Source: Anaerolineae bacterium (lineage in GTDB: Bacteria > Chloroflexota > Anaerolineae > Aggregatilineales > J027). Taken from it: a DNA stretch of 64,000 nt. The DNA lies in contig JAJTXY010000015.1 in assembly GCA_021463865.1 (NCBI GenBank), forward strand, positions 1 to 64,000. Reading direction: 5' to 3'. The notes under the pieces are model-generated. The model did no database searches. It saw nothing but the letters and a program-made list of their open reading frames with translations, and was not told the DNA's origin. The position numbers and the translations under genes are program-made. Positions 1 through 64,000 of this stretch are shown here, piece by piece. Within the stretch, counting starts at the first letter, position 1. Each line of letters starts with the position of its first letter.

Positions 1-701
1 TCAGCGTCGAATTGGTATTGGCGGATCGCTTGTATGGGGAGAGTGGGCCATTTATGGAGGGATTGATCCAACTCGAACTCCCCTGCGTGGTGGCGGTGCG
101 CGATAATCATGGCGTTTGGCTACCACGCGGTCAACGCATCCGTATGACCCGCTGGCGTCCTTTTGAACGGACTTTTGCCGATGCCTCCACTCAAACCCGC
201 TATATTTGTGAGGTGATCTATGGGCAACGACGCACCATCCGCTATTTCTTCCTCACCACCGATCCAGCCACCTTACCCCCTGCCACCACCGTCTTATTGA
301 TGACCAATCTCAAAGGCCACCTCCGCCACAGCCTTGGCAATCACTATGGCTTCAAACATCTCAAAAATGAACTCGGTTGGGCCGATTATCGCCTCACCGC
401 TTATCTAGCCATCGAGCGCTGGTGGGAAATGGTTTCCAGCGCTTATCTCATGGTCAGCCTTCATACCCAAGCCTTGCACGTCCTTGCTTCTCCCCTCACC
501 CCTTGGGCCGATTCACCCGTCACACGCCATCCTTGGTGGACGACTGCCCCCGGCTGGAAAGCCACTCTCAACAATCTGCGCCTGCTCATCCAGCCCTTCA
601 TCGCCTTGGCTTTCCTCCTGCCTTGGCTAACCGTTTTCCCCATCGACGGCCTATCCCAAGCCCTCCGCCACCTCATTGCTTGTATCCATGGTTCCACCTG
701 A
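1..701 (+). pseudogene. IS701/IS4-like DDE transposase, C-terminal part cut by window edge
   Basis: The reading frame is open from the first bases of the window and ends at the TGA at 699-701. It holds roughly the last 230 residues of a DDE transposase. Two catalytic signatures of the IS4/IS701 group are visible: VLADRLYG near the window start (second Asp) and FKHLKNELGWADY (the Glu) followed by a conserved aromatic stretch. The first Asp and the left end of the element lie outside the window, so I cannot tell whether the gene is intact; it is listed as partial rather than proven broken. The C-terminal 100 residues are hydrophobic and proline-rich, which fits this family. The element borders a cluster of small accessory genes, so this edge may be a mobile or recently rearranged region. 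The family call is from motifs only. Confidence 0.75.
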
Positions 702-750
702 TCCCCCCCTTACTGACAAAAGAGGCTTTGTGTGTTCTAAAACGATAGAC

Positions 751-945
751 TTAGGCCTTCGAAAATTCCCGCAATCCTTCGCGCCAGCCCGCCATAAACG
801 CCGTCCAGTCGTGACTCCAATCCGCGTGGTCGGTGGTCGAGGGTGTGAACCCGGTGTGGCCTTTTTGACAGGCCGTCGCAAAGGCGATGCTTTTGCCGAC
901 TTGGTAAGCAGGTGTCCACTTGATACCGTGTCGGTGTTTCATCAT
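751..945 (-). CDS. Small protein, possibly Rmf/CrpP-like
   Basis: This 64-residue frame starts with ATG inside the stop codon of the upstream gene (ATGA overlap at 942-945), which supports translation in an operon. The protein reads as one compact module: an AYQVGKSIAF stretch, a PSTTDHADW segment and a C-terminal WTAFMAGWREGL. Small A..G..A / W..GW..G patterns of this sort occur in ribosome modulation factor and CrpP-like proteins, so that is a guess at the fold, not a firm call. It has no signal peptide or membrane segment. It is the last gene of a leftward group of four or five small genes next to a transposase. A longer overlapping frame at 737-1000 was not chosen because it lacks this coupling and has a poor composition. 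Confidence 0.45.
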   Translation of the reverse strand: MMKHRHGIKWTPAYQVGKSIAFATACQKGHTGFTPSTTDHADWSHDWTAFMAGWREGLREFSKA

Positions 946-1217
946 TCACCTCGTAGTTGGGCACCGTACTGACGGCCTTTGTCGGTGAGGGTGGCCCCAA
1001 TCCGTACCGCCATGTCGGGATATTCCGGATGGACTTCCAACGGCACGGCGTTCAGATACCCGGCCCGTTCGAGTTGCAGCACATACACCACTTCCAGTGC
1101 CGTCTGCGGGAGATAGACCGATTGCCCTGCCTCGGCAGCGTCGGCGATGCGCAGCAGCAATGCGCGTTTGTCATCTTCATAGGCGGCCAGCAGGCTTTGG
1201 AGAAAGAGATCGTCCAT
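942..1217 (-). CDS. Hypothetical protein, 91 residues
   Basis: I do not recognise this gene. It encodes a 91-residue soluble protein that is helical at the start (MDDLFLQSLLAAYEDDKRAL), with a second half that could form a small winged-helix or beta module ending in TLTDKGRQYGAQL, which resembles the tail of some winged-helix proteins. The ATG is preceded by a G-rich ribosome binding site (minus-strand GGGGGTGGGGC). It overlaps the next small gene by ATGA and lies 10 bases after the proline-rich gene at 1228-1482, so all three are probably cotranscribed. Its neighbours give no functional clue beyond an accessory-region setting. Confidence 0.55.
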   Translation of the reverse strand: MDDLFLQSLLAAYEDDKRALLLRIADAAEAGQSVYLPQTALEVVYVLQLERAGYLNAVPLEVHPEYPDMAVRIGATLTDKGRQYGAQLRGE

Positions 1218-1227
1218 GCCCCACCCC

Positions 1228-1482
1228 CTAGACCAACACGGCCAGCGGCATGGCGGCCCGCGACTTACGACGGACCACTGGTTTCGGCTGTGGCGCTGGA
1301 GAGGTAGCGGCGAGTTGCGCCTTGAGTGCCTCGATTTCCGCCAGCAGGGGCTGCAGGAAGGCCGTCAGGTCAAGTTGGATGACGGCGGGGGACGCGGGTG
1401 GGACTGGCGGGACGGGTGGCGGCGGCGGAGTCGGGGGGACTGGCGGTTGGAGATTTTCCGCTCCCTTAGCGGATGCGCTCAC
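1228..1482 (-). CDS. Proline-rich small protein with basic tail
   Basis: This is an 84-residue frame from a GTG start. It has a polyproline block (PPVPPTPPPPPVPPVPP), then an amphipathic helix with LDLTAFLQPLLAEIEALKAQL that could form a coiled coil, and a basic tail (VVRRKSRAAM). The frame stays open upstream to about 1602 and encodes an Ala/Pro/Glu-rich stretch, but no ATG, GTG or good TTG is available there, so the true start is uncertain; a CTG start near 1599 is possible. The layout (disordered arm plus short coiled coil plus basic end) suggests a scaffolding or nucleic-acid-associated role, but there is no family match I can name. It lies 10 bases upstream of the 942-1217 gene. Confidence 0.45.
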   Translation of the reverse strand: MSASAKGAENLQPPVPPTPPPPPVPPVPPASPAVIQLDLTAFLQPLLAEIEALKAQLAATSPAPQPKPVVRRKSRAAMPLAVLV

Positions 1483-1608
1483 CGGCTCGTTGGCACTGGT
1501 GGCAGTGGCGGGTGTCTCAACGGCCTCGGCAGGCGCGGAGGGTGGCTCACCGTCCTTGCCGGATTCGAGTGTGCCAGCGGGCAGCCCGTTGGATGGCAGC
1601 TTCTATTC

Positions 1609-1959
1609 CTACCTATCCCGCAGGGTGCGATTACGGCTGTGGCGTGTACCGTGATAACCCTGTGGTATTTGGTCGGCATTGGGACGAGCCAGTGGTTGGT
1701 GTAGCCATGCCCGGTAGAGATTCAGGCCGAGGTCGGTCAGTTGAAATTGACCCGGCGCGATTTCCGTCAGATACTCCGGGATCAGCGACTGAGCATCGGT
1801 TTTGCTGGCGGGCCATTTGACCCAGAAACACAAGCGGCGGTTGACATAGGCATCATAGCCTTGGCGGATCAGATTCTGCTGGGGCATGGTCATCGCACTC
1901 AGCAGGGCCAGCAGCTCGGCATCGGTTTTGGGTTGGGTGGTTGTTGTGGTGAGTGTCAT
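1609..1959 (-). CDS. Hypothetical protein, 116 residues
   Basis: I do not recognise this gene. The N-terminus is Thr-rich (MTLTTTTTQPKT), followed by a likely helical domain with FWVKWPASKTDAQSLIPEYL and TDLGLNLYRAWL, a pattern seen in small winged-helix-like proteins of accessory regions. The last 20 residues (HGTRHSRNRTLRDR) are basic and look unlike the rest, so a frameshift or a simple read-out into the spacer is possible. It sits between the 150-residue protein at 2016 and the proline-rich gene in the same direction. A GC-rich inverted repeat (CGACCC...GGGTCG) lies in the 56-base spacer upstream. Confidence 0.5.
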   Translation of the reverse strand: MTLTTTTTQPKTDAELLALLSAMTMPQQNLIRQGYDAYVNRRLCFWVKWPASKTDAQSLIPEYLTEIAPGQFQLTDLGLNLYRAWLHQPLARPNADQIPQGYHGTRHSRNRTLRDR

Positions 1960-2015
1960 GGTGGTGTTTCCCTGCCGACCCCCATCGCTGAGGGTCGGGC
2001 GTGTGGGAGTTCTTC

Positions 2016-2468
2016 CTAGCTGGCTTTGGCGTAGCGGCCAGCCGAGCGGGGCGAAAAAGCACGATCTTCGCGCTCGTGGGCGGCTTCAGTGACCTCGGCG
2101 AGTTGATCCATCAGTCCCGTGAAGTGGTTGGCGAGAGCGGTTTCTTGCAAGCCGACCATCTGGCGGGCTTCGCTGCGTAGGTCGTTCTTGAATAGCCGTG
2201 TCCATGTTTCGCCGCGTTCGAGGACGTAGGCGTAGGCTTCTTCGTAGAAGTCGCTGTACTTGACCTGCCAGTCCTTGTCCAGAATAAGCAGGCGGGCGGC
2301 TTCGAGTTCGACTTCGCTGTGGCTGCTGCCGAGCATGTTCATCAGAAAGCCGTAACTTTCTTTGCGCCAAGCCAGATATTGGTCTTGAATGGCGTCTTCG
2401 CTGGTGACTTCAAACACGACTTCGATGGGGGTGGATACTGCGGGGGTTTCGAGCGTTGGGTCAAACAT
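2016..2468 (-). CDS. Hypothetical acidic helical protein, first gene of small operon
   Basis: This 150-residue soluble protein is rich in Glu, Ala and Leu and is predicted by eye to be mostly alpha-helical. It has an acidic N-terminal arm and a Ser/Arg-rich end (FSPRSAGRYAKAS). No known domain was recognised. The start is well supported by a strong ribosome binding site (AAGGAGA, about 10 bases before the ATG) and by the promoter at 2578-2606. It is the first of four or five small leftward genes ending near 751. With an HTH regulator divergently placed across the promoter region, the set resembles an accessory or mobile-element regulon, but no integrase or replication gene is visible in the window to prove that. 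Confidence 0.6.
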   Translation of the reverse strand: MFDPTLETPAVSTPIEVVFEVTSEDAIQDQYLAWRKESYGFLMNMLGSSHSEVELEAARLLILDKDWQVKYSDFYEEAYAYVLERGETWTRLFKNDLRSEARQMVGLQETALANHFTGLMDQLAEVTEAAHEREDRAFSPRSAGRYAKAS

Positions 2469-2577
2469 GATACAATTCTCCTTAACGACGGCTTGCCGTC
2501 TTTCATATGTTTGGTGCTGTGACCCTCGTTTGTTATCTGGACTGGCGGGGGTCGCTGCATTTCAAAATCATGATTAA

Positions 2578-2606
2578 ATTGTACGCCTGATAGTACAAAA
2601 AGTCAA
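2578..2606 (-). promoter_or_regulatory. Near-consensus sigma-70 promoter for the leftward small-gene operon
   Basis: On the minus strand TTGACT (2601-2606) is followed by exactly 17 bases and TACAAT (2578-2583). That is a close match to the housekeeping promoter. It points at the gene starting at 2468, about 100 bases downstream. Confidence 0.65.
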
Positions 2607-2647
2607 GGTGTTTCGGACAAATTCATTACCAGACTCTCTTGACTTTT
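2598..2647. repeat. Inverted repeat in the divergent promoter region, candidate operator
   Basis: AAAAGTCAAG at 2598-2607 is repeated in inverse as CTTGACTTTT at 2638-2647. Each arm contains a TTGACT -35-like box, one for each direction. The arms lie between the leftward operon and the HTH gene, so they could be the binding site of that HTH protein. The rightward -10 box is weak (TAATCT at 2663-2668). Confidence 0.4.
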
Positions 2648-2701
2648 GCACCTCGGATGGAGTAATCTATATCCAACACTTACAGATAAAGGATGTATGG
2701 G

Positions 2702-3007
2702 ATGAGATTAGTAATGTATAGTCGCCTAAAGGAGTATGTTGATGAATTGAATCAGCGCAATGGCTATACCATCAAGACATCCCAACTTGCCGAAGCGGTA
2801 AAAATCAGACGGGCTACGTTGATTGACTGGCTAAATCCGAATCGTGAATTGTCCCGAATTGAGGCAAGTACCATAGAGCAGTTAGCTAAATACTTTGGTC
2901 TTGAGGATAATCCGGAAGCGTTAATTCGATTTGCTTGGGTGGGCGAGGATACTGAAGAGTCCCCTGAAACAAAAACCTACTCCACCCCCCTTGCAATTCC
3001 AGCGTAG
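2702..3007 (+). CDS. Small HTH (XRE/Cro-like) transcriptional regulator
   Basis: The protein is about 101 residues. Its N-terminal half has a helix-turn-helix: LKEYVDELNQRNGYTIKTSQL, then AEAVKIRRATLIDWLNPN, in which the recognition helix sits at RRATLIDWL, and a third helix ending IEQLAKYFGLE. This arrangement is typical of XRE-type repressors encoded with small accessory operons. The longest frame starts at 2693, but AAAGGA at 2688-2693 is better placed for the ATG at 2702. The C-terminal 25 residues are probably disordered and overlap a minus-strand terminator. It is divergent from the leftward small-gene operon and the inverted repeat between them is a possible autoregulatory operator. 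Confidence 0.7.
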   Translation: MRLVMYSRLKEYVDELNQRNGYTIKTSQLAEAVKIRRATLIDWLNPNRELSRIEASTIEQLAKYFGLEDNPEALIRFAWVGEDTEESPETKTYSTPLAIPA

Positions 3008-3021
3008 ATGGGTGGAGTAGG
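2971..3021 (-). terminator. Rho-independent terminator, minus strand, likely for tRNA-Val
   Basis: A perfect 12-base inverted repeat (CCTACTCCACCC at 2976-2987 and GGGTGGAGTAGG at 3010-3021) is followed on the minus strand by five T. It lies 118 bases downstream of the leftward tRNA-Val and overlaps the 3' end of the rightward HTH gene. Confidence 0.6.
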
Positions 3022-3138
3022 TTATCAAAACTGTATTTCTCGGTGTTGGGACGCAACCCAAAACCGAAAAGACACCTTAACAACTGAATAGCAGAATAAT
3101 TACACACCCCAAAGTGGGTATACAGGCATAAAAAGAGG

Positions 3139-3212
3139 TGGGCACTGAGGGGCTCGAACCCCCGACCTCCCGGGTGTAAGCCGAGCGCTCTGACCAACTG
3201 AGCTAAGTGCCC
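3139..3212 (-). tRNA. tRNA-Val (anticodon UAC)
   Basis: Read on the minus strand, the sequence folds as a cloverleaf: acceptor stem GGGCACT/AGTGCCC with discriminator A, a D-arm starting TTAGCTCAGTTGG, anticodon stem CTCGG/CCGGG around loop CTTACAC (anticodon TAC), and a T-arm with GGTTCGAGCC. CCA is not encoded. It has its own promoter (3226-3255) and a terminator downstream. Confidence 0.95.
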
Positions 3213-3225
3213 AAGCTATGTGGGG

Positions 3226-3255
3226 ATTATACGGTCTGTCAGGGGTTTAAGTCAA
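3226..3255 (-). promoter_or_regulatory. Promoter of tRNA-Val
   Basis: TTGACT (3250-3255) and TATAAT (3226-3231) on the minus strand are separated by 18 bases and stand just upstream of the tRNA 5' end at 3212. The -10 box is a perfect consensus. Confidence 0.75.
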
Positions 3256-3308
3256 GAGGGCGAGTTTTTACCGCCTTAAACCCACCCACCCTCTTGCAAT
3301 CCAATTCA

Positions 3309-3869
3309 TCAATTTGCGCCGTGTGCTTTCAGCAAAGTCACCATTGCCGTATTCTGTCGCTCAGTTGCTGCATCCAACGGGGTCTTGCCTTGATAATTTT
3401 GGGTCTGCACATCCGCCCCATGCTCCAAGAGCCATTTCAACATCGGCTCATGGCCTTGCCAGATTGCCGCGTGCAGAGCCGATCCCAAACCCTCCGTGCT
3501 GCCTGCGTCATACAACAGTTGCGCGATTTCGACATCGCCGCTCAATGCTGCATGAAACAAATTGGTAAATCCATGTGCCCCTTTAGCCTGTGCCTGTGCC
3601 GGGTCATCCTGCAAAAATTTCCGCACATGATCTTTCATGCCCATCATCGCCGCCGTATAAATGGTCAGGGGTGCGCCCTTGTCCAACAAATACTGGGCAA
3701 TATCACGCCGACCCACATGCGATGCTGCCCCTAATGCACTTTCATCAAAGTCGGGGTTGATAACGTTTAATAAGCGTGGGTCAGCTTCCAAAAGTTCTTG
3801 CACTTTTGCCAAATCAAAATGGGCCACTTGTACAAAAGTCTTGATTTCTTCAAGTGTTAATTCAGCCAT
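3309..3869 (-). CDS. Ankyrin-repeat protein
   Basis: A 186-residue cytoplasmic protein made of about four ankyrin repeats. Typical repeat signatures are visible: ALGAASHVGRRDIAQYLLDKGA, TNLFHAALSGDVEIAQLLYDAG, SALHAAIWQGHEPMLKWLLEHGAD and KTPLDAATERQNTAMVTLLKAHGA, each with the A..G...(I/V)...LL..GA pattern. The N-terminal 40 residues look like an extra capping repeat. Proteins of this kind bind other proteins; nothing in the sequence identifies a partner or an enzymatic role. It has no signal peptide. It is transcribed alone, away from the methyltransferase at 4276, with a long spacer between them. Confidence 0.85.
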   Translation of the reverse strand: MAELTLEEIKTFVQVAHFDLAKVQELLEADPRLLNVINPDFDESALGAASHVGRRDIAQYLLDKGAPLTIYTAAMMGMKDHVRKFLQDDPAQAQAKGAHGFTNLFHAALSGDVEIAQLLYDAGSTEGLGSALHAAIWQGHEPMLKWLLEHGADVQTQNYQGKTPLDAATERQNTAMVTLLKAHGAN

Positions 3870-3983
3870 GTGAGGTCTCCATGTAGTTCTGCAATTTTAG
3901 GGATTACCGATGAAAAGCCATCTTTGTTCTCTAGCTTAGAATATAGCACTTTTGTTCTATAACAACAACACCCAAAAACATAA

Positions 3984-4021
3984 CAGGCCACTTATCCCTC
4001 CCTCAAAGGATAAATGGCCTG
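3984..4021. repeat. Long inverted repeat in the 406-base spacer 3870-4275
   Basis: CAGGCCAcTTATCC (3984-3997) and GGATAAaTGGCCTG (4008-4021) form a 14-base stem with one mismatch and a 10-base loop. There is no T-run on either side, so a simple intrinsic terminator is not obvious. The rest of the 3870-4275 spacer is AT-rich, contains short scattered repeats such as GTTACAAAATGGTAAC near 4150, and shows no open frame I would call a gene. Confidence 0.5.
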
Positions 4022-4275
4022 CTATGCGCGTCAGGATAACTGAGATGATGACTTTTAATAGCTTTATCAATACTTGCGATAAACAGATTCTAATATAAAT
4101 CTGACACGTTACGTGACCGTCACAAAGATGTCACAATCCAGAAACCAAATGTTACAAAATGGTAACACCACCAGCCTAGCCACCTGATTTCGCTGCACAA
4201 TTTGGGGGGGGGATCAACAAACCGCACACTTCTGTGTACAATAAAATCATGTACTCATCAGCTTAGGGATAAACA

Positions 4276-5127
4276 TTGCCCTCTTCCACCCCTAATTCTA
4301 CTTCCTTCTCCTATCGAAAATTGTTCGATGTTGTCGCCCCACACTATGAGGCACGTATTATCCGCGCATTCGGCCCCTACGCCGCCAGTCTGATAGAATG
4401 GGCCAATCCCCTACCCCATGAAACTTTACTAGATATTGGCACTGGCACAGGCATCGCCGCTCGATTGGCTGCTGTCCAAGCCCAACAAGTGATTGGCCTC
4501 GATTTTTCCATCCCTATGCTCCAATCGGCTCAATCGGCGGCAAACAATCTTGCTTTTATCCAAGCCGATGCACACGCCCTACCCTTCGTAGATGGTTCCT
4601 TTGACATCGTAATCGCCTCGTTTGGGTTTAACGCCACCCGTCCCCAAAAAAGTCTTAAAGAATCATTTCGGGTTTTAAGACCGGGCGGACGGCTAGTTTT
4701 TCAAGAATGGGGGGGCCTACACCAGTTCGACCAATTAGTCGGGGATGTGATTGCCCCCTATACCGTTGAGGATGATAACGCCCCACCGGAACTAGTTGCG
4801 CTACGTGATTTTCTGGACGCTGACCGAGTCTGGCATGAAGATCTACAGGTCGAGGAAGATTATCAGGAATTCCTAGACGCGCTTGGTTTTGTCAACATCA
4901 CCGCCCACGAATTCGCCCCCCTAAAATTGCGCCTCAGTGTCGAAGATTTTATTGATTACAAAACGGCGTGGACATCCCAACTCTATGAATTTGCCGCCAT
5001 GTCGCCGACTGTCCAACGGGCTTGCCTTGCTGAATTGGAAAACCGTCTCTACCGTCATGCGGATGAAGATGGCATTCTCACTTATGACCCGTTGATGTTC
5101 CGTGTGATGGCCTATCGAGCGGGTTGA
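4276..5127 (+). CDS. SAM-dependent methyltransferase (UbiE/class I type)
   Basis: A 283-residue class I methyltransferase. The SAM-binding motif I is LLDIGTGTGIAARLA, followed by the acidic end of strand 2 (VIGLDFSIPML) and motif II/III regions IQADAHALPFVDGSFD and LRPGGRLVF. This arrangement belongs to the Methyltransf_11 / UbiE-like group that methylates small molecules; the substrate cannot be told from sequence. The start is a TTG at 4276 with AGGGAT about six bases upstream; the next ATG would cut into the fold. The N-terminal FSYRKLFDVVAPHYEARI resembles the entry helix of UbiE/COQ5-like enzymes. It converges with, and overlaps by 16 bases, the gene at 5112. Confidence 0.85.
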   Translation: MPSSTPNSTSFSYRKLFDVVAPHYEARIIRAFGPYAASLIEWANPLPHETLLDIGTGTGIAARLAAVQAQQVIGLDFSIPMLQSAQSAANNLAFIQADAHALPFVDGSFDIVIASFGFNATRPQKSLKESFRVLRPGGRLVFQEWGGLHQFDQLVGDVIAPYTVEDDNAPPELVALRDFLDADRVWHEDLQVEEDYQEFLDALGFVNITAHEFAPLKLRLSVEDFIDYKTAWTSQLYEFAAMSPTVQRACLAELENRLYRHADEDGILTYDPLMFRVMAYRAG

Positions 5128-5702
5128 CCATAATCACGTCCGAAGCCATGCCAGCGCGGTGTCCCAATCGGGACGGCTGATCCTTCAGGGTTGGGCGCAA
5201 AATAACGAATGCGCCGCACCACCATATCCGGCGAAAATATCCATTCTTCATCTTCACGTACTACATCCACCTGCACTAACCCATTGCCAAAATAAAGTGT
5301 TCCCCCTACCAGAAGCTGGCGCTGGTTTGGCGTAGCCCCCGTTGTCCCCGCAACATATTGCAAGGTCGCTTGCGACGGCAAACCCATTGCGGCAAAGACA
5401 TCGGCAAGCACTATATCGCCACGCATGGTCAGTTCAAATTCCGTCAGAACATCTCCATTAGCACGGGTCGTCCCTGAATAACGCGAATTGATACGTTCGA
5501 GGACTGAAAAAAAGTAGCGTTCCAAACCCGTCCCCGGTTGGATACCCTGCCAGCACGGTTGGGGGCACTCACCGGGATCAAGATACGTTTCGGGTAATGG
5601 CTGGGTGTTCTGGGCAATCGCACGCACCACAACTAAAGCCACCCCACTTAAAATAAACACCGCAACCATCCACGTCAGCAGGATTTGAAATAGTCTCAAC
5701 AT
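5112..5702 (-). CDS. Membrane-anchored hypothetical protein
   Basis: A 196-residue protein with an N-terminal membrane segment (about residues 3-28, LLTWMVAVFILSGVALVVV) and a soluble part outside. Just after the anchor is a two-cysteine motif ECPQPCWQGIQPG, a style I associate with small exported proteins of this phylum; I know no function for it. The remainder is likely beta-rich with a conserved-looking FGRDY end. It lies 10 bases downstream of the debranching enzyme gene, so it is probably cotranscribed with it, but nothing else links it to glycogen metabolism. Confidence 0.65.
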   Translation of the reverse strand: MLRLFQILLTWMVAVFILSGVALVVVRAIAQNTQPLPETYLDPGECPQPCWQGIQPGTGLERYFFSVLERINSRYSGTTRANGDVLTEFELTMRGDIVLADVFAAMGLPSQATLQYVAGTTGATPNQRQLLVGGTLYFGNGLVQVDVVREDEEWIFSPDMVVRRIRYFAPNPEGSAVPIGTPRWHGFGRDYGQPAR

Positions 5703-5712
5703 GGCCCATCAC

Positions 5713-7821
5713 TTAAATAGTCGAGGGTCGGCCCAATTCATGCCACACCCGCAGCACTTCCGCTACACTGGCTGCATGTGCAATTGAACCATGTGGAACA
5801 TAGGGTGCATCGCCGTCAAATACTTCGGAGAGTGTCCCAACACCATGATCTTGTACCAAATCCTCATAAGGACGGAGAAAACTAAGCGCCCCCGCCACAT
5901 CTTGATAAACCGCATAATGGGCACTGATAAATGGCCCGATCAGCCATCCCCACACCGTTCCCTGATGGTAGGCCAAATCCCGTTGTTCATCCGGCCCACT
6001 ATACTTCCCAATATATTCATCTTCATCACGTCCTAAGGTGCGTAATCCGTGTGAGGTCAATAATTCCCGCGCACACACCTCCAGCACCTGCTTGGACTTT
6101 TCAGCGTCTCGCAATACGCGGAACGGCAGGCTGAGTGCCAATAACTGATTAGGGCGTAAGGTATCATCATTGACCAATTCCCCTATCGTCTGCCCCGGTC
6201 CATCAATAACATCATAGAGCCAGCCTTTAATCGCTGACCAAAATCGCTTATTAAAACTTTCGGCTGCCCGATACGCATGGGTCTTATATCGTTCAGCCTC
6301 GTCATGTTTATCTAATTTCTCAGCAAGATGCTGCATAATAAACAGCGCATTAATCCAAAGTGCATTTACCTCAACCGGCTTACCCACACGCGGCGTTAGT
6401 GCCTTTCCGCTAATCTTGACATCCATCCAAGTCAACTGCGTTGTCACGTGTGCTGCCGCTTTTTCACCCTTATTATCATGCTTGGAAAAAGAGTTTTCGC
6501 CTGCGAACAACAATCCATCCGCTACATCTACATGGATATGAAAACGGGTCCCCTTAAAATACCATTCTATTGCCTCATGCAGCATTGGATAGAGCGTTTC
6601 AATCAGAGTCTTATCATCTGGCTTCGCCTGATGATAGGCCCACACCGCAAGAAAATACCATAGTGTTGCATCCACCGTGTTATAGTCCAGTGGTTTATCC
6701 GGCTCGTCGGCCCAATAATTTGGCAGCATCCCCTGATCAAACCGTTGGGCATAGGCCTGCAAAATTTGAGCAGCAATTTCAGCCCGCCCAGTTGCCAATG
6801 TCAAGCCCGGCAGCGCCATCATCACCACTCGCGTCCAAACTGTAAACCAAGGATAACCCGCGATAATTGCTGGATGTGTATCTTCATCCCCAGACTGTTC
6901 TACCAAAAACTGATCTGCTGCCAACACCAACTGCTGTATCCATCCCGGCGCTTTTTCGACCTTCGCCTTCAGCAGCAATTTTTTTTGACGTTCTTGTTCT
7001 TTTTTAAGCGCTGGTTCCCATTTAGCCGGGGCTTTTTCTTCCAATGTACATGCGATTGCCAGTGGCTGCCCCACCTCCAAGACTGCCTCAATTGTACCCG
7101 TCTTAAATAGGGCCTCCTCTTCATTGAGGCCACGCGCTCCTTCGGAAGTTAACCGGAATGACCACCACCACTCATTCGTCGGAGCCAAACTTCCGCCGCT
7201 AGTTACGATCCGAAAAGGAAAGGGCAGCGAATCCGGTGCCGGGGCACTACCCGCATCTTCTTTCGGCAAAATATCCAGCATAATACCCTGTTCCCACACC
7301 GACGGCGCAATACTGACCGTGAAACTGCTGCCCCCTTTGGTGCGATCATGATGCGAGCGATACGTCACCAGTGGCTTGATAATAAGGCGAATCGGCTGGT
7401 TGCCATGAGTATAATGCCATGTCACATAAGTGGTGTTTTCGCCGTGTGCCATCCAAATACGCTGCTCAATCCGCACCCCCCCGACGGCCCAGCGAAAAAC
7501 AGGAATGTTGCCCTCTAATAAAAATTGCTCTAAGTTCCGATATCCATCGGGGATTACCACCCCTGCCATCCAATCATGACTAATCAGGGGGACTCGCCGA
7601 TTATGAATTTCTACCCACGCATCCATCGCTGCCACCAACATATACCGATGTGTTGGGGGTTCGAGCGCCACCGTCAGCAAGCCGTGATAGCGCCTTGTAC
7701 GAGCCATCGCTATCGTACCCATCGCATAGCTCCCGGTTCCATTGGTCACCAGCCATTCCCGCCGAGTTGCTTGGTTAAACTCTCCGGTAATGCTTCGCCC
7801 AAATTGGATGCCCATTTTCAA
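5713..7821 (-). CDS. Amylo-alpha-1,6-glucosidase (glycogen debranching enzyme family)
   Basis: A 702-residue protein with the two-part layout of the bacterial/archaeal glycogen debranching family. The N-terminal domain (about 1-270) begins FNQATRREWLVTNGTGSYAMGT and RTRRYHGLL, typical of GDE_N. The C-terminal domain (about 290-695) is a GH133-type (alpha/alpha)6 barrel with AGYPWFTVWTRVVMMALPGL, PNYWADEPDKPLDYNTVDATLW and ISAHYAVY. The Asp/Glu-rich NTVDATLWY region is expected near the active site. It would hydrolyse alpha-1,6 branch points in glycogen or limit dextrins in the cytoplasm. It is followed by a membrane-anchored protein 10 bases downstream and preceded by a small CBM48 protein. 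Starts at 7821 and 7815 (MKMG) are both possible. Confidence 0.9.
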   Translation of the reverse strand: MKMGIQFGRSITGEFNQATRREWLVTNGTGSYAMGTIAMARTRRYHGLLTVALEPPTHRYMLVAAMDAWVEIHNRRVPLISHDWMAGVVIPDGYRNLEQFLLEGNIPVFRWAVGGVRIEQRIWMAHGENTTYVTWHYTHGNQPIRLIIKPLVTYRSHHDRTKGGSSFTVSIAPSVWEQGIMLDILPKEDAGSAPAPDSLPFPFRIVTSGGSLAPTNEWWWSFRLTSEGARGLNEEEALFKTGTIEAVLEVGQPLAIACTLEEKAPAKWEPALKKEQERQKKLLLKAKVEKAPGWIQQLVLAADQFLVEQSGDEDTHPAIIAGYPWFTVWTRVVMMALPGLTLATGRAEIAAQILQAYAQRFDQGMLPNYWADEPDKPLDYNTVDATLWYFLAVWAYHQAKPDDKTLIETLYPMLHEAIEWYFKGTRFHIHVDVADGLLFAGENSFSKHDNKGEKAAAHVTTQLTWMDVKISGKALTPRVGKPVEVNALWINALFIMQHLAEKLDKHDEAERYKTHAYRAAESFNKRFWSAIKGWLYDVIDGPGQTIGELVNDDTLRPNQLLALSLPFRVLRDAEKSKQVLEVCARELLTSHGLRTLGRDEDEYIGKYSGPDEQRDLAYHQGTVWGWLIGPFISAHYAVYQDVAGALSFLRPYEDLVQDHGVGTLSEVFDGDAPYVPHGSIAHAASVAEVLRVWHELGRPSTI

Positions 7822-7956
7822 AAATGCTCCCTTGTGATAACAAAAATCGCCCGCTGCCCTTAGTATACGCTACCTTAAGCAGTGAGCGATGTTTGATAGC
7901 AAAATAAAATGTCGTTAGTCCTAAAAACCGCGCAGCACCTTCAATGTAGATATAGA

Positions 7957-8268
7957 CTACCGACGGGTTGAAACCACCGAGTTATCACCACTGAAGGGAT
8001 TGGGCACATAGCGATCCGCGTGCCAATCATTGTGCCACTGGCCGGGATTATCCCCTTCATGAACCAGATACCGGAATTGGAAATCTTGGTCCAAGGGCAA
8101 ATCTATCGTAATTTGATAAGATTTGGCTTTTAGTTCCATCGGGGTCGCTTTTTCATCCCAGTTGTTAAAGTCACCAACCAGATAGACCTTAACGGAATCA
8201 GACGCAAGCGATTCTGGTAGAACAAAAGTCACTTTGCATTTAGTTTTCAGGAATTGCTTTTTTAACAT
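7957..8268 (-). CDS. Stand-alone CBM48 / isoamylase N-terminal domain protein
   Basis: This 103-residue protein consists of a single CBM48 (glycogen-binding, AMPK-beta-like) domain. Visible features are KVTFVLPESL, VKVYLVGDFNNWDEKATPM (the GDFNNW core), a basic/acidic strand, DFQFRYLVHEG (F-R-Y core) and WHNDWHADRYVPNPFSGDNSVV (conserved end). It has no catalytic domain and no signal peptide. It lies upstream of the debranching enzyme in the same direction with a 135-base gap, so a role in carrying or regulating glycogen enzymes is plausible. Stand-alone CBM48 proteins are known in several bacteria; the partner here is inferred from position only. Confidence 0.85.
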   Translation of the reverse strand: MLKKQFLKTKCKVTFVLPESLASDSVKVYLVGDFNNWDEKATPMELKAKSYQITIDLPLDQDFQFRYLVHEGDNPGQWHNDWHADRYVPNPFSGDNSVVSTRR

Positions 8269-8418
8269 CGAGTCTCCTCGCTTATGAACACTTATCCCTA
8301 TTGTACAAGCATTTTTTGTGAAAAATAAGGCTCTATTGCCGCAACTATTTGGCTGTCTTAACCAAATACTGGGGTTTTGATGTGGTGATTTTTACGAACC
8401 ACCCGATGATCTTTATCC

Positions 8419-9570
8419 TCACCTCCCTTGTACTCCCACACGCGGACTATCCAATGTATTGTTATTAGAGTATCCCGCCCGTGCAAAAATTTGACCATTC
8501 GCCCCAGTAGGCACCAACCAGCTAATCCGGCCACCATCACTCGGCAGTGGATCACGGCCCACGGTATATTGACTGCCGTCTGCCCCCACAAAATAGAAAT
8601 CAATATAGCTGGCATCTGTCGGCGCACCATTCCATGTAATCGTCACTGAGGCATTTGAGGTCAACAGATAGGTGCGGCCATCGAACCCGGAAAATGGCGT
8701 AATCTGCAAACTGCCTGTCCCAGTCACATAATTGGGATCATAAATCACGTGCAAAATATTAGAGGTCGTCGTGCCAAATTCGTTTTCAGCGACGGCAGTA
8801 AAAAATAATTCCGTATCGAATTCGCTAAACGTATACGAAACCCGCGTTCCATCAAAGGGGTCATTATCAACCCCCACCTGTACCGGTGCAGGGTCAATCG
8901 CCGTTGTTCCGGCATAATAGCGCACCCGATCCGCATCATTCAACACCCCGGCATCCAGCGCGACGGTGGGTTGCAGCGTAATCGAGACCCCATCCGAGCG
9001 TAACGAGGTCGGTGAGGCCACCAATTGCTGACGAAATACTGGGCGGTTGCCCGTCAATACACCTTGACTCTGTGTTGCTGTCGGGGTGCTGGTGCGAATC
9101 GTCGTAAGTGGCTGGGTTGGGACAATAAACGTGGGTGGAATGGTCAAGACCGCCGTCGCCCCAATCGGCAAACTGGGCAAATACATGACCTGCCCAACAA
9201 AAATTGAGTCGGCGTTGGTGATACAGTTGCCCTGCTGAATCGCATCTACCGTTGTGCCGAGATTAAATGCGAGACCGAAGAGCGTATCACCCGTCGAAAC
9301 CACATACGGCTGCCACCCCGCCGGAATGCTGCATGTCCCGGTTGAGGAAACATTGGAGGTTGGCACAATCACCGTCCCCCCAATAGCGACGGTTGGCGGT
9401 GCGAAGCCTTGAATGGTGGCGGTGGCGAAATATTGTTGGGTCAAAACGGCAGGATTGGGCGGCCCCGGCGTAATCGAAGCCAAACGCGCCGTTGGGGTTT
9501 CATCCTCACCACCCCCACACGCGACCAGTCCCCCCGCCAACACGATGATTAGGATAACCACTCGCCGCAT
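8419..9570 (-). CDS. LysM-domain lipoprotein
   Basis: A 383-residue exported lipoprotein. The N-terminus has a hydrophobic core and lipobox ending LAGGLVAC followed by GGGEDE, so lipidation at Cys is likely. Around residues 84-135 is a LysM domain (PYVVSTGDTLFGLAFNLGTT, with IFVGQVMYLPSLP), which binds peptidoglycan or related glycans. The rest is a Thr/Ser-rich linker and one or two beta-sandwich-like modules; the last part, with SASVTITWNG and IDFYFVGADGSQYTVGRDPLP, looks like a fibronectin-III-type fold. It has no recognised catalytic domain. It is a likely cell-surface or wall-anchored protein, next to but not obviously part of the DGR. Confidence 0.8.
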   Translation of the reverse strand: MRRVVILIIVLAGGLVACGGGEDETPTARLASITPGPPNPAVLTQQYFATATIQGFAPPTVAIGGTVIVPTSNVSSTGTCSIPAGWQPYVVSTGDTLFGLAFNLGTTVDAIQQGNCITNADSIFVGQVMYLPSLPIGATAVLTIPPTFIVPTQPLTTIRTSTPTATQSQGVLTGNRPVFRQQLVASPTSLRSDGVSITLQPTVALDAGVLNDADRVRYYAGTTAIDPAPVQVGVDNDPFDGTRVSYTFSEFDTELFFTAVAENEFGTTTSNILHVIYDPNYVTGTGSLQITPFSGFDGRTYLLTSNASVTITWNGAPTDASYIDFYFVGADGSQYTVGRDPLPSDGGRISWLVPTGANGQIFARAGYSNNNTLDSPRVGVQGR

Positions 9571-9844
9571 ACCCCAACCCTCTTTTCAATGGTTGTCTTT
9601 ATTTTAATGGTACGTGCGATAGGTCTACCAATCAACCCCTCACATGCGGGGGATATTAAAAATGGAGAATTTTTGAGGAGGGGATGTGCCGCCCGAACGT
9701 TCGACAAGCTACCAGAACGGACGGCACTATTTTATATTCGCCTGACTAAACAGGCAGGAACATCTGGCTCTCTTACTTCAAGCACACACCAACCGTCCTT
9801 AGACGTTTAGCATTCTGGCCTGAAGTCACACACCAAAGTAAGGT
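9571..9844. other. Spacer between LysM gene and DGR template repeat
   Basis: No convincing gene was found here. A short hairpin GCCTG(ACTAAA)CAGGC lies at 9740-9755. It may mark the end of the DGR transcript, but has no T-run. Confidence 0.3.
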
Positions 9845-9958
9845 CGCACACAACGGAAACCGATATTGTTGTTATCATTAGTGGGGTTGTTCCTGTTACG
9901 GTTCGCGGCGCGAAGGTTGTTGTCGTTGTTGTTGAACGAACCACCCCGCACCACACGG
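9845..9958 (-). repeat. DGR template repeat (TR)
   Basis: This 114-base block is the non-coding copy of the variable repeat at 11462-11575. Aligned by eye without gaps, the two differ at 20 positions, and every difference falls on an A of the TR (minus strand): 11 A-to-G and 9 A-to-T changes in the VR, with 31 template A in total and no change at any of the 83 other sites. Adenine-specific change is the hallmark of DGR mutagenic retrohoming. On the minus strand the TR would read as an FGE C-terminus with runs of AAC (Asn) codons, ending IGFRCVR, just as in other FGE-type DGR templates. It starts 47 bases after the stop of the Avd-like gene, which is a usual place. The first 20 bases (9845-9864) are identical to the VR and would correspond to the IMH region. 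Confidence 0.97.
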
Positions 9959-10005
9959 CTGTGGCTCCCCAGAGTCCCTACACAACGGACTTTTGGATTG
10001 TCCGA

Positions 10006-10341
10006 TTATGCCGATGTCTTCAACCATCCTCCCAACAAGCGACCTATTTCTGTCACTTGCTGCGACGCATAACCATATTGAGGATAAGTCGTGTATTTCA
10101 ATTCCGTTGCCAAACGTAGATAGGCTCGTAACTTATCAAGTTCATTATCTGCTTGATACAGTTTAGCGCGAGATTGTTTGCTTTGAGCCGCTACTATCAA
10201 ACATTCATGAAAAGTGAACATAGCATCTTCGATACGTTTTGCCAAACGGAAACGTTCATACTTAGGAAACTTTCGGGTGTGATCGAGTAACCACACCATA
10301 AATACCTCTGTTTTCACGAAAATTGGGGATTGTTCAGCCAC
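10006..10341 (-). CDS. avd: Avd-like DGR accessory protein (four-helix bundle)
   Basis: A 111-residue, basic and mostly helical protein that overlaps the 3' end of the RT gene by 8 bases. Signatures fit the four-helix-bundle Avd/bAvd family: an early WLLDHTRKFPKYERFRLAKRI helix, a middle FHECLIVAAQ segment and LDKLRAYLRLATEL with a late GRLLGGWLK. In studied DGRs Avd binds RT as a barrel-shaped pentamer and is needed for template RNA copying. Its place between RT and TR strengthens the call. The gene starts at ATG 10341; its stop is 47 bases from the TR. Confidence 0.92.
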   Translation of the reverse strand: MAEQSPIFVKTEVFMVWLLDHTRKFPKYERFRLAKRIEDAMFTFHECLIVAAQSKQSRAKLYQADNELDKLRAYLRLATELKYTTYPQYGYASQQVTEIGRLLGGWLKTSA

Positions 10342-11392
10342 TTAGCTCCACACCTAATAATTTTGCTCGTAATTTCCATGTATCTCCGTGCTGAACATGC
10401 CCAACCCACGCCCGCACACTGTTATCTAACGCCTTGCGCTCAATAATCCCTTGCCTAAACAAGTCGTAGTTTCGTCTAAAGCGCCGCTGATATTGCAGCC
10501 CTTTGCTTTGTTTAAGCCGACGATATTCTGGATAAACCGTGAACCCTAAAAATGGTATTCCTTGCTGGACTGGACGCAATTGAGCACGAGTTTCATGTAT
10601 GGTCAGTCTCAGCTTTGCCAAAAACTCAATGACTTGAAGCCGCCACTCGATCAATGTTGCTTTATCATCTGCGAACAGCAAAAAATCATCCACATAGCGG
10701 AGATAACCACAACATTTTAGTTGGTGTTTCACAAATTGGTCAAGATCATTCAAGTACACATTCGCCCAAAACTGCGAGGTCAAATTGCCAATCGGTAATC
10801 CGCGTGGACGTGCGGTTGCAAACAAGTCATCGCTTTCAAACCAACGCATCTGATATTCGTCTTGCAACACCCCGGCACCGCTATCAATAATCTTTTGACA
10901 GAGCGTTAGGGTTAAATTATCTGCAAGTGTATGGGCAAGTGTTTTTTTCAAAATGGCATGGTCTATCGCAGGGAAAAATTGCTGCACATCACACGGCAAA
11001 ACATATTTGAATCGGCGCATAAAATAGGTACAGCGATCCAGCGCCTTATGTGTCCCCTTCCCTACTCGATTGGCGTAGCTATCGTCAATAAATTTGCCCT
11101 CGAAAATTGGCCCAATCACGTTACAAAGTGCATGGTGTACTACTCTATCTCGAAACGGCGCGGCACTAATTTTTCGTCGTTTTGGTTCATGCACCGTAAA
11201 ACTCATATAACCACCCGGTTGGTACGTCTGGTCAAGTAAGGCTTCGTGGAGCATCCATAACTCGGTTCCCAAATGGCGCTCAAACCTCGCCGCTGCCATT
11301 GTATGCCGCTTACCCCGTCGGGCTTTTTTCCATGCCACCATCAAATTGGCGAATTCATAAATTTGTGGATACAGATTCTTATACGTTTTCAA
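10334..11392 (-). CDS. DGR-type reverse transcriptase
   Basis: A 352-residue RT of the DGR clade. Motifs in order: basic KRRKISAAPFRDRVVHHAL (residues about 71-89), the first catalytic Asp in VLPCDVQQFFPAIDH (D135), the clade-specific GLPIGNLTSQ (about 198-207) in place of the retroviral QGxxxSP, and the catalytic YVDD box in LRYVDDFLLFADD (about 233-236). The tail has the thumb-like GFTVYPEYRRLK. It lacks maturase or endonuclease domains, as expected for DGRs. It copies TR RNA into mutagenised cDNA. The gene starts 59 bases after the target stop codon and overlaps avd, so one transcript probably carries all parts. Not a group II intron RT because the intron-type domains and RNA are missing. 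Confidence 0.95.
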   Translation of the reverse strand: MKTYKNLYPQIYEFANLMVAWKKARRGKRHTMAAARFERHLGTELWMLHEALLDQTYQPGGYMSFTVHEPKRRKISAAPFRDRVVHHALCNVIGPIFEGKFIDDSYANRVGKGTHKALDRCTYFMRRFKYVLPCDVQQFFPAIDHAILKKTLAHTLADNLTLTLCQKIIDSGAGVLQDEYQMRWFESDDLFATARPRGLPIGNLTSQFWANVYLNDLDQFVKHQLKCCGYLRYVDDFLLFADDKATLIEWRLQVIEFLAKLRLTIHETRAQLRPVQQGIPFLGFTVYPEYRRLKQSKGLQYQRRFRRNYDLFRQGIIERKALDNSVRAWVGHVQHGDTWKLRAKLLGVELSG

Positions 11393-11423
11393 GGTCCGTC
11401 AATTTCGCCGCTTTGCAGAAGTG

Positions 11424-11449
11424 CAGAATTACAGAAATCAGAATTACAG
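11424..11449. repeat. 11-base direct repeat just downstream of VR
   Basis: CAGAATTACAG occurs at 11424-11434 and 11439-11449 (plus strand), between the target stop codon and the RT start. Some DGRs have a hairpin or other structure directly after the VR that aids homing; here it is a direct repeat rather than a hairpin. Confidence 0.5.
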
Positions 11450-11451
11450 TA

Positions 11452-13272
11452 TTAATCAGAGCGCACACAACGGAAACCGATACCGACGTAATCACTAGAG
11501 GGGAAGTCCCAGACACGGACCGCGGCGCGAAGGTTGTAGTCGTCGTCGCCGAACGAACCACCCCGCACCACACGGTAATCATACTCACTATTATTATCTT
11601 CCGCTTTTACTGGATCATAGGGATACGTCAGATACCACGAACTGCTCCACTCCCAAACGCTCCCACTCATATCCATCGCCCCCACCCACGACTGGCCTTT
11701 AGGCCGACTCCCTACATCAGCGGTCACGCTATTGGAGTTGCCAGAATATACCACATTGTCGGCTACAAAGTCATCTCCCCAAGGATATTCCCAATTACTC
11801 GGCCCACGCGCCGCATATTCCCATTCTTTTTCGGTGGGCAACCGTGCCCCGCGCCATTCACAATAGGCCGTCGCCTGAAACCACGTCACACGATTAATCG
11901 GCTGTGTAGCACGAGTGGAATAGTCACTAGCAGTTGTTTCGGTACACCCCCCCTCCGCCACACATGCCGCATAATCGCCGCGTGTCACCTCATATTTATC
12001 AATCCAGAACCGCGCATCAAAACACTGCTCCTCAACTGGTTGTTCATCACTGGCCCCATCCTCGCTCCCCATCATAAAACACCCTACTGGCACCAGCACC
12101 ATCGTCGCGCCATTAATCACTTCCTCGTGCGGCGCCCACTCCTCGTTTTGATCCACCCGCTCAAGACCTAATGGCGTTGATGTTGGCGTAGATGTATAGG
12201 TCGGTGTACTTGTGGAGCTAGGCGTAAAGGTTGCGGTGGGTGTTGGGGTATTGGTGGAGCTAGGCGTAAAAGTCGCCGTCGGTGTATGGGTTTCTGCCGT
12301 CGCAGTCTCCCAATAGATATTGGTCAGTTCCATCGCCACTGTCGCCGGACGATTTTCAGTCTCGGAAGGGGTGACGGTGGGGGTAGGCGTCGAAGTCGGC
12401 GTGGCTGTCCAGTTGGTTGCCGTCCCGGTTTTCTGTTCTGCAACCAACGTTTCGGCTTCTTCGCGTGGTGACAAAGTTGCCGTTTCTGTCGGGTCGCTAA
12501 TCTCCGTCGCGGCGTCTGTTATCGTCTCCGTCGGCTTATCGGTAGGGTTTTCCGTTGGGGATGGATTTTGGGCAATCGCAGGTGATGTATTGGTGGCTGT
12601 ATCCCGCGAATCGTCCTTGTTGTCATCCCCACCCAACACCCCCGACAGCGTAATCCCAATCGCCGCAACAACGATCAACAAAATGAGTCCCGCCCCTCCC
12701 GCCACCATAGAATTCAATTTTCGCGGGGATGATTTTGGCTGCGGTGGTATTGGAATAGGCAACGTGATAGTTGTCGGGTTTTGATTCACCGTTGCTTGTT
12801 CTTGATGTCTATCCGGCACATTCGGGCGCGGTGTGACGGGTGTCCATAATGGTTTGGGGCGACGGGCTGGAATGCGCTCCGATTGTTTGTTAATCGCAGC
12901 AATCAGCTTGTTATACGCCCGATTATCGTCCACCCCGCCGGACATATCCACATACTGAATATCATCCAGTTCCGGCGGGATGCGCGTGCGTCCGCGTGCC
13001 TGCACCGTAATGATAATCTTTTGCAATCGACGGGCTTCTTGAAATTCCGCATAACAATACGGCGATTCAACAGACTCATTCGACAGCACATACAGGAAAA
13101 TATCGCAGGCGTCTATCTGTCGCAGGATTTCTTGCCACCAATGGTCACCCCCGCGCAAATTGTCATCAAACCAAATATTCGGGTAATCATACGCCTCGCG
13201 CAAACGATCCACCAGCGGCCCAACAAACGCATCTCGGTCAACTCGGCTGTAACTGACAAAAATTTTCGCCAT
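11452..13272 (-). CDS. TIR - transmembrane - FGE/C-type-lectin DGR target protein
   Basis: A 606-residue protein with, from the N-terminus: a TIR domain (about 1-135; MAKIFVSYSRVDRDAF, WFDDNLRGGDHWWQEI, FLYVLSNESVESPYCYAEF, with E76 at the usual NADase glutamate position), a basic/Pro linker, one transmembrane helix (about 189-213), a long Thr/Pro/Ser/Glu-rich spacer (about 215-385, with imperfect TPTATFTPSS repeats), and an FGE-sulfatase-type C-type-lectin fold (about 385-606; MVLVPVGCFMMGSED, WIDKYEVTRGDY, GARLPTEKEWEYAARG, VRGGSFGDDD). The VR encodes about residues 566-604, the ligand-binding face. This predicts a single-pass receptor: a diversified lectin-like end outside and a TIR effector inside. 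TIR domains of this type can degrade NAD or signal by cyclic nucleotides; which applies here is unknown. Confidence 0.92.
   Translation of the reverse strand: MAKIFVSYSRVDRDAFVGPLVDRLREAYDYPNIWFDDNLRGGDHWWQEILRQIDACDIFLYVLSNESVESPYCYAEFQEARRLQKIIITVQARGRTRIPPELDDIQYVDMSGGVDDNRAYNKLIAAINKQSERIPARRPKPLWTPVTPRPNVPDRHQEQATVNQNPTTITLPIPIPPQPKSSPRKLNSMVAGGAGLILLIVVAAIGITLSGVLGGDDNKDDSRDTATNTSPAIAQNPSPTENPTDKPTETITDAATEISDPTETATLSPREEAETLVAEQKTGTATNWTATPTSTPTPTVTPSETENRPATVAMELTNIYWETATAETHTPTATFTPSSTNTPTPTATFTPSSTSTPTYTSTPTSTPLGLERVDQNEEWAPHEEVINGATMVLVPVGCFMMGSEDGASDEQPVEEQCFDARFWIDKYEVTRGDYAACVAEGGCTETTASDYSTRATQPINRVTWFQATAYCEWRGARLPTEKEWEYAARGPSNWEYPWGDDFVADNVVYSGNSNSVTADVGSRPKGQSWVGAMDMSGSVWEWSSSWYLTYPYDPVKAEDNNSEYDYRVVRGGSFGDDDYNLRAAVRVWDFPSSDYVGIGFRCVRSD
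11462..11575 (-). repeat. DGR variable repeat (VR)
   Basis: The VR sits at the 3' end of the target gene and differs from TR at 20 of 114 positions, all template A. Fourteen codons change: mostly Asn (AAC/AAT) into Gly, Asp, Tyr, Val, Phe or Ser, plus Arg to Trp and Thr to Ser. The 3' 20 bases of the coding strand (11462-11481) are identical to TR and give the likely initiation-of-mutagenic-homing (IMH) site, encoding GFRCVR. Confidence 0.97.
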
Positions 13273-13320
13273 AAGTCATATTCGTATTCTTTGTGGGGAG
13301 GGCATTAATCACAGTGGATA

Positions 13321-13329
13321 AGTATAGCA
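13321..13329 (-). promoter_or_regulatory. Extended -10 promoter candidate of the DGR target gene
   Basis: Minus strand TGCTATACT is an extended -10 (TGn + TATACT). A poor -35 (TTTTGA) lies 17 bases upstream. It stands about 49 bases before the start codon at 13272. Confidence 0.45.
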
Positions 13330-13378
13330 CCAACTTACCGCCATCAAAACATTTCCCGCCTTATATCTTTTTCAATCT

Positions 13379-13394
13379 TAGAACAATTGTTCTA
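13379..13394. promoter_or_regulatory. Perfect 16-base palindrome upstream of the DGR target
   Basis: TAGAACAATTGTTCTA is a perfect palindrome with a GAAC-N4-GTTC core. That core matches the Gram-positive-type LexA (SOS) box, though other regulators use similar sites. It is about 50 bases upstream of the -10 candidate, so if used it would be an upstream operator or activator site. Confidence 0.45.
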
Positions 13395-13492
13395 TAAATC
13401 TCCCGCATAAATCCGTAACTGCCGTTACGCTTTTATGGCCCTCTCCAATATCGAATTTTCTCCGATGGCTTATGGATACCCTTTTAAGACAA

Positions 13493-15181
13493 TTAAGATT
13501 CTGCACCGATTTCTTTCCCCCGTCCCCGCCGCAGCATATCGGGAATCTGCCGCACTTCTTCCACTTTGAAGATCAGCGCCCCGATCAGGAAAAAGACCCC
13601 GCCGAGCACCCCGCCAACACCTGCCCGTGCTAACCCAGCAAACCGACCCGTTCCCTCAAAAATCGAATGGGCCAGCACATAATCTACCAAAAACACTGGA
13701 ATCGCCATCAACACCGTCGCCGCGAGGGTACGAATAATGGCGGTCTGGATACGCGATTCGTCCACATCATGCCAGCGCCGCTTCAAAATCATGAACATCA
13801 ACCCCAACTCAACCATAAACGACACCAGATAGCCAATCGCGGGGCCACCCACCCCCAACGGCCCATACAAACTGATGCCATCTACATTATCGTAAATTAG
13901 ATAGCCGACCATGACCACCACCACCGTCGCCACCGTCGCCACTGCCGAAACCAACAAGGGCGTCATGGTGTCTTTCATGGCATAAAACGCCCGGGTCACG
14001 ACCTCATGCACCGCTTGGAACACCAGCGCAATCCCCATGATCTGCACCACTGCATAGACTAAACGCGCCTCATCGGGGTCGGTGAACAAAATTTGCACCG
14101 CAGGTCGCCCAATCAAAATCATGCCTGCCCCCGCCGGGATACACCCCACCAGAATGAAGCGTACCGCCTGCGAGAACATCTTGCGCCGCTGTTCCACATC
14201 CCCCAATTCTGTCAACGCTGCCAACGATGGGAATATCACAAAGGCCATCGCCGTGCCAATCAGCGCTTCGGGGATGTCCATAATCCGCACGCCCCAACCG
14301 AACGCACTCAGCGCCCCTTCCCCCAACCGTGACGCAATATTGCTGATAGCAAATAGGTTGATCGCAAACAGGCCGCTTGCCAGAATACGCGGAATCAAAA
14401 GGCGCACCACATGACGCAGTTGGGGGTCTTTCCAGCCGAGTGTTGGACTCCATTTGGCTTTAAACCGGAACAATCCGGGCACTTGAATCGAAAAATGTAG
14501 CAGTGCCCCCAAGACCGTCCCCCATGCCACCCCATAAATCCCGAATGGGCCAGTAAAGACAATCACGCCAAACAGCAGGCCGAGGTCATAAAAAATCGGC
14601 GCGAGGACGGGCAGCAAAAAGTGGTTATGCCCATTCAGCACCCCCGTAAACAGGCTGCTGAGAGGAAAAATCATGACTGTTATCAGCAGAATCCGCATCA
14701 ATTCAACCGTCTGTTTGACCTCGCCATCGCTAAATCCGGGGGCTAAGATTTCGCGCACCAGTAGCGGGGCCATCACCAACACCATCACTCCCAACACCAA
14801 GCTGATAATCAGCATGGTATTAAACACTTGACTCGCCAGCCGCCATGCCCCCGCACCATCCCGCCGATTGAGCAGGCCGCTAAACAGCGGAATAAACGCC
14901 ACCGACACCGCCCCTACCCCGATCAACCGAATGATATTGTCGGGAATCAGGCTCGCCGCAACATAGGTATCTTGATCAGAACTTACACCAAAGCGATCCG
15001 TTAGAATCACCACCTGCCCCAAGCTGACTAGCTTCGTCGCCAAAAAGCCAATCATCACGACCAGCGTGGAGCGGATTAGTCGCTTGGCGCTTAAGGGGGC
15101 GGCGTGGCGTGTGGGGTCATCCGCCTCAGCGTCGGGGGGCGGGATAATGGGATTTTCTAGGGGGTCGGGTGTTTGGGTCAT
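13493..15181 (-). CDS. murJ: Lipid II flippase MurJ (MviN)
   Basis: A 562-residue membrane protein of the MurJ/MviN part of the MOP superfamily, with about 14 transmembrane helices. Family features include LIRSTLVVMIGFLATKL and LGQVVILTDRFGVSSDQDTY near the start, FIPLFSGLLNRRDG, the long VLAPIFYDLGLLFG and IYGVAWGTVLGALLHF segments, and REVVTR/FYAMKDTMTP-like region (HEVVTRAFYAMKDTMTPL). It flips lipid-linked peptidoglycan precursor across the inner membrane. It has an N-terminal hydrophilic extension (about 30 residues) rich in Pro and Asp. It is transcribed alone, separated by 220 bases from the DGR target start downstream. Confidence 0.92.
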   Translation of the reverse strand: MTQTPDPLENPIIPPPDAEADDPTRHAAPLSAKRLIRSTLVVMIGFLATKLVSLGQVVILTDRFGVSSDQDTYVAASLIPDNIIRLIGVGAVSVAFIPLFSGLLNRRDGAGAWRLASQVFNTMLIISLVLGVMVLVMAPLLVREILAPGFSDGEVKQTVELMRILLITVMIFPLSSLFTGVLNGHNHFLLPVLAPIFYDLGLLFGVIVFTGPFGIYGVAWGTVLGALLHFSIQVPGLFRFKAKWSPTLGWKDPQLRHVVRLLIPRILASGLFAINLFAISNIASRLGEGALSAFGWGVRIMDIPEALIGTAMAFVIFPSLAALTELGDVEQRRKMFSQAVRFILVGCIPAGAGMILIGRPAVQILFTDPDEARLVYAVVQIMGIALVFQAVHEVVTRAFYAMKDTMTPLLVSAVATVATVVVVMVGYLIYDNVDGISLYGPLGVGGPAIGYLVSFMVELGLMFMILKRRWHDVDESRIQTAIIRTLAATVLMAIPVFLVDYVLAHSIFEGTGRFAGLARAGVGGVLGGVFFLIGALIFKVEEVRQIPDMLRRGRGKEIGAES

Positions 15182-15291
15182 GCCAATGCCTCAACTGCAT
15201 CATATCGAAAACAAGTCGGGCATTGTACCGCAGTTATAGGGGTGGGACTAGCTGATATAGGTCAAAAGCAGGGCAATAACAAACTATGGAT

Positions 15292-16293
15292 TTACATTTT
15301 CAACCCGGATATAAATTGAATTGCGAGTTGTAGAGCTGCTACAGCCCCGCCATAATCGGACAATTTGGAAATTCCCCTGTTTAACAACTCTAGGGCCAAT
15401 TGAACACGGTTTTTGTCATCAGGATGGCGCTCGACTTCATCTATCAATGAGCTTAATTCAGGACTATCTAAACCTAATTCGACAAGCAGGCTACGCAATT
15501 CAGGGAATGATATTTGAAGGTTTTGGGTTTGTTGAAAGCTTCCGCTTCCAGTGTTGAAACCAACTGGGCCAAGAATGGGGCTTTGAATATTAATTTGAGT
15601 ATGCGTAGGTGGCGACGAATAATCTATGTCAGTAAAGTCATTTTCCACTGCATCAAACAAACTAGGCTGAAGTTTTACTCCAAGTATCTGTTCAGATCGG
15701 CTGACCACCAACAATCCCATACCAGCTAATTCATCAAAATATCGTAGTTCTTCGGGGGTTATGTGAATATCATTTTTCAGATCTAATGGCATAACACTCA
15801 TGATTGTATCCCCACCGCGAAGCAACATAAAATCGAGACTCACCCCAATTTTTCCAGCGACTTTATGTTCAACTAATTTACGGGCTAGGCTTTTTGCACT
15901 CTCCGCTAAATGACGATACTTCAGTTTAGTATTTTCTCCATTCGTAGATTGAAAATCATTTCTAACAATTTCTTTCAATTCCTCTAAAAGTAAAATGTTC
16001 CATCCCACCCTGCGCTCGTTAATTTGCAGCCCACGAGTTTTACTCAGCTTAGAATCAGTTTTCCTTCTTTCCTCCAAAACAATAAGTTTTACATGATGTA
16101 GTTCTTCTAGGCATTCCATCGGAATATCAAAATCTTCTGATGCTCCTTCACCTACAACATATGGAAGATAGCTTCCATCAATCAGTGTTTTGCCGCGTGC
16201 AGCAATTAACCATATCTTTTGTTTGACAGAACCATTATCCCAAAGTGTAACTAGTTTCCGGGCAGCTTCTTTAGCTTGAGGGGTCAGTTTCAT
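15292..16293 (-). CDS. Hypothetical protein, 333 residues, AT-richer than its neighbours
   Basis: I do not recognise this gene. The N-terminal part (1-200) is alpha/beta-looking with several Lys/Arg-rich helices and a central LDFMLLRGGDTIMSVMPLDL. After a small polar linker (YSSPPTHTQINIQSPILGPV), the last about 90 residues look like a separate helical module: QNLQISFPELRSLLVELGLDSPELSSLI and LELLNRGISKLSDYGGA with a hydrophobic end. Such C-terminal modules in this phylum often look like assembly or death-fold-like adaptors, but I have no firm match. It has no signal peptide or membrane helix. Codon use is AT-richer than murJ and the Hsp70 gene beside it, hinting at transfer. It may be a partner in a conflict system near the DGR, which is speculation. 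Confidence 0.6.
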   Translation of the reverse strand: MKLTPQAKEAARKLVTLWDNGSVKQKIWLIAARGKTLIDGSYLPYVVGEGASEDFDIPMECLEELHHVKLIVLEERRKTDSKLSKTRGLQINERRVGWNILLLEELKEIVRNDFQSTNGENTKLKYRHLAESAKSLARKLVEHKVAGKIGVSLDFMLLRGGDTIMSVMPLDLKNDIHITPEELRYFDELAGMGLLVVSRSEQILGVKLQPSLFDAVENDFTDIDYSSPPTHTQINIQSPILGPVGFNTGSGSFQQTQNLQISFPELRSLLVELGLDSPELSSLIDEVERHPDDKNRVQLALELLNRGISKLSDYGGAVAALQLAIQFISGLKM

Positions 16294-16535
16294 TTATTAT
16301 TTACCATGACCAGCTTTTATTCCAATTCGCATAATTATTATAATATAATCCCACCGTTTAGAAGAAACTTTCCATTCAAATCTATCCATCTGATCCATAT
16401 CCTGCCTGCCAACAACCACCATTTCGGAATAGAGACACCTAAAAATGTGTCAGGATGGGTCTTGAGATATTGTCGAAACTCCTCTAAAATGGAACGCCTT
16501 GCGCTCACCCTTTAACACCCTATGGAGGAAGTTCG

Positions 16536-18368
16536 ATGCGTCTGGGGATTGACTTCGGCACGACCAATTCAGCGGTGGCTCTGTACGACGGCGCCAATCT
16601 CTACGGGGTAGAAATTGACCCCACCAGCGAAAATTCTGATATTCTCCCTTCCCTGATTTACCTCACCCGCGAATACGATACTCATCTTGGCCTCGATGCC
16701 ATGCGCGAATATGCCAAACGCGAAACAGGCCGTTCGGTCAAATGGCGCAAAAAGCTCATAGGCGCATTTGAAGTCACGGTTGCCGGGTCGGGGAGTGGGC
16801 CAATCGTGTTTATGCAAGACGCCTACGCCTTTTATGATGATGCCGCCTTTGGACGCCTGCTCCAATCCGTCAAGACCGCCCTCCGCAACCCGACCTATCA
16901 AGGCACGCAGATTTTTGACCGCTTCTTTACCCTCGATGAACTGATTGCCATTTTGTTGAAATCGCTCCGCATCAGCGCCGAAACCCAATTTAACGAAAGC
17001 TGTACCGAGCTTGTGTTGGGTCGTCCGGTGCGATTTTCGCATGACCCCGCTGTTGACCGCCGCGCCGAAGAAGTCCTATTTAAGGCCGCACGTTGGGCCG
17101 GATTTGAAAATATCCGCTTTCAACCCGAACCGATTGGCGCGACCTTCCTCTATCACATCCACAGCGAAGACCGTCAGCGCGTGTTGGTGTTCGATTTTGG
17201 CGGCGGCACACTCGACTTTACCATTGCGGATGTCGGGGCAGGTATCGCGCCAGAAATCATCGCCACACACGGCGTTCTGGTCGGCGGGGATGATCTCGAC
17301 AAGCGCCTCATGGAATCGCTGCTGAAATATTTCGGGGCGGGTCTTAAAATCGGCAATCAACCGTTCCCCTATGAAATTCTGGATATGCTGCTCAATTGGC
17401 AGACCATGCCGGAAGTCAGCCGCCCCGAATACCGCGATGTCCTCTACGATTTCCGCCAGCACAGCCCCAAACCTCAGATCATTGATGCCCTCGAAACGCT
17501 GGTGAGCAACAAACTCGGTTTCGCCCTATTCAAAGAGATTGAGCGCGTGAAGAAGCAGCTTTCCACCGATATGACAGCCCGCCTAGAATTTCAGCATGGC
17601 CCCATCCACATCCGTGAAGTCATCACCCGCCCGCAATTTGAGCGCATGATTAGAAACGAAATCCGCGAAGTGGAAACAGGTCTCGTGGAGACATTGCAAA
17701 AAGCTAACATGACCGCCGAGGATATTGATGTTGTGCTGCGGACGGGTGGCTCGTCTATGGTTCCGGTCTTTATCCAGTTGTTGGAACGGCACTTTGGCAA
17801 AGCGAAAATTCACGAGATGCACCCGCTGATTTCGATTGTTGGCGGTCTGGGCATCGCGGCCTATGAAGGCTTTGGCCCCTACCCGGTTTATGCCCATCGC
17901 TACCCCTCCGAAGGCAATATCGAGACGGTAATCCGCAATGTTGGGGTCGTCAGTGGCAAACCCTATGAAATCTACCTACTGCATAACGGGGAACGCTGCT
18001 ATATTGACCAAGACACCGCCTTCAAGAAAATCCCCCTCCTCCTCAGCCGACTCCCCGCCATTCGCCCCGCCCAAGCCGATTATCAACTCGAAACTGATGA
18101 TTTCCTCGAATTTGAACTGGCGTATCCCTCTACCCTCTATGTAGCCTTTACGGGCACCGCTTCTTCATTCCCCAATTGGCTACGCGGCTGGGAACCCACC
18201 GACGACACACTGGATACATGGGATGAATGGGTTGGTCTCAAACGTTTTAAAATCTACACACAAGATTTCCCCGCTGGCAAAGTCACCCTCGGCAGCACCC
18301 GCGCTTATGGCTATCTCGGCAAAGTGAACCTTCAATATATGGTGTTCATCCAAGCCCACAGCGAATAG
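16536..18368 (+). CDS. Hsp70-family (YegD-like) ATPase
   Basis: A 610-residue Hsp70-like protein with the actin/Hsp70 fold in about the first 460 residues: phosphate 1 motif GIDFGTTNSAVAL, phosphate 2 motif VFDFGGGTLDFTIADVG and the adenosine motif LRTGGSSMVPVFIQLL. The C-terminal about 150 residues form a beta-rich part unlike DnaK's substrate-binding domain, as in YegD-type proteins. The start ATG has an excellent site (GGAGGAA, 6-7 bases). No DnaJ or GrpE gene is nearby. It could be a non-canonical chaperone or an ATP-driven protein switch. The gene is preceded by a 242-base spacer with no feature I can support. Confidence 0.85.
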   Translation: MRLGIDFGTTNSAVALYDGANLYGVEIDPTSENSDILPSLIYLTREYDTHLGLDAMREYAKRETGRSVKWRKKLIGAFEVTVAGSGSGPIVFMQDAYAFYDDAAFGRLLQSVKTALRNPTYQGTQIFDRFFTLDELIAILLKSLRISAETQFNESCTELVLGRPVRFSHDPAVDRRAEEVLFKAARWAGFENIRFQPEPIGATFLYHIHSEDRQRVLVFDFGGGTLDFTIADVGAGIAPEIIATHGVLVGGDDLDKRLMESLLKYFGAGLKIGNQPFPYEILDMLLNWQTMPEVSRPEYRDVLYDFRQHSPKPQIIDALETLVSNKLGFALFKEIERVKKQLSTDMTARLEFQHGPIHIREVITRPQFERMIRNEIREVETGLVETLQKANMTAEDIDVVLRTGGSSMVPVFIQLLERHFGKAKIHEMHPLISIVGGLGIAAYEGFGPYPVYAHRYPSEGNIETVIRNVGVVSGKPYEIYLLHNGERCYIDQDTAFKKIPLLLSRLPAIRPAQADYQLETDDFLEFELAYPSTLYVAFTGTASSFPNWLRGWEPTDDTLDTWDEWVGLKRFKIYTQDFPAGKVTLGSTRAYGYLGKVNLQYMVFIQAHSE

Positions 18369-18456
18369 CGAAATTTTACATTCGCGTAACACATCCTTAG
18401 CTGTTCTCAGCCTATAATTTGAATATCGTCACAATTGAGCAAACTGGAGCTATCCG

Positions 18457-18834
18457 ATGCGCCGACGAAGGATGGGCCGCCCGATGATGCGCCCGCAACC
18501 CACCCCTCACCGTCAACTTTTTATCCAACAGCTACGCGAGATGGGGTTTAGTCCCGACCCCAATGTGCGGAAACAGGCCATTGTTACACTCGATGGGTTA
18601 AAGAATCCGCGTGCCATCCTCGCCCTACGCAACATCGCCGAAAACGACCCCGACCCCGAAGTACGTGCGCTGGCCCAACAAAGCCTTGCCCGGAAAGTGC
18701 AAAATATCGGCGCACCCGGTCAAGCCTCTGCCAAAGTCATTTGGGATTGTGATGCCTGCGGGACTCGTGATATTGAAGGGGCGGCTTGTCCGAATTGCGG
18801 TTCATCCCGTCCTGATAAACAGGATTACATCTAA
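18457..18834 (+). CDS. HEAT-repeat plus zinc-ribbon small protein
   Basis: A 125-residue protein. It begins with a basic tail (MRRRRMGRPMMRPQP), then a HEAT/PBS-lyase-like repeat pair (NVRKQAIVTLDGLKNPRAIL and DPDPEVRALAQQSLARK), then a C-terminal zinc ribbon with two CxxC pairs, CDACGTRDIEG and CPNCGSSRPDK. The zinc ribbon probably binds one Zn. This architecture suggests a protein-interaction adaptor. The stop codon is directly followed by the ATG of the esterase gene, so the two are cotranscribed, and the Hsp70-like gene is 88 bases upstream in the same direction. Confidence 0.7.
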   Translation: MRRRRMGRPMMRPQPTPHRQLFIQQLREMGFSPDPNVRKQAIVTLDGLKNPRAILALRNIAENDPDPEVRALAQQSLARKVQNIGAPGQASAKVIWDCDACGTRDIEGAACPNCGSSRPDKQDYI

Positions 18835-19770
18835 ATGCGCCGTCGAAACTGTCTAAAATTCGCTCTGATTGTGCCGATTGTTGGCTGCATCGTTTGTGTC
18901 TTGGGTGCAGTAGGTGTGCGAACGATCTGGGGGCAAGGGCTGGAAACCATTCGGGTGGATGGGCGTGACCGCACTTATATCGTCCACACTCCCGATAGTT
19001 ACGAACCCGCTACACCGATTCCTCTGGTCTTGGTGCTGCATGGCGGTGGGGGTCATGCCGAAAACGCCCAAAAGATGTCTGAGATGAATGCCGTCGCGGA
19101 TCGGGAGGGCTTCATCGTGGTCTATCCCAACGGGACGGGGCGACTCACTTATCGTCTACTGACATGGAACGCGGCGGATAACTGTTGTGGCTACGCCCAT
19201 GACGAAAATGTGGATGACGTGAAATTTATCCGCGAACTGATTGAGCAGGTGCAGCAGGATTACGCCATTGACCCCAATCGCATTTATGTGACAGGCATGT
19301 CCAACGGCGGCATGATGAGCTACCGACTAGCCTGCGAGTTATCGGATGTAATCGCTGCCATCGCCCCCGTTGCTGGAGCGTTTAATTTGGCGGATTGTGA
19401 ACCCACCCACCCTATTTCCGTCATTATTTTTCATGGCACCGCCGACGAGCATGTGTTATATGAAGGGGGTGAGAGCCTCAAAAGTGTAGATGGTGAACGT
19501 ATTGACCAGCCTGTCTCTGCCGCTGTAGATTTTTGGACAGCGCATAATGGCTGTACCGCCGAACCTACCACTACCGAATCCGGCAGTATTGTCACGGATA
19601 CGTATACCGATTGCAGCACAGGCGCGGAAGTCACCCTTGTGACGATTGAAGGTGGGGGTCATGCGTGGCCCGGTGGCAAACGCGGCTCTCGTCAGGGGGA
19701 TGAACCTACTCAAGAAATCAATGCCAGCGAGGTGATGTGGGAATTTTTCGCGGCCCATCCTCGTGGCTAA
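18835..19770 (+). CDS. Exported PHB-depolymerase/feruloyl-esterase-like alpha/beta hydrolase
   Basis: A 311-residue alpha/beta hydrolase of the LpqC / poly(3-hydroxybutyrate) depolymerase-like esterase family. It has an N-terminal membrane segment or signal (about 8-28, FALIVPIVGCIVCVLGAV) and then the domain with the oxyanion motif VLHGGGGHAENA, nucleophile TGMSNGGMMSY (Ser), Asp in HGTADEHVLY and His in GGGHAWPGG. Enzymes of this family cleave ester bonds in plant feruloyl conjugates, PHB oligomers or other esters; the substrate is not clear. The gene starts right after the stop of the zinc-ribbon gene. Confidence 0.85.
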   Translation: MRRRNCLKFALIVPIVGCIVCVLGAVGVRTIWGQGLETIRVDGRDRTYIVHTPDSYEPATPIPLVLVLHGGGGHAENAQKMSEMNAVADREGFIVVYPNGTGRLTYRLLTWNAADNCCGYAHDENVDDVKFIRELIEQVQQDYAIDPNRIYVTGMSNGGMMSYRLACELSDVIAAIAPVAGAFNLADCEPTHPISVIIFHGTADEHVLYEGGESLKSVDGERIDQPVSAAVDFWTAHNGCTAEPTTTESGSIVTDTYTDCSTGAEVTLVTIEGGGHAWPGGKRGSRQGDEPTQEINASEVMWEFFAAHPRG

Positions 19771-19893
19771 TTTTCGCTCTCAGGATACTCTCAATAGCTC
19801 TCAAAAAGTATCCGGACTGCGCCCAAGCATAGATTTTCGCCCACCCCTCCGCTAGACTTGCGACTAAGTTCTGAAATTGGGAGAGCGAAAACT

Positions 19894-21063
19894 ATGCAAA
19901 ATGTGTCTATTATCGGCATCGGGCGCACGGCAGTTGGAGAACATTGGGAACTCAGCCTGCGTGATCTAGCACTCGAAGCCGTCCAAAATGCTATGCAAGA
20001 CGCCGGAATAAGTCCAAATGATGTAGATGCGCTGGTCATCGGCAATGCCCTGTCTGGTTCATTCAGCCATCAAGGGCATCTCGGCCCATTAGTGGCGGAT
20101 TATGTTGGCCTACGCGGGGTCGAGGCCTTTACCGTCGAAGGGGCAGATGCGTCTGGCGGGTTAGCGGTACGTCAAGGGGCATTAATGGTCGCCAGCGGCG
20201 CGGCCCGAACCGTAATTGTGTTAGGGATTGAAAAAGTCACCGATGTGGTGGGTACTGCGCGGAACGCCGCCCTTGCCGTCACCACTGATGCCGATTTTGA
20301 GGCCGCACATGGGGCGACCCCGATTGCGATGGCGGCCCTGTTAATGCGGCGCTATATGCACGAACACGGTCTTGAACTCAAAAACTTTGAGGGCTTTAGC
20401 ATTAATGCCCATGCCAACGGTGCAAAAAATCCGGGGGCGATGTTCCGCAACCTGATTAAAGCGGGTCGTTTCGCGGGAGCGCCCGTCGTCGCTGACCCGA
20501 TAAATCTGTTTGATGGTGCGCCGGAAGCTGATGGTGCTGCTGCCCTTGTCATCACGACCACTGACCACGCGCTAGATCGTGTCCCCGAACCTGTACAAAT
20601 TATCGCTAGTGCTGCTGCGACGGATACCCTCGCCCTCGCGCAACGGCCTGATCTGCTTTATCTCAGCGCGGTCAATATCGCTGCTGGACGCGCCTTTAAT
20701 CAAGCAGGTCGCCGTCCACAGGATGTCCAGATTTTGGAATTACATGATGCCTATACCGTGTTAAGCGCCTTGCAACTTGAGGCCGCTGGTTTTGCTGAAA
20801 CGGGACAGGGCTGGACACTCGCTGCTGATAACAAAATTGGGCTGAATGGCCCGCTGCCGATTAGCACGTTTGGGGGTCTCAAAGCGCGGGGCAATCCACT
20901 TGGCGCAACAGGGGTCTATCAAGTAGCAGAAATCGCCCTACAATTACGTGGTCAGGCCGGGGATAACCAAGTTGCCAATCCCCATCTCGGCATGGCCCTC
21001 AATCTGGGTGGACTTGGCAGCACCGCCGTCGCTCATCTGTTGGAACGGGCCAATAACCACTAA
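19894..21063 (+). CDS. Thiolase-like (SCP-2/archaeal-type) protein lacking catalytic Cys
   Basis: A 389-residue thiolase-fold protein. Start ATG 19894 follows GGGAGAG by a good spacing; the frame open from 19858 was not used because it lacks a ribosome binding site. Family markers are visible: SIIGIGRTAVGEHWELSLRDL, MRRYMHEHGL, EGFSINAHANGAKNPGAMF, the LELHDAYTVL motif and late NPLGATGVYQ. But position 85, where the archaeal type has the nucleophile in AC(A/G)SGG, is Asp (GADASGG), and the GHPxGATG His is Asn (N334). With both lost it may not condense or cleave acyl-CoA. Archaeal-type thiolases work with HMG-CoA synthase and a DUF35 protein; none is adjacent. It is followed by a terminator. 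Confidence 0.8.
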   Translation: MQNVSIIGIGRTAVGEHWELSLRDLALEAVQNAMQDAGISPNDVDALVIGNALSGSFSHQGHLGPLVADYVGLRGVEAFTVEGADASGGLAVRQGALMVASGAARTVIVLGIEKVTDVVGTARNAALAVTTDADFEAAHGATPIAMAALLMRRYMHEHGLELKNFEGFSINAHANGAKNPGAMFRNLIKAGRFAGAPVVADPINLFDGAPEADGAAALVITTTDHALDRVPEPVQIIASAAATDTLALAQRPDLLYLSAVNIAAGRAFNQAGRRPQDVQILELHDAYTVLSALQLEAAGFAETGQGWTLAADNKIGLNGPLPISTFGGLKARGNPLGATGVYQVAEIALQLRGQAGDNQVANPHLGMALNLGGLGSTAVAHLLERANNH

Positions 21064-21073
21064 TGACAGCCGA

Positions 21074-21111
21074 CCCGACCTCGTGAAAATCGAAGTCGGG
21101 TTTTATTTTTT
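21074..21111 (+). terminator. Rho-independent terminator of thiolase-like gene
   Basis: CCCGAC (21074-21079) pairs with GTCGGG (21095-21100), with TCG/CGA extending it, followed by TTTTATTTTTT. It ends the rightward gene at 21063 and overlaps the 3' end of the convergent gene at 21103. Confidence 0.8.
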
Positions 21112-21657
21112 GGTCTGATTTTGCTCCCGCGCCTGCCATTTTTCGGGAAATAGCTCCCATTCCCACATCAAGGGAGTAAATGGTTCAAGATAAACATGTG
21201 AGATATGTTCAGGAAGGCGAGCAATATACTCTTTAATTATCGGGACGCTCTCTTTCACAGGATGTTCCCGATATAAATAATTGATGTCAATGTGAAAATC
21301 ACAAGCTAAATCATTATAGTATTCATATTTGCCATCGGGTAATGTTATCGTTTCCCACCCAATCACCTGCTTCACCACAAATCCTGCCGATGCTAGGTCA
21401 TCCACAAACTGTAGCGCCTCTGTTGGTGGCAGGAGTTCTGCCGTACCTTGAATCACAAATTGACGGGAGCGATAGGCTTTTAGGAAGCGACTTTTATACT
21501 CATCTTCTTTTTCACCCCGAATTTTCTGCCAATATGCGCAATCTCTTAACCATTCATCCGTATCAGAATCATATTTCTCAAATATTTCTCGCCGACTATA
21601 TTTGCGAGGAATTAGCGGGAATAAAGCTGAGATGAAATTGTGAAGTCGCTTGTACAT
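21103..21657 (-). CDS. Hypothetical protein, 184 residues
   Basis: I do not recognise this gene. The 184-residue product looks cytosolic: basic start (MYKRLHNFISALFPLIPRKY), then an acidic, aromatic-rich part with KYEYYNDLACDFHIDINYLYREHP, and a late LPEHISHVYLEPFTPLMWEWELFPEKW. It has no signal peptide, no repeat and no metal motif. Its stop codon lies in the U-run of the convergent terminator. Composition is AT-richer than the flanking genes. It is transcribed away from the histidine kinase at 21827. Confidence 0.6.
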   Translation of the reverse strand: MYKRLHNFISALFPLIPRKYSRREIFEKYDSDTDEWLRDCAYWQKIRGEKEDEYKSRFLKAYRSRQFVIQGTAELLPPTEALQFVDDLASAGFVVKQVIGWETITLPDGKYEYYNDLACDFHIDINYLYREHPVKESVPIIKEYIARLPEHISHVYLEPFTPLMWEWELFPEKWQAREQNQTKK

Positions 21658-21744
21658 GCAGTACCTTTTTTCACTAATCTCTGATGTGGATTTAGCTTTC
21701 GTATTATATCACCAATATATTATTAGGTTCGTTTAATATATGCG

Positions 21745-21773
21745 TTGTCCGGTTGGAATAAAATCGCTATACT
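21745..21773 (+). promoter_or_regulatory. Promoter of the histidine kinase gene
   Basis: TTGTCC (21745-21750) and TATACT (21768-21773) are 17 bases apart and stand about 50 bases before the start at 21827. Confidence 0.55.
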
Positions 21774-21826
21774 TTAATAAATTATGGGTGTTGCGGGTCA
21801 TTTTTGAAGACTAAAAGGTACTATTT

Positions 21827-23614
21827 ATGTCATCCTCGCCACTTCATTCTTCCCTCTCCAGCCCAGATAACCCACCCCCGGACTCGATCCCTAGTATGCT
21901 TAAAACACTCTATTTTTTATCTATCGAGTTAGGCCGCATCCAAGACTTCGACGAACTGTTGTACCAAGCCATTGTACGGGGACGCCATGATTTGGGTATA
22001 GACCGTTTAGGTATTTTCCTTGTCTCAGATGATGGGCAAGAGTATCAAGGGGTCTACGGAACTAATAAGCATGGGGTTGTTCATGACGCACGGGCATCAC
22101 GTGGTAAAATCGCGGATGACTCGTTTTTTACGGCGCTTTTTAACACCACCGAACGGGTCACCTATCGGTTGAATGCCCCGCTATATGATTTCGGCGAACA
22201 AGTAGGAGTCGGGTGGAATACGCTAACCGCCATGTGGCATGGAGATCAGATTTTCGGGATTTTTGCTGCCGACAATTTACTTAACGGCGCACCGCTCACG
22301 CCCATGATGCTAGAAGTGTTGAACCTGTATGGCGCAATGCTGGGCCATCTCATTGCCAGACTCCGCACAGAACAGGCCCTTCGTATCAATGAGGAAAATT
22401 CTCGACGGTTTGGAGAGAATCTGCGGCGACTGCATGAAGTGACGATGCAGCTTTCCCTGCTAGATGATCTGAGTGATTTGTATCGGCAGGCCATTATATT
22501 GGGGCGCTCTCAACTCGGTTTTGACCGAATGGGCCTCTTTTTGATGGATGAAGCAACAAATGGGATCGTTGGCACTTTTGGGACCAATCCGCAGGGGGAA
22601 ATCTCTGATTTGCGTAATTATCGGCTACCCATTGCCCAACATGCAGGCGTTTCTGAGATGTTGGCAAATCGCAAATATGCTGAAATTTGGCCGGATATCA
22701 CCTTATTTGAGGCGGGCGTCCCTGTTGGCACAGGCTGGAATGCTATCGCTATCCTTTGGGATGGTGACCGTAGCATCGGTTGGTTGGCTTGTGACAATCT
22801 CATCCGCCAAGATGCTTATACGCCGCACATTCTAGAACTGCTGACCCTCTATGGAACAACCCTAGGACATCTCATCACCCGCCGACGCGCCGAAATCGCA
22901 CGAGGGGAAATGGCTCTTGAACGCGAAAAACTGCAAATGATGAGTACATTTGTCGCCAATATCTCGCACGATCTCAAAACCCCCTTGGCGGTGCTGCGAA
23001 ATTCCCTTTATTTGATTGACCACAGTACGGATGTCACCAAAAACAAGCAACGTATGGGCGTTATGCAGTCCCAAATTGACCATCTTGATCGTCTCATTCA
23101 AGACCTCTTACTGATTTCACGCCTTGAATATAGCCTGACGCTAGACACGACTGAGGTCAATCTCAATAGTCTAATTGAGCGTGCTATCCAAGCCATATTA
23201 CCCAGTGCCGAAGGCAAGCATATCTATCTAGAAGCGAAACTCGATCCGCAACTGCCGCTCGTGCGTGGTGCGGAACATGAATTGTATCGGGCCATTGTTA
23301 ACCTCATCGAAAATGCGGTGAACTACACGCCTGACAATGGCACAATTGAGATGAAAAGCTATGCAGACACCGATACCGTTCACTTCAAACTTTCAGATAC
23401 AGGCATCGGTATCAGTCGGCAAGATTTGACCCACATTTTTGACCGCTATTATCGCGGGGAAACAGCACGGGATATTGTGCATACGGGTACAGGATTGGGC
23501 CTGTCTATTGTCAAACGGGTGATTGAACTTCATCAAGGTGAAATTGAAGTCAACAGCGAAATGGGCACCGGAACGACCTTTCAAATTATGCTGCCTTGCG
23601 CTGTCCCGACTTGA
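21827..23614 (+). CDS. Soluble GAF-GAF sensor histidine kinase
   Basis: A 595-residue cytosolic histidine kinase. Two similar GAF-like regions lie at about 20-185 and 200-355; they share a repeated pattern (QAIVRGRHDLGIDRLGIFLVSDDGQEYQGVYGTN and QAIILGRSQLGFDRMGLFLMDEATNGIVGTFGTN) and GVGWN or GTGWN ends, so they come from a duplication. Then come a HisKA domain with the phospho-acceptor H381 in NISHDLKTPLAVLRN and a HATPase domain (N box LIENAVNYTPDNG, G1 box DTGIGI, F box FDRYYRG, G2 box GTGLGLSIVK). There is no transmembrane helix or HAMP, so it senses an internal signal. No response regulator gene is adjacent, making it an orphan in this window. Confidence 0.92.
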   Translation: MSSSPLHSSLSSPDNPPPDSIPSMLKTLYFLSIELGRIQDFDELLYQAIVRGRHDLGIDRLGIFLVSDDGQEYQGVYGTNKHGVVHDARASRGKIADDSFFTALFNTTERVTYRLNAPLYDFGEQVGVGWNTLTAMWHGDQIFGIFAADNLLNGAPLTPMMLEVLNLYGAMLGHLIARLRTEQALRINEENSRRFGENLRRLHEVTMQLSLLDDLSDLYRQAIILGRSQLGFDRMGLFLMDEATNGIVGTFGTNPQGEISDLRNYRLPIAQHAGVSEMLANRKYAEIWPDITLFEAGVPVGTGWNAIAILWDGDRSIGWLACDNLIRQDAYTPHILELLTLYGTTLGHLITRRRAEIARGEMALEREKLQMMSTFVANISHDLKTPLAVLRNSLYLIDHSTDVTKNKQRMGVMQSQIDHLDRLIQDLLLISRLEYSLTLDTTEVNLNSLIERAIQAILPSAEGKHIYLEAKLDPQLPLVRGAEHELYRAIVNLIENAVNYTPDNGTIEMKSYADTDTVHFKLSDTGIGISRQDLTHIFDRYYRGETARDIVHTGTGLGLSIVKRVIELHQGEIEVNSEMGTGTTFQIMLPCAVPT

Positions 23615-23716
23615 TCAACCAGCAATAAATTCGGCTATTGGGAAGGTTGGATGGTCGTCGTGTTTGAATAGGATAGACGGCGTTGGCATTCTGTCAGTTT
23701 TTCGTCAGATTATATT

Positions 23717-23725
23717 TGGTATAGT
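23717..23725 (+). promoter_or_regulatory. Extended -10 promoter candidate upstream of glycosyltransferase
   Basis: TGGTATAGT (TGn-TATAGT) stands about 40 bases before the ATG at 23765. No good -35 box is seen at the usual place. Confidence 0.35.
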
Positions 23726-23764
23726 ATCATCAAGTCCCTATCTGACTTCACAAAGGCTGTTTTT

Positions 23765-24679
23765 ATGACTGACCTCGGCGTGGTAATCGTCAATTGGAAT
23801 ACCCGTGACCTGCTGCAAAAATGCCTTCAAACGGTCTTTGCTAGTGAAGGCTTGACCTATCAAGTCGTGGTTGTGGATAACGCCAGCACCGATGGCAGTC
23901 CCGATATGATACGCCAAGAATTCCCCGCCGCCACGCTCATCACCAGTGCAACCAATGATGGCTTTAGCATGGCGAACAACAAAGGGCTGCGTCGGTTAGG
24001 GTTGGATAAGGGCAAAAACAACCCCACTGCCCCACGCTATGGTTTGCTGCTCAATTCTGACACCGAAGTTCCCCCAACGGCCTTTGCGGCAATGGTGCAG
24101 TATATGGATCGGCCCGAACATCAAAACGTTGGAGCAGCGGGCTGTAAGCTGTGGCTGCCAGAGAATAAACTTGACCTTGCGTGCCGTCGCAGTTTCCCCA
24201 CCCCCGAAGTCAGTTTTTATCGCATGATGGGTCTTTCAAAATTGTTCCCTCACAGCAAACGTTTTGGCCGCTATAATATGACCTATCTCAGCCCCGATGT
24301 TGAAACCGAGGTGGATTCGGTGGTTGGCGCATTTATGATGGTGCGCCGTGAAACCATCGCACAGGTGGGGCTGCTAGATGAAACCTATTGGATGTATGGA
24401 GAGGATTTAGATTGGGCGTTTCGCATCAAACAGGCCGGGTGGAAGATCATGTACAATCCGGCGGTAACGGTGCTGCACGTCAAACGGGCATCCAGCCGCA
24501 AGAGCAAACGGGCGAAAATAGCCTTTACCGAAGCGATGGTGAAGTTCTATCAGGAGCACTATCGCCAAACGACCCCGTGGTGGCTGCACCTGCTGGTGAT
24601 GACCGGGTTGACGATCAAGGGCGGGCCGGCACACTGGTCAGCACGATTGCACAAACCCCACCCTACCGCGACAAATTGA
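23765..24679 (+). CDS. Family 2 glycosyltransferase (rhamnosyl-type)
   Basis: A 304-residue GT2 protein with VIVNWNTRDLLQKCLQTV, the nucleotide-binding VVVDNASTDGSPDMI, the DxD-like LLLNSDTEVP and the later GEDLDWAFRIKQAGW (the ED.D..R motif), and VLHVKRASS. It resembles WbbL-type rhamnosyltransferases that build surface polysaccharide. It has no transmembrane helix except a weak C-terminal hydrophobic stretch. It is the first gene of a three-gene rightward unit; its TGA stop overlaps the TTG start of the next gene (TTGA), so the two are translationally coupled. Confidence 0.88.
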   Translation: MTDLGVVIVNWNTRDLLQKCLQTVFASEGLTYQVVVVDNASTDGSPDMIRQEFPAATLITSATNDGFSMANNKGLRRLGLDKGKNNPTAPRYGLLLNSDTEVPPTAFAAMVQYMDRPEHQNVGAAGCKLWLPENKLDLACRRSFPTPEVSFYRMMGLSKLFPHSKRFGRYNMTYLSPDVETEVDSVVGAFMMVRRETIAQVGLLDETYWMYGEDLDWAFRIKQAGWKIMYNPAVTVLHVKRASSRKSKRAKIAFTEAMVKFYQEHYRQTTPWWLHLLVMTGLTIKGGPAHWSARLHKPHPTATN

Positions 24680-26124
24680 AAGCACGGGTCGCTCGAAGTC
24701 ATCGGTTTAAAGCGTTCCTCCAACTTTCTTTGATCGCTGTTGACATCGCTATGCTGGTATTGGCATTTGGCATGGGTTATTCCGCACGTAACAATCTCCC
24801 CCTACCCAGTTTGCCTGTCAGCGACCCACCGCCATTTGAACGCTATTTCCCCATTTTGATGATTCACACTGTGACGATCATGATGTTTTTCTATTTCACC
24901 CGCATGTACCACATGAAACGGGCTATCAGCCGCATTGACGTGGGCTACACCATTGCCCAAAATGTCTCGATTGGCACATTTCTTGCTATCGCGGTTGAAA
25001 CACTGGCCCTTAAAAACAGCGGCCTCGATTTAGATTACCCGCGTGGTGTGTTGGTCTATGCGTGGCTGTTTAGCATCGTCACGGTTGTCACAGGCCGAGA
25101 ACTTCACCGCCAAGTCGTGGTACGGTTGCGTAAAGTGGGCATTGGGCGTGACCGGGTGTTGGTGGTTGGGGTCAATCAAATCGCCCAAAGCATTATCGGA
25201 CAGATTCAACGCTCGCCCCAGTTTGGTTTTGAGGTGGTCGGCGCAGTAGATCGCAGCCTTGCGGAATTGGACGAGGAAAAGCTATCGGGTCTGCATATCC
25301 CTCTGCTTGGCGAGGTCAATGAACTACCCAATTTGATTGATACCTTCCAAATAGATGAGGTGATTATTGCCCTACCGGATGCCACCCGCCATGAATTGAT
25401 GGAAATTATTAGCCTCAGTCAGCGCGGGACAGTGGATATTAAAATCTTCCCTGACAACTTCTCGTTCATTACGAGCGGTCTCACCGTTGATGATTTGGGC
25501 GGGATGCCCCTGTTAGGGGTGCGTGATATTGCCCTACGGGGTTGGAAACTCAGCCTGAAACGGGTTGTGGATATTATAGGCGCATTTATGGGTCTGGTCT
25601 TTTTAAGTCCGTTCTTTCTGCTCACCGCCGTCCTGATTTATCTGTCAGATCGTGGCCCGGTGTTTTTTACGCAAGAACGGGTCGGGTTGGATGGCAGGCC
25701 TTTCCAGATGATTAAATTCCGCACGATGCGGATTGACGCCGAAAAATATGGTAAGTGGACGACCAAAGACGACCCCCGTAAGACGCGCATTGGGTCTTTT
25801 ATGCGAAAAACCAATTGGGATGAGATGCCCAACTTAATTAATGTGATTTATGGGCAAATGAGTTTGGTTGGCCCACGTCCTGAACAATTACAATTTGTCC
25901 AAGAATTTCGCCACACCATCCCACGCTATATGGAACGCCACCGCGAAAAAGCAGGCATGACAGGCTGGGCACAGGTCAACGGCCTACGCGGAGACACCTC
26001 CATCGAAGAACGCCTCAAATATGACCTATATTATGTCGAAAATTGGTCAATCTGGTTTGACATCAAAATTATCTTACGCACCGCCGCCCAAACCGTTTTG
26101 TTCCGCAACAGAAACGCATATTGA
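24676..26124 (+). CDS. Polyprenyl-phosphate sugar phosphotransferase (WbaP/CpsE type)
   Basis: The frame is open from 24388, but upstream of 24676 it lies inside the glycosyltransferase gene and reads like shadow sequence. I chose TTG 24676, which overlaps the stop of the GT2 gene (TTGA), giving 482 residues. The protein has four N-terminal transmembrane helices (first LSLIAVDIAMLVLAFGMGY), a Rossmann-type CoA_binding_3 domain (VLVVGVNQIAQSIIGQIQ), then the catalytic bacterial sugar transferase domain with LKRVVDIIGAFMGLVF, FTQERVGLDGRPF, KFRTMR, GQMSLVGPRPEQ and KAGMTGWAQVNG. It moves a sugar-1-phosphate to the lipid carrier to begin surface polysaccharide synthesis. Its stop overlaps the next ATG. 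Confidence 0.9.
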   Translation: MKARVARSHRFKAFLQLSLIAVDIAMLVLAFGMGYSARNNLPLPSLPVSDPPPFERYFPILMIHTVTIMMFFYFTRMYHMKRAISRIDVGYTIAQNVSIGTFLAIAVETLALKNSGLDLDYPRGVLVYAWLFSIVTVVTGRELHRQVVVRLRKVGIGRDRVLVVGVNQIAQSIIGQIQRSPQFGFEVVGAVDRSLAELDEEKLSGLHIPLLGEVNELPNLIDTFQIDEVIIALPDATRHELMEIISLSQRGTVDIKIFPDNFSFITSGLTVDDLGGMPLLGVRDIALRGWKLSLKRVVDIIGAFMGLVFLSPFFLLTAVLIYLSDRGPVFFTQERVGLDGRPFQMIKFRTMRIDAEKYGKWTTKDDPRKTRIGSFMRKTNWDEMPNLINVIYGQMSLVGPRPEQLQFVQEFRHTIPRYMERHREKAGMTGWAQVNGLRGDTSIEERLKYDLYYVENWSIWFDIKIILRTAAQTVLFRNRNAY

Positions 26125-27278
26125 TGGAAATAGAAGCCAAATCTGACTTTCTTACCCGATACGAAGAACAAAAAGGCGCGATGATCTGGACACTGAGCGG
26201 CCTCATCGAAAGTGAGACCCCCACGTCTGAAAAAGCCGCCATTGATGAATTGGCCGACTGGCTGGCAATATGGGCCAGAGGGCTAGATGCCAGCGATGTC
26301 ATCGTCCACGAACAAAAATCGGTGGGGAATTTTGTTGAGTGCCGCTGGAATCAACACCACCCCGGCAAACCCATCCTCATTTGCTGCCATATGGACACCG
26401 TTCACCCGGTAGGCAGTGTCGAAAAACGCCCCACCCGCACCGAAGATGATATTTTGTATGGTGTTGGGGCATCCGATATGAAGGGCGGTATCACGGTTGT
26501 ACAAACCGTCTTACAAGATTTGTTCTACCAAAAAGAACTGCCTAAGCGCCCCATTACGGTGTTATTCACTTCCGATGAAGAAGTCGGCAGTCCACACTCA
26601 CGCGAAGTGATTGAACGGTTAGCGCGTGAATCGGGCCTTGCCTTGATTATGGAGCCAGCTACCGATCCAGAAACGATTGTGACCGAGCGCAAAGGGGTTG
26701 GCATTTTTCAAATGGTAGCGTTAGGGCGTGAGTCGCATTCGGGCAGTAACCCCGAAGAAGGGGTCAATGCAATTGTAGAAATGGCCTCACAAATTGGTCA
26801 GATTACATCCTTGAGTGATGCGAAATTAGGTACTACTGTCAATCCAACTGTGATACGCGGCGGCACGACCCACAACGTTATCCCCGGTGAATGTGACATC
26901 ACCATCAATGCCCGTGCCCGTTTTAAAAGTGAGGCCGAACGGGTCTCTAAAGCCCTATCTGAGTTTAGGGCGACCCTACCTGATGCGCTGCTCTTTACGA
27001 CAGGCGGCTTTATTCGCCCGCCGATGGAACACACGCCCATCATGGAGCAAACCTTTGCTACTCTACAAAAAATTACGCCGTTTCCATTAAAAGAGATTGC
27101 CAAAGGCGGGGGCAGTGATGGGAATTTTACGGCGGCGTTGGGCATTCCCACCATTGATGGCTTGGGGCCATCGGGTGGTGGGGCACATAGCGACGATGAG
27201 CATGTCTATATTCCCAGTCTGCCACAGCGGGCCGCGCTGTTGGCTTCGATTTTGTGCTATTGGCCGTCTATGCCCTAG
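26124..27278 (+). CDS. M20-family metallopeptidase (carboxypeptidase G2-like)
   Basis: A 384-residue M20 peptidase. It starts at ATG 26124, which shares an A with the preceding TGA; the in-frame TTG three bases earlier is less likely. Metal-binding features are CCHMDTVHP (His, Asp), YGVGASDMKGGI (bridging Asp), SDEEVGS (general base Glu and metal Glu) and late PSGGGAHSDDEHVYIPS (His). A dimerisation lid domain is inserted at about 190-300. Such enzymes remove C-terminal Glu or act on dipeptides and N-acyl amino acids. Cotranscription with polysaccharide genes may mean only shared transcription. It converges with the phosphoesterase gene at 27275, overlapping 4 bases. Confidence 0.9.
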   Translation: MEIEAKSDFLTRYEEQKGAMIWTLSGLIESETPTSEKAAIDELADWLAIWARGLDASDVIVHEQKSVGNFVECRWNQHHPGKPILICCHMDTVHPVGSVEKRPTRTEDDILYGVGASDMKGGITVVQTVLQDLFYQKELPKRPITVLFTSDEEVGSPHSREVIERLARESGLALIMEPATDPETIVTERKGVGIFQMVALGRESHSGSNPEEGVNAIVEMASQIGQITSLSDAKLGTTVNPTVIRGGTTHNVIPGECDITINARARFKSEAERVSKALSEFRATLPDALLFTTGGFIRPPMEHTPIMEQTFATLQKITPFPLKEIAKGGGSDGNFTAALGIPTIDGLGPSGGGAHSDDEHVYIPSLPQRAALLASILCYWPSMP

Positions 27279-28084
27279 TCTAACAGCGGGATTTGAGCCA
27301 TCGCCTCATCTTCGGATAGCCCCAATTCATTCATAGCGGCTTCGAGTCGCTGTAAATATTCAACTACAACCGGACGGCCCGTCACAGATTCATGTACCAT
27401 CAAGACCGCGATTGGCCCCATGTCCATGAGACCCCGTGCATAAGCCGCCTGTTCCACTAACTGTTGATTATAGGGGATGCGACGATGTTCTACATCCACA
27501 TGACCGTTGGAGCGCGTCAAAATGGCATAGCTGGCGTCAGGGTTGCAGTCGAGCGGCATTCCCACTGAACCGGGATTGATAAACGTCAAATCTCCCCACT
27601 GACGGACAAAGGGACGATGGGTATGCGCCGTAATCACATAGGGGTGCTCGACTTCGCCAAAATGCTCCTGCAAAAAACCTTCGGAGGTATCAGGCAGGAT
27701 TCCGCCACGCAAATCTTTGGGGGAGCCATGCACGAACAGCAGTTTGTCTTGTTCAATAGTAATCGGGAGGCTGTCCAGATAGGCGAGGTCGGCTGCCTGC
27801 ATGTAATCCAATGTCCAATAGGCGACTCCCCAGCGTGAACGGGGATGGGCGGATTTATCCTGCTCGGGATTGGAAAGAATCTGGATATAGCGTTCGTGAT
27901 TGCCCAACAATGCACGGGGTTTGCGATCATAGAGCATATCCAGCACTTCACGCGGAAACGGCCCCCCATTGAGAAAATCGCCAACCACGACCACTTCATC
28001 TACACCCTGACGGTCAATATCGGCTAAGACGGCCTCGAATGCTGGTGCATTGCTGTGAATATCCGCGACTATCGCAATCCGCAT
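27275..28084 (-). CDS. Calcineurin-like metallophosphoesterase (YfcE-like)
   Basis: A 269-residue metallophosphoesterase. The frame is open further upstream, to 28174, but the family start MRIAIVADIHSNAPAF at 28084 was chosen. Dinuclear metal motifs are ADIHSN (Asp, His), VVGDFLNGG (Asp), GNHE (Asn, His), VHGSP (His) and AHTHRP (His). The YfcE-like layout suggests a phosphodiesterase or nucleotidase with unknown substrate. An inverted repeat AAAGCC...GGCTTT at 28110-28140 lies in the leader. It has no partner gene in operon. Confidence 0.88.
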   Translation of the reverse strand: MRIAIVADIHSNAPAFEAVLADIDRQGVDEVVVVGDFLNGGPFPREVLDMLYDRKPRALLGNHERYIQILSNPEQDKSAHPRSRWGVAYWTLDYMQAADLAYLDSLPITIEQDKLLFVHGSPKDLRGGILPDTSEGFLQEHFGEVEHPYVITAHTHRPFVRQWGDLTFINPGSVGMPLDCNPDASYAILTRSNGHVDVEHRRIPYNQQLVEQAAYARGLMDMGPIAVLMVHESVTGRPVVVEYLQRLEAAMNELGLSEDEAMAQIPLLD

Positions 28085-28373
28085 CGTGTTCCTCCCCACT
28101 GAACAATCATAAAGCCCCCCAATTGTAATTGAGAGGCTTTGGTATTGACCTACGTGATACTGACCATGAGCCACCGAGCGACAGCCGACAATCGGCCTCT
28201 CCCATCCAATTGAAGGATAGCGGCTACCTCATTCAATAGCAATATAGATTTAGCATCATTACACTTGACACAGTGTTGCTTGCTCACCAAAACCCCACTA
28301 TTATTGAGCATATCAACCTCACACAAGGTCAATACCTCTGGTATCTCAACGTGATTCTTTTAAAGGAACTGTA

Positions 28374-29738
28374 ATGACGATTAACGTGGATTCAATTCTG
28401 GTCATTGGGCACCGTAATCCAGACATGGATTCGATTGCGGCAGCCATCAGTTACGCTTGGTTATTGGAACAAACCACTTCAGATAAACACATCGCAGGGC
28501 GAGTTGGGCAGGTGAATGCACAGACAGCCTTTGCCCTTGAACATTTCAACATTACCCCCCCAACCCTCGTCACCGATGTGCGGGTACGGGTGAGTGATCT
28601 GGTTGAATTTCTGCCCTTTTTGCAACCCCACCAGACGCTGTTGGATGCCTGTCAGAGCATCGCCAACACCCGCCGTTCCGCCCCCCTACTGGATACTGAT
28701 CATAAACCGATTGGCCTGATTTCCGGTGCGGGTCTATTTGCGACGATGGCTGATGCCCTCAGTTCTACCTCGGTGCTGGCGCTTGCTAAAGAGTTTGACC
28801 GTCCGGCACAGGCAGCAGTGGATACCAGCGGCATCATCCTACATGGTGAAGAATTTATTCGAGATGTCATCAATCAAGTCTTGCGCTCCGACCCCGATGA
28901 ATTTTTGGTAGTAGACAGCGACGGGCGCTATATCGGGTTGTGCCGCAAATCGCATCTGTTGTCGCCTCCCCGTCGGCGCATTGTCATGGTTGACCACAAT
29001 GAATTAGGTCAAGCCGTGCCCGGTTTGGATGAGGCCGAAGTCATCGAAGTCTTGGATCATCACCGCCTCAATACTGTTCCTACCTCCGTGCCAATTCATT
29101 TCCGCATCGAACCCGTTGGCAGTTGCTCAACGTTGGTAGCCGAACGGGGAATAGAGCAAGGTATCACGTTTCCAAAAGGAATGGCGGGACTGCTCTTGTG
29201 TGGCATCCTCTCAGATACATTAACCTTTCGTTCACCGACGGTAACAGCACGGGATCGCAGCGCAGGCATCAAATTGGCGGTTATGGCTGAACTTGCACCC
29301 ACCGACGCCCATGAACGACAGGTGATGCAAGCCATTACTGAATTAGGTCAGCAGCTACTCTCTGCGGGAGCAGGCTTGGAAACCCGTCCCGCCGAGGAAA
29401 TTGTGAACACCGACATCAAATTCTATGAAACGAACGGCCTCAAAGTTGGGATTGCTCAAGTAGAGGTCGCCAATCTATCTGAATTGACTGACCGCTTGAG
29501 TGAACTGCGCGAGACCTTACAGCAGTTGACCGAAAGCCAGAAATTATCACTGGCGCTACTGATGGTAACAGATGTAGTACGGGGCAACAGCCGCTTGGTC
29601 GCCGTAGGTCAGCATCGCGTCATTTCCATGCTGCCCTACACCCGCCTCGATGATGATACCCTTGACGCACCCGGGGTGATGTCACGCAAGAAACAACTGC
29701 TACCAACCGTTTTTGCGGTGCTTTCGCAAGCCACTTAA
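28374..29738 (+). CDS. CBS-domain manganese-dependent inorganic pyrophosphatase (family II)
   Basis: A 454-residue family II pyrophosphatase with a regulatory insert. The DHH domain begins LVIGHRNPDMDSIAAAISYAW (the GHxxPDxDS motif), is interrupted by an insert at about 70-195 containing two CBS-like modules (ISGAGLFATMADALS and VVDSDGRYIGLCRKSHLL), then continues IVMVDHNELGQ, LDHHRL and CGILSDTL. The DHHA2 domain ends the protein. CBS inserts bind adenine nucleotides and regulate the hydrolysis of PPi to phosphate. Unlike some relatives, no DRTGG domain is seen between the CBS motifs. The ribosome site AAAGGA stands seven bases before the ATG. The gene is flanked by a bidirectional terminator. 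Confidence 0.88.
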   Translation: MTINVDSILVIGHRNPDMDSIAAAISYAWLLEQTTSDKHIAGRVGQVNAQTAFALEHFNITPPTLVTDVRVRVSDLVEFLPFLQPHQTLLDACQSIANTRRSAPLLDTDHKPIGLISGAGLFATMADALSSTSVLALAKEFDRPAQAAVDTSGIILHGEEFIRDVINQVLRSDPDEFLVVDSDGRYIGLCRKSHLLSPPRRRIVMVDHNELGQAVPGLDEAEVIEVLDHHRLNTVPTSVPIHFRIEPVGSCSTLVAERGIEQGITFPKGMAGLLLCGILSDTLTFRSPTVTARDRSAGIKLAVMAELAPTDAHERQVMQAITELGQQLLSAGAGLETRPAEEIVNTDIKFYETNGLKVGIAQVEVANLSELTDRLSELRETLQQLTESQKLSLALLMVTDVVRGNSRLVAVGQHRVISMLPYTRLDDDTLDAPGVMSRKKQLLPTVFAVLSQAT

Positions 29739-29752
29739 GTGATCCCTCAATC

Positions 29753-29785
29753 AAAAAACCAGCCGTCTTTGGATAGCTGGTTTTT
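29753..29785. terminator. Bidirectional terminator
   Basis: AAAACCAGC (29755-29763) and GCTGGTTTT (29776-29784) form a stem with A and T runs on both sides. It serves the pyrophosphatase gene from the left and the MFS/haem operon from the right. Confidence 0.8.
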
Positions 29786-29830
29786 AATTCTCCCCATGCC
29801 GGTGATTTCAAAAGCAGACAAAGCGGCACT

Positions 29831-31183
29831 CTATATATGTTCCTCCGATGTGGCTTGAATTGGGGTAGGTAAAGCAGCGGACTTGATGAACAAGAAGCTA
29901 AAAACTAACAGGCCACCGATGACGATACTGCCTATTAGAAATGGGGCATTTATGCCGTAATTCTCGAAAAGAAAACCTCCGATCAACGGTGCAATCGCGT
30001 TTGCCGCGCTCACGGATGAGGCACTTAGGCCAAGCACACTCCCATACTCTCGCTGATGAACCCGTTTGGTGATCAGGCTATTTAATCCCGGACGAATTAG
30101 CCCCGCCCCGATTGAAATTGGGATAATAATCACAAGCAACCAACTTACCCCCCAAATGCCTCGGTAGGAGTCATCGGGTAGCTCAATCGCGGTTATATCG
30201 GTAATCGAACTGGCATCCGATTCAGACTCGGACAACAATTTTTCCTCAACCACCTCGCGTTTGTAAAAGGGATGGGGTTGATTCGGGGTAAGCGCAATCA
30301 ATATCAATCCTGCCGTGAGCAAACCCAACGCCACATTGACCATTTTGACTTCCCCATACTTGCGTGTCCATGGGCCAATAAACCTTCCTTGCACCATCAC
30401 CAATGTGATACCCACCACCACAAAAACGAGTGCATTACCTTGCCCAAGCAGACCGAGACGGCTCAAGGTGAACAACCCAAGTAGGCTCTCAAAGCCAAAA
30501 AAGACCAGTTGTTGAACAAAGACGAAGAGCAACAAAACACTAATGTTGCGGTTCCGCACAAGGGTTAGGGCCGTCGAAGGCTTTGCATCTTTGTGTTTGT
30601 GGCGCTGATCGGATGGCAATGTTTCCCGAAAGACAAAAAAGGTCAGGAGAATAGATAGGAATGAGCAGGCAGCAGCGACAAATGCTGGCATCTGGATGTT
30701 ATCGGTCAACGCAAGCGTGAAGACGGAGATTAGCGGGCCAAGAATAAACCCCAGTCCGAAAGCCGCCCCAATCAACCCCAACCCCTGAGCGCGGGTCTTG
30801 TCATCCGTAATGTCACTCAAAGCCGCCTGTGCCGTTGAGATATTCGCGCCAAATAAGCCATCAAAGACCCGTGACGCAATAATCAGAAGTAGCGAGTTGG
30901 CAGAACCTAGCATGATAAAACCCACACAGGTAGTCATCTGGCTAATCAGTAGAAGAGGCTTTCGCCCAAAACGATCCGAGAGCGCACCCATAAGCGGCAA
31001 GCCGAGCAGTTGGGCAATCGGAAACGCCGCCACCACTAGACCGATTTCGATTGGGGATGCCCCATAAGTTGCCGCGTACAAGTGCAGCAATGGCAAAATC
31101 AAAGATAGGCCCAATACATCAAACAGCACAAGGACAAAGATGGGCAAGGCACGATGGTAATCTAGGCGATGTTCAGAGTTCAT
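29831..31183 (-). CDS. MFS transporter (drug/H+ antiporter type)
   Basis: A 450-residue major facilitator protein with about 12 transmembrane helices. Signatures: motif A GALSDRFGRKPLLL between helices 2 and 3, and the GxxxGPxxGG-like GLIGAAFGLGFILGPLISVF of helix 5, as in TCR/MFS drug efflux. A hydrophilic loop at about 295-335 (YKREVVEEKLLSESESDASS) is longer than usual. It begins 21 bases after hemL in the same direction and is thus probably the last gene of the haem operon. A role in exporting excess porphyrin or haem would be sensible but is not shown by the sequence. Confidence 0.85.
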   Translation of the reverse strand: MNSEHRLDYHRALPIFVLVLFDVLGLSLILPLLHLYAATYGASPIEIGLVVAAFPIAQLLGLPLMGALSDRFGRKPLLLISQMTTCVGFIMLGSANSLLLIIASRVFDGLFGANISTAQAALSDITDDKTRAQGLGLIGAAFGLGFILGPLISVFTLALTDNIQMPAFVAAACSFLSILLTFFVFRETLPSDQRHKHKDAKPSTALTLVRNRNISVLLLFVFVQQLVFFGFESLLGLFTLSRLGLLGQGNALVFVVVGITLVMVQGRFIGPWTRKYGEVKMVNVALGLLTAGLILIALTPNQPHPFYKREVVEEKLLSESESDASSITDITAIELPDDSYRGIWGVSWLLVIIIPISIGAGLIRPGLNSLITKRVHQREYGSVLGLSASSVSAANAIAPLIGGFLFENYGINAPFLIGSIVIGGLLVFSFLFIKSAALPTPIQATSEEHI

Positions 31184-31204
31184 AGTATCTATAGGTGCGA
31201 TTTT

Positions 31205-32509
31205 TCAGCTTGATAAAAGATGAGTAAGGCTATCCTGTGCCGCCGAAATGGTAGTTTGGACATCATCCATTGTATGAGCACTACTCAAAAAGCCCGCCTC
31301 AAATTGGCTTGGCGCTAAGTACACCCCGCGTTCCAGCATGGCATGGAAAAATTTAGCGTAGCGTTCCGTATGGGCATGTTGTTTGGCACTGGCATAATCG
31401 TGGATGACTGCATCCGCCGTTTTTAAGAAGTAGAATCCAAACATCGTGCCGACGCTGTCCGCCTGTAACGGGACACCAAGCGATTGGGCCGCCTCAACCA
31501 ATCCATTTATCAAGGCAGCAGTCAACTTTTTTGCATCATCGAATAATCCGCCGTCAAAGAGTGTCCGTAGAGTTGCGATACCTGCTGCCATCGCCAAGGG
31601 GTTGCCAGACAAAGTACCTGCTTGATACATCATGCCCGCTGGAGCGACGTGCTGCATGATATGGCGTTTTCCCGCATAGGCCCCAACGGGCAATCCCCCG
31701 CCGATGACCTTGCCCAAACAGGTGATGTCCGGGTCAAGATTCCACTCGGCTTGTGCGCCGCCGGGTGCGACTCGAAAACCTGTCATGACTTCATCCAAAA
31801 TGAAGACCGCGCCATATTGCTTGCAGAGGTCATGGATGCCTTGCAAAAAGCTGGGCTGTGGCAGCACAAAGCCCATATTGGCGGCGATGGGTTCAACAAT
31901 AACCGCCGCAATCGAATCAGGGTTTTGCTCAAAGAGTTCCCGTACTTGGTCAAGATCATTATAAACAGTGGTCAGGGTATGGGCGGCTGTCGAATTGGGT
32001 ACGCCGGGGGAATCAGGCAAACCAAGTGTAGCGACCCCACTCCCCGCCTGCACCAGCAGCATATCGGCATGACCATGATAACATCCGGCAAATTTGATGA
32101 TTTTGTCCCGTTCGGTATAGGCGCGTGCCAACCGCAGCGCACTCATGCAGGCTTCCGTGCCACTGTTGACAAAACGAATCATGTCTATGGAAGGGACGGC
32201 CTGAATCACCAACTCCGCCAAGTCATTCTCAAGTCGGGTCGGCGCACCATAGCTTGTCCCCTTGGCAGCGGTTTCGGCAATCGCTTCGACCACCGCTTCA
32301 TGGGCATGACCCAAAATCAGCGGCCCCCACGAAAGCACATAATCTATGTAGCGATTCCCATCCGCATCCCAGATATACGCGCCCTTGCCCCGTTCAATAA
32401 AACGCGGTGTACCACCCACACTACGAAAGGCACGTACTGGGCTATTGACGCCTCCGGGGATCAGGTGTTGTGCTTTTTGAAATAAATTTTCGGATTGGAC
32501 GGTTTTCAT
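31205..32509 (-). CDS. hemL: Glutamate-1-semialdehyde 2,1-aminomutase
   Basis: A 434-residue PLP enzyme converting glutamate-1-semialdehyde to 5-aminolevulinate. Start region [22 protein letters not shown], cofactor phosphate loop [39 protein letters not shown]-like [11 protein letters not shown], the PLP lysine in [16 protein letters not shown]. Length is normal. Its ATG overlaps the hemY stop by ATGA. With hemA in the same operon it provides ALA by the C5 pathway. Confidence 0.96.
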
Positions 32510-34002
32510 CCCACGACCTCAGATTGTTGAATTTTTCCTAGTAATTTGCTGACCGTTTGTTGGGACTGATAAATGCAATCTGGCATCCCGACCCCGCGAA
32601 AAGCACTCCCCGTCACCGCTATCCCGTCTGGCAAATTGGCTTCAATCGCTTCAATCAGCTTCAGATGGTCAACATCGTACTGGGGATTAGCCTGATGCCA
32701 GCGATAGATACGGTGGAACAGCGGGACGGATTCGATTCCCAAAATAGTGCAAAGTTCTTGACATATCACGCTGAGGAGTTGGTCATCATTGAAAGACATC
32801 GTCTCCGGACTGCGTGATCCACCAAAAAAGACCCGCAGCAGCACATAACCCTCTGGCGCACGATGGTCAAACTTGATGGATGAAATGGTTATAGCGTTGA
32901 TCGGGCGGCGTTCACTCTTGGGCACAACCAAGCCAAAGCCATGCAAAGGCCGTTTGATAGCCTCTGCCTTAAATGCCAGCGAAATCGTGCCCGTGCTGAC
33001 ATAACGGATCGTGGAAAGTTTTTCACCGACCGTCGGTGCGATCTCTTGCAACAAATTCGCCGCGATGTAGGCAGGCAATGTCAGCACAATCGCATCCGCC
33101 TTGAGGATTTCTCCTTGTTGGGTAATGACCTCATATTGCCCATCAGCATCGCGTTGGATTCGCGCCACCTTTGTGCCAAGCCGCAAATCACCCTCAAGAC
33201 GGCCTACGAGTGTATCCACCAATTCTTGTGTACCACCCTGCAACGACATAAACATGGCGATTTTGGGCGTATTGGATGATGGGGGCGCAGCATGAGGCGC
33301 TTGTTGACGACGGGAAGCAATCATCCCACGAATCAAACTGCGGTGCTGCTGTTCCAATTGTCGGAAACGCGGAAACGTCGCCAGAATACTTTGTTTATCG
33401 GCCTCGGCATTATAGATACCAGACATCAGGGGTTCGGCGATTTTATCAAGGGCCTCATTCCCCAATCTGCGGCGTACAAATTGGGCCAATGTCTCATCAT
33501 GGTCATCACGTTTTGGCGGGATGAATAAATCCAACCCCATCCGCAGCTTGCCGAGAGGTGAAATCAGGCGAGAGAAAACAAACGGCTTAAATTTGGTCGG
33601 CACAATCAACAACAACCCGTCGGGGAGTTTGACTGGTTTGCCGCGATGCAACACATAAACTGTCCGCATCTGGTCATTTGTCCCCAGCAACCGATCCCCC
33701 AAACCGAGTTCTTGCGCCAAACGGAGCGCCCATGGCTTTTGAGTGAGAAATGAATCCGGGCCTGCCTCAACCACAAAGGGCGTATCGCCGAACCCATCCA
33801 CTTGTTCGGTCAGAACTTTGCCACCCCACCGATCTGAGGCTTCCAGCACGGTATACCCGACATCAAGCCCTTGATTCTCGGATTGCTGCTGCAAATACCA
33901 CGCCGCGCTTAGGCCAGAAATTCCCCCACCAATGATGACGACATGCCGCCGTAAGGCTGATTGGGCATCAGTCTTGTTTGACTCTAAAACCACTGCTGTC
34001 AT
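32506..34002 (-). CDS. hemY: Protoporphyrinogen / coproporphyrinogen III oxidase, FAD type (CgoX)
   Basis: A 498-residue FAD oxidase of the HemG/HemY/CgoX class. FAD motif [20 protein letters not shown] lies after a 20-residue N-terminal extension. Substrate-domain features include [35 protein letters not shown] and the late [12 protein letters not shown]. In organisms with HemQ this enzyme oxidises coproporphyrinogen III to coproporphyrin III, which is the expected reaction here because hemQ and hemH are in the operon and no hemF/hemN is seen. It overlaps hemE and hemL by ATGA-type junctions. Confidence 0.92.
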
Positions 34003-35108
34003 GCGCTTGCCTCTGCACTCATATTCAACTGCTGACTGTATTCATGCACAAAATCCACCAACCGCCGCACATTTTCAATCGGTGTCTCCGGTAAAATGCC
34101 GTGACCCACATTGAAGATGTGACCGGGTTTGCCTTTTACGCTGTCCAAAATATGACGGGTACGCACCTTGAGCGCCTCCCAATCGGCAAATAACGCAACC
34201 GGGTCAAGATTGCCCTGTATGGCAACATCATCACCAAGCTGCTTCCAAGCCTGTGCTAGGTCTATCCGCCAATCCACCCCGATGACATCTCCCCCAGCGG
34301 ATTGGATGAGGTCTAACATCCCATTGGTATTCGTGCCAAAATGGATAATCGGCACACCGGACGCCCCCGCGATTTCCAACACACGACGGCTATAGGGCAG
34401 GACGTAATGTTCATAATCGAAGGGGCTTAGATCACCCACCCAACTGTCAAATAGTTGGAGAACTTGCGCCCCGGCTCGTGCCTGTGCCAAAAGATAATGT
34501 CCCGCGACTTCACTGAGTTTGGTCATTAAGCTGTGCCACAAGGCTGGTTGGCTCATCATCATATTTTTGACCGCAATCCGATTGCGACTGCTGCCGCCTT
34601 CTACCGCATAGCTGGCAAGGGTAAAGGGTGCGCCGCTGAATCCAATGAGGGGGATGCCGCGCTGGTCTAATTCATGCCGTGCCAATGTGATAGCCTTCAA
34701 CGTAAAGTGCAGCGTTTCTTCAGGGGGCAGCACGCGCAAATTCTCAATATCCTCGGCAGTACGGACGGGGTTGTGGATGATCGGCCCTTCGCCTTTGACA
34801 AACTCCAATTCCAGCCCCATGCCTTCAAGGGGTGGCAAAATATCGGCAAAAATAATCGCCGCATCCAAATCAAAGGCATTAATGGGTTGAAGGGTCACTT
34901 CGCAGGCCAATTCCGGCGTTTTAATCATCTCTAGGATGGTATATTTCTCACGCAGTTTACGATACTCCGCCATGTACCGTCCAGCTTGACGCATCAGCCA
35001 AATCGGGGTCATATCCGTCGGCTGACGACGACAGGCCCGCAGAAAACGACTGTCTTGCAGCATGTCCGGTGCAGCGCTGACAGGCATGGGGGTTATTCGG
35101 GGATCCAT
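33999..35108 (-). CDS. hemE: Uroporphyrinogen decarboxylase
   Basis: A 369-residue UroD producing coproporphyrinogen III. Conserved sequence [20 protein letters not shown], the [14 protein letters not shown] active-site Asp motif, [15 protein letters not shown] and [13 protein letters not shown] are all present. The ATG at 35108 lies inside the end of hemB with a 16-base overlap; starts 7 or 15 codons later exist but would have poorer ribosome sites than GAGGCGG. It is immediately followed by hemY (4-base overlap). Confidence 0.95.
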
Positions 35109-36133
35109 TGGGCCGCCTCTTTTGCAAAATAGGTGAGGATCAAATCCGCACCCGCCCGTTTGATGCTAGTGAGGGTTTCCAATGCACAGCGTCGCAGGTC
35201 AATCCACCCATTCGCTGCCGCCGCATGAAGCATGGCGTATTCTCCGCTGACCTGATACGCCGCGACGGGCAGGTTGTATGACTGCCGAACCGCGCTCAGA
35301 ATATCGAGATAGGGCAAGGCAGGCTTGACCATCAGCATATCTGCCCCTTCAGCCACATCAAGCGCGACCTCCTTCAGCGCCTCTCGACGATTGGCAGGGT
35401 CCATCTGATATTCGCTACGATCTCCAAATTGGGGTGGACTTTCAGCAGCATCACGGAACGGGCCATAAAAACCGCTGGCGTATTTAGCGGCATAACTCAT
35501 AATCACCACATGGTCAAACCCGGCATCATCCAACCCCGCCCGAATCGCCCCCACCATACCATCCATCATCCCCGACGGCGCGATGATGTCCGCCCCCGCT
35601 TCGGCATGGACAATCGAAGCCCGTGCCAATAGCTCTAACGTTGGGTCGTTGAGCAGATAGCCTTCCGGCAAATGAGGCTGATAATAGGCATCACCGGGTT
35701 GATTGATAATCCCACAATGCCCATGATCGGTATATTCGCAAAAGCACATATCCGAAATGACCATCATTTCCGGCACGGCATCTTTGATAGCCCGAATCGC
35801 GCTTGGGATAATGCCATTCGGTTCATAATTCTCACTTCCGCAGGCGTCCTTTACATCCGGGATACCGAATAAAATGACTGCTGGAATGCCCAGTTGATAG
35901 GCAGCACGGACTTCCCCCACCACACGGTCAATTGACCATTGAAACTGACCGGGCATAGACCGAATTGGCTGTTGAATGTCGTGTCCATGCCGGATAAACA
36001 GCGGGTAGATAAAGTCGTTAGGAGATAGGCTTGTTTCCCGCACCATACGACGCAGTGCTTGAGTTCGGCGCAGGCGACGTGGGCGGATAACAGGCGGCGT
36101 TCCTGTGATTGTTTCAAGTTGTGTTTGGTTCAT
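35093..36133 (-). CDS. hemB: Porphobilinogen synthase (ALA dehydratase)
   Basis: A 346-residue enzyme condensing two ALA to porphobilinogen. Features: [28 protein letters not shown], the zinc site [12 protein letters not shown] with three Cys, the two active-site Lys in [16 protein letters not shown] and [12 protein letters not shown], and [14 protein letters not shown]. The three Cys mark the Zn-dependent type. It begins 2 bases after the hemD stop. Confidence 0.96.
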
Positions 36134-36135
36134 AG

Positions 36136-36924
36136 TTATCTCTCAGTTGATTCGAAATAGGTCTCTAAGATAGCGACGAGGCCCTCTAGGGAATGCTCGC
36201 TGGGAACATCCACGAGGGAAAAGCCATACGCTTGTGCAGTGGTCGCCGTCTTTGGGCCAATGCAGGCAGCCGGCAATGTAAGAGCCGTTTCCAGTTGTCC
36301 ACCCTCGTTTTGTAAGCGTTCCAGAAAGTAAGTGACGGTGGAGGAACTGGTAAAGGTCAGCATATCTACCTGCCCCTGTGTTAACAGATGGGGAATATTC
36401 GCCCCGCCGGTACCACACACCGTTTGATAGGCCGTTACAACAGTCACCTGTGCCCCGCGCTCTGAGAATTGATTTGCCAATGTTGGACGTGCAAGGGCGG
36501 ATTCGGGCAATAACACCCGTTCCCCTATCTTCAGCGGCAGGTGATTCGCCAATGATTCGGCGATATATTCGGCTGGTAAGTCGGCGATTGATATGCCCAG
36601 ATTTTGCTGGATGGCGTGCGCAGTGGCAGGCCCGATTGCCGCCGTTTGGAATCTGCCCCCATTAAGCGTCAATCCCAGTACAGCAAGGCGTTCCGCAATG
36701 GCAAATACGGTATTGGCGCTCGTCAGCACCAGCCACGCATAATGTCCCGCTACCAGATCAACCAATGTCGCATCCAGCAATGCGGGGTCATCTGGTGGGG
36801 TAATGGCGATACAGGGGTAATTAAGCGGTATAACATCATGTCGACGCAACAAGGTATTGAGCGCCTCGGCTTGATGGACGGCCCGTGTATTCACGATCCG
36901 CTTGCCCGCCAGAGCGCCAGTCAT
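36136..36924 (-). CDS. hemD: Uroporphyrinogen-III synthase
   Basis: A 262-residue, weakly conserved HemD protein of usual length. Recognisable parts are [16 protein letters not shown], the [14 protein letters not shown] strand, [44 protein letters not shown] and [15 protein letters not shown], and the ESLANHLP and TVVTAYQTV regions. It cyclises hydroxymethylbilane with inversion of ring D. The call also rests on its position between hemC (4-base overlap) and hemB. Confidence 0.9.
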
Positions 36925-37859
36925 TGCCGCTGCTCCATTAATCCCTTTGCCCCTTTTTCGAGGGCTTCTTCAGCTAAGGTGGCGCCCAGCGCGAAGGCCG
37001 CTTGTTCATCATCCACTACAGCGGTAATCGTGACATCAATTTGTTGTGTGCCGTCAGGGGCAGAGACTCGTCCGCGCAGTACCAGTTTGTTTTCTTGAAG
37101 TTGGGCATAGGCGGCGACGGGCACCGAGCATCCTCCACCTAACCCTGCAAGGAAAGCCCGTTCAGCGGTAATGGCTAGTGCAGTATCTTGATGATGGATA
37201 ATGTGGAGTGCCTCCAAAAGAGGCAATTCATTGCGGGTCTGTACGGCAATCGCACCTTGACCGGGGGCTGGCAGCATGGCTTCCAAATCCAGCAATTCAC
37301 TGACCACATCCAAACGCCCTAGTCGCTCCAAACCCGCATAGGCCAATACAATGGCATCATAATCCCCATCCGCCGCCAATGCTTTTTGGATGCGTGTATC
37401 TACATTGCCGCGAATATCAATCGTTTTCAGATCAGGACGAAGGTGACGAAGTTGCGCCGCCCGACGAGTGCTGCTGGTGCCAACCCGCGCCCCATTCGGT
37501 AAAGTCGCAAGGCTATACTCTCGGCGGCTGATCAGGGCATCACCGGGGTTGGCTCGTTCTGGAATCGCTCCGACGATTAATCCATCGGGCGGCTCGGTTG
37601 GTAAATCCTTGAGGCTGTGGACGGCACAATCAATGCGTTTTTCATGGAGTGCCGATTCCAATTCCGCCGTAAAAACCCCCTTGCCCCCCACCATTGGAAG
37701 CGGGGTATGTAGAATTTGGTCGCCGCGTGTCTTGATAATTTCGTATTCAAGCCGTAGGGAGGGGTCGGTTTCTTGCAATAGCACCATAATATGGCGGGTC
37801 TGCCACAGCGCTAAATCCGAGCCGCGTGTCCCGAATCGTAGTGTTTTGGCTGCACTCAT
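36921..37859 (-). CDS. hemC: Hydroxymethylbilane synthase
   Basis: A 312-residue protein polymerising four porphobilinogen. The start was placed at ATG 37859 (MSAAKTLRFGTRGSDLALWQ), which overlaps the hemA stop by ATGA; the frame runs on upstream to 37904 only as a shadow. Catalytic and cofactor features: RGSDLALWQTRH, KGVFTAELESALHE, DCAVHSLKDLPT, GTSSTRRAAQLRHLRPDL, RGNVDTRIQK and the dipyrromethane Cys in GLGGGCSVPVAAYA. Confidence 0.96.
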   Translation of the reverse strand: MSAAKTLRFGTRGSDLALWQTRHIMVLLQETDPSLRLEYEIIKTRGDQILHTPLPMVGGKGVFTAELESALHEKRIDCAVHSLKDLPTEPPDGLIVGAIPERANPGDALISRREYSLATLPNGARVGTSSTRRAAQLRHLRPDLKTIDIRGNVDTRIQKALAADGDYDAIVLAYAGLERLGRLDVVSELLDLEAMLPAPGQGAIAVQTRNELPLLEALHIIHHQDTALAITAERAFLAGLGGGCSVPVAAYAQLQENKLVLRGRVSAPDGTQQIDVTITAVVDDEQAAFALGATLAEEALEKGAKGLMEQRQ

Positions 37860-39268
37860 TGAGCCTGACCTGTCGTGTAGGGCAAGATACAGTGCAAATT
37901 GCACGGGTTGGATGCCTGTTCCACGACCCCGACGAAATTGCAGTGCCCCTCATCACACAGGCACTCATGGGCCTCCCCATCGTTCAGCGCAAACAATTCA
38001 CGCACTGCATGGGCATAACCATAGCCGTTGCCCACGTTTGCTTGCATCTTTAAACGCGAGGTGGGTTCGTGCAATAGCCGATTCACGAGGCGATGGGCCA
38101 TGCGACTGACGATCTGCCGAGTACGCTCATCAGCATCCGAAAGGCGACCCAATGTCTCCAATAGTTCTTCGTCAGCGATGTTCTGCGCCCAATCCCGTAG
38201 ATTCTTAATCACCGGGGTCACTTGACGCCCTCTATACCATTCGAGAAAGCGTATCATCTCCTGCTGGATAATCGCTTCCACCTCTGGGACAGCGGCTTTC
38301 CGTAATTCAACATTGGCATCCACCACTGATTGTAAATCGTCAATATCGTAATACTGGATATAGGGTAATTCCCGAACACCCTCTTCTACGTCACGCGGGA
38401 CGGCAATATCTACAATCACAAGTGGGTGGCCTGTTCGCTGAGAAACAACCGCTTCCAAATCGGAGCGATAGAGAATTGTATGCGGCGCTCCGGTAGCACA
38501 CACCACCGCATCGGCCCATGCGAGTGCTTCGTGAAGTTCATACCACGTCATAGCCTTGCCTTCAAAGTCAGTTGCCAACGTCTCAGCACGGTTATAGGTG
38601 CGATTGACAAAGGCGATCTCACTGATTGCGAATCGCTTAAGGGCCTGTGCCGCCAACACCGCCATTTCGCCTGCACCAATAATTAATATCTTTGATGCGG
38701 CACGCTGGGAAAGTTTTTCGAGCAATAGAAGCGCCCCAGCATGGCTGACCGAAGTGGTATAACGACTAATCGGGGTTTCAGCACGTGCGCGTTTGCCTGT
38801 ATGAATGGCTTGTGCAAACAGATGGGATAAAATCGGGCCGGTAAGGGCTGCGGCGCGGGCATCTTCAAAAGCCTGTGTTACCTGCCCCAATACCTGTGCT
38901 TCACCCAAAATCATAGAATCGAGGCCACAGGCTACTCGCATCAGGTGTTGAATCGCATCATTCGCAATCTGTTGATACAAATAGCTGTCTATTTCACTAT
39001 CGGGCAGATTCTGAAGTTTCGAGATAAATTGTTTGATCAGCTTAATTCCCTCATCCACCACCGATGCCTCTACATAGATTTCCAGTCGGTTACACGTAGA
39101 TAAAATGACCCCCTCATGGATGACCAATGATTGGTTGCCAGCAGGCGACTGGGTAAGGCTCTTTAGGTCTTCCAACGCAATCTGGAATGCACAACCGGAG
39201 AGGGTCAATTTTTCCCGTATCTCGACAGGGGTGGTTCGGTAGTTAAGTCCAACGACAGCGATAGTCAC
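37856..39268 (-). CDS. hemA: Glutamyl-tRNA reductase with Cys-rich C-terminal tail
   Basis: A 470-residue HemA. Normal features: GLNYRTTPVEIREK, active Cys in LSTCNRLEIYVE, RVACGLDSMILGEAQVLGQV, the NADP Rossmann motif KILIIGAGEMAVLAAQALK, FVNRTYNRAETLA and MAHRLVNRLLHEPTSRLK. After AVRELFALN, where most HemA end, about 37 residues follow containing HECLCDEGHCN and NPCNLHC: five Cys and three His in a short space. This could bind iron-sulfur, zinc or haem and act as a feedback sensor; it could also be a dispensable extension. It is fused in frame and its TGA overlaps hemC. HemA reduces glutamyl-tRNA to glutamate semialdehyde. Confidence 0.94.
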   Translation of the reverse strand: MTIAVVGLNYRTTPVEIREKLTLSGCAFQIALEDLKSLTQSPAGNQSLVIHEGVILSTCNRLEIYVEASVVDEGIKLIKQFISKLQNLPDSEIDSYLYQQIANDAIQHLMRVACGLDSMILGEAQVLGQVTQAFEDARAAALTGPILSHLFAQAIHTGKRARAETPISRYTTSVSHAGALLLLEKLSQRAASKILIIGAGEMAVLAAQALKRFAISEIAFVNRTYNRAETLATDFEGKAMTWYELHEALAWADAVVCATGAPHTILYRSDLEAVVSQRTGHPLVIVDIAVPRDVEEGVRELPYIQYYDIDDLQSVVDANVELRKAAVPEVEAIIQQEMIRFLEWYRGRQVTPVIKNLRDWAQNIADEELLETLGRLSDADERTRQIVSRMAHRLVNRLLHEPTSRLKMQANVGNGYGYAHAVRELFALNDGEAHECLCDEGHCNFVGVVEQASNPCNLHCILPYTTGQAQ

Positions 39269-39294
39269 AAAAGCGCTCCTGAATAGAAATGGCT

Positions 39295-40407
39295 TTAAAA
39301 TACAACCTGTCTTGTTTCTGGCTGATACGCGCAGAATGGCTCTTCAGCTAAATAATTGCCGCTGATTCCGTAGGAACGGGCACGGCAGCCCGCACACAAC
39401 GATTTGAACTGACAGATACCACACTTGCCTTCAAGCGCATCGGGGTCGCGTAATTCGGCAAATAACGGACTACCCTCCCAGATTTCTGAAAAGTCCTGTT
39501 GATGAATATTCCCCGCCTCAACAGGCAAATAACCACACGGGAACACTTCGCCGCGATGGGAGATAAAACAGACACCTGTTCCGGCAAGGCAACCCTTGGT
39601 GGCGGCGTGCATTTGCCCATGCGGATGACCATGTACTTGTCGGTCATAACTGGCCGGAAGTTCCTGCTGCGTTCCTTTGCGACGTTCTTCGGCGCGGCGG
39701 GTACGCATGACCCGGAAGTAATGCGGCGCACAGGTTGCTTTAAGCTGCAATTCTGGCTCAGATTGTTCAATGTCATAAAGCCAGTTGAGGACGCGCTCAT
39801 ATTCTTGAGCATTAATCATCTGCTCTTCGGCGATTTGCACCCCACAGCCAACAGGTACGAGCAAGAAAAGATGCAGCCCCACCGCATCCAAGTCTTTTGC
39901 CATTGCCAACATACTATCCAATTGCGCCTTGTTATGGTTAGCCACTGTCGTGTTAATTTGTACAGGTAGACCAACCTTGCGTAAGGCCCTAAACCCCACA
40001 ATCGCTGCTTCAAATGAACCGGGCAACCCTCGGAAAGTGTCATGGGTTCCAGCGTCCGCGCCATCAAAAGAAATGCTTACCCGGCGAACACCACTCGCTT
40101 GGATACGCGCCGCTACCGCATCGTCAATCAATGTGCCGTTGGTCGCCAATGCCACTGGTAAGCCCGCATCCGTCGCATAACGGGCAATATCATAAATATC
40201 AGGGCGGAACAGGGGTTCCCCACCCGATAAAACAAATACGGGTTTACCCACCCCAGCGATAGCATCAATCATGGCAAAAGCATCTGCCGTCGTTAAATCT
40301 TGCGGAGTGAGTTGATCTGCAACAGTTACGCGCCGACAGTGGATACAACGCAGATTGCAGCCTGCGGTGGTTTCCCAAAAAACAAGACGTGGTGCCGGAT
40401 AGGTCAT
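39295..40407 (-). CDS. AhbD-like radical SAM haem synthase (SPASM type)
   Basis: A 370-residue radical SAM enzyme. The [4Fe-4S] SAM cluster motif is CNLRCIHC, followed by LSGGEPLFRPDIYDIA, LATNGTLIDDA and SISFDGADAGTHDTFRGLPG, then FLLVPVGCGVQIAEE. The C-terminal SPASM-like region has GCLAGTGVCFISHRGEVFPCGYLP, then CGICQFKSLCAGCRARSYG, which would bind an extra cluster. This closely follows AhbD, which decarboxylates Fe-coproporphyrin III to haem in the siroheme-based route. Here it sits in a ChdC (HemQ) operon, so its role could be redundant, oxygen-free haem synthesis, or another porphyrin decarboxylation. It starts 26 bases before hemA and has a 130-base spacer upstream with direct repeats. 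Confidence 0.88.
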   Translation of the reverse strand: MTYPAPRLVFWETTAGCNLRCIHCRRVTVADQLTPQDLTTADAFAMIDAIAGVGKPVFVLSGGEPLFRPDIYDIARYATDAGLPVALATNGTLIDDAVAARIQASGVRRVSISFDGADAGTHDTFRGLPGSFEAAIVGFRALRKVGLPVQINTTVANHNKAQLDSMLAMAKDLDAVGLHLFLLVPVGCGVQIAEEQMINAQEYERVLNWLYDIEQSEPELQLKATCAPHYFRVMRTRRAEERRKGTQQELPASYDRQVHGHPHGQMHAATKGCLAGTGVCFISHRGEVFPCGYLPVEAGNIHQQDFSEIWEGSPLFAELRDPDALEGKCGICQFKSLCAGCRARSYGISGNYLAEEPFCAYQPETRQVVF

Positions 40408-40437
40408 AATGCTGCCCTCAAAACTATGTAAATATAA

Positions 40438-40455
40438 GCAAAACTAGGCAAAACT
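40438..40455. repeat. Pair of 8-base direct repeats upstream of the radical SAM gene
   Basis: GCAAAACT at 40438-40445 and 40448-40455 are spaced one helical turn (10 bases). They lie 30-48 bases before the radical SAM start at 40407 and could be a regulator site or internal promoter part. No regulator is identified. Confidence 0.35.
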
Positions 40456-40537
40456 GCGTATAAGATAATCCGAGCAACACCCTCTTCGCAGTACATTCTG
40501 TCATCGAACTCAGGTCATATGTCATAGATTGATTCGA

Positions 40538-41611
40538 TTAGGCGTGGCGCCGACCACTCTCCCCTTTTAAGCAGCAATCAATGGGGCAGATGTCATGACT
40601 TGGCCCATATGCTCCCAGAAAACGTCGCTCAGGCTGTGCGGTCATGCGTTCCAAGATAAGCTCACGGATCATTTGAATAAACGCCGGATGTGTCCCTACT
40701 GTTTCGGCTCGAACGAGATGGATACCCAATTCAGAGGCTAAGTGTTTTGCCTCGGTATCCAAATCAAAGAGCACTTCCATATGATCAGAGATGAACCCAA
40801 TCGGAATAATCAGGACATTGCTAATCCCCTGCCCCTTAAGTTGCTGAAGATAATCACAAATATCCGGTTCTAGCCATGGGACATGGGGCGGGCCGCTTCG
40901 ACTTTGATAGACCAATTGATAGTTCGTCGTGCCGATACGTTCCGCTATCAGGCGACACGCTTCTTCCAACTGGGCCACATATGGACTGTTGCGTGCCATA
41001 CCCATCGGGATACTGTGGGCCGTAAAAACAAAATGCACATCATTCTGTGTTTCGGGTGGGAATTGTGCAAAGGCCTGCCGTGTTTTTTCCACCATTGGCG
41101 CAATAAAACCGGGATGGTTATAAAAAACACGCAGTTTGTCAAAAGCTGGCACATCCGCCCCCACCACTTCATAGGCCCGTATCACATCTTCTCGATATTG
41201 GCGGCAGCCGGAATAGGAACTAAAAGCTGAGGTAACAAATACGAGCGCCCGCTGCACCCCGTCATCCTGCATTTGACGCAGAGTATCGGTGAGAAAGGGA
41301 TGCCAGTTGCGATTGCCAAAGTAGATGGGTAGTTGCGGGCCGTGCTGCTTAAGTTCTTTTTCTAAAGCGGCGATCAGGAGGCGGTTCTGTTGATTAATTG
41401 GGCTTACCCCTCCAAAGTCATAATAATGGGCCGCGACTTCTTCCAACCGTTGTTGTGGAATCGCGCGTCCTTCTGCAACATTTTGAAGAAATGGGATCAC
41501 ATCCTCCATTCCTTCCGGGCCACCAAATGACAAAACTAGAATCGCATCGTAGGTTCGGGCCTCATCGTCATATTTGGGCGTCCCGACGGTTTGTGCGCCA
41601 TGTATACTCAT
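40538..41611 (-). CDS. hemH: Ferrochelatase (coproporphyrin ferrochelatase CpfC type)
   Basis: A 357-residue HemH. Features: AILVLSFGGPEGMEDVIPFL, YDFGGVSPINQQN, the metal-site His in FTAHSIPMG, VYQSRSGPPHVPWLEPD and IIPIGFISDHMEVLFDLD (the conserved Glu). Cys residues occur in SSYSGCRQYRE and in CPIDCC at the C-terminus. That pattern is like the four Cys that bind a [2Fe-2S] cluster in actinobacterial ferrochelatases, though exact spacing differs. With HemQ it would insert iron into coproporphyrin III. It begins 10 bases after hemQ. Confidence 0.94.
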   Translation of the reverse strand: MSIHGAQTVGTPKYDDEARTYDAILVLSFGGPEGMEDVIPFLQNVAEGRAIPQQRLEEVAAHYYDFGGVSPINQQNRLLIAALEKELKQHGPQLPIYFGNRNWHPFLTDTLRQMQDDGVQRALVFVTSAFSSYSGCRQYREDVIRAYEVVGADVPAFDKLRVFYNHPGFIAPMVEKTRQAFAQFPPETQNDVHFVFTAHSIPMGMARNSPYVAQLEEACRLIAERIGTTNYQLVYQSRSGPPHVPWLEPDICDYLQQLKGQGISNVLIIPIGFISDHMEVLFDLDTEAKHLASELGIHLVRAETVGTHPAFIQMIRELILERMTAQPERRFLGAYGPSHDICPIDCCLKGESGRRHA

Positions 41612-41621
41612 AATTAGAACA

Positions 41622-42761
41622 CTATCCTTCTATTTTTTCGGCGACCTGTGTGCCAACATAAATCACCCCATCCCGGATTTCGACCTGATAGGTCTCAACA
41701 GGTTTTCTGACCACCCCATCTAGCGCCGCACCTGTCCTAAGGTCAAATTTGCCATAGTGCCACGGGCAAACCACGCTGCATTCGTGGGCATTCACCGCAC
41801 CATCTGTTAAAGGGCCTCGCGCATGGGTACACCGATTATTGATGGCGTAAATCGTGTCCTCGATGTTGAAAAGCCCCACCATCTTGCCCTCAAGGAAAAC
41901 TACCTTTGTTTCGCCGGGGGCAAATTCATCCAATGGGCAGACCTCTGTCCATGCCTCATGAATTTCATTCGATGACACAGGCTGGGCAATGGGTGGCCCC
42001 CCCAGCGCATCTAAGGCTTCTTCAAGGCGCATATTGATTGAGGTAAATAAGGGGGTGTCTTGTAACGTATATCGGCTGGACTCGGTTTCGCGGAGTTCCT
42101 GTACCAAATCAAGGAAATCGGACGGTTCGTCGGTTTCAAATGCAACAATAAATTCATAATCATCCAATCCAAAGCTATAGGTGGTGTTGAGTCGAACCGA
42201 GGGATATTTGCGTCCCACTTCAATATGTTCGTCCATAATTCCTTGTCGAGCATGGAGCGACAACTGATACCAATCGCGTGTCTTGATGAAGGGATAGACA
42301 AAAAGATATTTGGCTTCGGATGGGTCAATAACCAAGCGTTCTTCATGGGTGTCATCATTGGCGCTGCGGATTTCATAGATGGAGCGTTTGGTCTGCGAAA
42401 AATAGGAGTAGACCATGTTCAAATATCCCCCCATTCGTGTACTGGCAATCGCAGTAGCGAGTTCTCGAAAGGGGAGCGGATTTTCGGCGATCTGCCAGAG
42501 CAAAAGTTCGGCGTCAGAGCGTGTACCCATCAAGCTATAGGGCCGGAGCAACATTTGGCGGTTAAAAGTACGAATGACATCGGCCAATTCTTGTTTTTGC
42601 TGTGATTGTTCTGCGGCTTCCAATCTGCGCCAAAGAGGATCCACTCTATAAAATGCAAATCGCACATACTGGCGACGTGAAAGTTGTCGGCCTCGGTCTT
42701 CAGATTGACCACTAGGCTGATGATTTGAACGATGATTCGATCTTGATCCGGGGGCACCCAT
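41622..42761 (-). CDS. hemQ: HemQ (coproheme decarboxylase, ChdC) fused to a Rieske domain
   Basis: A 379-residue fusion. Residues about 25-265 are a chlorite-dismutase-fold HemQ: FAFYRVDPLWRRL, MGTRSDAELLLWQIAENP, KYLFVYPFIKTRDWYQL (the WY motif with the likely radical Tyr), MDEHIEVGRKYPSVR and NTTYSFGLDDYEFIVAFETD. After a short linker, residues about 275-375 form a Rieske [2Fe-2S] domain of the NirD/ferredoxin type, with CTHARG (C-x-H) and CPWHYGKFDL (C-x2-H) ligands. HemQ oxidatively decarboxylates iron-coproporphyrin III to haem b. The Rieske part could deliver electrons, sense redox state or bind a partner. The first 25 residues are Ser/Gln-rich. It is first in the haem operon. Confidence 0.92.
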   Translation of the reverse strand: MGAPGSRSNHRSNHQPSGQSEDRGRQLSRRQYVRFAFYRVDPLWRRLEAAEQSQQKQELADVIRTFNRQMLLRPYSLMGTRSDAELLLWQIAENPLPFRELATAIASTRMGGYLNMVYSYFSQTKRSIYEIRSANDDTHEERLVIDPSEAKYLFVYPFIKTRDWYQLSLHARQGIMDEHIEVGRKYPSVRLNTTYSFGLDDYEFIVAFETDEPSDFLDLVQELRETESSRYTLQDTPLFTSINMRLEEALDALGGPPIAQPVSSNEIHEAWTEVCPLDEFAPGETKVVFLEGKMVGLFNIEDTIYAINNRCTHARGPLTDGAVNAHECSVVCPWHYGKFDLRTGAALDGVVRKPVETYQVEIRDGVIYVGTQVAEKIEG

Positions 42762-42815
42762 GTTCCTAAATTCATCCTTGAAAAATGTGTATTAAAATCT
42801 ATGCAAAGTTATATA

Positions 42816-42844
42816 AATCTATCTGAAACTATCTTTTAATGCAA
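42816..42844 (-). promoter_or_regulatory. Promoter candidate of the haem operon
   Basis: Minus strand TTGCAT (42839-42844) and TAGATT (42816-42821) are 17 bases apart, about 55 bases before the hemQ start. ATGCAA occurs again at 42801-42806 and ATGCAAGTTA/ATGCAAAGTTA form an imperfect direct repeat. The region is AT-rich, so chance matches are possible. Confidence 0.35.
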
Positions 42845-43000
42845 GTTAAAAAATGAGATGATCAAGCATTTTGTGTAAACAAACTGGATGGATGGAAAAG
42901 TCATAGTAGAAAACTACCCTCAAGGGTCGCATCTATATGGGGAGATATGACCTTCGATTTCGATTCTGCAAAGCGTCGGTTATAGTTGGTGGGTATAGCG

Positions 43001-43150
43001 GTGATTGAATTGCATGTGCAAGGGGAACATTTAGTATGTCTTTACACGGGCGGCTGTGTGGGCTTTACAGATACGCTTTTGCCAATTAACTTTAAATTGA
43101 TTGATACCCCTTCCCCGAAGTTTTTCGATTTACTCGAAGCGGTACATTAA
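43001..43150 (+). CDS. Possible small protein, 49 residues
   Basis: A GTG-started frame (GTG 43001 to TAA 43148-43150) encodes MIELHVQGEHLVCLYTGGC followed by a mixed hydrophobic/basic part. It ends just inside a hairpin used as a minus-strand terminator. No clear ribosome binding site is seen and the composition is not strongly coding. It is in the spacer between the haem operon (leftward) and the end of the protease operon. It may be nothing. Confidence 0.25.
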   Translation: MIELHVQGEHLVCLYTGGCVGFTDTLLPINFKLIDTPSPKFFDLLEAVH

Positions 43151-43177
43151 AAAACAAAGGGCCACCAACGACCCTTC
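43149..43177 (-). terminator. Rho-independent terminator of the CHAT/subtilase operon
   Basis: On the minus strand AAGGG pairs with CCCTT (43157-43161 / 43172-43176) and is followed by TGTTTTTT. It lies 30 bases after the stop of the subtilase gene at 43209. Confidence 0.65.
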
Positions 43178-43208
43178 GCTCTTGCTGCAAAACTTTGAAA
43201 AAATCCCA

Positions 43209-45335
43209 CTACCCCTGCTTTAGTCGAATCACATGCTCGTGCGCATACTGCTCCGGGAAGGCGATACGCAAGATCGTTAGGGCTTCCTCACCAGACCAAC
43301 CCCGACTCATCATCTCGGCTATGAGGCCTGAAATGATTGGGGCAGCAAACGACGTACCCGACCAGCGTGCCCACCCCGTTGTGTTAGGTGCAAGCCGTTG
43401 CCAATCTTCCTTACTTAGGTCGGGCGGGTTTTCGGGATAAGGGCCAGTATAAACACCCAAGATGCCAGTCTTTGCATTGCTAAATTTCGGGTTGGCAGAA
43501 TCTATATCCCCGCCAAAGACGGCAACACCCGCATGAACGGGATAATCTGCCAGATTGCTATAGTCGGTCAGTTGGTTATTACTGGAATCAAGGGCAGCGA
43601 CCCCTAATACTGTTGGCATAGACGCAGGCATCCGCGCCGGGGTGCGTGATTTTCCACCATTTAAGCCATCGTTTCCCGCGGCGGCCACTACTACCCCGCC
43701 CGCATTGACGACCCGTGCAATACGTTCTTGGATATGATAGAGTTTGAGCAACCCGTCCAAGACATTTTTCTTGGAGGGCGGGATATTGGGATTGGCTTGC
43801 GCGTAGGCTACAATCGCCATCGGCAACGTAATGGGCAAAGTCAAATACGTTAGAAATTGCTCAAGGTCAACCAAGATACTATCGAGTAACCCCCGTAATT
43901 CCGCGTCTTCCTGATCTAATGCCAAATAAAGTTCTTTCAGCCATGCGTCCGGGTGGTCCGCATTTGCGGGCACACTGAAGGTTAGGCTCAAATTGACGAC
44001 CAATTTCTCCTTGTCAGGGTTAAACCCCTTCAGGGCAGTATCCAAACCCGCGAGGTAGGTCATAAGAGTACCTGACCCAAACGCATTGAGGACTTCGACA
44101 AGATGGAGTTCTGTTCCCGGTGATATGGAATGAATGATGCCCGCTGCAAATAGGCCATGATCCATTTTCCACTGTCGAAAATATTGATCTTGGACGCAGG
44201 CACGGTTGAGTTCATAACCCCGTTGGATGATCGGTTTCGCGTCAAATGTCTCACCCGTAATTGGGTCGGTAAAATAGGTAATGCGCAAAATATCGGATTT
44301 TAGCTCATTCGTGGCAGGATCACGCCGAAGACCTTCGACAAGTCCTGTCGCTGTATCCGTTGAGCGCAGCAAGGACTCTAGCAGGGGATTGGTAGCGCCA
44401 AACTCATCATAGGCTTTTGAAAGACTGATGGGAAGTACATCCCCAGCCAGCCGCTTCTCCCCAATATCTGGAGGGTCGGGGTCTTTGGTGGGTGGCGCGG
44501 TATCCAAAATGACCACGCGCACCTTTTGGGGTTTGACCGCATCCTTCGGCAGCGGATGTTCCAGCATCATTTGCAGTGTGTGTTGAAATGTTTTGATGAC
44601 AGTCGCAACAGATTTTTTGGCATTGGGGTTGTTGGATTTGAACCCAAAGGCTTGTTCGTAATATTTCATCAAATTGGCAGGGAGGCCCGTCACCCCGGTT
44701 GGCTCAACCGAAAACTGATAGTCGGATGGCTTGTTGAGGGTCGCTGCAACTGGATTGCCCGCTGGCCCGCCCCCACCCGTACCTGAATCTGGCGGCGCTG
44801 GTGGTTCGTTCGGTGCACCGTTACTTAACCAATTAGGTGAGGCACCCAGTAGTTCGAATTCGCGGGGCGTGTAATCGTGACGATTGCCCGTAACCCTACG
44901 TAGTTTCCAATAGATTTGGTGAACACCCCGACCAGTCCTTGTCAAAAATGTTTGCAATCCAGACGGCGCATTCTTCTCCCATATCTTAAGAATTGGCTGA
45001 AAAAACCTTTCGGCGGATGATGGTTCTCTAAAAGGAACAAGGATACGATAAATTTTCAGAACCTCTTTGAAAAGATCGGCATCAGGTAGTCTGGGATACA
45101 TTGCAGCTATATAAGTAACAGGAGGCAGACGGTGAGATAGAGACGCCTCGCTTACAAAGCGAAGCGGAGGTTTTTCCGATGAAATATCAATTTCGGGAAC
45201 AAGGCAGTCGTTTGAAGTCAAAAAGGTCTTTAAAAAATCAACCACTGCACTTGGCGTGGCATCAGGGGGATGCGTTACCAGATACACGATTTGGTGGGGT
45301 GCAAAAGCACGGGTTTCGGTTGTTAAGTCTTCCAT
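43209..45335 (-). CDS. Cytoplasmic subtilisin-like (S8) serine protease
   Basis: A 708-residue protein with an S8 peptidase domain in about 275-700. Catalytic signature regions: Asp in RVVILDTAPPTKD, His in KMDHGLFAAGIIHSI, the oxyanion Asn in VVAAAGNDGLNG, and Ser in SGTSFAAPIISGLIAEM (Ser about 662). It has no signal peptide, so it acts in the cytosol, unlike most subtilases. The N-terminal about 270 residues (TRAFAPHQIVYLVTHPPDATP onward) are unrecognised and include a Gly/Pro-rich linker; they may be an inhibitory or recruitment domain. A large insert separates His and the Asn region. It is 21 bases downstream of the TPR-CHAT gene, cotranscribed, so a protease cascade is plausible. Confidence 0.88.
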   Translation of the reverse strand: MEDLTTETRAFAPHQIVYLVTHPPDATPSAVVDFLKTFLTSNDCLVPEIDISSEKPPLRFVSEASLSHRLPPVTYIAAMYPRLPDADLFKEVLKIYRILVPFREPSSAERFFQPILKIWEKNAPSGLQTFLTRTGRGVHQIYWKLRRVTGNRHDYTPREFELLGASPNWLSNGAPNEPPAPPDSGTGGGGPAGNPVAATLNKPSDYQFSVEPTGVTGLPANLMKYYEQAFGFKSNNPNAKKSVATVIKTFQHTLQMMLEHPLPKDAVKPQKVRVVILDTAPPTKDPDPPDIGEKRLAGDVLPISLSKAYDEFGATNPLLESLLRSTDTATGLVEGLRRDPATNELKSDILRITYFTDPITGETFDAKPIIQRGYELNRACVQDQYFRQWKMDHGLFAAGIIHSISPGTELHLVEVLNAFGSGTLMTYLAGLDTALKGFNPDKEKLVVNLSLTFSVPANADHPDAWLKELYLALDQEDAELRGLLDSILVDLEQFLTYLTLPITLPMAIVAYAQANPNIPPSKKNVLDGLLKLYHIQERIARVVNAGGVVVAAAGNDGLNGGKSRTPARMPASMPTVLGVAALDSSNNQLTDYSNLADYPVHAGVAVFGGDIDSANPKFSNAKTGILGVYTGPYPENPPDLSKEDWQRLAPNTTGWARWSGTSFAAPIISGLIAEMMSRGWSGEEALTILRIAFPEQYAHEHVIRLKQG

Positions 45336-45356
45336 AGGGCTTGCCTCACTTAAAAA

Positions 45357-48209
45357 CTATTCGGATAAACAAGTCGGACTGCTAAAAGGATCAGGATTGC
45401 CGATTAGCTGAAAAGCCCCCCAATAGGCGGGATGCAAATCGGCGATATAGGATAACTGAGCACATTGCGCTTGGCGTATCGCTGATGCCTTAGACTCACC
45501 AGTTTTTAGCAACTGATAAACGGTTTCCATTTGACTATACGCGCCGTTATCTTCTACGCGCCAAAGACTGACTAACAAAGCGCCAGCCCCTGCATATAAA
45601 CACCCCCGCCCCAACCCGATAGGCTCATCGCTACTGGTGATTGAAGCCCGCCCAGTTTCACACGCGCTTAACGTCACCAATTCATAACTTAAGTCGTGCT
45701 GTAATAGATCATCCGTAAAAAGCTGCCCATCCGCCAATTCAATATAGGCAAGGTCTGGATAGTCCATCCGAAATTCACCATGAGCCGCGATATGCAAGAC
45801 TTGGCAAGGCACCTGTTGAAGCGTATTCCTAGTCGCTTGATCCTCCACATAAATTTGACCACCGAGGAGATGATGTACCATTTGCGCCTCACAAACCGTT
45901 TGGGGTAAACGGCCATTTTGGGCATGGGCCACCACCACTGCACCCGGCTGACGGACTGGGCTGGGCTGTGTAATAAGTCCGCCTGCTGGAAGGACGACAA
46001 TCTCATGTTGTTCGATGAGATACCCGTCATCCGAGGTCAGGAGATGAAAGGGTAGGTAATGTAAAATGCCATAGGGCACGATGGTCAGGCGTTTTTTGCC
46101 AGTGATCTGTGCAGCGAGTGGCTCCAACAATGCTGAATAGAGTTGGCAACTGATGTCACGGAATTGGTGGGTCAAAAATTTGACCACTGAACCATGACGA
46201 CCAGCTTGAAGAACACAGTTGATATTAAATTGCAGTTGTTGAATCCAATGATTGACTTCGCGGAGCGCAACAGGCAGCTTAAATACTTCAAGATGGGCCG
46301 AGTCCAGCACAAAGGCCCACAGATGTTGTCCGTCATTGTAGTATTCGATCAGCAGGGAGGTTTGGGAAAGTCGGTGTTGAATGGTCGCTACGTCTGGCAG
46401 GACTAAGCCAAAGGAATGCGGGTTATTTGGATTTTGGAGATACAGCCGCTCCCGAATGGCAAGCAGTTGTTTTTCACATTCGGCTAATCTGCGGCGGGCT
46501 TGTTCGGGGGTGAGGCTGTCTTTTGAGGGGATTTCTTCTCTTACAACCCGATACAACCACTGATATTCTTCTCGAAGCTGCTCAAATTGGCTCTGGAACT
46601 GGCGAGAATCGGGATCAATATCGCCCCAATGTAAGCTATCCCGACTGCCCAAATAGGTGAAAAACGTCTGCGATTTGGCACGTTCTAGGGTTTCGTAGGC
46701 ACAGGCATTTTGACCATCCTGCAAATATAAACGGATCAATGATCGAAGGGCATCCGCCTTATCATCCAGAAAACTTGTCCGCAGTGTCAGCGACAACCCT
46801 TTTTGAACGCGCTCCACACTGGTTGATGCAGCCCAATAGTGGCGATACGCTCGTCGGTACTGTGATTTTGCCTCCGCTAGTTGACCAAGCAACAAATGGG
46901 CACTGTAGCGACTCAAGGCCAAGCGACTGTGCAACGCTCGTCGAAGTGCTTCCTGTGCCACTTGAGCAGCTCCGGCAAGATCATGCAGAGCGTAGAGAGC
47001 CTGCCCTTGGCGCAAAAGCGCATTGACATAACTTACTTGGAAATGATCGGAAAATTGATTGATTGCATTCGACGCCTCAGAATAAGCAAGGGTGGGGTTA
47101 TTTTGTTTTAGGGCGATGGTAGCACGCCAAACCCCAATGCTGGGTAACCAGTCCTGCATTTGCATCTCGATAAAAACTTGTTCGGCTGCTTCCAGTGCCG
47201 ATTGTGCGGCCTCTAATCGCCCCAGTTCCGCCTCGGCAGTTGCCAGATTAAAAAGACAAACAGCCTTTGAAAAAGGGGCTTTTAAGGCTTCATAGTCTTC
47301 AATGACCCTCAGAGCCAGTTCGCGGGCTTCTGGAAATCGGTTCAACGCCAGATAACATTCTACAATCCGATGACTGGCATAAGCCTGAATTTTGCGCGGC
47401 GAGGCATCTGTCTGGGCCTGCTGTTGGGCTTGATGGAGGAGTTGTAAGGCTCGGCGATAGTGGCCCTGTTTCAAAAGTACACTAGCGATATTCAATTCAA
47501 TCTGGCTTAACCACTGCACTTCTTGGCGGCGTGTACAAATCGTTTGGGCTTGTTCTAAATATTCGAGGGCAAGCTGTAAATTCCCCATAATAAAATAGGT
47601 GTAGCCAAGATTATTGTTCATCCGACCCAGATATTGTTCGCCATTCTCGCCCAGCGATTCGGCCAACCGAAGGGCGGAGTCGAAGCAGTCCAGCGCAGCT
47701 TGGCAATTTCGCAAATCCTGATAGACCATGCCACGATTCATTTCTAGGTTGAGCAATAATTCCCACTGTTGGTGTCGCTTCAAAATTTCAGCAGCTTCGG
47801 CGGCTTCCGTCAAAATTTCGTCTACGATATTAAGTTCGATGCAGATTATCAACGGGCCAATCCGCGTTCTCGCCCAACCCACCTCATCGTCAATGCTCAA
47901 AAATAAGCGTGCCGCTTCTTGAAAATATTCCCACGCCTTTTCGTTGTCACCAAGGAACTTTAGCGCATCACCAAGCGCCATCTTCCCTAACGCGATTTGC
48001 CATAGATTGTCATGCACCGTTCCGATTTCAATAATAAGTTCCGCACGACGCACCGACTCACGCGGATCAATAGACCAATAATGATTCGCTTGGGATTTGA
48101 TGTTAAGGACTAAGAGGTGGTCTTCATCAGGAGACAACGCGAGATCAGCAAGTATTAACTTCCCCTCCAGCAATAAGTAAATTAGTTCTTCCAAATTAGC
48201 TTGCTGCAT
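45357..48209 (-). CDS. TPR-CHAT caspase-like protease
   Basis: A 950-residue protein. From about 40 to 560 are many TPR motifs (for example AWEYFQEAARLFLSIDDEVG, CFDSALRLAESLGENGEQYL, LEYLEQAQTICTRRQEVQW, ALQLLHQAQQQAQ), then a helical spacer, then a CHAT domain (about 650-940). Catalytic residues fit: His in VLHIAAHGEF (about 810) and Cys in VTLSACETG (about 850), with LYAGAGALLVSLWRV beyond. CHAT proteases are caspase-like and act in programmed death and defence, including as the protease of type III-E CRISPR effectors, where TPR-CHAT cleaves a protein that holds a sigma factor. Here sigma and zinc-finger genes lie upstream, so a related switch is likely. No CRISPR locus was seen. Confidence 0.9.
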   Translation of the reverse strand: MQQANLEELIYLLLEGKLILADLALSPDEDHLLVLNIKSQANHYWSIDPRESVRRAELIIEIGTVHDNLWQIALGKMALGDALKFLGDNEKAWEYFQEAARLFLSIDDEVGWARTRIGPLIICIELNIVDEILTEAAEAAEILKRHQQWELLLNLEMNRGMVYQDLRNCQAALDCFDSALRLAESLGENGEQYLGRMNNNLGYTYFIMGNLQLALEYLEQAQTICTRRQEVQWLSQIELNIASVLLKQGHYRRALQLLHQAQQQAQTDASPRKIQAYASHRIVECYLALNRFPEARELALRVIEDYEALKAPFSKAVCLFNLATAEAELGRLEAAQSALEAAEQVFIEMQMQDWLPSIGVWRATIALKQNNPTLAYSEASNAINQFSDHFQVSYVNALLRQGQALYALHDLAGAAQVAQEALRRALHSRLALSRYSAHLLLGQLAEAKSQYRRAYRHYWAASTSVERVQKGLSLTLRTSFLDDKADALRSLIRLYLQDGQNACAYETLERAKSQTFFTYLGSRDSLHWGDIDPDSRQFQSQFEQLREEYQWLYRVVREEIPSKDSLTPEQARRRLAECEKQLLAIRERLYLQNPNNPHSFGLVLPDVATIQHRLSQTSLLIEYYNDGQHLWAFVLDSAHLEVFKLPVALREVNHWIQQLQFNINCVLQAGRHGSVVKFLTHQFRDISCQLYSALLEPLAAQITGKKRLTIVPYGILHYLPFHLLTSDDGYLIEQHEIVVLPAGGLITQPSPVRQPGAVVVAHAQNGRLPQTVCEAQMVHHLLGGQIYVEDQATRNTLQQVPCQVLHIAAHGEFRMDYPDLAYIELADGQLFTDDLLQHDLSYELVTLSACETGRASITSSDEPIGLGRGCLYAGAGALLVSLWRVEDNGAYSQMETVYQLLKTGESKASAIRQAQCAQLSYIADLHPAYWGAFQLIGNPDPFSSPTCLSE

Positions 48210-48215
48210 AGTTGG

Positions 48216-48962
48216 TTACTCCGAAAGAACAACCCCCTTTACGACAATACTATTCCCGCCACCTGTCGTAACACGTAAATCAATCGCAGTCGTCTGTGGC
48301 ATTGGACACTCAAAAGTCCCCATGTCGCTGACTGTCGTGGTGCCTTGTAGTTCCCCTGCCTGTCGTAACTCCACCAATCCGCCGATCCATACCTTTGGAA
48401 GTTCGGCAACGATCTGGCCTACCAAAATTGGAGGTACACCGGGTTGTACATCCAAAAAGACATAGACGCCATCTGCTTCAAACATCAAGGGGCCTCGAGA
48501 CCCTCGATAGGATAACTGAGCGCCTTGTCCGGGTGACGTCAATTGGGCAATCAATTCTCTTAGTGGCTTGCGTGGTTTATCCTGTCGTATTTCGGGCTTA
48601 GTTGTAATAGAGGATGATGATTCCAAATAAGACTGCAATTCTGCTAAATGACGCTGGCAATCGGAGCACAGTTGTACATGTTGAAAAACCGTATCCCGCT
48701 CTGATTTTTTGAGTAAATTGAAATGATAATCTTGTAATGTCTGGGCCGAGGGATGAGTTTGCTGCAAAAACATAGGGATTAAGAAGGATTCCAGTTTCGC
48801 ATCCAAATGACGTTCATGTTCAATCCGCTGACGACAAAATGGACACTGTTCCAAATGTCTATATACCGACGAGTCGGCTATCCCGTCTAGGGCGTCATCA
48901 ATTTCGTTATTAGTTAGTTGGGGTGGGAGACTGCACTCCATACTACACCTTATCCTCTTCAC
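48216..48962 (-). CDS. Double zinc-finger (zf-HC2-like) protein, candidate anti-sigma
   Basis: A 248-residue protein with two H-x3-C-x2-C zinc-finger modules: HLEQCPFC (about 36-43) with an upstream helix, and HVQLCSDC (about 95-102). These resemble anti-sigma zinc-finger (HC2/ASD) domains. After a disordered linker (about 115-135), a beta-rich C-terminal domain follows (LSYRGSRGPLMFEADGVYVFLDVQPG and IWVGGLVELRQ-like strands) with no recognised family. No transmembrane helix is present, unlike most ECF anti-sigmas, so it may be a soluble holder cut by the CHAT or subtilase enzymes. It begins 76 bases after the sigma factor gene stop and ends 6 bases before the CHAT gene. Confidence 0.75.
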   Translation of the reverse strand: MKRIRCSMECSLPPQLTNNEIDDALDGIADSSVYRHLEQCPFCRQRIEHERHLDAKLESFLIPMFLQQTHPSAQTLQDYHFNLLKKSERDTVFQHVQLCSDCQRHLAELQSYLESSSSITTKPEIRQDKPRKPLRELIAQLTSPGQGAQLSYRGSRGPLMFEADGVYVFLDVQPGVPPILVGQIVAELPKVWIGGLVELRQAGELQGTTTVSDMGTFECPMPQTTAIDLRVTTGGGNSIVVKGVVLSE

Positions 48963-49038
48963 ACACCTGTATATAAAGATTAAATTGCATAGACATCCGT
49001 TTTATCACACGATCATTTTAGATAGGCGAACTTTCAGG

Positions 49039-49746
49039 TTAAGTATCGTCAGAGGAATCAGGCAAATTGGCTTCAAGAAGTTGGCGCAGAGTTGCATCAC
49101 GCCGCAAGATACGCTTAATGCGTTGTAGGGCTATCGAAACGTCCCGAGCATCTTTCCAGCCACCCATTTTTGCAATGTCCGCTGGTTTGTACTCCAAAAT
49201 AAATACCGCCTGTGCTAGGTCTCTCAGTTGCTCATTTGGCAATAGTTGGGTGATATAGTCCCATAGTTGCTGTGAATTGATAGCCCCATCCAGATGCAGT
49301 TTCATTGGACGAATCCTATCTAGTTCATCTTCCAAAGAAACGAGTTGTTCCTCCAGATAATTTGATTTCCAATATTCCGTTATGCACGAATAAACGCAAC
49401 TATTGAGATAATTAAGCAAGGCAGCCACCCGCGAAAAATTTTTGAATTTATCTGGATAGTCGGGGTTATTGAAGGATTTCCAAAAATTAGTAAAAGAACC
49501 GCTCACAAAAAAGAGGTCGGTTTCGCCGACTTGGTCGCGCAACTGATGTGATCTGACCCATTTCCGTACTAAGGGTTCGTAGGTCTTGTATATAGCGGTA
49601 AAGGCGTCTTGGTCTTTTTTTTCTAATGCCCGCCGAAAGAGTTCAAAGCAGTAACGTTCGTCATGCGTTACATGTTTAAGATAGTTGCTAGTTTCCTCTC
49701 TACACCGCTGCTCCAATTCCGCATTTGACCACCCCCCGAAATCCAT
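49039..49746 (-). CDS. Sigma-70 family (ECF-like) sigma factor
   Basis: A 235-residue sigma factor. The sigma-2-like region contains DQDAFTAIYKTYEPLVRKWV, the FTNFWKSF stretch and YLNSCVYSCITEYWKSNY, and the sigma-4-like region has LLPNEQLRDLAQAVFILEYKPADIAKMGGWKDARDVSIALQRIKRILRRD, a helix-turn-helix. Region sigma-3 is absent. It carries an extra N-terminal about 40 residues. The ribosome site AAAAGGGGGTC is close to the ATG. It is first in the operon and divergent from nothing; a terminator and tRNA-Lys lie upstream. It likely directs RNA polymerase to targets that I cannot see here, under control of the zinc-finger and CHAT partners. Confidence 0.85.
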   Translation of the reverse strand: MDFGGWSNAELEQRCREETSNYLKHVTHDERYCFELFRRALEKKDQDAFTAIYKTYEPLVRKWVRSHQLRDQVGETDLFFVSGSFTNFWKSFNNPDYPDKFKNFSRVAALLNYLNSCVYSCITEYWKSNYLEEQLVSLEDELDRIRPMKLHLDGAINSQQLWDYITQLLPNEQLRDLAQAVFILEYKPADIAKMGGWKDARDVSIALQRIKRILRRDATLRQLLEANLPDSSDDT

Positions 49747-49975
49747 AGTTGACCCCCTTTTAAATCGGAAAGGCAGAAACTAGATAATTTTAGTTCGACG
49801 ACCCTACTTAGATTAGTTGGGGTCTGTTCTTTGGCACGTTTCATTTGAAATATCTATATTTACAAAAACTTTTCTATTTTCATTAAAATTGTCGAAAAAT
49901 TGTGAAAAAAGTAAACAGACTATATCTAATTTAATGAATTGGCACAACAAAGTCAGTCCAACGGTTAGGGTAGAT

Positions 49976-50011
49976 AAATAAAAAACCAGCCGTCTTTTGA
50001 GGGTGGCTGGT
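49976..50011 (-). terminator. Rho-independent terminator of tRNA-Lys
   Basis: AACCAGCC (49983-49990) and GGCTGGTT (50004-50011) form a stem followed on the minus strand by TTTTATTTA. It is 21 bases downstream of the tRNA. The rest of the spacer 49747-49975 is AT-rich and holds no gene I can support. Confidence 0.75.
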
Positions 50012-50031
50012 TCATCTAATTACCAAATTGT

Positions 50032-50103
50032 TGAGCCTAGAGGGATTCGAACCCCCAACCAAGTGCTTAAAAGGCACCTGCTCTGCCGTTGAGCTATAGG
50101 CCC
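50032..50103 (-). tRNA. tRNA-Lys (anticodon UUU)
   Basis: Minus strand: acceptor GGGCCTA/TAGGCTC with one G-U pair and discriminator A, D-arm TAGCTCAACGGCAGAGC, anticodon loop CTTTTAA (TTT) closed by GTGC/GCAC, T-arm GGGGGTTCGAATCCC. CCA is not encoded. It is flanked by its own promoter and terminator. Confidence 0.95.
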
Positions 50104-50125
50104 GCTATTTCATAACGTATGTATC

Positions 50126-50154
50126 AGTATAACAGTCGGCGTTATGAAACTCAA
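50126..50154 (-). promoter_or_regulatory. Promoter of tRNA-Lys
   Basis: TTGAGT (50149-50154) and TATACT (50126-50131) on the minus strand are 17 bases apart, 23 bases before the tRNA 5' end. Confidence 0.65.
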
Positions 50155-50182
50155 GAGTTTTTTTGGCGATATCCCATCACTT

Positions 50183-50836
50183 CTATTCAGGCCGCTCTTG
50201 GGTCAACGTCATAAGATAAGCCACAATGTGCCAGACATCCTGTTCAGTAAGCACCTGCCCCCAATCATGCGGCATCAGGTTATCCGGCCACGGCTGCTCA
50301 GTTTGGGGAGGTGCAAGAAAGGCACTCGGTTGCATAATGGACTGGAAAAGATAATCTTGAGCGCTTATGCCCGGAATTCGGCTGCCTGCCACCGTTGCTA
50401 TCCCATAGAGATATGGCCCGGTTCCCGGAATTGGCTCATTGACATTATGGCACGCCGTCGCACAATTTTGGGAAGTGCTGGGGCTAGTGACATTTTCAAA
50501 TAGTAGCTTCCCAATTTCCGGATCACCGGGAAGTTCTTCAGTGACACCAGCCTCGGTGACTTCGGCGGTTGGTTCTTCTGTTGCCACCTCAGTTTCTTCA
50601 ACTTCAGGAGTCGGCGTGGGTGGAATCGGGGTAGCAGTTGGCGGAATGGGTGTATGGGTAGGTTCAACTGCGACTACTTGAACATCTTCGCCCGTGCGGT
50701 CGGCCCGTACAAATGGCTGGGTGGATTCAAAGGTAGGTCGGGGTTCTTCCGCGACTGTTCCGCAGGCTACCAAAAAAAGTCCAATTACAATTAGTGCCGC
50801 AGCAGTCAGCGTCCGAATTCGCAGCAAAGCAGGCAT
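50183..50836 (-). CDS. Cytochrome c lipoprotein with CX3CH haem motif
   Basis: A 217-residue exported protein. ATG 50836 was preferred to the TTG at 50851 because GGAAGG lies seven bases upstream. The signal ends with lipobox-like LIVIGLFLVAC. A low-complexity Pro/Thr/Glu linker (about 35-105) leads to a class I cytochrome c domain: GKLLFENVTSPSTSQNCATACHN, then MPHDWGQVLTEQDVWHIVAYLMTL with the axial Met. The haem site reads CATACH, three residues between the Cys, instead of CXXCH. The base sequence clearly gives TGT GCG ACG GCG TGC CAT. It may be a terminal electron-transfer protein on the outer face. No oxidase genes are nearby. Confidence 0.82.
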   Translation of the reverse strand: MPALLRIRTLTAAALIVIGLFLVACGTVAEEPRPTFESTQPFVRADRTGEDVQVVAVEPTHTPIPPTATPIPPTPTPEVEETEVATEEPTAEVTEAGVTEELPGDPEIGKLLFENVTSPSTSQNCATACHNVNEPIPGTGPYLYGIATVAGSRIPGISAQDYLFQSIMQPSAFLAPPQTEQPWPDNLMPHDWGQVLTEQDVWHIVAYLMTLTQERPE

Positions 50837-50941
50837 CGCATGTCCTTCCAAGTAATGTCAGGGTGTACGCTCGTGAAAAGCGCCACTATTGTAGCACGCG
50901 AACGGGACAACACCAATATGATAGCATCGCACTTTTTTAAA

Positions 50942-52066
50942 TCACGGGATATATAACCATGCTTGGTCGGTGGCGCGTATATCATAATCATAGCCGCCAG
51001 TGATCAACACGCGACCATCATTAAGCAGGATAGCCGTGCTGGTAAAGCGATCAGCATCCACTTCACCCTTCACATCTTGAAACCCCTCTGCCTGAAAATC
51101 AAAGATTTCGACAGTTGTGGCCCCGCCAACAATCAAGACCTGTCCATTATTCAGTGTCGCCACTGAACTTCCCAGTTTAAAGCGTTCTTGACGCATTGAG
51201 GCAGGATAGTAGGCAAATGTGTCTTGCTGGGGATTGTAAATTTCCACGCTATTCAAGCGAGTATTCCAATTTTCTTCAGTAGAGCCTCCTAAAATCAGTA
51301 CCTCACCATCGGCTAATAAGACCGCCGCATGGGTTCGCCGCTGACTATTCATAGCACCAACCGCACTAAATGTACCGGTGATTGGTTCAAAAATCTCCGC
51401 CGTCGCCAAAACTTGGTTATCCCGAATCCCCCCGGTGATGAGCACCCGTCCATCCAGCAGTAGGGTCGCCGTGTGGGCGGCGCGGGCTTCAATCAAATTA
51501 CCCGTTGCGGTAAAGGTATTCGTCAAAGGGTCGAATATTTCTGCCGTCGCCAGTTCACCATCGGACGCACCACCCGCAATCAATACTCGTCCATCCAGCA
51601 GCAAGGTTGCTGTAAAGCCACCACGTGGGGTCGTCATTTCACCTATCGCCTCAAACTCACCTTGTTGTGAGTCATATATTTCGGCACTGGCGGTTTCATT
51701 ACGCCCCACAAAACCTCCCACAATCAAAACACGCCCATCTTGCAACAATATGGCCGCGTGTCCGACCCGTGCTTGGTTCAATGTCCCTGTCATACTAAAA
51801 GTATCCGTCGCGGGATCAAATATTTCCGCGCTATCGAGAATATCCCCCTCACGCACCATACCCCCAGCAACTAGCACTTGACCATTGGGCAGCAAGGTTG
51901 AGGTATGCGCAGAGCGAGCGACATTCATAGAATGAGTAGGTACAACGACTCCCACTGATCCCTTGAAATTTTCACTTTGCCTTCCAGATGGAAAAGAATA
52001 GGCGTGAGCAGTCAAAGAATGGCTAAAAGCGACCACAACAAAAAACATGAGTAATAAGCGCATCAT
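50942..52066 (-). CDS. Secreted Kelch-repeat beta-propeller protein
   Basis: A 374-residue exported protein. Signal peptide about 1-23 (LLLMFFVVVAFSHSLTAHA). The mature part consists of about six Kelch repeats, each with a strong DGRVLI(V/T)GG motif and a A..EI(F/Y)DP pattern, for example LPNGQVLVAGGMVREG, LLQDGRVLIVGGFVGR, LLDGRVLIAGGASDG. Such propellers bind proteins or glycans; galactose-oxidase-like catalytic residues are not visible. It is alone in its direction between the cytochrome and cyclase genes, which are on the same strand with longer gaps. Confidence 0.88.
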   Translation of the reverse strand: MMRLLLMFFVVVAFSHSLTAHAYSFPSGRQSENFKGSVGVVVPTHSMNVARSAHTSTLLPNGQVLVAGGMVREGDILDSAEIFDPATDTFSMTGTLNQARVGHAAILLQDGRVLIVGGFVGRNETASAEIYDSQQGEFEAIGEMTTPRGGFTATLLLDGRVLIAGGASDGELATAEIFDPLTNTFTATGNLIEARAAHTATLLLDGRVLITGGIRDNQVLATAEIFEPITGTFSAVGAMNSQRRTHAAVLLADGEVLILGGSTEENWNTRLNSVEIYNPQQDTFAYYPASMRQERFKLGSSVATLNNGQVLIVGGATTVEIFDFQAEGFQDVKGEVDADRFTSTAILLNDGRVLITGGYDYDIRATDQAWLYIP

Positions 52067-52131
52067 GCTAATTCTCCCACAGGTGTTTGATACGGTTACG
52101 CAAATTACACCTGAGTGAAAAAAAGCGTTCC

Positions 52132-53178
52132 TTATTCCTTTACTTCCACCTGCTCTGGCAATTCAAGCCGATAACATTCCACAGGGTTTCCATTGCGGGC
52201 GGTTAATTTTGTGGCCGTCAGCCGTTCAGCATAGGCTTGCAGGCGTCTTTGAGTGGCGGCATCAATAGAAATACTCTGGCGTGGCGTCAGATTGAGCAAT
52301 TCGAATGTTTGATTGACTAAGCGCCCCACTACCCCAGTCGGTGAAAGAATAATATCGCCAGACGCGACCGCAGCCTTGAAATGATAATCTGGTAGTTGAG
52401 GATGTTGGCGATTATGGATCGTAATCAGTGAATGGAGGTTTAGGAGGGCCTGAATTGCATCATCCGCATCACTAAAGGTAATAAGCGCCATATCCGCTAC
52501 AAATTGACGTACCTGACCCCGCAGGCCGCGTATGGCCTCTCGGTGTAAATTGGCCCATGTCAGCAGCCAATCGTTTAATTCCAATGGCGGCATGGTCTCG
52601 CCAGCTTGGATATATTGATGTAAATCCGTCACCAGCAGCACCGTGCCATACTCAATATAACTCTGTTCGGTATTTTCGAGGGCAAAAACCTTGATTGGCT
52701 GTGGGCGCCCACGTAGTTGAATATCCCCAACAGGATGAAATACAAAATCGCTGACCCCCACCACTTCACGAGTAGCTGCTGTCAGCCATACCTGATTCGT
52801 CGGTACACTTTTTTCAAGCCGCGCACACACCACCACCCCGTCCCCTAAAATGTCATCCTCTTCAAGCATGACATCGGCGGTATTGACGACCACCCGCACT
52901 CCATCAATCGCAAATCCGCTGGGGGTATAACGCTGACGGATATAATGATCCCGCACTTTATCAGCACACAATAAGGCTTCACGTGCGCTTTCAAAAACGG
53001 CAAAAAAGCCATCACCCGTAAATTTGACCACCCGGCCCGCATTTTCTTCTACGGCGATCCTGATAGGATGGGTGGCATCCTCCAAAAATTCGGCAGCGCG
53101 AACTGTGTTTACTTGGGCCACCTGTTGAGTCGAACCCACTAAATCCGCCAGCAAAATTGTGAGTGTCCGCGTCGGCAT
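52132..53178 (-). CDS. Protein with two class III nucleotide-cyclase-like domains
   Basis: A 348-residue soluble protein. Residues 5-165 form a class III cyclase homology domain: TLTILLADLVGSTQQV (metal Asp), VVKFTGDGFFAVFESA (second Asp), DGVVVCARLEKS and QLRGRPQPIKVF. The second half (about 170-345) is a related but degenerate domain with TVLLVTDLHQYI and VRQFVADMALITFSD, SGDIILSPTGVVGRLVNQTFELLNL. Only the first may be catalytic; it may make cAMP or cGMP, or act as a nucleotide-binding scaffold. Class III cyclases usually work as dimers, so the two halves may pair within one chain. The substrate cannot be decided. Confidence 0.82.
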   Translation of the reverse strand: MPTRTLTILLADLVGSTQQVAQVNTVRAAEFLEDATHPIRIAVEENAGRVVKFTGDGFFAVFESAREALLCADKVRDHYIRQRYTPSGFAIDGVRVVVNTADVMLEEDDILGDGVVVCARLEKSVPTNQVWLTAATREVVGVSDFVFHPVGDIQLRGRPQPIKVFALENTEQSYIEYGTVLLVTDLHQYIQAGETMPPLELNDWLLTWANLHREAIRGLRGQVRQFVADMALITFSDADDAIQALLNLHSLITIHNRQHPQLPDYHFKAAVASGDIILSPTGVVGRLVNQTFELLNLTPRQSISIDAATQRRLQAYAERLTATKLTARNGNPVECYRLELPEQVEVKE

Positions 53179-53249
53179 GGCAATTTTCTCCCATCATTCA
53201 TAAGACAATCGGATTTTATGAGCGATTACAGCCTGCCGCAAGTTAAAAC

Positions 53250-53678
53250 CTATGGGGTCTCATCCTCTTCTTCCAGCGCGGCGATAATGCACGATGCGGT
53301 TGCCGGATTCGAGGCCAACGGGATATTATGGACATTGCACACCCGCAGCAGCATTTGAATATCAGGGTCATGGGGATGATAGCCAAGTGGGTCTACAAAG
53401 AAAAAAACGGCGCGGATATTCCCTTCAACCACCTGTGCAGCAATTTGAGCATCCCCTCCAATTGGGCCAGATAACATCCGCTGCACTGTTAAACCCACTT
53501 TGTCTTGAAGCAAAGTTCCAGTCGTCCCCGTCGCCATAATCTTGCATTTTTGCAGGGTCTTACGGTGGTCAATCGCAAAAGCCACCATATCAGCTTTTTT
53601 GCCATCATGAGCAATGAGCGCAAGCGTGCTCTCTTCTAAACGGACTGGTTTTTTAGGCATTATCCCCCTACCCCTCAT
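53250..53678 (-). CDS. mgsA: Methylglyoxal synthase
   Basis: A 142-residue MgsA converting dihydroxyacetone phosphate to methylglyoxal and phosphate. Conserved parts: LALIAHDGKKADMVAFA, KIMATGTTGTLL, QRMLSGPIGGDAQIAAQV (with the catalytic Asp), FFVDPLGYHPHDPDIQMLLRVC and NIPLASNPATAS. The ATG at 53678 overlaps the stop of the zinc-ribbon gene (ATGA), so it was chosen over the internal ATG at 53660. The enzyme is an overflow route for triose phosphates. Confidence 0.95.
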   Translation of the reverse strand: MRGRGIMPKKPVRLEESTLALIAHDGKKADMVAFAIDHRKTLQKCKIMATGTTGTLLQDKVGLTVQRMLSGPIGGDAQIAAQVVEGNIRAVFFFVDPLGYHPHDPDIQMLLRVCNVHNIPLASNPATASCIIAALEEEDETP

Positions 53679-54154
53679 ACATACGGTGGTCGCTCGGTCA
53701 ACCGATATAAAAACGCCAAAACCCGAGTCGTGAGTGGCAAGTCCCCTTCCTCGTCATCGGCCTCTTCCGCCACCGACAGGGCCTCAGCGATTTCGTCATA
53801 GGGATGCTGATGGACATAGGTCATGAGTTTTTTGAGTTCGCCTGTATCCAACCAAACGCCATGACAGGATAAACATTGTTCCACGCGAATATCACTGGCA
53901 GCAAAAATATACTCAATCAGTTCAAGGCCATCTTCGGGGCAAAAACGTCCGCTGTGGTGCATTGTCGTTTCGTCTACTTCCATCAGCGGCGGCAGTTCAT
54001 GGTCAAGCTGTTCCTCGGCTAATTCCTGAAGTTGACCATGCGGCAGCCAATGTCCGCCAGTTGCCGGATCACGATAAAGGATCACTCCCTCAAATGTCAC
54101 AGGGGTCAAAAGCGCATCACTGGCAGGAGATTTGAGTTCAGGATTATCGGTCAT
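53675..54154 (-). CDS. TFIIB-type zinc-ribbon protein
   Basis: A 159-residue acidic protein with a zf-TFIIB-like zinc ribbon in about 72-110: RFCPEDGLELIEY, IRVEQCLSCHGVWLDTGEL (C..., CxxC). The N-terminal about 60 residues include a TGGHWLPHGQL pattern that looks like half of a second, degenerate ribbon. Small proteins with such domains are common and of unknown role. The stop overlaps the mgsA start, making a two-gene operon. Confidence 0.8.
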   Translation of the reverse strand: MTDNPELKSPASDALLTPVTFEGVILYRDPATGGHWLPHGQLQELAEEQLDHELPPLMEVDETTMHHSGRFCPEDGLELIEYIFAASDIRVEQCLSCHGVWLDTGELKKLMTYVHQHPYDEIAEALSVAEEADDEEGDLPLTTRVLAFLYRLTERPPYV

Positions 54155-54247
54155 GGCTTTGTGTTCCTTTCAGTAAAAACTCGGCACACCCTCATTGTAA
54201 TCTGAGTTCTATAATGTTGCACGCGATTGGACGGCCCGCACCCGGAC

Positions 54248-54285
54248 AAAAAATCAGAGTGTACCGGCTTCCCGATACACTCTGA
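54248..54285 (-). terminator. Rho-independent terminator of the giant Calx-beta gene
   Basis: TCAGAGTGTA (54254-54263) and TACACTCTGA (54276-54285) form a perfect 10-base stem followed by TTTTTT on the minus strand, 42 bases after the stop at 54327. Confidence 0.85.
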
Positions 54286-54326
54286 ACACTAGGGGTTTGT
54301 TGACGATAAGGCAATCAGCGTTGCCG

Positions 54327-57300
54327 CTATTCCGCAGCCTCCTGTGTTACCACAAAGGCGTCTACGGCGACGGTTCCGCTAATCGGGACAATTTGTAAGG
54401 TATGCCGTCCATCGGACAAGTAGTTAATCAGCGTGCGGCTGTTAAATTCAGTTACATCCCCGGTGGTGACGACGGTACGTACTGCCACATCATCAACCAT
54501 GATGGTGAACGTCCCGGTCATGCGGCTTTCGACATAGATTACTTCAAGTGAGGTACCTACAAAGTCAAGCGTCAGGACGTCGTCCGTGCTGCCACTGCTG
54601 TAGACATACCGATTACCACTGGCGGCGGCGGCGGATTGTACTGACCATTTACCATTGCGGGCAACCTGCGGGTCATCCGACTCAATGACCGTCGAGACAC
54701 GGCGTGTGGTCGGCACGGATGGAGTCGGCGTTTCAACAGGTTCACCCTGCGATTGAGCCACACCAGCACCACCAGACACGCCCGCCCGCCAACTGGTAGC
54801 AGTAGTCGTGGTTCCAATGGGTTGGGCAACTCGTTGGAGCGTGTACAGGCCGGAGTTCCACAGTAGGTCATTACGATAGTAGAAGTAGCCAGCCGGATAG
54901 TAGAGGCCGAAGCTGTCCACGCCATCGCTGTCCCAGTCACCAGAGACCATATTCCCATATTGGCCGGCCAATACATCGCCAGCCAATGGTCTTGGATCGC
55001 CAATGTATTGAGCAAGGTTGAACGCGGCTAGACTGAAGGGCAAACTGGGTGCGTTCGGCGCAGGCGGCACGTTGGTATAGGCGATGAATTCGCTGCGGCG
55101 CACGGCGATGGAGTCTGTACCATTGCCGTCCCAGTCACCAGCGGTGAACTGAGCTGTACCCGTGAAGCCCTGATTATCCGGCAGTACCACACTCAACCAC
55201 TGGAAGCTCAAGGGTGGCGTTGAGCCGCTGGTCAAGTCACAGGCGAAGTACAGGACATAGGCAGTGCCCCATGGCGGGAAGTTGCCGCTGTCAATTACCC
55301 CAATGCAGTCGTGACCTACACCTGCATCGAAGCGACCGGATACGGCTGGGCCGGGCAATCCGAACCAGATGCCGATCCACGATGCTGGTGGTACTGGGCC
55401 AACCGTATTGGTATACGCGAACACACCATTACCATAAACACCGGGGGTCTTTTGACCGTCGCCATCCCAGTCACCCATGACCCATTGACCCGCAATCGGA
55501 GCACCCGTAGCAAAGGTGTTATAGGCACTCGGCGCGGGCAAGTCTTGTAGAGTGTTCAGCAAGCTCGCTTGGCTGGTCTGCGGATTAAAGATCGCAAGGG
55601 CTTCTGGGCCATCATTGTCTTGGATACGAACTGTTAGCGATGGGATGCTCAGACCAACATATTCTGCCGCACTACCCGCTTGCACCGCGAAGTTAATCGC
55701 GCCGTTATGGATAGCAGGCTCAACCACCGCATCGTCCACCGCGACGACTTCAACGGTCTGGTTGGTATCCCAGACTGTATTGGGTGCCGTCGGTGTACCG
55801 CTGGGCACGAAGGTCAGGTTGAGGCTGGTGCTATATGGACCACCCACGCGACCAATCAAGGTCTGTCCATCACTGACCGATAACGTAATCGTTACATTGG
55901 CGCTCGGTTGAGAGGCAAGGCGAACGTCAAAGGTATCGCGTTGAGCAGCACTTGGGGCGGGCGATTCTACAACAGTGGTATTCGCACCCGTGATGGTCAC
56001 GGTAACACCCACATTGTCGTCGTCATTGATCGTGCCCACACCGATGGTATTCGCTGGCGTTGGATCAAGCGTCGCATTCGTCGGCGCACCCAATGTCACA
56101 TCAAGGGTTTCATTGTTTTCGTCAATCGCATCACGCACAACACTGACCACAATCGTGCGGGTCGTCGTACCAGCCGTAAAGTTCAGCGGGTTGGTCGTTG
56201 TCACGGTGAAGTCCGCCGGGGTCGCCGCTGTTACACCCGCTACCGTAAACGGCACGGTGATTGGGAAGTCGCTGGCGGCGGAGAGTGTCACGGTAAAGGT
56301 CAGGTTCGTCGTACCAACACCTGTGCCTTCGGTGACGGCCACATCGTCAATACTGACGGTTGGTGGCGCATCATCGTCGTTGATCGTACCCACACCAATC
56401 GTATTGGCAGGGGTTGGATCAAGCGTCGCGTTCGTCGGCGTCTGTAGCGTCACCGTGAAGTCTTCGTTGTTTTCGTCAGTCGCGTCAGTGACGATATTGA
56501 CACTGATAGATTGCGATGTCGCCCCCGCGTTAAAGGTCAGCGGGGAGGTGGTAGTTACACTGTAATCACCCGCCGTCGCTGTGCCGTTGGCCGAAGTGAA
56601 GAGTACGGTCACAGTAAAGCTGCTCGGATTGCTCAAGGCTACCATGAAGGTCAGTGTATTGGTGCCGCCCGTGCCTTCAGTAACAGTGACATCGTTGATG
56701 CTCACCACCGGGGCATTGTCGTCGTCATTGATTGTGCCAATGCCCACCCCAGCACCCGGCGTCGGGTCAACCGTAGTGTTGGTTGGCGCACCCAATGTCA
56801 CCGTAAAGGTTTCATCTGGCTCATCAATGTTGTCCGTGACGATGTTGACCGCAATGGTTTGCGTCGTCACCCCCGCATTGAAGGTCAATGGGCTGACCGT
56901 TGTGACACTGTAATCCGCACCCGTTGCTGTACCGTTGGCCGAGGTGAACGGTACAGTCACCGCTAGGCCACTCGCCGCCGATAGCGTCACGGTAAAGGTC
57001 AAGGTCGTGGTTCCGCCTGTACCCTCGGTGACCGCCACATCGTCAATGCTGACCGTTGGGGCGTTGTCGTCGTCATTGATCGTCCCCACACCAACCGTAT
57101 TAGCTGGCGTTGGATCAAGTGTCGCGTTCGTCGGCGCACCCAATGTCACCGTAAAGGTTTCATTCGGTTCATCCGTCGCGTCACGCACGATATTGACCGC
57201 AATCATTTGGGTCGTCACTCCCGGATTAAACGTCAAGGGACTGACCGTCGTGACACCGTAATCCGCTGCCGTCGCCGTCCCATCGGCTGAGGTAAACGGC

Positions 57301-60300
57301 ACCGTCACTGTCAGGCCACTGGCTGTCGAGAGTGTCGCAGTGAAGGTCAGGGTCGTTGTGCCTGCTCCTGTGCCTTCAGTAACAGCCACATCGTCAATAC
57401 TCACTGATGGCGGGTTGTCGTCGTCATTGATCGTGCCCACACCAATCGTATTGGCGGGCGTTGGATCAAGTGTCGCATTGGTTGGCACACCCAACGTCAC
57501 GGTGAAGTCTTCGTTATTTTCATCCAGTGCGTCTCGCACGATATTAACCGCAATCGTTTGGGTCGTTACACCCGGATTGAAGGTCAAGGGGCTGATCGTG
57601 GTGACGCTGTAATCCGCGCCTGTCGCCGTCCCATCAGCGGAAGTGAACGGTACTGTCACTGTCAAACCGCTGACTGTCGAGAGGGTCACTGTATAGGTCA
57701 GGGTCGTTGTGCCCGCGCCTGTACCTTCGGTCACGGCCACATCATCAATACTCACTGACGGTGAGTTGTCGTCGTCATTGATCGTCCCTGTCCCGATTTC
57801 GGTACCGGGGGTCGGGTCAAGCTGTGCGTTCGTCGGTGTACCCAAAGTCACCGTAAAGGTTTCGTTGTTTTCATCCAGCGTATCATTCACGATATTGACC
57901 GTGATCGTTTCGCTCGTGTCACCCGGCGTGAAGTTCAACGGGCTAAAGGTGGCAACTGTATAGTCGGCAGGGGTCGTCGCTGTGCCTGCCGCTGAGGTGA
58001 ACGGCACGGACACCGGCAAGCCACTGACAGCGGACAGTGACACCGTAAAGGTCAGCGTCCCCGCGTTTTCATTGACCGCCACATCATTAATGCTCACCAG
58101 TGGTGGGCCATCGTCGTTATTGATGGTTCCGACACCAATCGTATTGGCAACCACTGGGTCAAGCGTCGCGTTGGTTGGGCCACCTAATGTCACCTCAAAG
58201 GTTTCATTCGGTTCATCCGTCGCGTCACGCACGATGTCCACTAAGATATTCTGGGTGGTCACGCCCGGATTAAAGGTCAAGGGGCTGATTGTTGTCACAG
58301 TGTAGTCGGCTGGGCTGGTCGCGCTCACATCGGCTGAGGTGAACGGCACCGTCACCGCGAAACCACTCGCTGCCGACAGCGTTACGGTATAGGTCAAGGT
58401 CGTTGTACCACCACCTGTACCTTCGAGCACGGCCACATCGTCAATACTCACCGTTGGCGCATTGTCATCGTCATTGATCGTGCCCACGCCAATCGTATCC
58501 GGGAGATCGGGGTCAAGATCAGCATTCATTGGAGTCAGCAACGTCACTGTGAAATCTTCGTTCGGCTCATCCAGCGCATCCGTCACAATGTCTACTGCAA
58601 TAGTTTGCGTGGTCAGACCTGCTGCGATGTTAATGGGTGAACCAGTAGTGACGCTGTAATCTGCCGGCGTGGTCGCTGTACCATCCGCTGAAGTGAACGG
58701 CACGGAAACATTTAAACCGCTGACGGCTGAGAGCGTCACCGTAAAGGTCAGGGTCGTCGTTCCGCCTGTACCCTCGGTCACCGCCACATCATTGATACTG
58801 ACCGTCGGGGTGGCATCATCATCAGTGATCGTGCCGACACCAATTGTATCAGGCAGATCGGGGTCAAGTGTTGCATTCAACGCCCCGGTCAATGTCACGG
58901 TGAAAGTCTCGTTGTTTTCATCGAACGCATCCGGCACGATGTCCACCGCGATAGTCTGCGTAATAACACCGGGATTGAAAGTCAGGGGTGAAGTTGTCGT
59001 TACACTGTAATCCGCAGGTGTCGTTGCTGTCCCGTTTGCCGAAGTGAAGGATACACTGACAGCTTGGCTGCTGGGGTTCGTCAAAGACACCGTAAAGGTC
59101 AGTGTCGTTGTCCCACCCGTCCCTTCCGTTTGTGACACATCGTCAATACTCACCACCGGGGCGTTATCGTCGTCGAGAATCGTTCCAAACCCCACAATGG
59201 CGTTGGGGTCGGCATCCAGCGTCGCATTGGTTGGGGGATCAAGCGTAATCGTAAAGGTCTCATTGGATTCGTCGGTATTGTCTCGCACAATGAGCGCCTC
59301 TACCTGTAGCGTTGTAGTACCCGGATTGAAGGTCAAGGGGCTACCCGTTGAAACGGTATAGTCAGCAGGTAAAACTGCCGTTCCGTCTGCCACTGTAAAG
59401 GGCGCAGTCACCGTATAGGCACTCGCCGATGACAACGTCACCGTGAAGTTCATTGCGGTGGTGCCACCACCTGAACCTTCGACGAGGGTCACATCATTGA
59501 TACTGATGGTTGGTGGGTTATCGTCATCATTGATCGTACCCACACCAATTGTTTCGGCAACCACTGGGTCAAGATCAGCATTCGTCGGGGTCTGCAAAGT
59601 CACGGTGAAATCTTCATTTGGCTCGTCAATCGTATCATCCACCAAATTGACCGTAATGCTTTGGGTCGTCACTCCCGCATTAAATGTCAAGGGGCTGATT
59701 GTCGCAACCGTATAGTCGGCTGGGGTAGCTGCTGTCCCTGCCGCTGAGGTGAATGGCACTGTCACCGTCCGACCACTCGCCGCTGAGAGCGTCACCGTGA
59801 AGGTCAACGTACCCGCATCTTCCGCCACCGTCACATCATCAATACTCACTGTCGGTGGGGTGTCATTATCGGTAATCGTACCCGTGCCGATTTCATTTCC
59901 CGGTGTCGGGTCAAGGGTCGCGTTGGTCGGCGCACCCAATGTCACCGTAAAGGCCTCGTCATCTTCATCCAGTACATCATTCACAATGTTGACCGTGATG
60001 CTTTGGGTTGTGACGCCCGGATTGAAGGTCAACGGGCTACCCGTCGCAACCGTATAGTCGGCTGGGGTAGCTGCTGTCCCTGCCGCTGAGGTGAATGGCA
60101 CTGTCACTGTCTGACCACTCGCCGCTGAGAGCGTCACCGTGAAGGTCAACGTACCCGCATCTTCCACCACCGTCACATCATCAATACTTACTGTCGGCGG
60201 ATCATCGTCATCATTGACCGTTCCCACACCCAATGTATTGGCCGGAACGGGATCGAGCGTCGCATTCGTCGGCGCACCCAATTGGACGTTGAACGTCTCG

Positions 60301-62915
60301 TTAATTTCATCCAGTGCATCCGGTGTGATGGTTACGTTGATTGTCTCCGCAATGTCCCCCGGCCCAAAACTGAGTGGCCCACCTGTTGCCACCGTATAGT
60401 CGGCTGCCGTTGCTGTGCCATCAGATGCAGTGAACGGTACGTCAATATTCAAACCACTTGCTGCCGAAAGCGTCACCGTAAAGGTCAAAGTTGGACCACC
60501 ACCGCCCGTACCTTCAGTAATCGCTACATCGTCAATACTGACGGTTGGCGGATCATCGTCATCCAAAATCGTGGCGTCGCCGATGGTGTTAGCTGGGTCC
60601 GGATCAAGATTCGCTCCAGATGGAGGGTCAAGTGTCACTACAACCGTTTCATCATTTTCGTCCAGCGCATCCGGATTAACATTCACCACAATATTTTGGA
60701 CGGTTACGCCGGGGTTGAAGGATAGAGGTGAACCTGTGGCAACGGTATAGTCCACACCACCATTCGATGCGCTACCCCCCACTGTAAAGGGCACTTGCAC
60801 AGTTGAGCCACTAGCCGCCGAAAGCGTAACCGTATAGGTAATGGTAGGCGGAGCGCCACCCGTGCCTTCAACCACACTTCCAGGGTCATTGATGCTTACG
60901 GTTGGCAGCGCACTCGTAACGGTTGCACAGCCGGAAAATTCGGAAGTTTCGCCACCTGCGTCGCCATTGTTACTCGTCGCCGTTGTCGTGATAACGCTCC
61001 CTAACGCCACACTCGGCAGGCCCGTTGCGGTAAAAGGTTGGGCCACTCCTGTGCTGGCAACCACTACCGATGTCGAGCCTAGATAAGTGGCCCCTTCACC
61101 ATTACCCGACGCATCGCAACTTGGGCTGGAGAAAAATTCAACCCGATAGGTACCCGCAATGGTCGTCAAGTTGCCGCTGACGGTCAAAGTTGGCCCGCCG
61201 ACAACCTCAGCGGAGGTCAAGACCGGGAAGTTTTGTTGGTCATTATTGCCCGCATCCGCATCTGTCGGATCATTCGCTGTCACACCAAAGGTTGGGACGG
61301 AGGGGGTCAGGCGTTCAACGATTTCAATCCCAAGATTGGTATTGTTCGAGGTCGTATTCTGCAAAATACGGTTATTCAACGACGGGATAAATACATCTGG
61401 CGGCACATCTGGATAATATTCGTGGTCAACCACTATACCCCGGACGTTATTATTTACCACATTACCTTGAATCAGGGTATTGGATGCCCCTTGAAGGAAG
61501 ATACCAAACTCACCGTTTGGAACACTGCCCGTGCCACTCCCATCTGTCCCCACAAAGTTATTGGTCACAATCAGATTGTCGGCGGGGCCAGAACCAGTAG
61601 TACGAACCAAAAATCCGTAAGTTTGGATACGGATGGCTGTTCCGTCATTCCCTGAAATGTAGTTGCCTGTGATAGTATTCGTTGGAGAATTACGAATACG
61701 AATACCATCCGAATAATTCCAACTACCGGGAGGCCAAGTGAGGGGCGGAACGGAAACCTCGCCAGTGCCGGGGCTGTTCAGGCCGATATAATTACCCTCA
61801 AAGACATTATTCTCGGCCATTTGGCTGGGGTCAGTCCCATATGAAATAATCACCATATTAGTCTCGGCATTGCCGCTGATGACGTTGCGTTCAGCAGGGG
61901 TATTACCGCCAATTTGGTTTCCGTCAGAGCCGATAATTTGCAAACCGATACGTTCATTTGGAACAGATAAAGTACCCGTCACATCGGTTCCAATATAGTT
62001 GCCAATCACAATATTGTTGTCCGCATTATCGCGCATTTTGACGCCAACAAAGCCCAAAATATCCGCATTACCGGAGACAAGGTTACAGTCGCCCGTGCAA
62101 CTTCCACCAACAGTGACACCGGTTGTCCCACCGATGGTATTGTTGGTACCGAACGGCCCAATAATCTCAATACCCCCTCCGTCGGCACGCCCACGATTGG
62201 CTGCCCGTGCAGTACCAGCTTGATTGGTACCGATGCGGTTTCCAACAATCACATTGTTACTGCTCAGGATTTGGATACCACTGTTATTGAAATTTTGGAT
62301 GACCAGCCCACGAATCGTACTACCACTGCTCCCCGACCCCAATGTCAATCCATTGGTACCTTCATTGGGTGCATCTTCGGGAATTGGCTCCCCATTCAAA
62401 ACAATGATGGGTGCTCCAGCAAAATCGGGTTCGCTGCGACCATCAATCAGAACAGAATCCGTGATTATTGGCAGGGCGCTCGCAACATTAAATGTGTAAG
62501 GTGCTGGGCCAGCGATATTAAAGTTAATCGTATCCAGCCCACCTGTCCCATCATGGATACATTCATTGACAGTGGCATTGGTATTGTTGGCCTGAAGTGC
62601 CTCACGCAGCGAACACTGCCCGTCAACAGCCACCGTATCGGCTGTCGTGGTCACGGTCATGGTCGCAGCAGCCTCTACCCGGCGTACTGGACTAAATGGT
62701 TCACTGATATAAGGAATATAGGGTAGTACAAGGCCCAGCAGCAGCATGGCTACCAGTCCACCCAATCCAGCCCGATACAGCGCTCGATGAGAGGTTTGTA
62801 CTTTAAATTTTGTCTTTCCAGAACTTAGTCTATGATTGCGCGGTGTCAACATGACCCCCTTAAGAAACTCAAATAAAAAATTTGGGTTGGCAGTTAAATC
62901 CTTATCGTCCGTCAT
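54327..62915 (-). CDS. Giant surface protein: CSLREA, beta-helix, Calx-beta array
   Basis: A 2862-residue exported protein. One hydrophobic helix at about 50-68 acts as anchor or signal. From about 88 is a CSLREA domain (TTTADTVAVDGQCSLREALQ), then a right-handed beta-helix (about 150-590) of repeated N(V/I)I(S/V)GN rungs like NosD. From about 670 to 2310 are about fourteen Calx-beta domains plus one divergent unit, each with V.I(D/N)D(V/A).V.EG(T/A)G, TFTVTLS(A/T)ASG and (G)VGTINDDD ends. The last about 430 residues hold an integrin-like DWDGDGQKTPGVYG pattern and a final beta-domain. Acidic DDD/DD loops should bind Ca2+. ATG 62915 has no clear ribosome site; ATG 62852 follows AAGGGGGTC but with very short spacing. 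Likely an adhesion or matrix protein. Confidence 0.88.
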   Translation of the reverse strand: MTDDKDLTANPNFLFEFLKGVMLTPRNHRLSSGKTKFKVQTSHRALYRAGLGGLVAMLLLGLVLPYIPYISEPFSPVRRVEAAATMTVTTTADTVAVDGQCSLREALQANNTNATVNECIHDGTGGLDTINFNIAGPAPYTFNVASALPIITDSVLIDGRSEPDFAGAPIIVLNGEPIPEDAPNEGTNGLTLGSGSSGSTIRGLVIQNFNNSGIQILSSNNVIVGNRIGTNQAGTARAANRGRADGGGIEIIGPFGTNNTIGGTTGVTVGGSCTGDCNLVSGNADILGFVGVKMRDNADNNIVIGNYIGTDVTGTLSVPNERIGLQIIGSDGNQIGGNTPAERNVISGNAETNMVIISYGTDPSQMAENNVFEGNYIGLNSPGTGEVSVPPLTWPPGSWNYSDGIRIRNSPTNTITGNYISGNDGTAIRIQTYGFLVRTTGSGPADNLIVTNNFVGTDGSGTGSVPNGEFGIFLQGASNTLIQGNVVNNNVRGIVVDHEYYPDVPPDVFIPSLNNRILQNTTSNNTNLGIEIVERLTPSVPTFGVTANDPTDADAGNNDQQNFPVLTSAEVVGGPTLTVSGNLTTIAGTYRVEFFSSPSCDASGNGEGATYLGSTSVVVASTGVAQPFTATGLPSVALGSVITTTATSNNGDAGGETSEFSGCATVTSALPTVSINDPGSVVEGTGGAPPTITYTVTLSAASGSTVQVPFTVGGSASNGGVDYTVATGSPLSFNPGVTVQNIVVNVNPDALDENDETVVVTLDPPSGANLDPDPANTIGDATILDDDDPPTVSIDDVAITEGTGGGGPTLTFTVTLSAASGLNIDVPFTASDGTATAADYTVATGGPLSFGPGDIAETINVTITPDALDEINETFNVQLGAPTNATLDPVPANTLGVGTVNDDDDPPTVSIDDVTVVEDAGTLTFTVTLSAASGQTVTVPFTSAAGTAATPADYTVATGSPLTFNPGVTTQSITVNIVNDVLDEDDEAFTVTLGAPTNATLDPTPGNEIGTGTITDNDTPPTVSIDDVTVAEDAGTLTFTVTLSAASGRTVTVPFTSAAGTAATPADYTVATISPLTFNAGVTTQSITVNLVDDTIDEPNEDFTVTLQTPTNADLDPVVAETIGVGTINDDDNPPTISINDVTLVEGSGGGTTAMNFTVTLSSASAYTVTAPFTVADGTAVLPADYTVSTGSPLTFNPGTTTLQVEALIVRDNTDESNETFTITLDPPTNATLDADPNAIVGFGTILDDDNAPVVSIDDVSQTEGTGGTTTLTFTVSLTNPSSQAVSVSFTSANGTATTPADYSVTTTSPLTFNPGVITQTIAVDIVPDAFDENNETFTVTLTGALNATLDPDLPDTIGVGTITDDDATPTVSINDVAVTEGTGGTTTLTFTVTLSAVSGLNVSVPFTSADGTATTPADYSVTTGSPINIAAGLTTQTIAVDIVTDALDEPNEDFTVTLLTPMNADLDPDLPDTIGVGTINDDDNAPTVSIDDVAVLEGTGGGTTTLTYTVTLSAASGFAVTVPFTSADVSATSPADYTVTTISPLTFNPGVTTQNILVDIVRDATDEPNETFEVTLGGPTNATLDPVVANTIGVGTINNDDGPPLVSINDVAVNENAGTLTFTVSLSAVSGLPVSVPFTSAAGTATTPADYTVATFSPLNFTPGDTSETITVNIVNDTLDENNETFTVTLGTPTNAQLDPTPGTEIGTGTINDDDNSPSVSIDDVAVTEGTGAGTTTLTYTVTLSTVSGLTVTVPFTSADGTATGADYSVTTISPLTFNPGVTTQTIAVNIVRDALDENNEDFTVTLGVPTNATLDPTPANTIGVGTINDDDNPPSVSIDDVAVTEGTGAGTTTLTFTATLSTASGLTVTVPFTSADGTATAADYGVTTVSPLTFNPGVTTQMIAVNIVRDATDEPNETFTVTLGAPTNATLDPTPANTVGVGTINDDDNAPTVSIDDVAVTEGTGGTTTLTFTVTLSAASGLAVTVPFTSANGTATGADYSVTTVSPLTFNAGVTTQTIAVNIVTDNIDEPDETFTVTLGAPTNTTVDPTPGAGVGIGTINDDDNAPVVSINDVTVTEGTGGTNTLTFMVALSNPSSFTVTVLFTSANGTATAGDYSVTTTSPLTFNAGATSQSISVNIVTDATDENNEDFTVTLQTPTNATLDPTPANTIGVGTINDDDAPPTVSIDDVAVTEGTGVGTTNLTFTVTLSAASDFPITVPFTVAGVTAATPADFTVTTTNPLNFTAGTTTRTIVVSVVRDAIDENNETLDVTLGAPTNATLDPTPANTIGVGTINDDDNVGVTVTITGANTTVVESPAPSAAQRDTFDVRLASQPSANVTITLSVSDGQTLIGRVGGPYSTSLNLTFVPSGTPTAPNTVWDTNQTVEVVAVDDAVVEPAIHNGAINFAVQAGSAAEYVGLSIPSLTVRIQDNDGPEALAIFNPQTSQASLLNTLQDLPAPSAYNTFATGAPIAGQWVMGDWDGDGQKTPGVYGNGVFAYTNTVGPVPPASWIGIWFGLPGPAVSGRFDAGVGHDCIGVIDSGNFPPWGTAYVLYFACDLTSGSTPPLSFQWLSVVLPDNQGFTGTAQFTAGDWDGNGTDSIAVRRSEFIAYTNVPPAPNAPSLPFSLAAFNLAQYIGDPRPLAGDVLAGQYGNMVSGDWDSDGVDSFGLYYPAGYFYYRNDLLWNSGLYTLQRVAQPIGTTTTATSWRAGVSGGAGVAQSQGEPVETPTPSVPTTRRVSTVIESDDPQVARNGKWSVQSAAAASGNRYVYSSGSTDDVLTLDFVGTSLEVIYVESRMTGTFTIMVDDVAVRTVVTTGDVTEFNSRTLINYLSDGRHTLQIVPISGTVAVDAFVVTQEAAE
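55980..60900 (-). repeat. Tandem Calx-beta repeat array in the giant gene
   Basis: About fifteen units of some 320-330 bases are arranged head to tail. Many share long identical stretches (for example the codons for VSIDDVAVTEGTGxGTTTLT and TPANTIGVGTINDDD), so repeat-number change by recombination is likely. Confidence 0.85.
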
Positions 62916-63282
62916 AAATGTATTGGATTAGACTTGCAAGGAGTTTGAACTTTGGCGTCATTACCTTGCAGACTCCTTACATTTTTGTCGTGGTTTTGTC
63001 TATAAAAAAGGTGATGGAGCGGGACAAACCTACCAAATGCAAACAATCCCTAGCGGCTTACATTTGTTCCAAGTCTACCATTTTATTACGATTGGGGCTT
63101 TTTTCAGCCATTTACCAACGTATTCTGACAAATCTCTCCTCAAACCAATGTGCCCTTGTTTCATACAAAAACAACTAACGCTACAATGTTAGTGAGAATA
63201 TAGGTATTGTTGGTAAAATGAATCTGAGACACCTGATCTTTTAGCTTTCAGCCTCAGTTGATTATGCGGAGTCATTAATTTT
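62916..63282. other. Intergenic spacer between divergent surface-protein genes
   Basis: No gene is supported here. AAGGAGT (62938-62944) and ACTCCTT (62972-62978) form a short inverted repeat with a 27-base loop, and CTAAC/GTTAG pairs near 63174-63192. Promoters for both genes must lie here, but no clear -35/-10 pair was found. Confidence 0.4.
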
Positions 63283-64000
63283 ATGAAGTCAAACCACCTC
63301 CCCCTACTCCGACTAATGTTCTTGGGATTAGTGCTACTGCTTGTCCTACATCTTCCGGGCACTGCTCTTGCGGACTGCTGCACGTCCAATCATTATTACT
63401 ATATCTTTACGGGTTTTAGCGGCACCTGTCTTGACGATGGAAGTGGCAATGTTGTGGTTAGTGGTAGCTTCCTGCGCGAAGCCTATCTCCCAGTCAATAA
63501 TGTCAATACTTATACCGTCAATAATCCGGCCTTTGCGGGAACATTTTCATTGGCTGCCGTAGGAACTGAAACCAATGGTCAATACGGCAATTTTTTGATT
63601 AACCACACCTCGGCCCCCGGCATAGCTCCCATTGCAGTTTCAGTCACGATTTCGACACAAGCTGATGGTACGACTATTGGCTCGACCACTGCGGTTGCTA
63701 CTTGCAGCGCGATTGGGGCCGTCCCAACCGTGACCACCACCCACACCTATTCCTCGCTGGGTAGTCGGGGAGCAGGGAATATTTATGATGGTCGTTTGAA
63801 CACCGACGCTGGTGCCCCCGCCATTGTGTATCCCGGTTCGATCCGCATCTTTGCCTATGACCCAATCAACTGCGTCAGCGAATTGGTACTAAACATCTCC
63901 AACGAAACAATTGAGTCAGTGGGTATCCCGGCTGAAAATACTGTACTCGGCAGCGCCACCAATCCCTTTACCAATCGCTCTATTGTCATCTATCGCCTCT
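63283..64000 (+). CDS. Secreted protein, N-terminal part cut by window edge
   Basis: The ATG at 63283 opens a frame that runs to the window end (239 codons). A clear signal peptide (KSNHLPLLRLMFLGLVLLLV core, cleavage after ALA) is followed by mature sequence starting DCCTSNHYYYIFTG. The visible part is Ser, Thr, Gly and Ala rich, with beta-strand patterns such as SFLREAYLPVNNVNTYTVNN and TSAPGIAPIAVSVTIST, and scattered Cys. I do not recognise a domain. It is divergent from the giant Calx-beta gene and may likewise be a surface or matrix protein. Confidence 0.75.
   Translation, partial: MKSNHLPLLRLMFLGLVLLLVLHLPGTALADCCTSNHYYYIFTGFSGTCLDDGSGNVVVSGSFLREAYLPVNNVNTYTVNNPAFAGTFSLAAVGTETNGQYGNFLINHTSAPGIAPIAVSVTISTQADGTTIGSTTAVATCSAIGAVPTVTTTHTYSSLGSRGAGNIYDGRLNTDAGAPAIVYPGSIRIFAYDPINCVSELVLNISNETIESVGIPAENTVLGSATNPFTNRSIVIYRL

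What the first reader, a model, noticed from the sequence alone, without database searches (positions are those of the whole stretch)
41622..42761. HemQ fused to a Rieske [2Fe-2S] domain
The coproheme decarboxylase carries a full C-terminal Rieske domain with both ligand pairs (C-x-H and C-x2-H). HemQ uses peroxide and needs no electrons, so the fusion suggests redox sensing, peroxide control or link to the next radical SAM enzyme. I do not recall this fusion being described in function.
Basis: partly seen in the sequence, partly recalled or inferred. Interest (0 to 1): 0.65.

Follow-up and report, generated by a model that had tools for sequence, protein, structure and literature searches.

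The report
Heme-making enzyme with built-in ferredoxin
The last enzyme of heme synthesis in this Chloroflexota-type bacterium carries its own electron-carrying iron-sulfur domain; the fusion is real, arose once as far as sampled, is kept in many bacteria, and suggests that this heme-maker uses electrons that its known relatives do not need.

Summary
Window 41622-42761 (-) is one 379-aa ORF: a coproheme decarboxylase (HemQ/ChdC) domain joined to a complete Rieske ferredoxin domain. It heads a run of heme genes: ferrochelatase, AhbD-like radical SAM, HemA-C-D-B-E-Y. It is not a sequencing error: 42 of 42 fused loci from named genomes keep the four cluster ligands, and on a tree of 113 HemQ domains the fusion needs one change. 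It occurs in Chloroflexota and Gemmatimonadota, with a few loci labelled to other phyla. HemQ catalytic residues are invariant in 54 of 54 rows. The Rieske lacks the disulfide cysteines of respiratory Rieske proteins, so it looks like an electron-donating ferredoxin. Best reading, inferred (0.42): it passes electrons to the coproheme/heme iron, for O2 activation or ferryl rescue. Service to the radical SAM enzyme is possible but not general. Unexpected: in six distinct genomes the chain continues as HemQ-Rieske-AhbA-AhbB, and neither HemE nor the radical SAM AhbC was found. An aldo/keto reductase gene sits beside HemQ-Rieske in HemE-less genomes. This hints at an undescribed siroheme-derived heme route. 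No description of the fusion was found in the open-access papers searched.

The parts
41622..42761 (-). HemQ-Rieske fusion gene, 379 aa
   Evidence: ORF; Pfam Chlor_dismutase + Rieske; AF2 model
41997..42674 (-). HemQ/ChdC domain, about aa 30-255
   Evidence: Pfam aa 54-242; VIA-align model range 29-256, Z 26.6
42294..42296 (-). Tyr156, aligned to the catalytic Tyr of ChdC (Y135 in C. diphtheriae, number recalled)
   Evidence: invariant in 54 of 54 rows; register from the PDB alignment; a catalytic Tyr radical in HemQ is in PMC10548856 passages
42225..42227 (-). His179, aligned to the proximal heme ligand
   Evidence: invariant in 54 of 54 rows; role recalled
41649..41954 (-). Rieske [2Fe-2S] ferredoxin domain, about aa 270-371
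   Evidence: Pfam Rieske and Rieske_2; VIA-align 269-372, Z 17.9 to 3gce
41823..41831 (-). Rieske ligand pair 1, C311-T-H313
   Evidence: conserved in 42 of 42 fused loci
41757..41768 (-). Rieske ligand pair 2, C332-P-W-H335
   Evidence: conserved in 42 of 42 fused loci
40538..41611 (-). ferrochelatase (HemH/CpfC), with SGCRQY...ED and C-terminal CxxxCC
   Evidence: NCBIfam PRK00035.2-1 464.6 bits, over the cut-off 408; best PDB relative 28wn, coproporphyrin III ferrochelatase, 310.9 bits
39295..40407 (-). AhbD-like radical SAM/SPASM protein
   Evidence: TIGR04545 454.6 bits, cut-off 500 not reached
37856..39268 (-). HemA, glutamyl-tRNA reductase
   Evidence: TIGR01035 412.6 bits, over the cut-off
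36921..37904 (-). HemC, hydroxymethylbilane synthase
   Evidence: TIGR00212 334.4 bits, over the cut-off
36136..36924 (-). HemD, uroporphyrinogen-III synthase
   Evidence: Pfam HEM4 159.6 bits; NCBIfam HemD models below their cut-offs
35093..36133 (-). HemB, porphobilinogen synthase
   Evidence: PRK09283.1 509.9 bits, over the cut-off
33999..35108 (-). HemE, uroporphyrinogen decarboxylase
   Evidence: TIGR01464 424.9 bits, over the cut-off
32506..34002 (-). HemY-type protoporphyrinogen/coproporphyrinogen oxidase
   Evidence: TIGR00562 296.8 bits, over the cut-off 97.85

Best explanation
HemQ-Rieske is the organism's coproheme decarboxylase with a built-in, low-potential Rieske ferredoxin. Shown: the fusion, a single origin on the sampled tree, intact cluster ligands, intact HemQ active-site residues, and its place in a gene run with the coproporphyrin-dependent heme genes. 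Inferred: the Rieske domain passes electrons, one at a time, to the iron of coproheme or heme bound in the HemQ domain. This would let the enzyme activate O2 (ferric to ferrous, then O2 plus a second electron to the peroxo level) instead of depending on free H2O2, or would return a stray ferryl or ferric state to rest so that the new heme is not bleached. The upstream electron donor is unknown.
For: Ligands kept in 42 of 42. Both disulfide cysteines of bc1-type Rieske proteins are absent in 40 of 40 rows, and the bc1 Tyr position is Phe in 39 of 40 (bc1 positions recalled), which fits a low-potential ferredoxin. The nearest solved relatives of the domain are oxygenase ferredoxins. Coproheme-HemQ of Listeria has a potential of -205 mV and rests ferric (PMC5157759 passages), roughly within reach of such a ferredoxin (about -150 mV, recalled). 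Single origin with no loss on a tree of 113 HemQ domains; a Rieske-domain tree also needs one change, weakly supported at 64. The domain is kept in genomes with and without HemE, with and without a TIGR04545 match, and with and without attached AhbA/AhbB, so its role most likely belongs to the shared HemQ reaction.
Against: No electron transfer was measured and no cluster-to-heme distance could be read from the model. Known HemQs are described as needing only H2O2. The reductase domain of the usual partner of oxygenase ferredoxins (Pfam PF14759) was not found in the window's own genome at 1e-4, and is in 6 of 18 fused against 6 of 43 other order genomes. No separate Rieske gene was seen near 37 unfused HemQs (phmmer E 1e-8; flanks from almost none to 10 kb), so no split version supports a functional pairing.
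Confidence: 0.42

Rival explanations
1. The Rieske domain serves partner enzymes of the same gene run: electron acceptor or donor for the AhbD-like radical SAM coproheme decarboxylase, or for keeping iron ferrous at the ferrochelatase.
For: Same gene run in the window; full-length AhbD-like match (438-475 bits) in 16 of 18 fused genomes of the order against 0 of 43 others, or 18 of 18 against 1 of 43 with weaker matches; AhbD is proposed to need an electron acceptor (PMC11306076 passages); ferrochelatase is directly adjacent.
Against: 9 of 34 fused genomes reached through named loci have no TIGR04545 match at 1e-50, and only 6 of the 34 exceed 430 bits. 10 of 43 fused or probably fused loci show an AhbD-like gene within their flanks, many of which are short. 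G046, probably fused, has no match. AhbD has its own auxiliary clusters. The HemQ-Rieske loci with the aldo/keto reductase show no ferrochelatase match (one other HemE-negative genome, G650, does, in L084).
Confidence: 0.18
2. The Rieske cluster is a redox or peroxide sensor that gates HemQ activity.
For: The Rieske cluster is redox active; HemQ degrades its own product with excess H2O2 (PMC5157759 and PMC5746218 passages).
Against: I know of no Rieske gate on a heme enzyme (recalled); the closest solved relatives are electron carriers.
Confidence: 0.12
3. The domain is mainly structural or a docking tether, for example to hand coproheme from ferrochelatase to HemQ; the cluster is incidental.
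For: Other HemQ fusions could be tethers: ChdC-CpfC in Cutibacterium acnes (PMC10427985 passage) and PitA (PMC5746218 passages).
Against: All four ligands kept in 42 of 42 loci, which a mere tether would not need.
Confidence: 0.14
4. Annotation or assembly artefact joining two genes.
For: None found.
Against: Same fusion in many assemblies, at down to 43% identity to the window's protein.
Confidence: 0.01

Closest known systems
HemQ/ChdC, H2O2-dependent coproheme decarboxylase (Actinobacteria, Firmicutes)
   Same: Fold (Z 25-26 to C. diphtheriae and S. coelicolor ChdC), Tyr156 and His179 positions, place in a gene run with HemH, HemE and HemY.
   Different: Carries a C-terminal Rieske domain; scores below the NCBIfam equivalog cut-offs (132.8 of 235; 81.9 of 253).
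Haloferax PitA, ChdC joined to an ABM-like domain
   Same: ChdC with an extra C-terminal domain, in an organism that also has AhbD; deletions point to ChdC for aerobic and AhbD for anaerobic heme synthesis (PMC5746218 passages).
   Different: Partner domain is a heme-binding ABM-like barrel, not an iron-sulfur ferredoxin.
ChdC-CpfC fusion of Cutibacterium acnes
   Same: Fusion of the terminal heme enzyme (PMC10427985 passage).
   Different: Partner is ferrochelatase.
Rieske ferredoxins of oxygenases (BphA3, CarAc, naphthalene dioxygenase ferredoxin)
   Same: Fold and ligand pattern.
   Different: Those are free carriers for non-heme oxygenases (recalled); here joined to a heme-binding enzyme, with no PF14759 match in the genome.
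AhbA/AhbB siroheme decarboxylase
   Same: Present as C-terminal domains of the same chain in the long fusions (NCBIfam over cut-off in six distinct proteins).
   Different: Known ones are two chains or one AhbA-AhbB type chain (PMC4835899 passages) and work with AhbC and AhbD; the six long-fusion genomes show no AhbC match at 1e-30, and the three tested show no AhbD match at 1e-50.

Membership tests
HemQ/ChdC coproheme decarboxylase | Chlorite dismutase family fold and Pfam score | tested here: met
   PF06778 191.5 bits, cut-off 25; Z up to 26.6 to the fold
HemQ/ChdC coproheme decarboxylase | NCBIfam equivalog cut-off (NF042928 or PRK12276) | tested here: not met
   132.8 bits against 235; 81.9 against 253. 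So it is HemQ-like by fold, residues and context, not a model-certified equivalog; the unfused L116 also stays below (139.6)
HemQ/ChdC coproheme decarboxylase | Catalytic Tyr and proximal His | tested here: met
   Y156 and H179 in 54 of 54 rows; register to ChdC
HemQ/ChdC coproheme decarboxylase | Gene context of the coproporphyrin-dependent pathway | tested here: met
   HemH, HemE, HemY, HemA-D in the same run of genes
HemQ/ChdC coproheme decarboxylase | Converts coproheme to heme b with H2O2 | not testable with these tools
   needs enzyme assay
Rieske [2Fe-2S] domain | CxH...CxxH ligands in a Rieske fold | tested here: met
   42 of 42 fused loci; Z 17.9
Rieske [2Fe-2S] domain | Binds a [2Fe-2S] cluster | not testable with these tools
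   needs EPR
Chlorite dismutase (true Cld) | Distal Arg | tested here: inconclusive
   positions 192-193 are N-T in 54 of 54 rows, but that the distal Arg falls there is recalled, not aligned here
AhbD heme synthase (window 39295-40407) | TIGR04545 equivalog cut-off 500 | tested here: not met
   454.6 bits; best family nonetheless

The most novel reading that the evidence does not exclude
HemQ-Rieske is a module of an undescribed, oxygen-using siroheme-derived route to heme. In six distinct genomes one chain, HemQ-Rieske-AhbA-AhbB, together with a neighbouring aldo/keto reductase, stands where HemE and the radical SAM AhbC are not found (AhbD was tested and not found in three of the six). The electron-fed HemQ-Rieske part, or the reductase with it, would do the missing acetate removal as well as the propionate decarboxylation; the window's enzyme would be the same electron-fed module used in the coproporphyrin route.
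Probability: 0.15. Interest if true: 0.87.

Novelty: new variant of a known kind. Interest (0 to 1): 0.6.

Why it matters
HemQ chemistry is described as needing peroxide and no electrons. A whole clade that kept a ferredoxin domain in every sampled member suggests an electron-using form, with consequences for how heme is made safely at low peroxide. The long fusions bear on an open question: some archaea have AhbA/AhbB-type genes but no AhbC/AhbD-type genes (Sulfolobus acidocaldarius among them, PMC3004389, passages), and a Haloferax study allowed for an unknown coproheme-forming route (PMC5746218, passages). A single gene holding HemQ, Rieske, AhbA and AhbB makes that question testable.

Tried and rejected
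Assembly artefact: rejected. True chlorite dismutase: unlikely, since the context is heme synthesis, though the distal-Arg test is inconclusive. Specific service to AhbD: weakened, because 9 of 34 fused genomes show no match. A BphA4-type reductase (PF14759) as obligate partner: not supported. A free Rieske gene beside unfused HemQ as a split version: none seen in 37 unfused loci at phmmer E 1e-8, flanks from almost none to 10 kb. An actinobacterial distal His: the position (139) lies in a gappy stretch and is His in 7 of 40 fused rows and 0 of 14 unfused, so it is not conserved. Model geometry: coordinates are not readable here, so no cluster-to-heme distance. A promoter scan upstream found no sigma-70-type site and one terminator-like match, near the shuffle mean. 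Not tested: siroheme chelatase and heme proteins in the long-fusion genomes; HemE for the genome of L112; what the 237-380-bit TIGR04545 matches are, apart from the one in L086.

Results that do not fit the bold reading: HemE-less, reductase-bearing genomes without the long fusion are mixed. G336, G640 and G643 have four PF17805 matches each outside HemQ; G623, G628, G639 and G641 (and G624, whose reductase side is not held) have one weak match (E about 1e-9); G622 and G437 (99% complete) have none at 1e-8, so the source of coproheme in those two is unexplained. G622, G623, G624, G639, G641 and G643 have radical SAM matches of 360-380 bits to TIGR04545, so absence of an AhbC/AhbD-type enzyme is not shown there. 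No PF17805 match was found in the window's order, 0 of 61.

Counts to read with care: handles G631 and G288, and G644 and G101, are the same assemblies (same contig numbers and lengths; shared sequence confirmed), so eight long-fusion handles are six genomes. The match list is capped. Off-phylum MAG labels (L076, L081 Armatimonadota; L085 Hydrogenedentota; L097 Heimdallarchaeota) may be binning errors; not checked.

Full report
WHAT IS THERE. Window 41622-42761, minus strand, encodes 379 aa. Pfam finds Chlor_dismutase at 54-242 and Rieske/Rieske_2 at 271-369. The ligand pairs are C311-T-H313 and C332-P-W-H335. The gene is the first of a same-strand run down to 32506: HemQ-Rieske, ferrochelatase, AhbD-like radical SAM protein, HemA, HemC, HemD, HemB, HemE and a HemY-type oxidase. 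The gap to ferrochelatase is 10 bases. This is the gene set of the coproporphyrin-dependent pathway plus an AhbD-like gene. Co-location of ahbD with hemY/hemH/hemQ is already reported (PMC10548856, passages).

IS THE FUSION REAL. Of 61 genomes of the order (own included), 17 have a hit over both domains, an 18th is cut by a contig edge within HemQ, and a 19th (G046) shows only a tail fragment at a contig edge; no HemQ hit without Rieske appeared. A scan of named genomes returned the 80 best of 571 relatives, from a capped candidate list. Of these, 42 carry HemQ plus Rieske, one (L112) ends at a contig edge, and 37 are unfused. All 42 keep CxH...CxxH. The fused loci come from Chloroflexota and Gemmatimonadota, with a few MAGs labelled Armatimonadota, Hydrogenedentota and Heimdallarchaeota that may be misbinned.

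ONE ORIGIN. A tree of 113 HemQ domains (110 different; 56 fused, 57 unfused; Rieske part not used) needs one change of state, with SH-aLRT 87 on the branch; shuffles need about 38 on average and 0 of 500 came as low. A tree of 57 fused and 16 free Rieske domains also needs one change, but with weak support, 64. No loss of the domain is seen within the fused clade. Sampling favours fused forms, so rare losses cannot be excluded.

BOTH HALVES LOOK ALIVE. Tyr156, Lys160, Arg162 and His179 are invariant in 54 of 54 rows, fused and unfused. The Tyr and His positions match the catalytic Tyr and proximal His of ChdC by the PDB alignment (residue numbers recalled). The distal His of actinobacterial ChdC is not conserved (position 139 is His in 7 of 40 fused and 0 of 14 unfused rows, in a gappy stretch). 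The NCBIfam HemQ equivalog cut-offs are not reached, so HemQ is assigned by fold, residues and context. The Rieske part lacks the bc1 disulfide cysteines (positions 316 and 334; 40 of 40) and has Phe in place of the bc1 Tyr in 39 of 40 (bc1 pattern recalled). The position of the bc1 Ser is Ser in 8 of 40. This is the make-up of low-potential Rieske ferredoxins (recalled), and the best structural matches are oxygenase ferredoxins. Purifying selection acts on both parts in three close comparisons.

HOW IT MIGHT WORK. HemQ as described uses two H2O2 per heme and a Tyr radical (PMC10427985 and PMC10548856, passages) and bleaches heme when H2O2 is in excess (PMC5157759, passages). The coproheme iron in LmHemQ has a potential of -205 mV and rests ferric. 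A low-potential Rieske in the same chain could make it ferrous, so that O2 can be used, or could quench ferryl after turnover. I commit to electron delivery to this iron at 0.42. The argument that the role lies in the HemQ reaction itself is that the domain is kept in genomes that differ in much else: with HemE (24 fused genomes, one of them, G630, with the match split in two pieces below cut-off) or without, with or without a TIGR04545 match, and with or without attached AhbA/AhbB. No donor is known: PF14759 was not found in the window's genome and is only weakly associated (6 of 18 against 6 of 43).

THE RADICAL SAM LINK. In the order, a TIGR04545 match at 1e-60 is found in 18 of 18 genomes with HemQ sequence and in 1 of the other 43. 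Of the 18, 16 score 438-475 bits over the whole model; two (G011, G047) score about 238 bits over the first two thirds, as does the one outside the set (G039, 249 bits). The G047 protein (read as L086) is better matched by TIGR04053 (497.8 bits, over its cut-off). G046, a likely 19th fused genome, has no match. Keeping or losing heme synthesis as a whole would give the same pattern. In 34 fused genomes reached through named loci (four of them repeats of order genomes), 25 have a match at 1e-50, but only 6 exceed 430 bits; the other 19 score 237-380 and may be other families; nine have none. The Haloferax precedent gives the simplest reading of the pair: ChdC for aerobic and AhbD for anaerobic heme synthesis (PMC5746218, passages).

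AN UNEXPECTED EXTENSION. In some fused genomes the chain is longer: HemQ-Rieske-AhbA-AhbB, with both siroheme decarboxylase subunits well above the NCBIfam cut-offs in each of the six distinct proteins scanned (L104; L042, L096, L130; L155, L153). Eight handles, six distinct genomes, carry it. HemE was found in none (E 1e-20) and AhbC in none (E 1e-30; the same search did detect the AhbD-like protein of the window's genome, at 1.6e-40). AhbD was not found in the three of them tested (E 1e-50). In L104 the neighbours include a precorrin-2 dehydrogenase type protein, HemA, HemC, a methylase-HemD (CobA-HemD type) fusion, HemB, a DUF1802 protein, an aldo/keto reductase and a class-III aminotransferase of the HemL type (the HemL name is recalled). 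That is a siroheme-type set without its deacetylase. Whether a siroheme chelatase is present was not tested.

THE ALDO/KETO REDUCTASE. The reductase gene lies 0-414 bases from HemQ-Rieske in 17 of 50 loci examined, 16 of them distinct. Of the 15 distinct genomes among these tested for HemE, 14 have none and one (G641) has a fragment below cut-off. Of 23 HemE-positive fused genomes in the same scan none has the reductase in its flanks, though several flanks are short; the whole 64-kb window has no match either. Two HemE-less genomes lack it in what is held: G624, where the contig begins at HemQ, and G650, whose hem contig ends before the place where relatives carry HemE. The reductase also lies directly beside one unfused HemQ, L120, so the pairing may be older than the fusion. 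Its substrate is unknown; its best NCBIfam match is far below cut-off. Not every genome of this kind fits a siroheme route: AhbA/B-type matches are strong and separate from HemQ in G336, G640 and G643, weak in five others, and absent at 1e-8 in G622 and G437; six of the HemE-less or reductase-bearing genomes have radical SAM matches of 360-380 bits that were not identified.

LITERATURE. Searches for HemQ, ChdC, coproheme decarboxylase or chlorite dismutase together with Rieske and for HemQ with siroheme decarboxylase or aldo-keto reductase gave no description of either fusion in the listings or in the passages I read. I read passages of PMC7242693, PMC10060970 and PMC12342949 among the Rieske co-mentions; the others I saw as listings only, apart from papers cited here by passage, and searches list 30 of 54 and 20 of 43 papers. 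Only open-access papers are held; PMC5312243, PMC5348300 and PMC2923992 were not available. PMC3004389 (passages) already listed S. acidocaldarius, Haloquadratum walsbyi and Nitrosopumilus maritimus as having AhbA/B-type genes without AhbC/D-type genes.

VERDICT. A real, conserved, apparently undescribed domain variant of HemQ; the electron-transfer role is inferred; the long fusions make it more interesting than the single observation.

Noticed in passing
L104:9989-12166; L042:13-2298; L096:1180-3552; L130:9968-12523; L155:8407-10959; L153:4109-6544: One chain joins HemQ, Rieske, AhbA and AhbB in genomes where HemE and AhbC were not found.
   Followed up: partly
L104:8905-9900 and 16 other loci; L120:3555-4709: An aldo/keto reductase gene sits beside HemQ-Rieske in HemE-less genomes and in none of 23 HemE-positive ones scanned; also beside one unfused HemQ.
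   Followed up: partly
L085:11109-13151: HemE and ferrochelatase-like regions lie in one 681-aa frame next to HemQ-Rieske, possibly another fusion.
   Followed up: no
window 43209-45335 and 45357-48209: Upstream of HemQ-Rieske, a subtilase next to a TPR-CHAT protein, then a small protein with a marginal zinc-finger match (48216-48962) and one without Pfam match (49039-49746); a protease pair worth a look.
   Followed up: no
L114-L151 without L130 (unfused HemQ of Nitrospirota, Acidobacteriota and others): In 37 unfused loci no heme gene of the query set was matched within the flanks held, except one HemY-like gene about 8 kb away in L137, unlike most fused ones.
   Followed up: no
L086:6459-7766: A TIGR04053 radical SAM protein (over cut-off) lies directly upstream of HemQ-Rieske; its function is unknown.
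   Followed up: no
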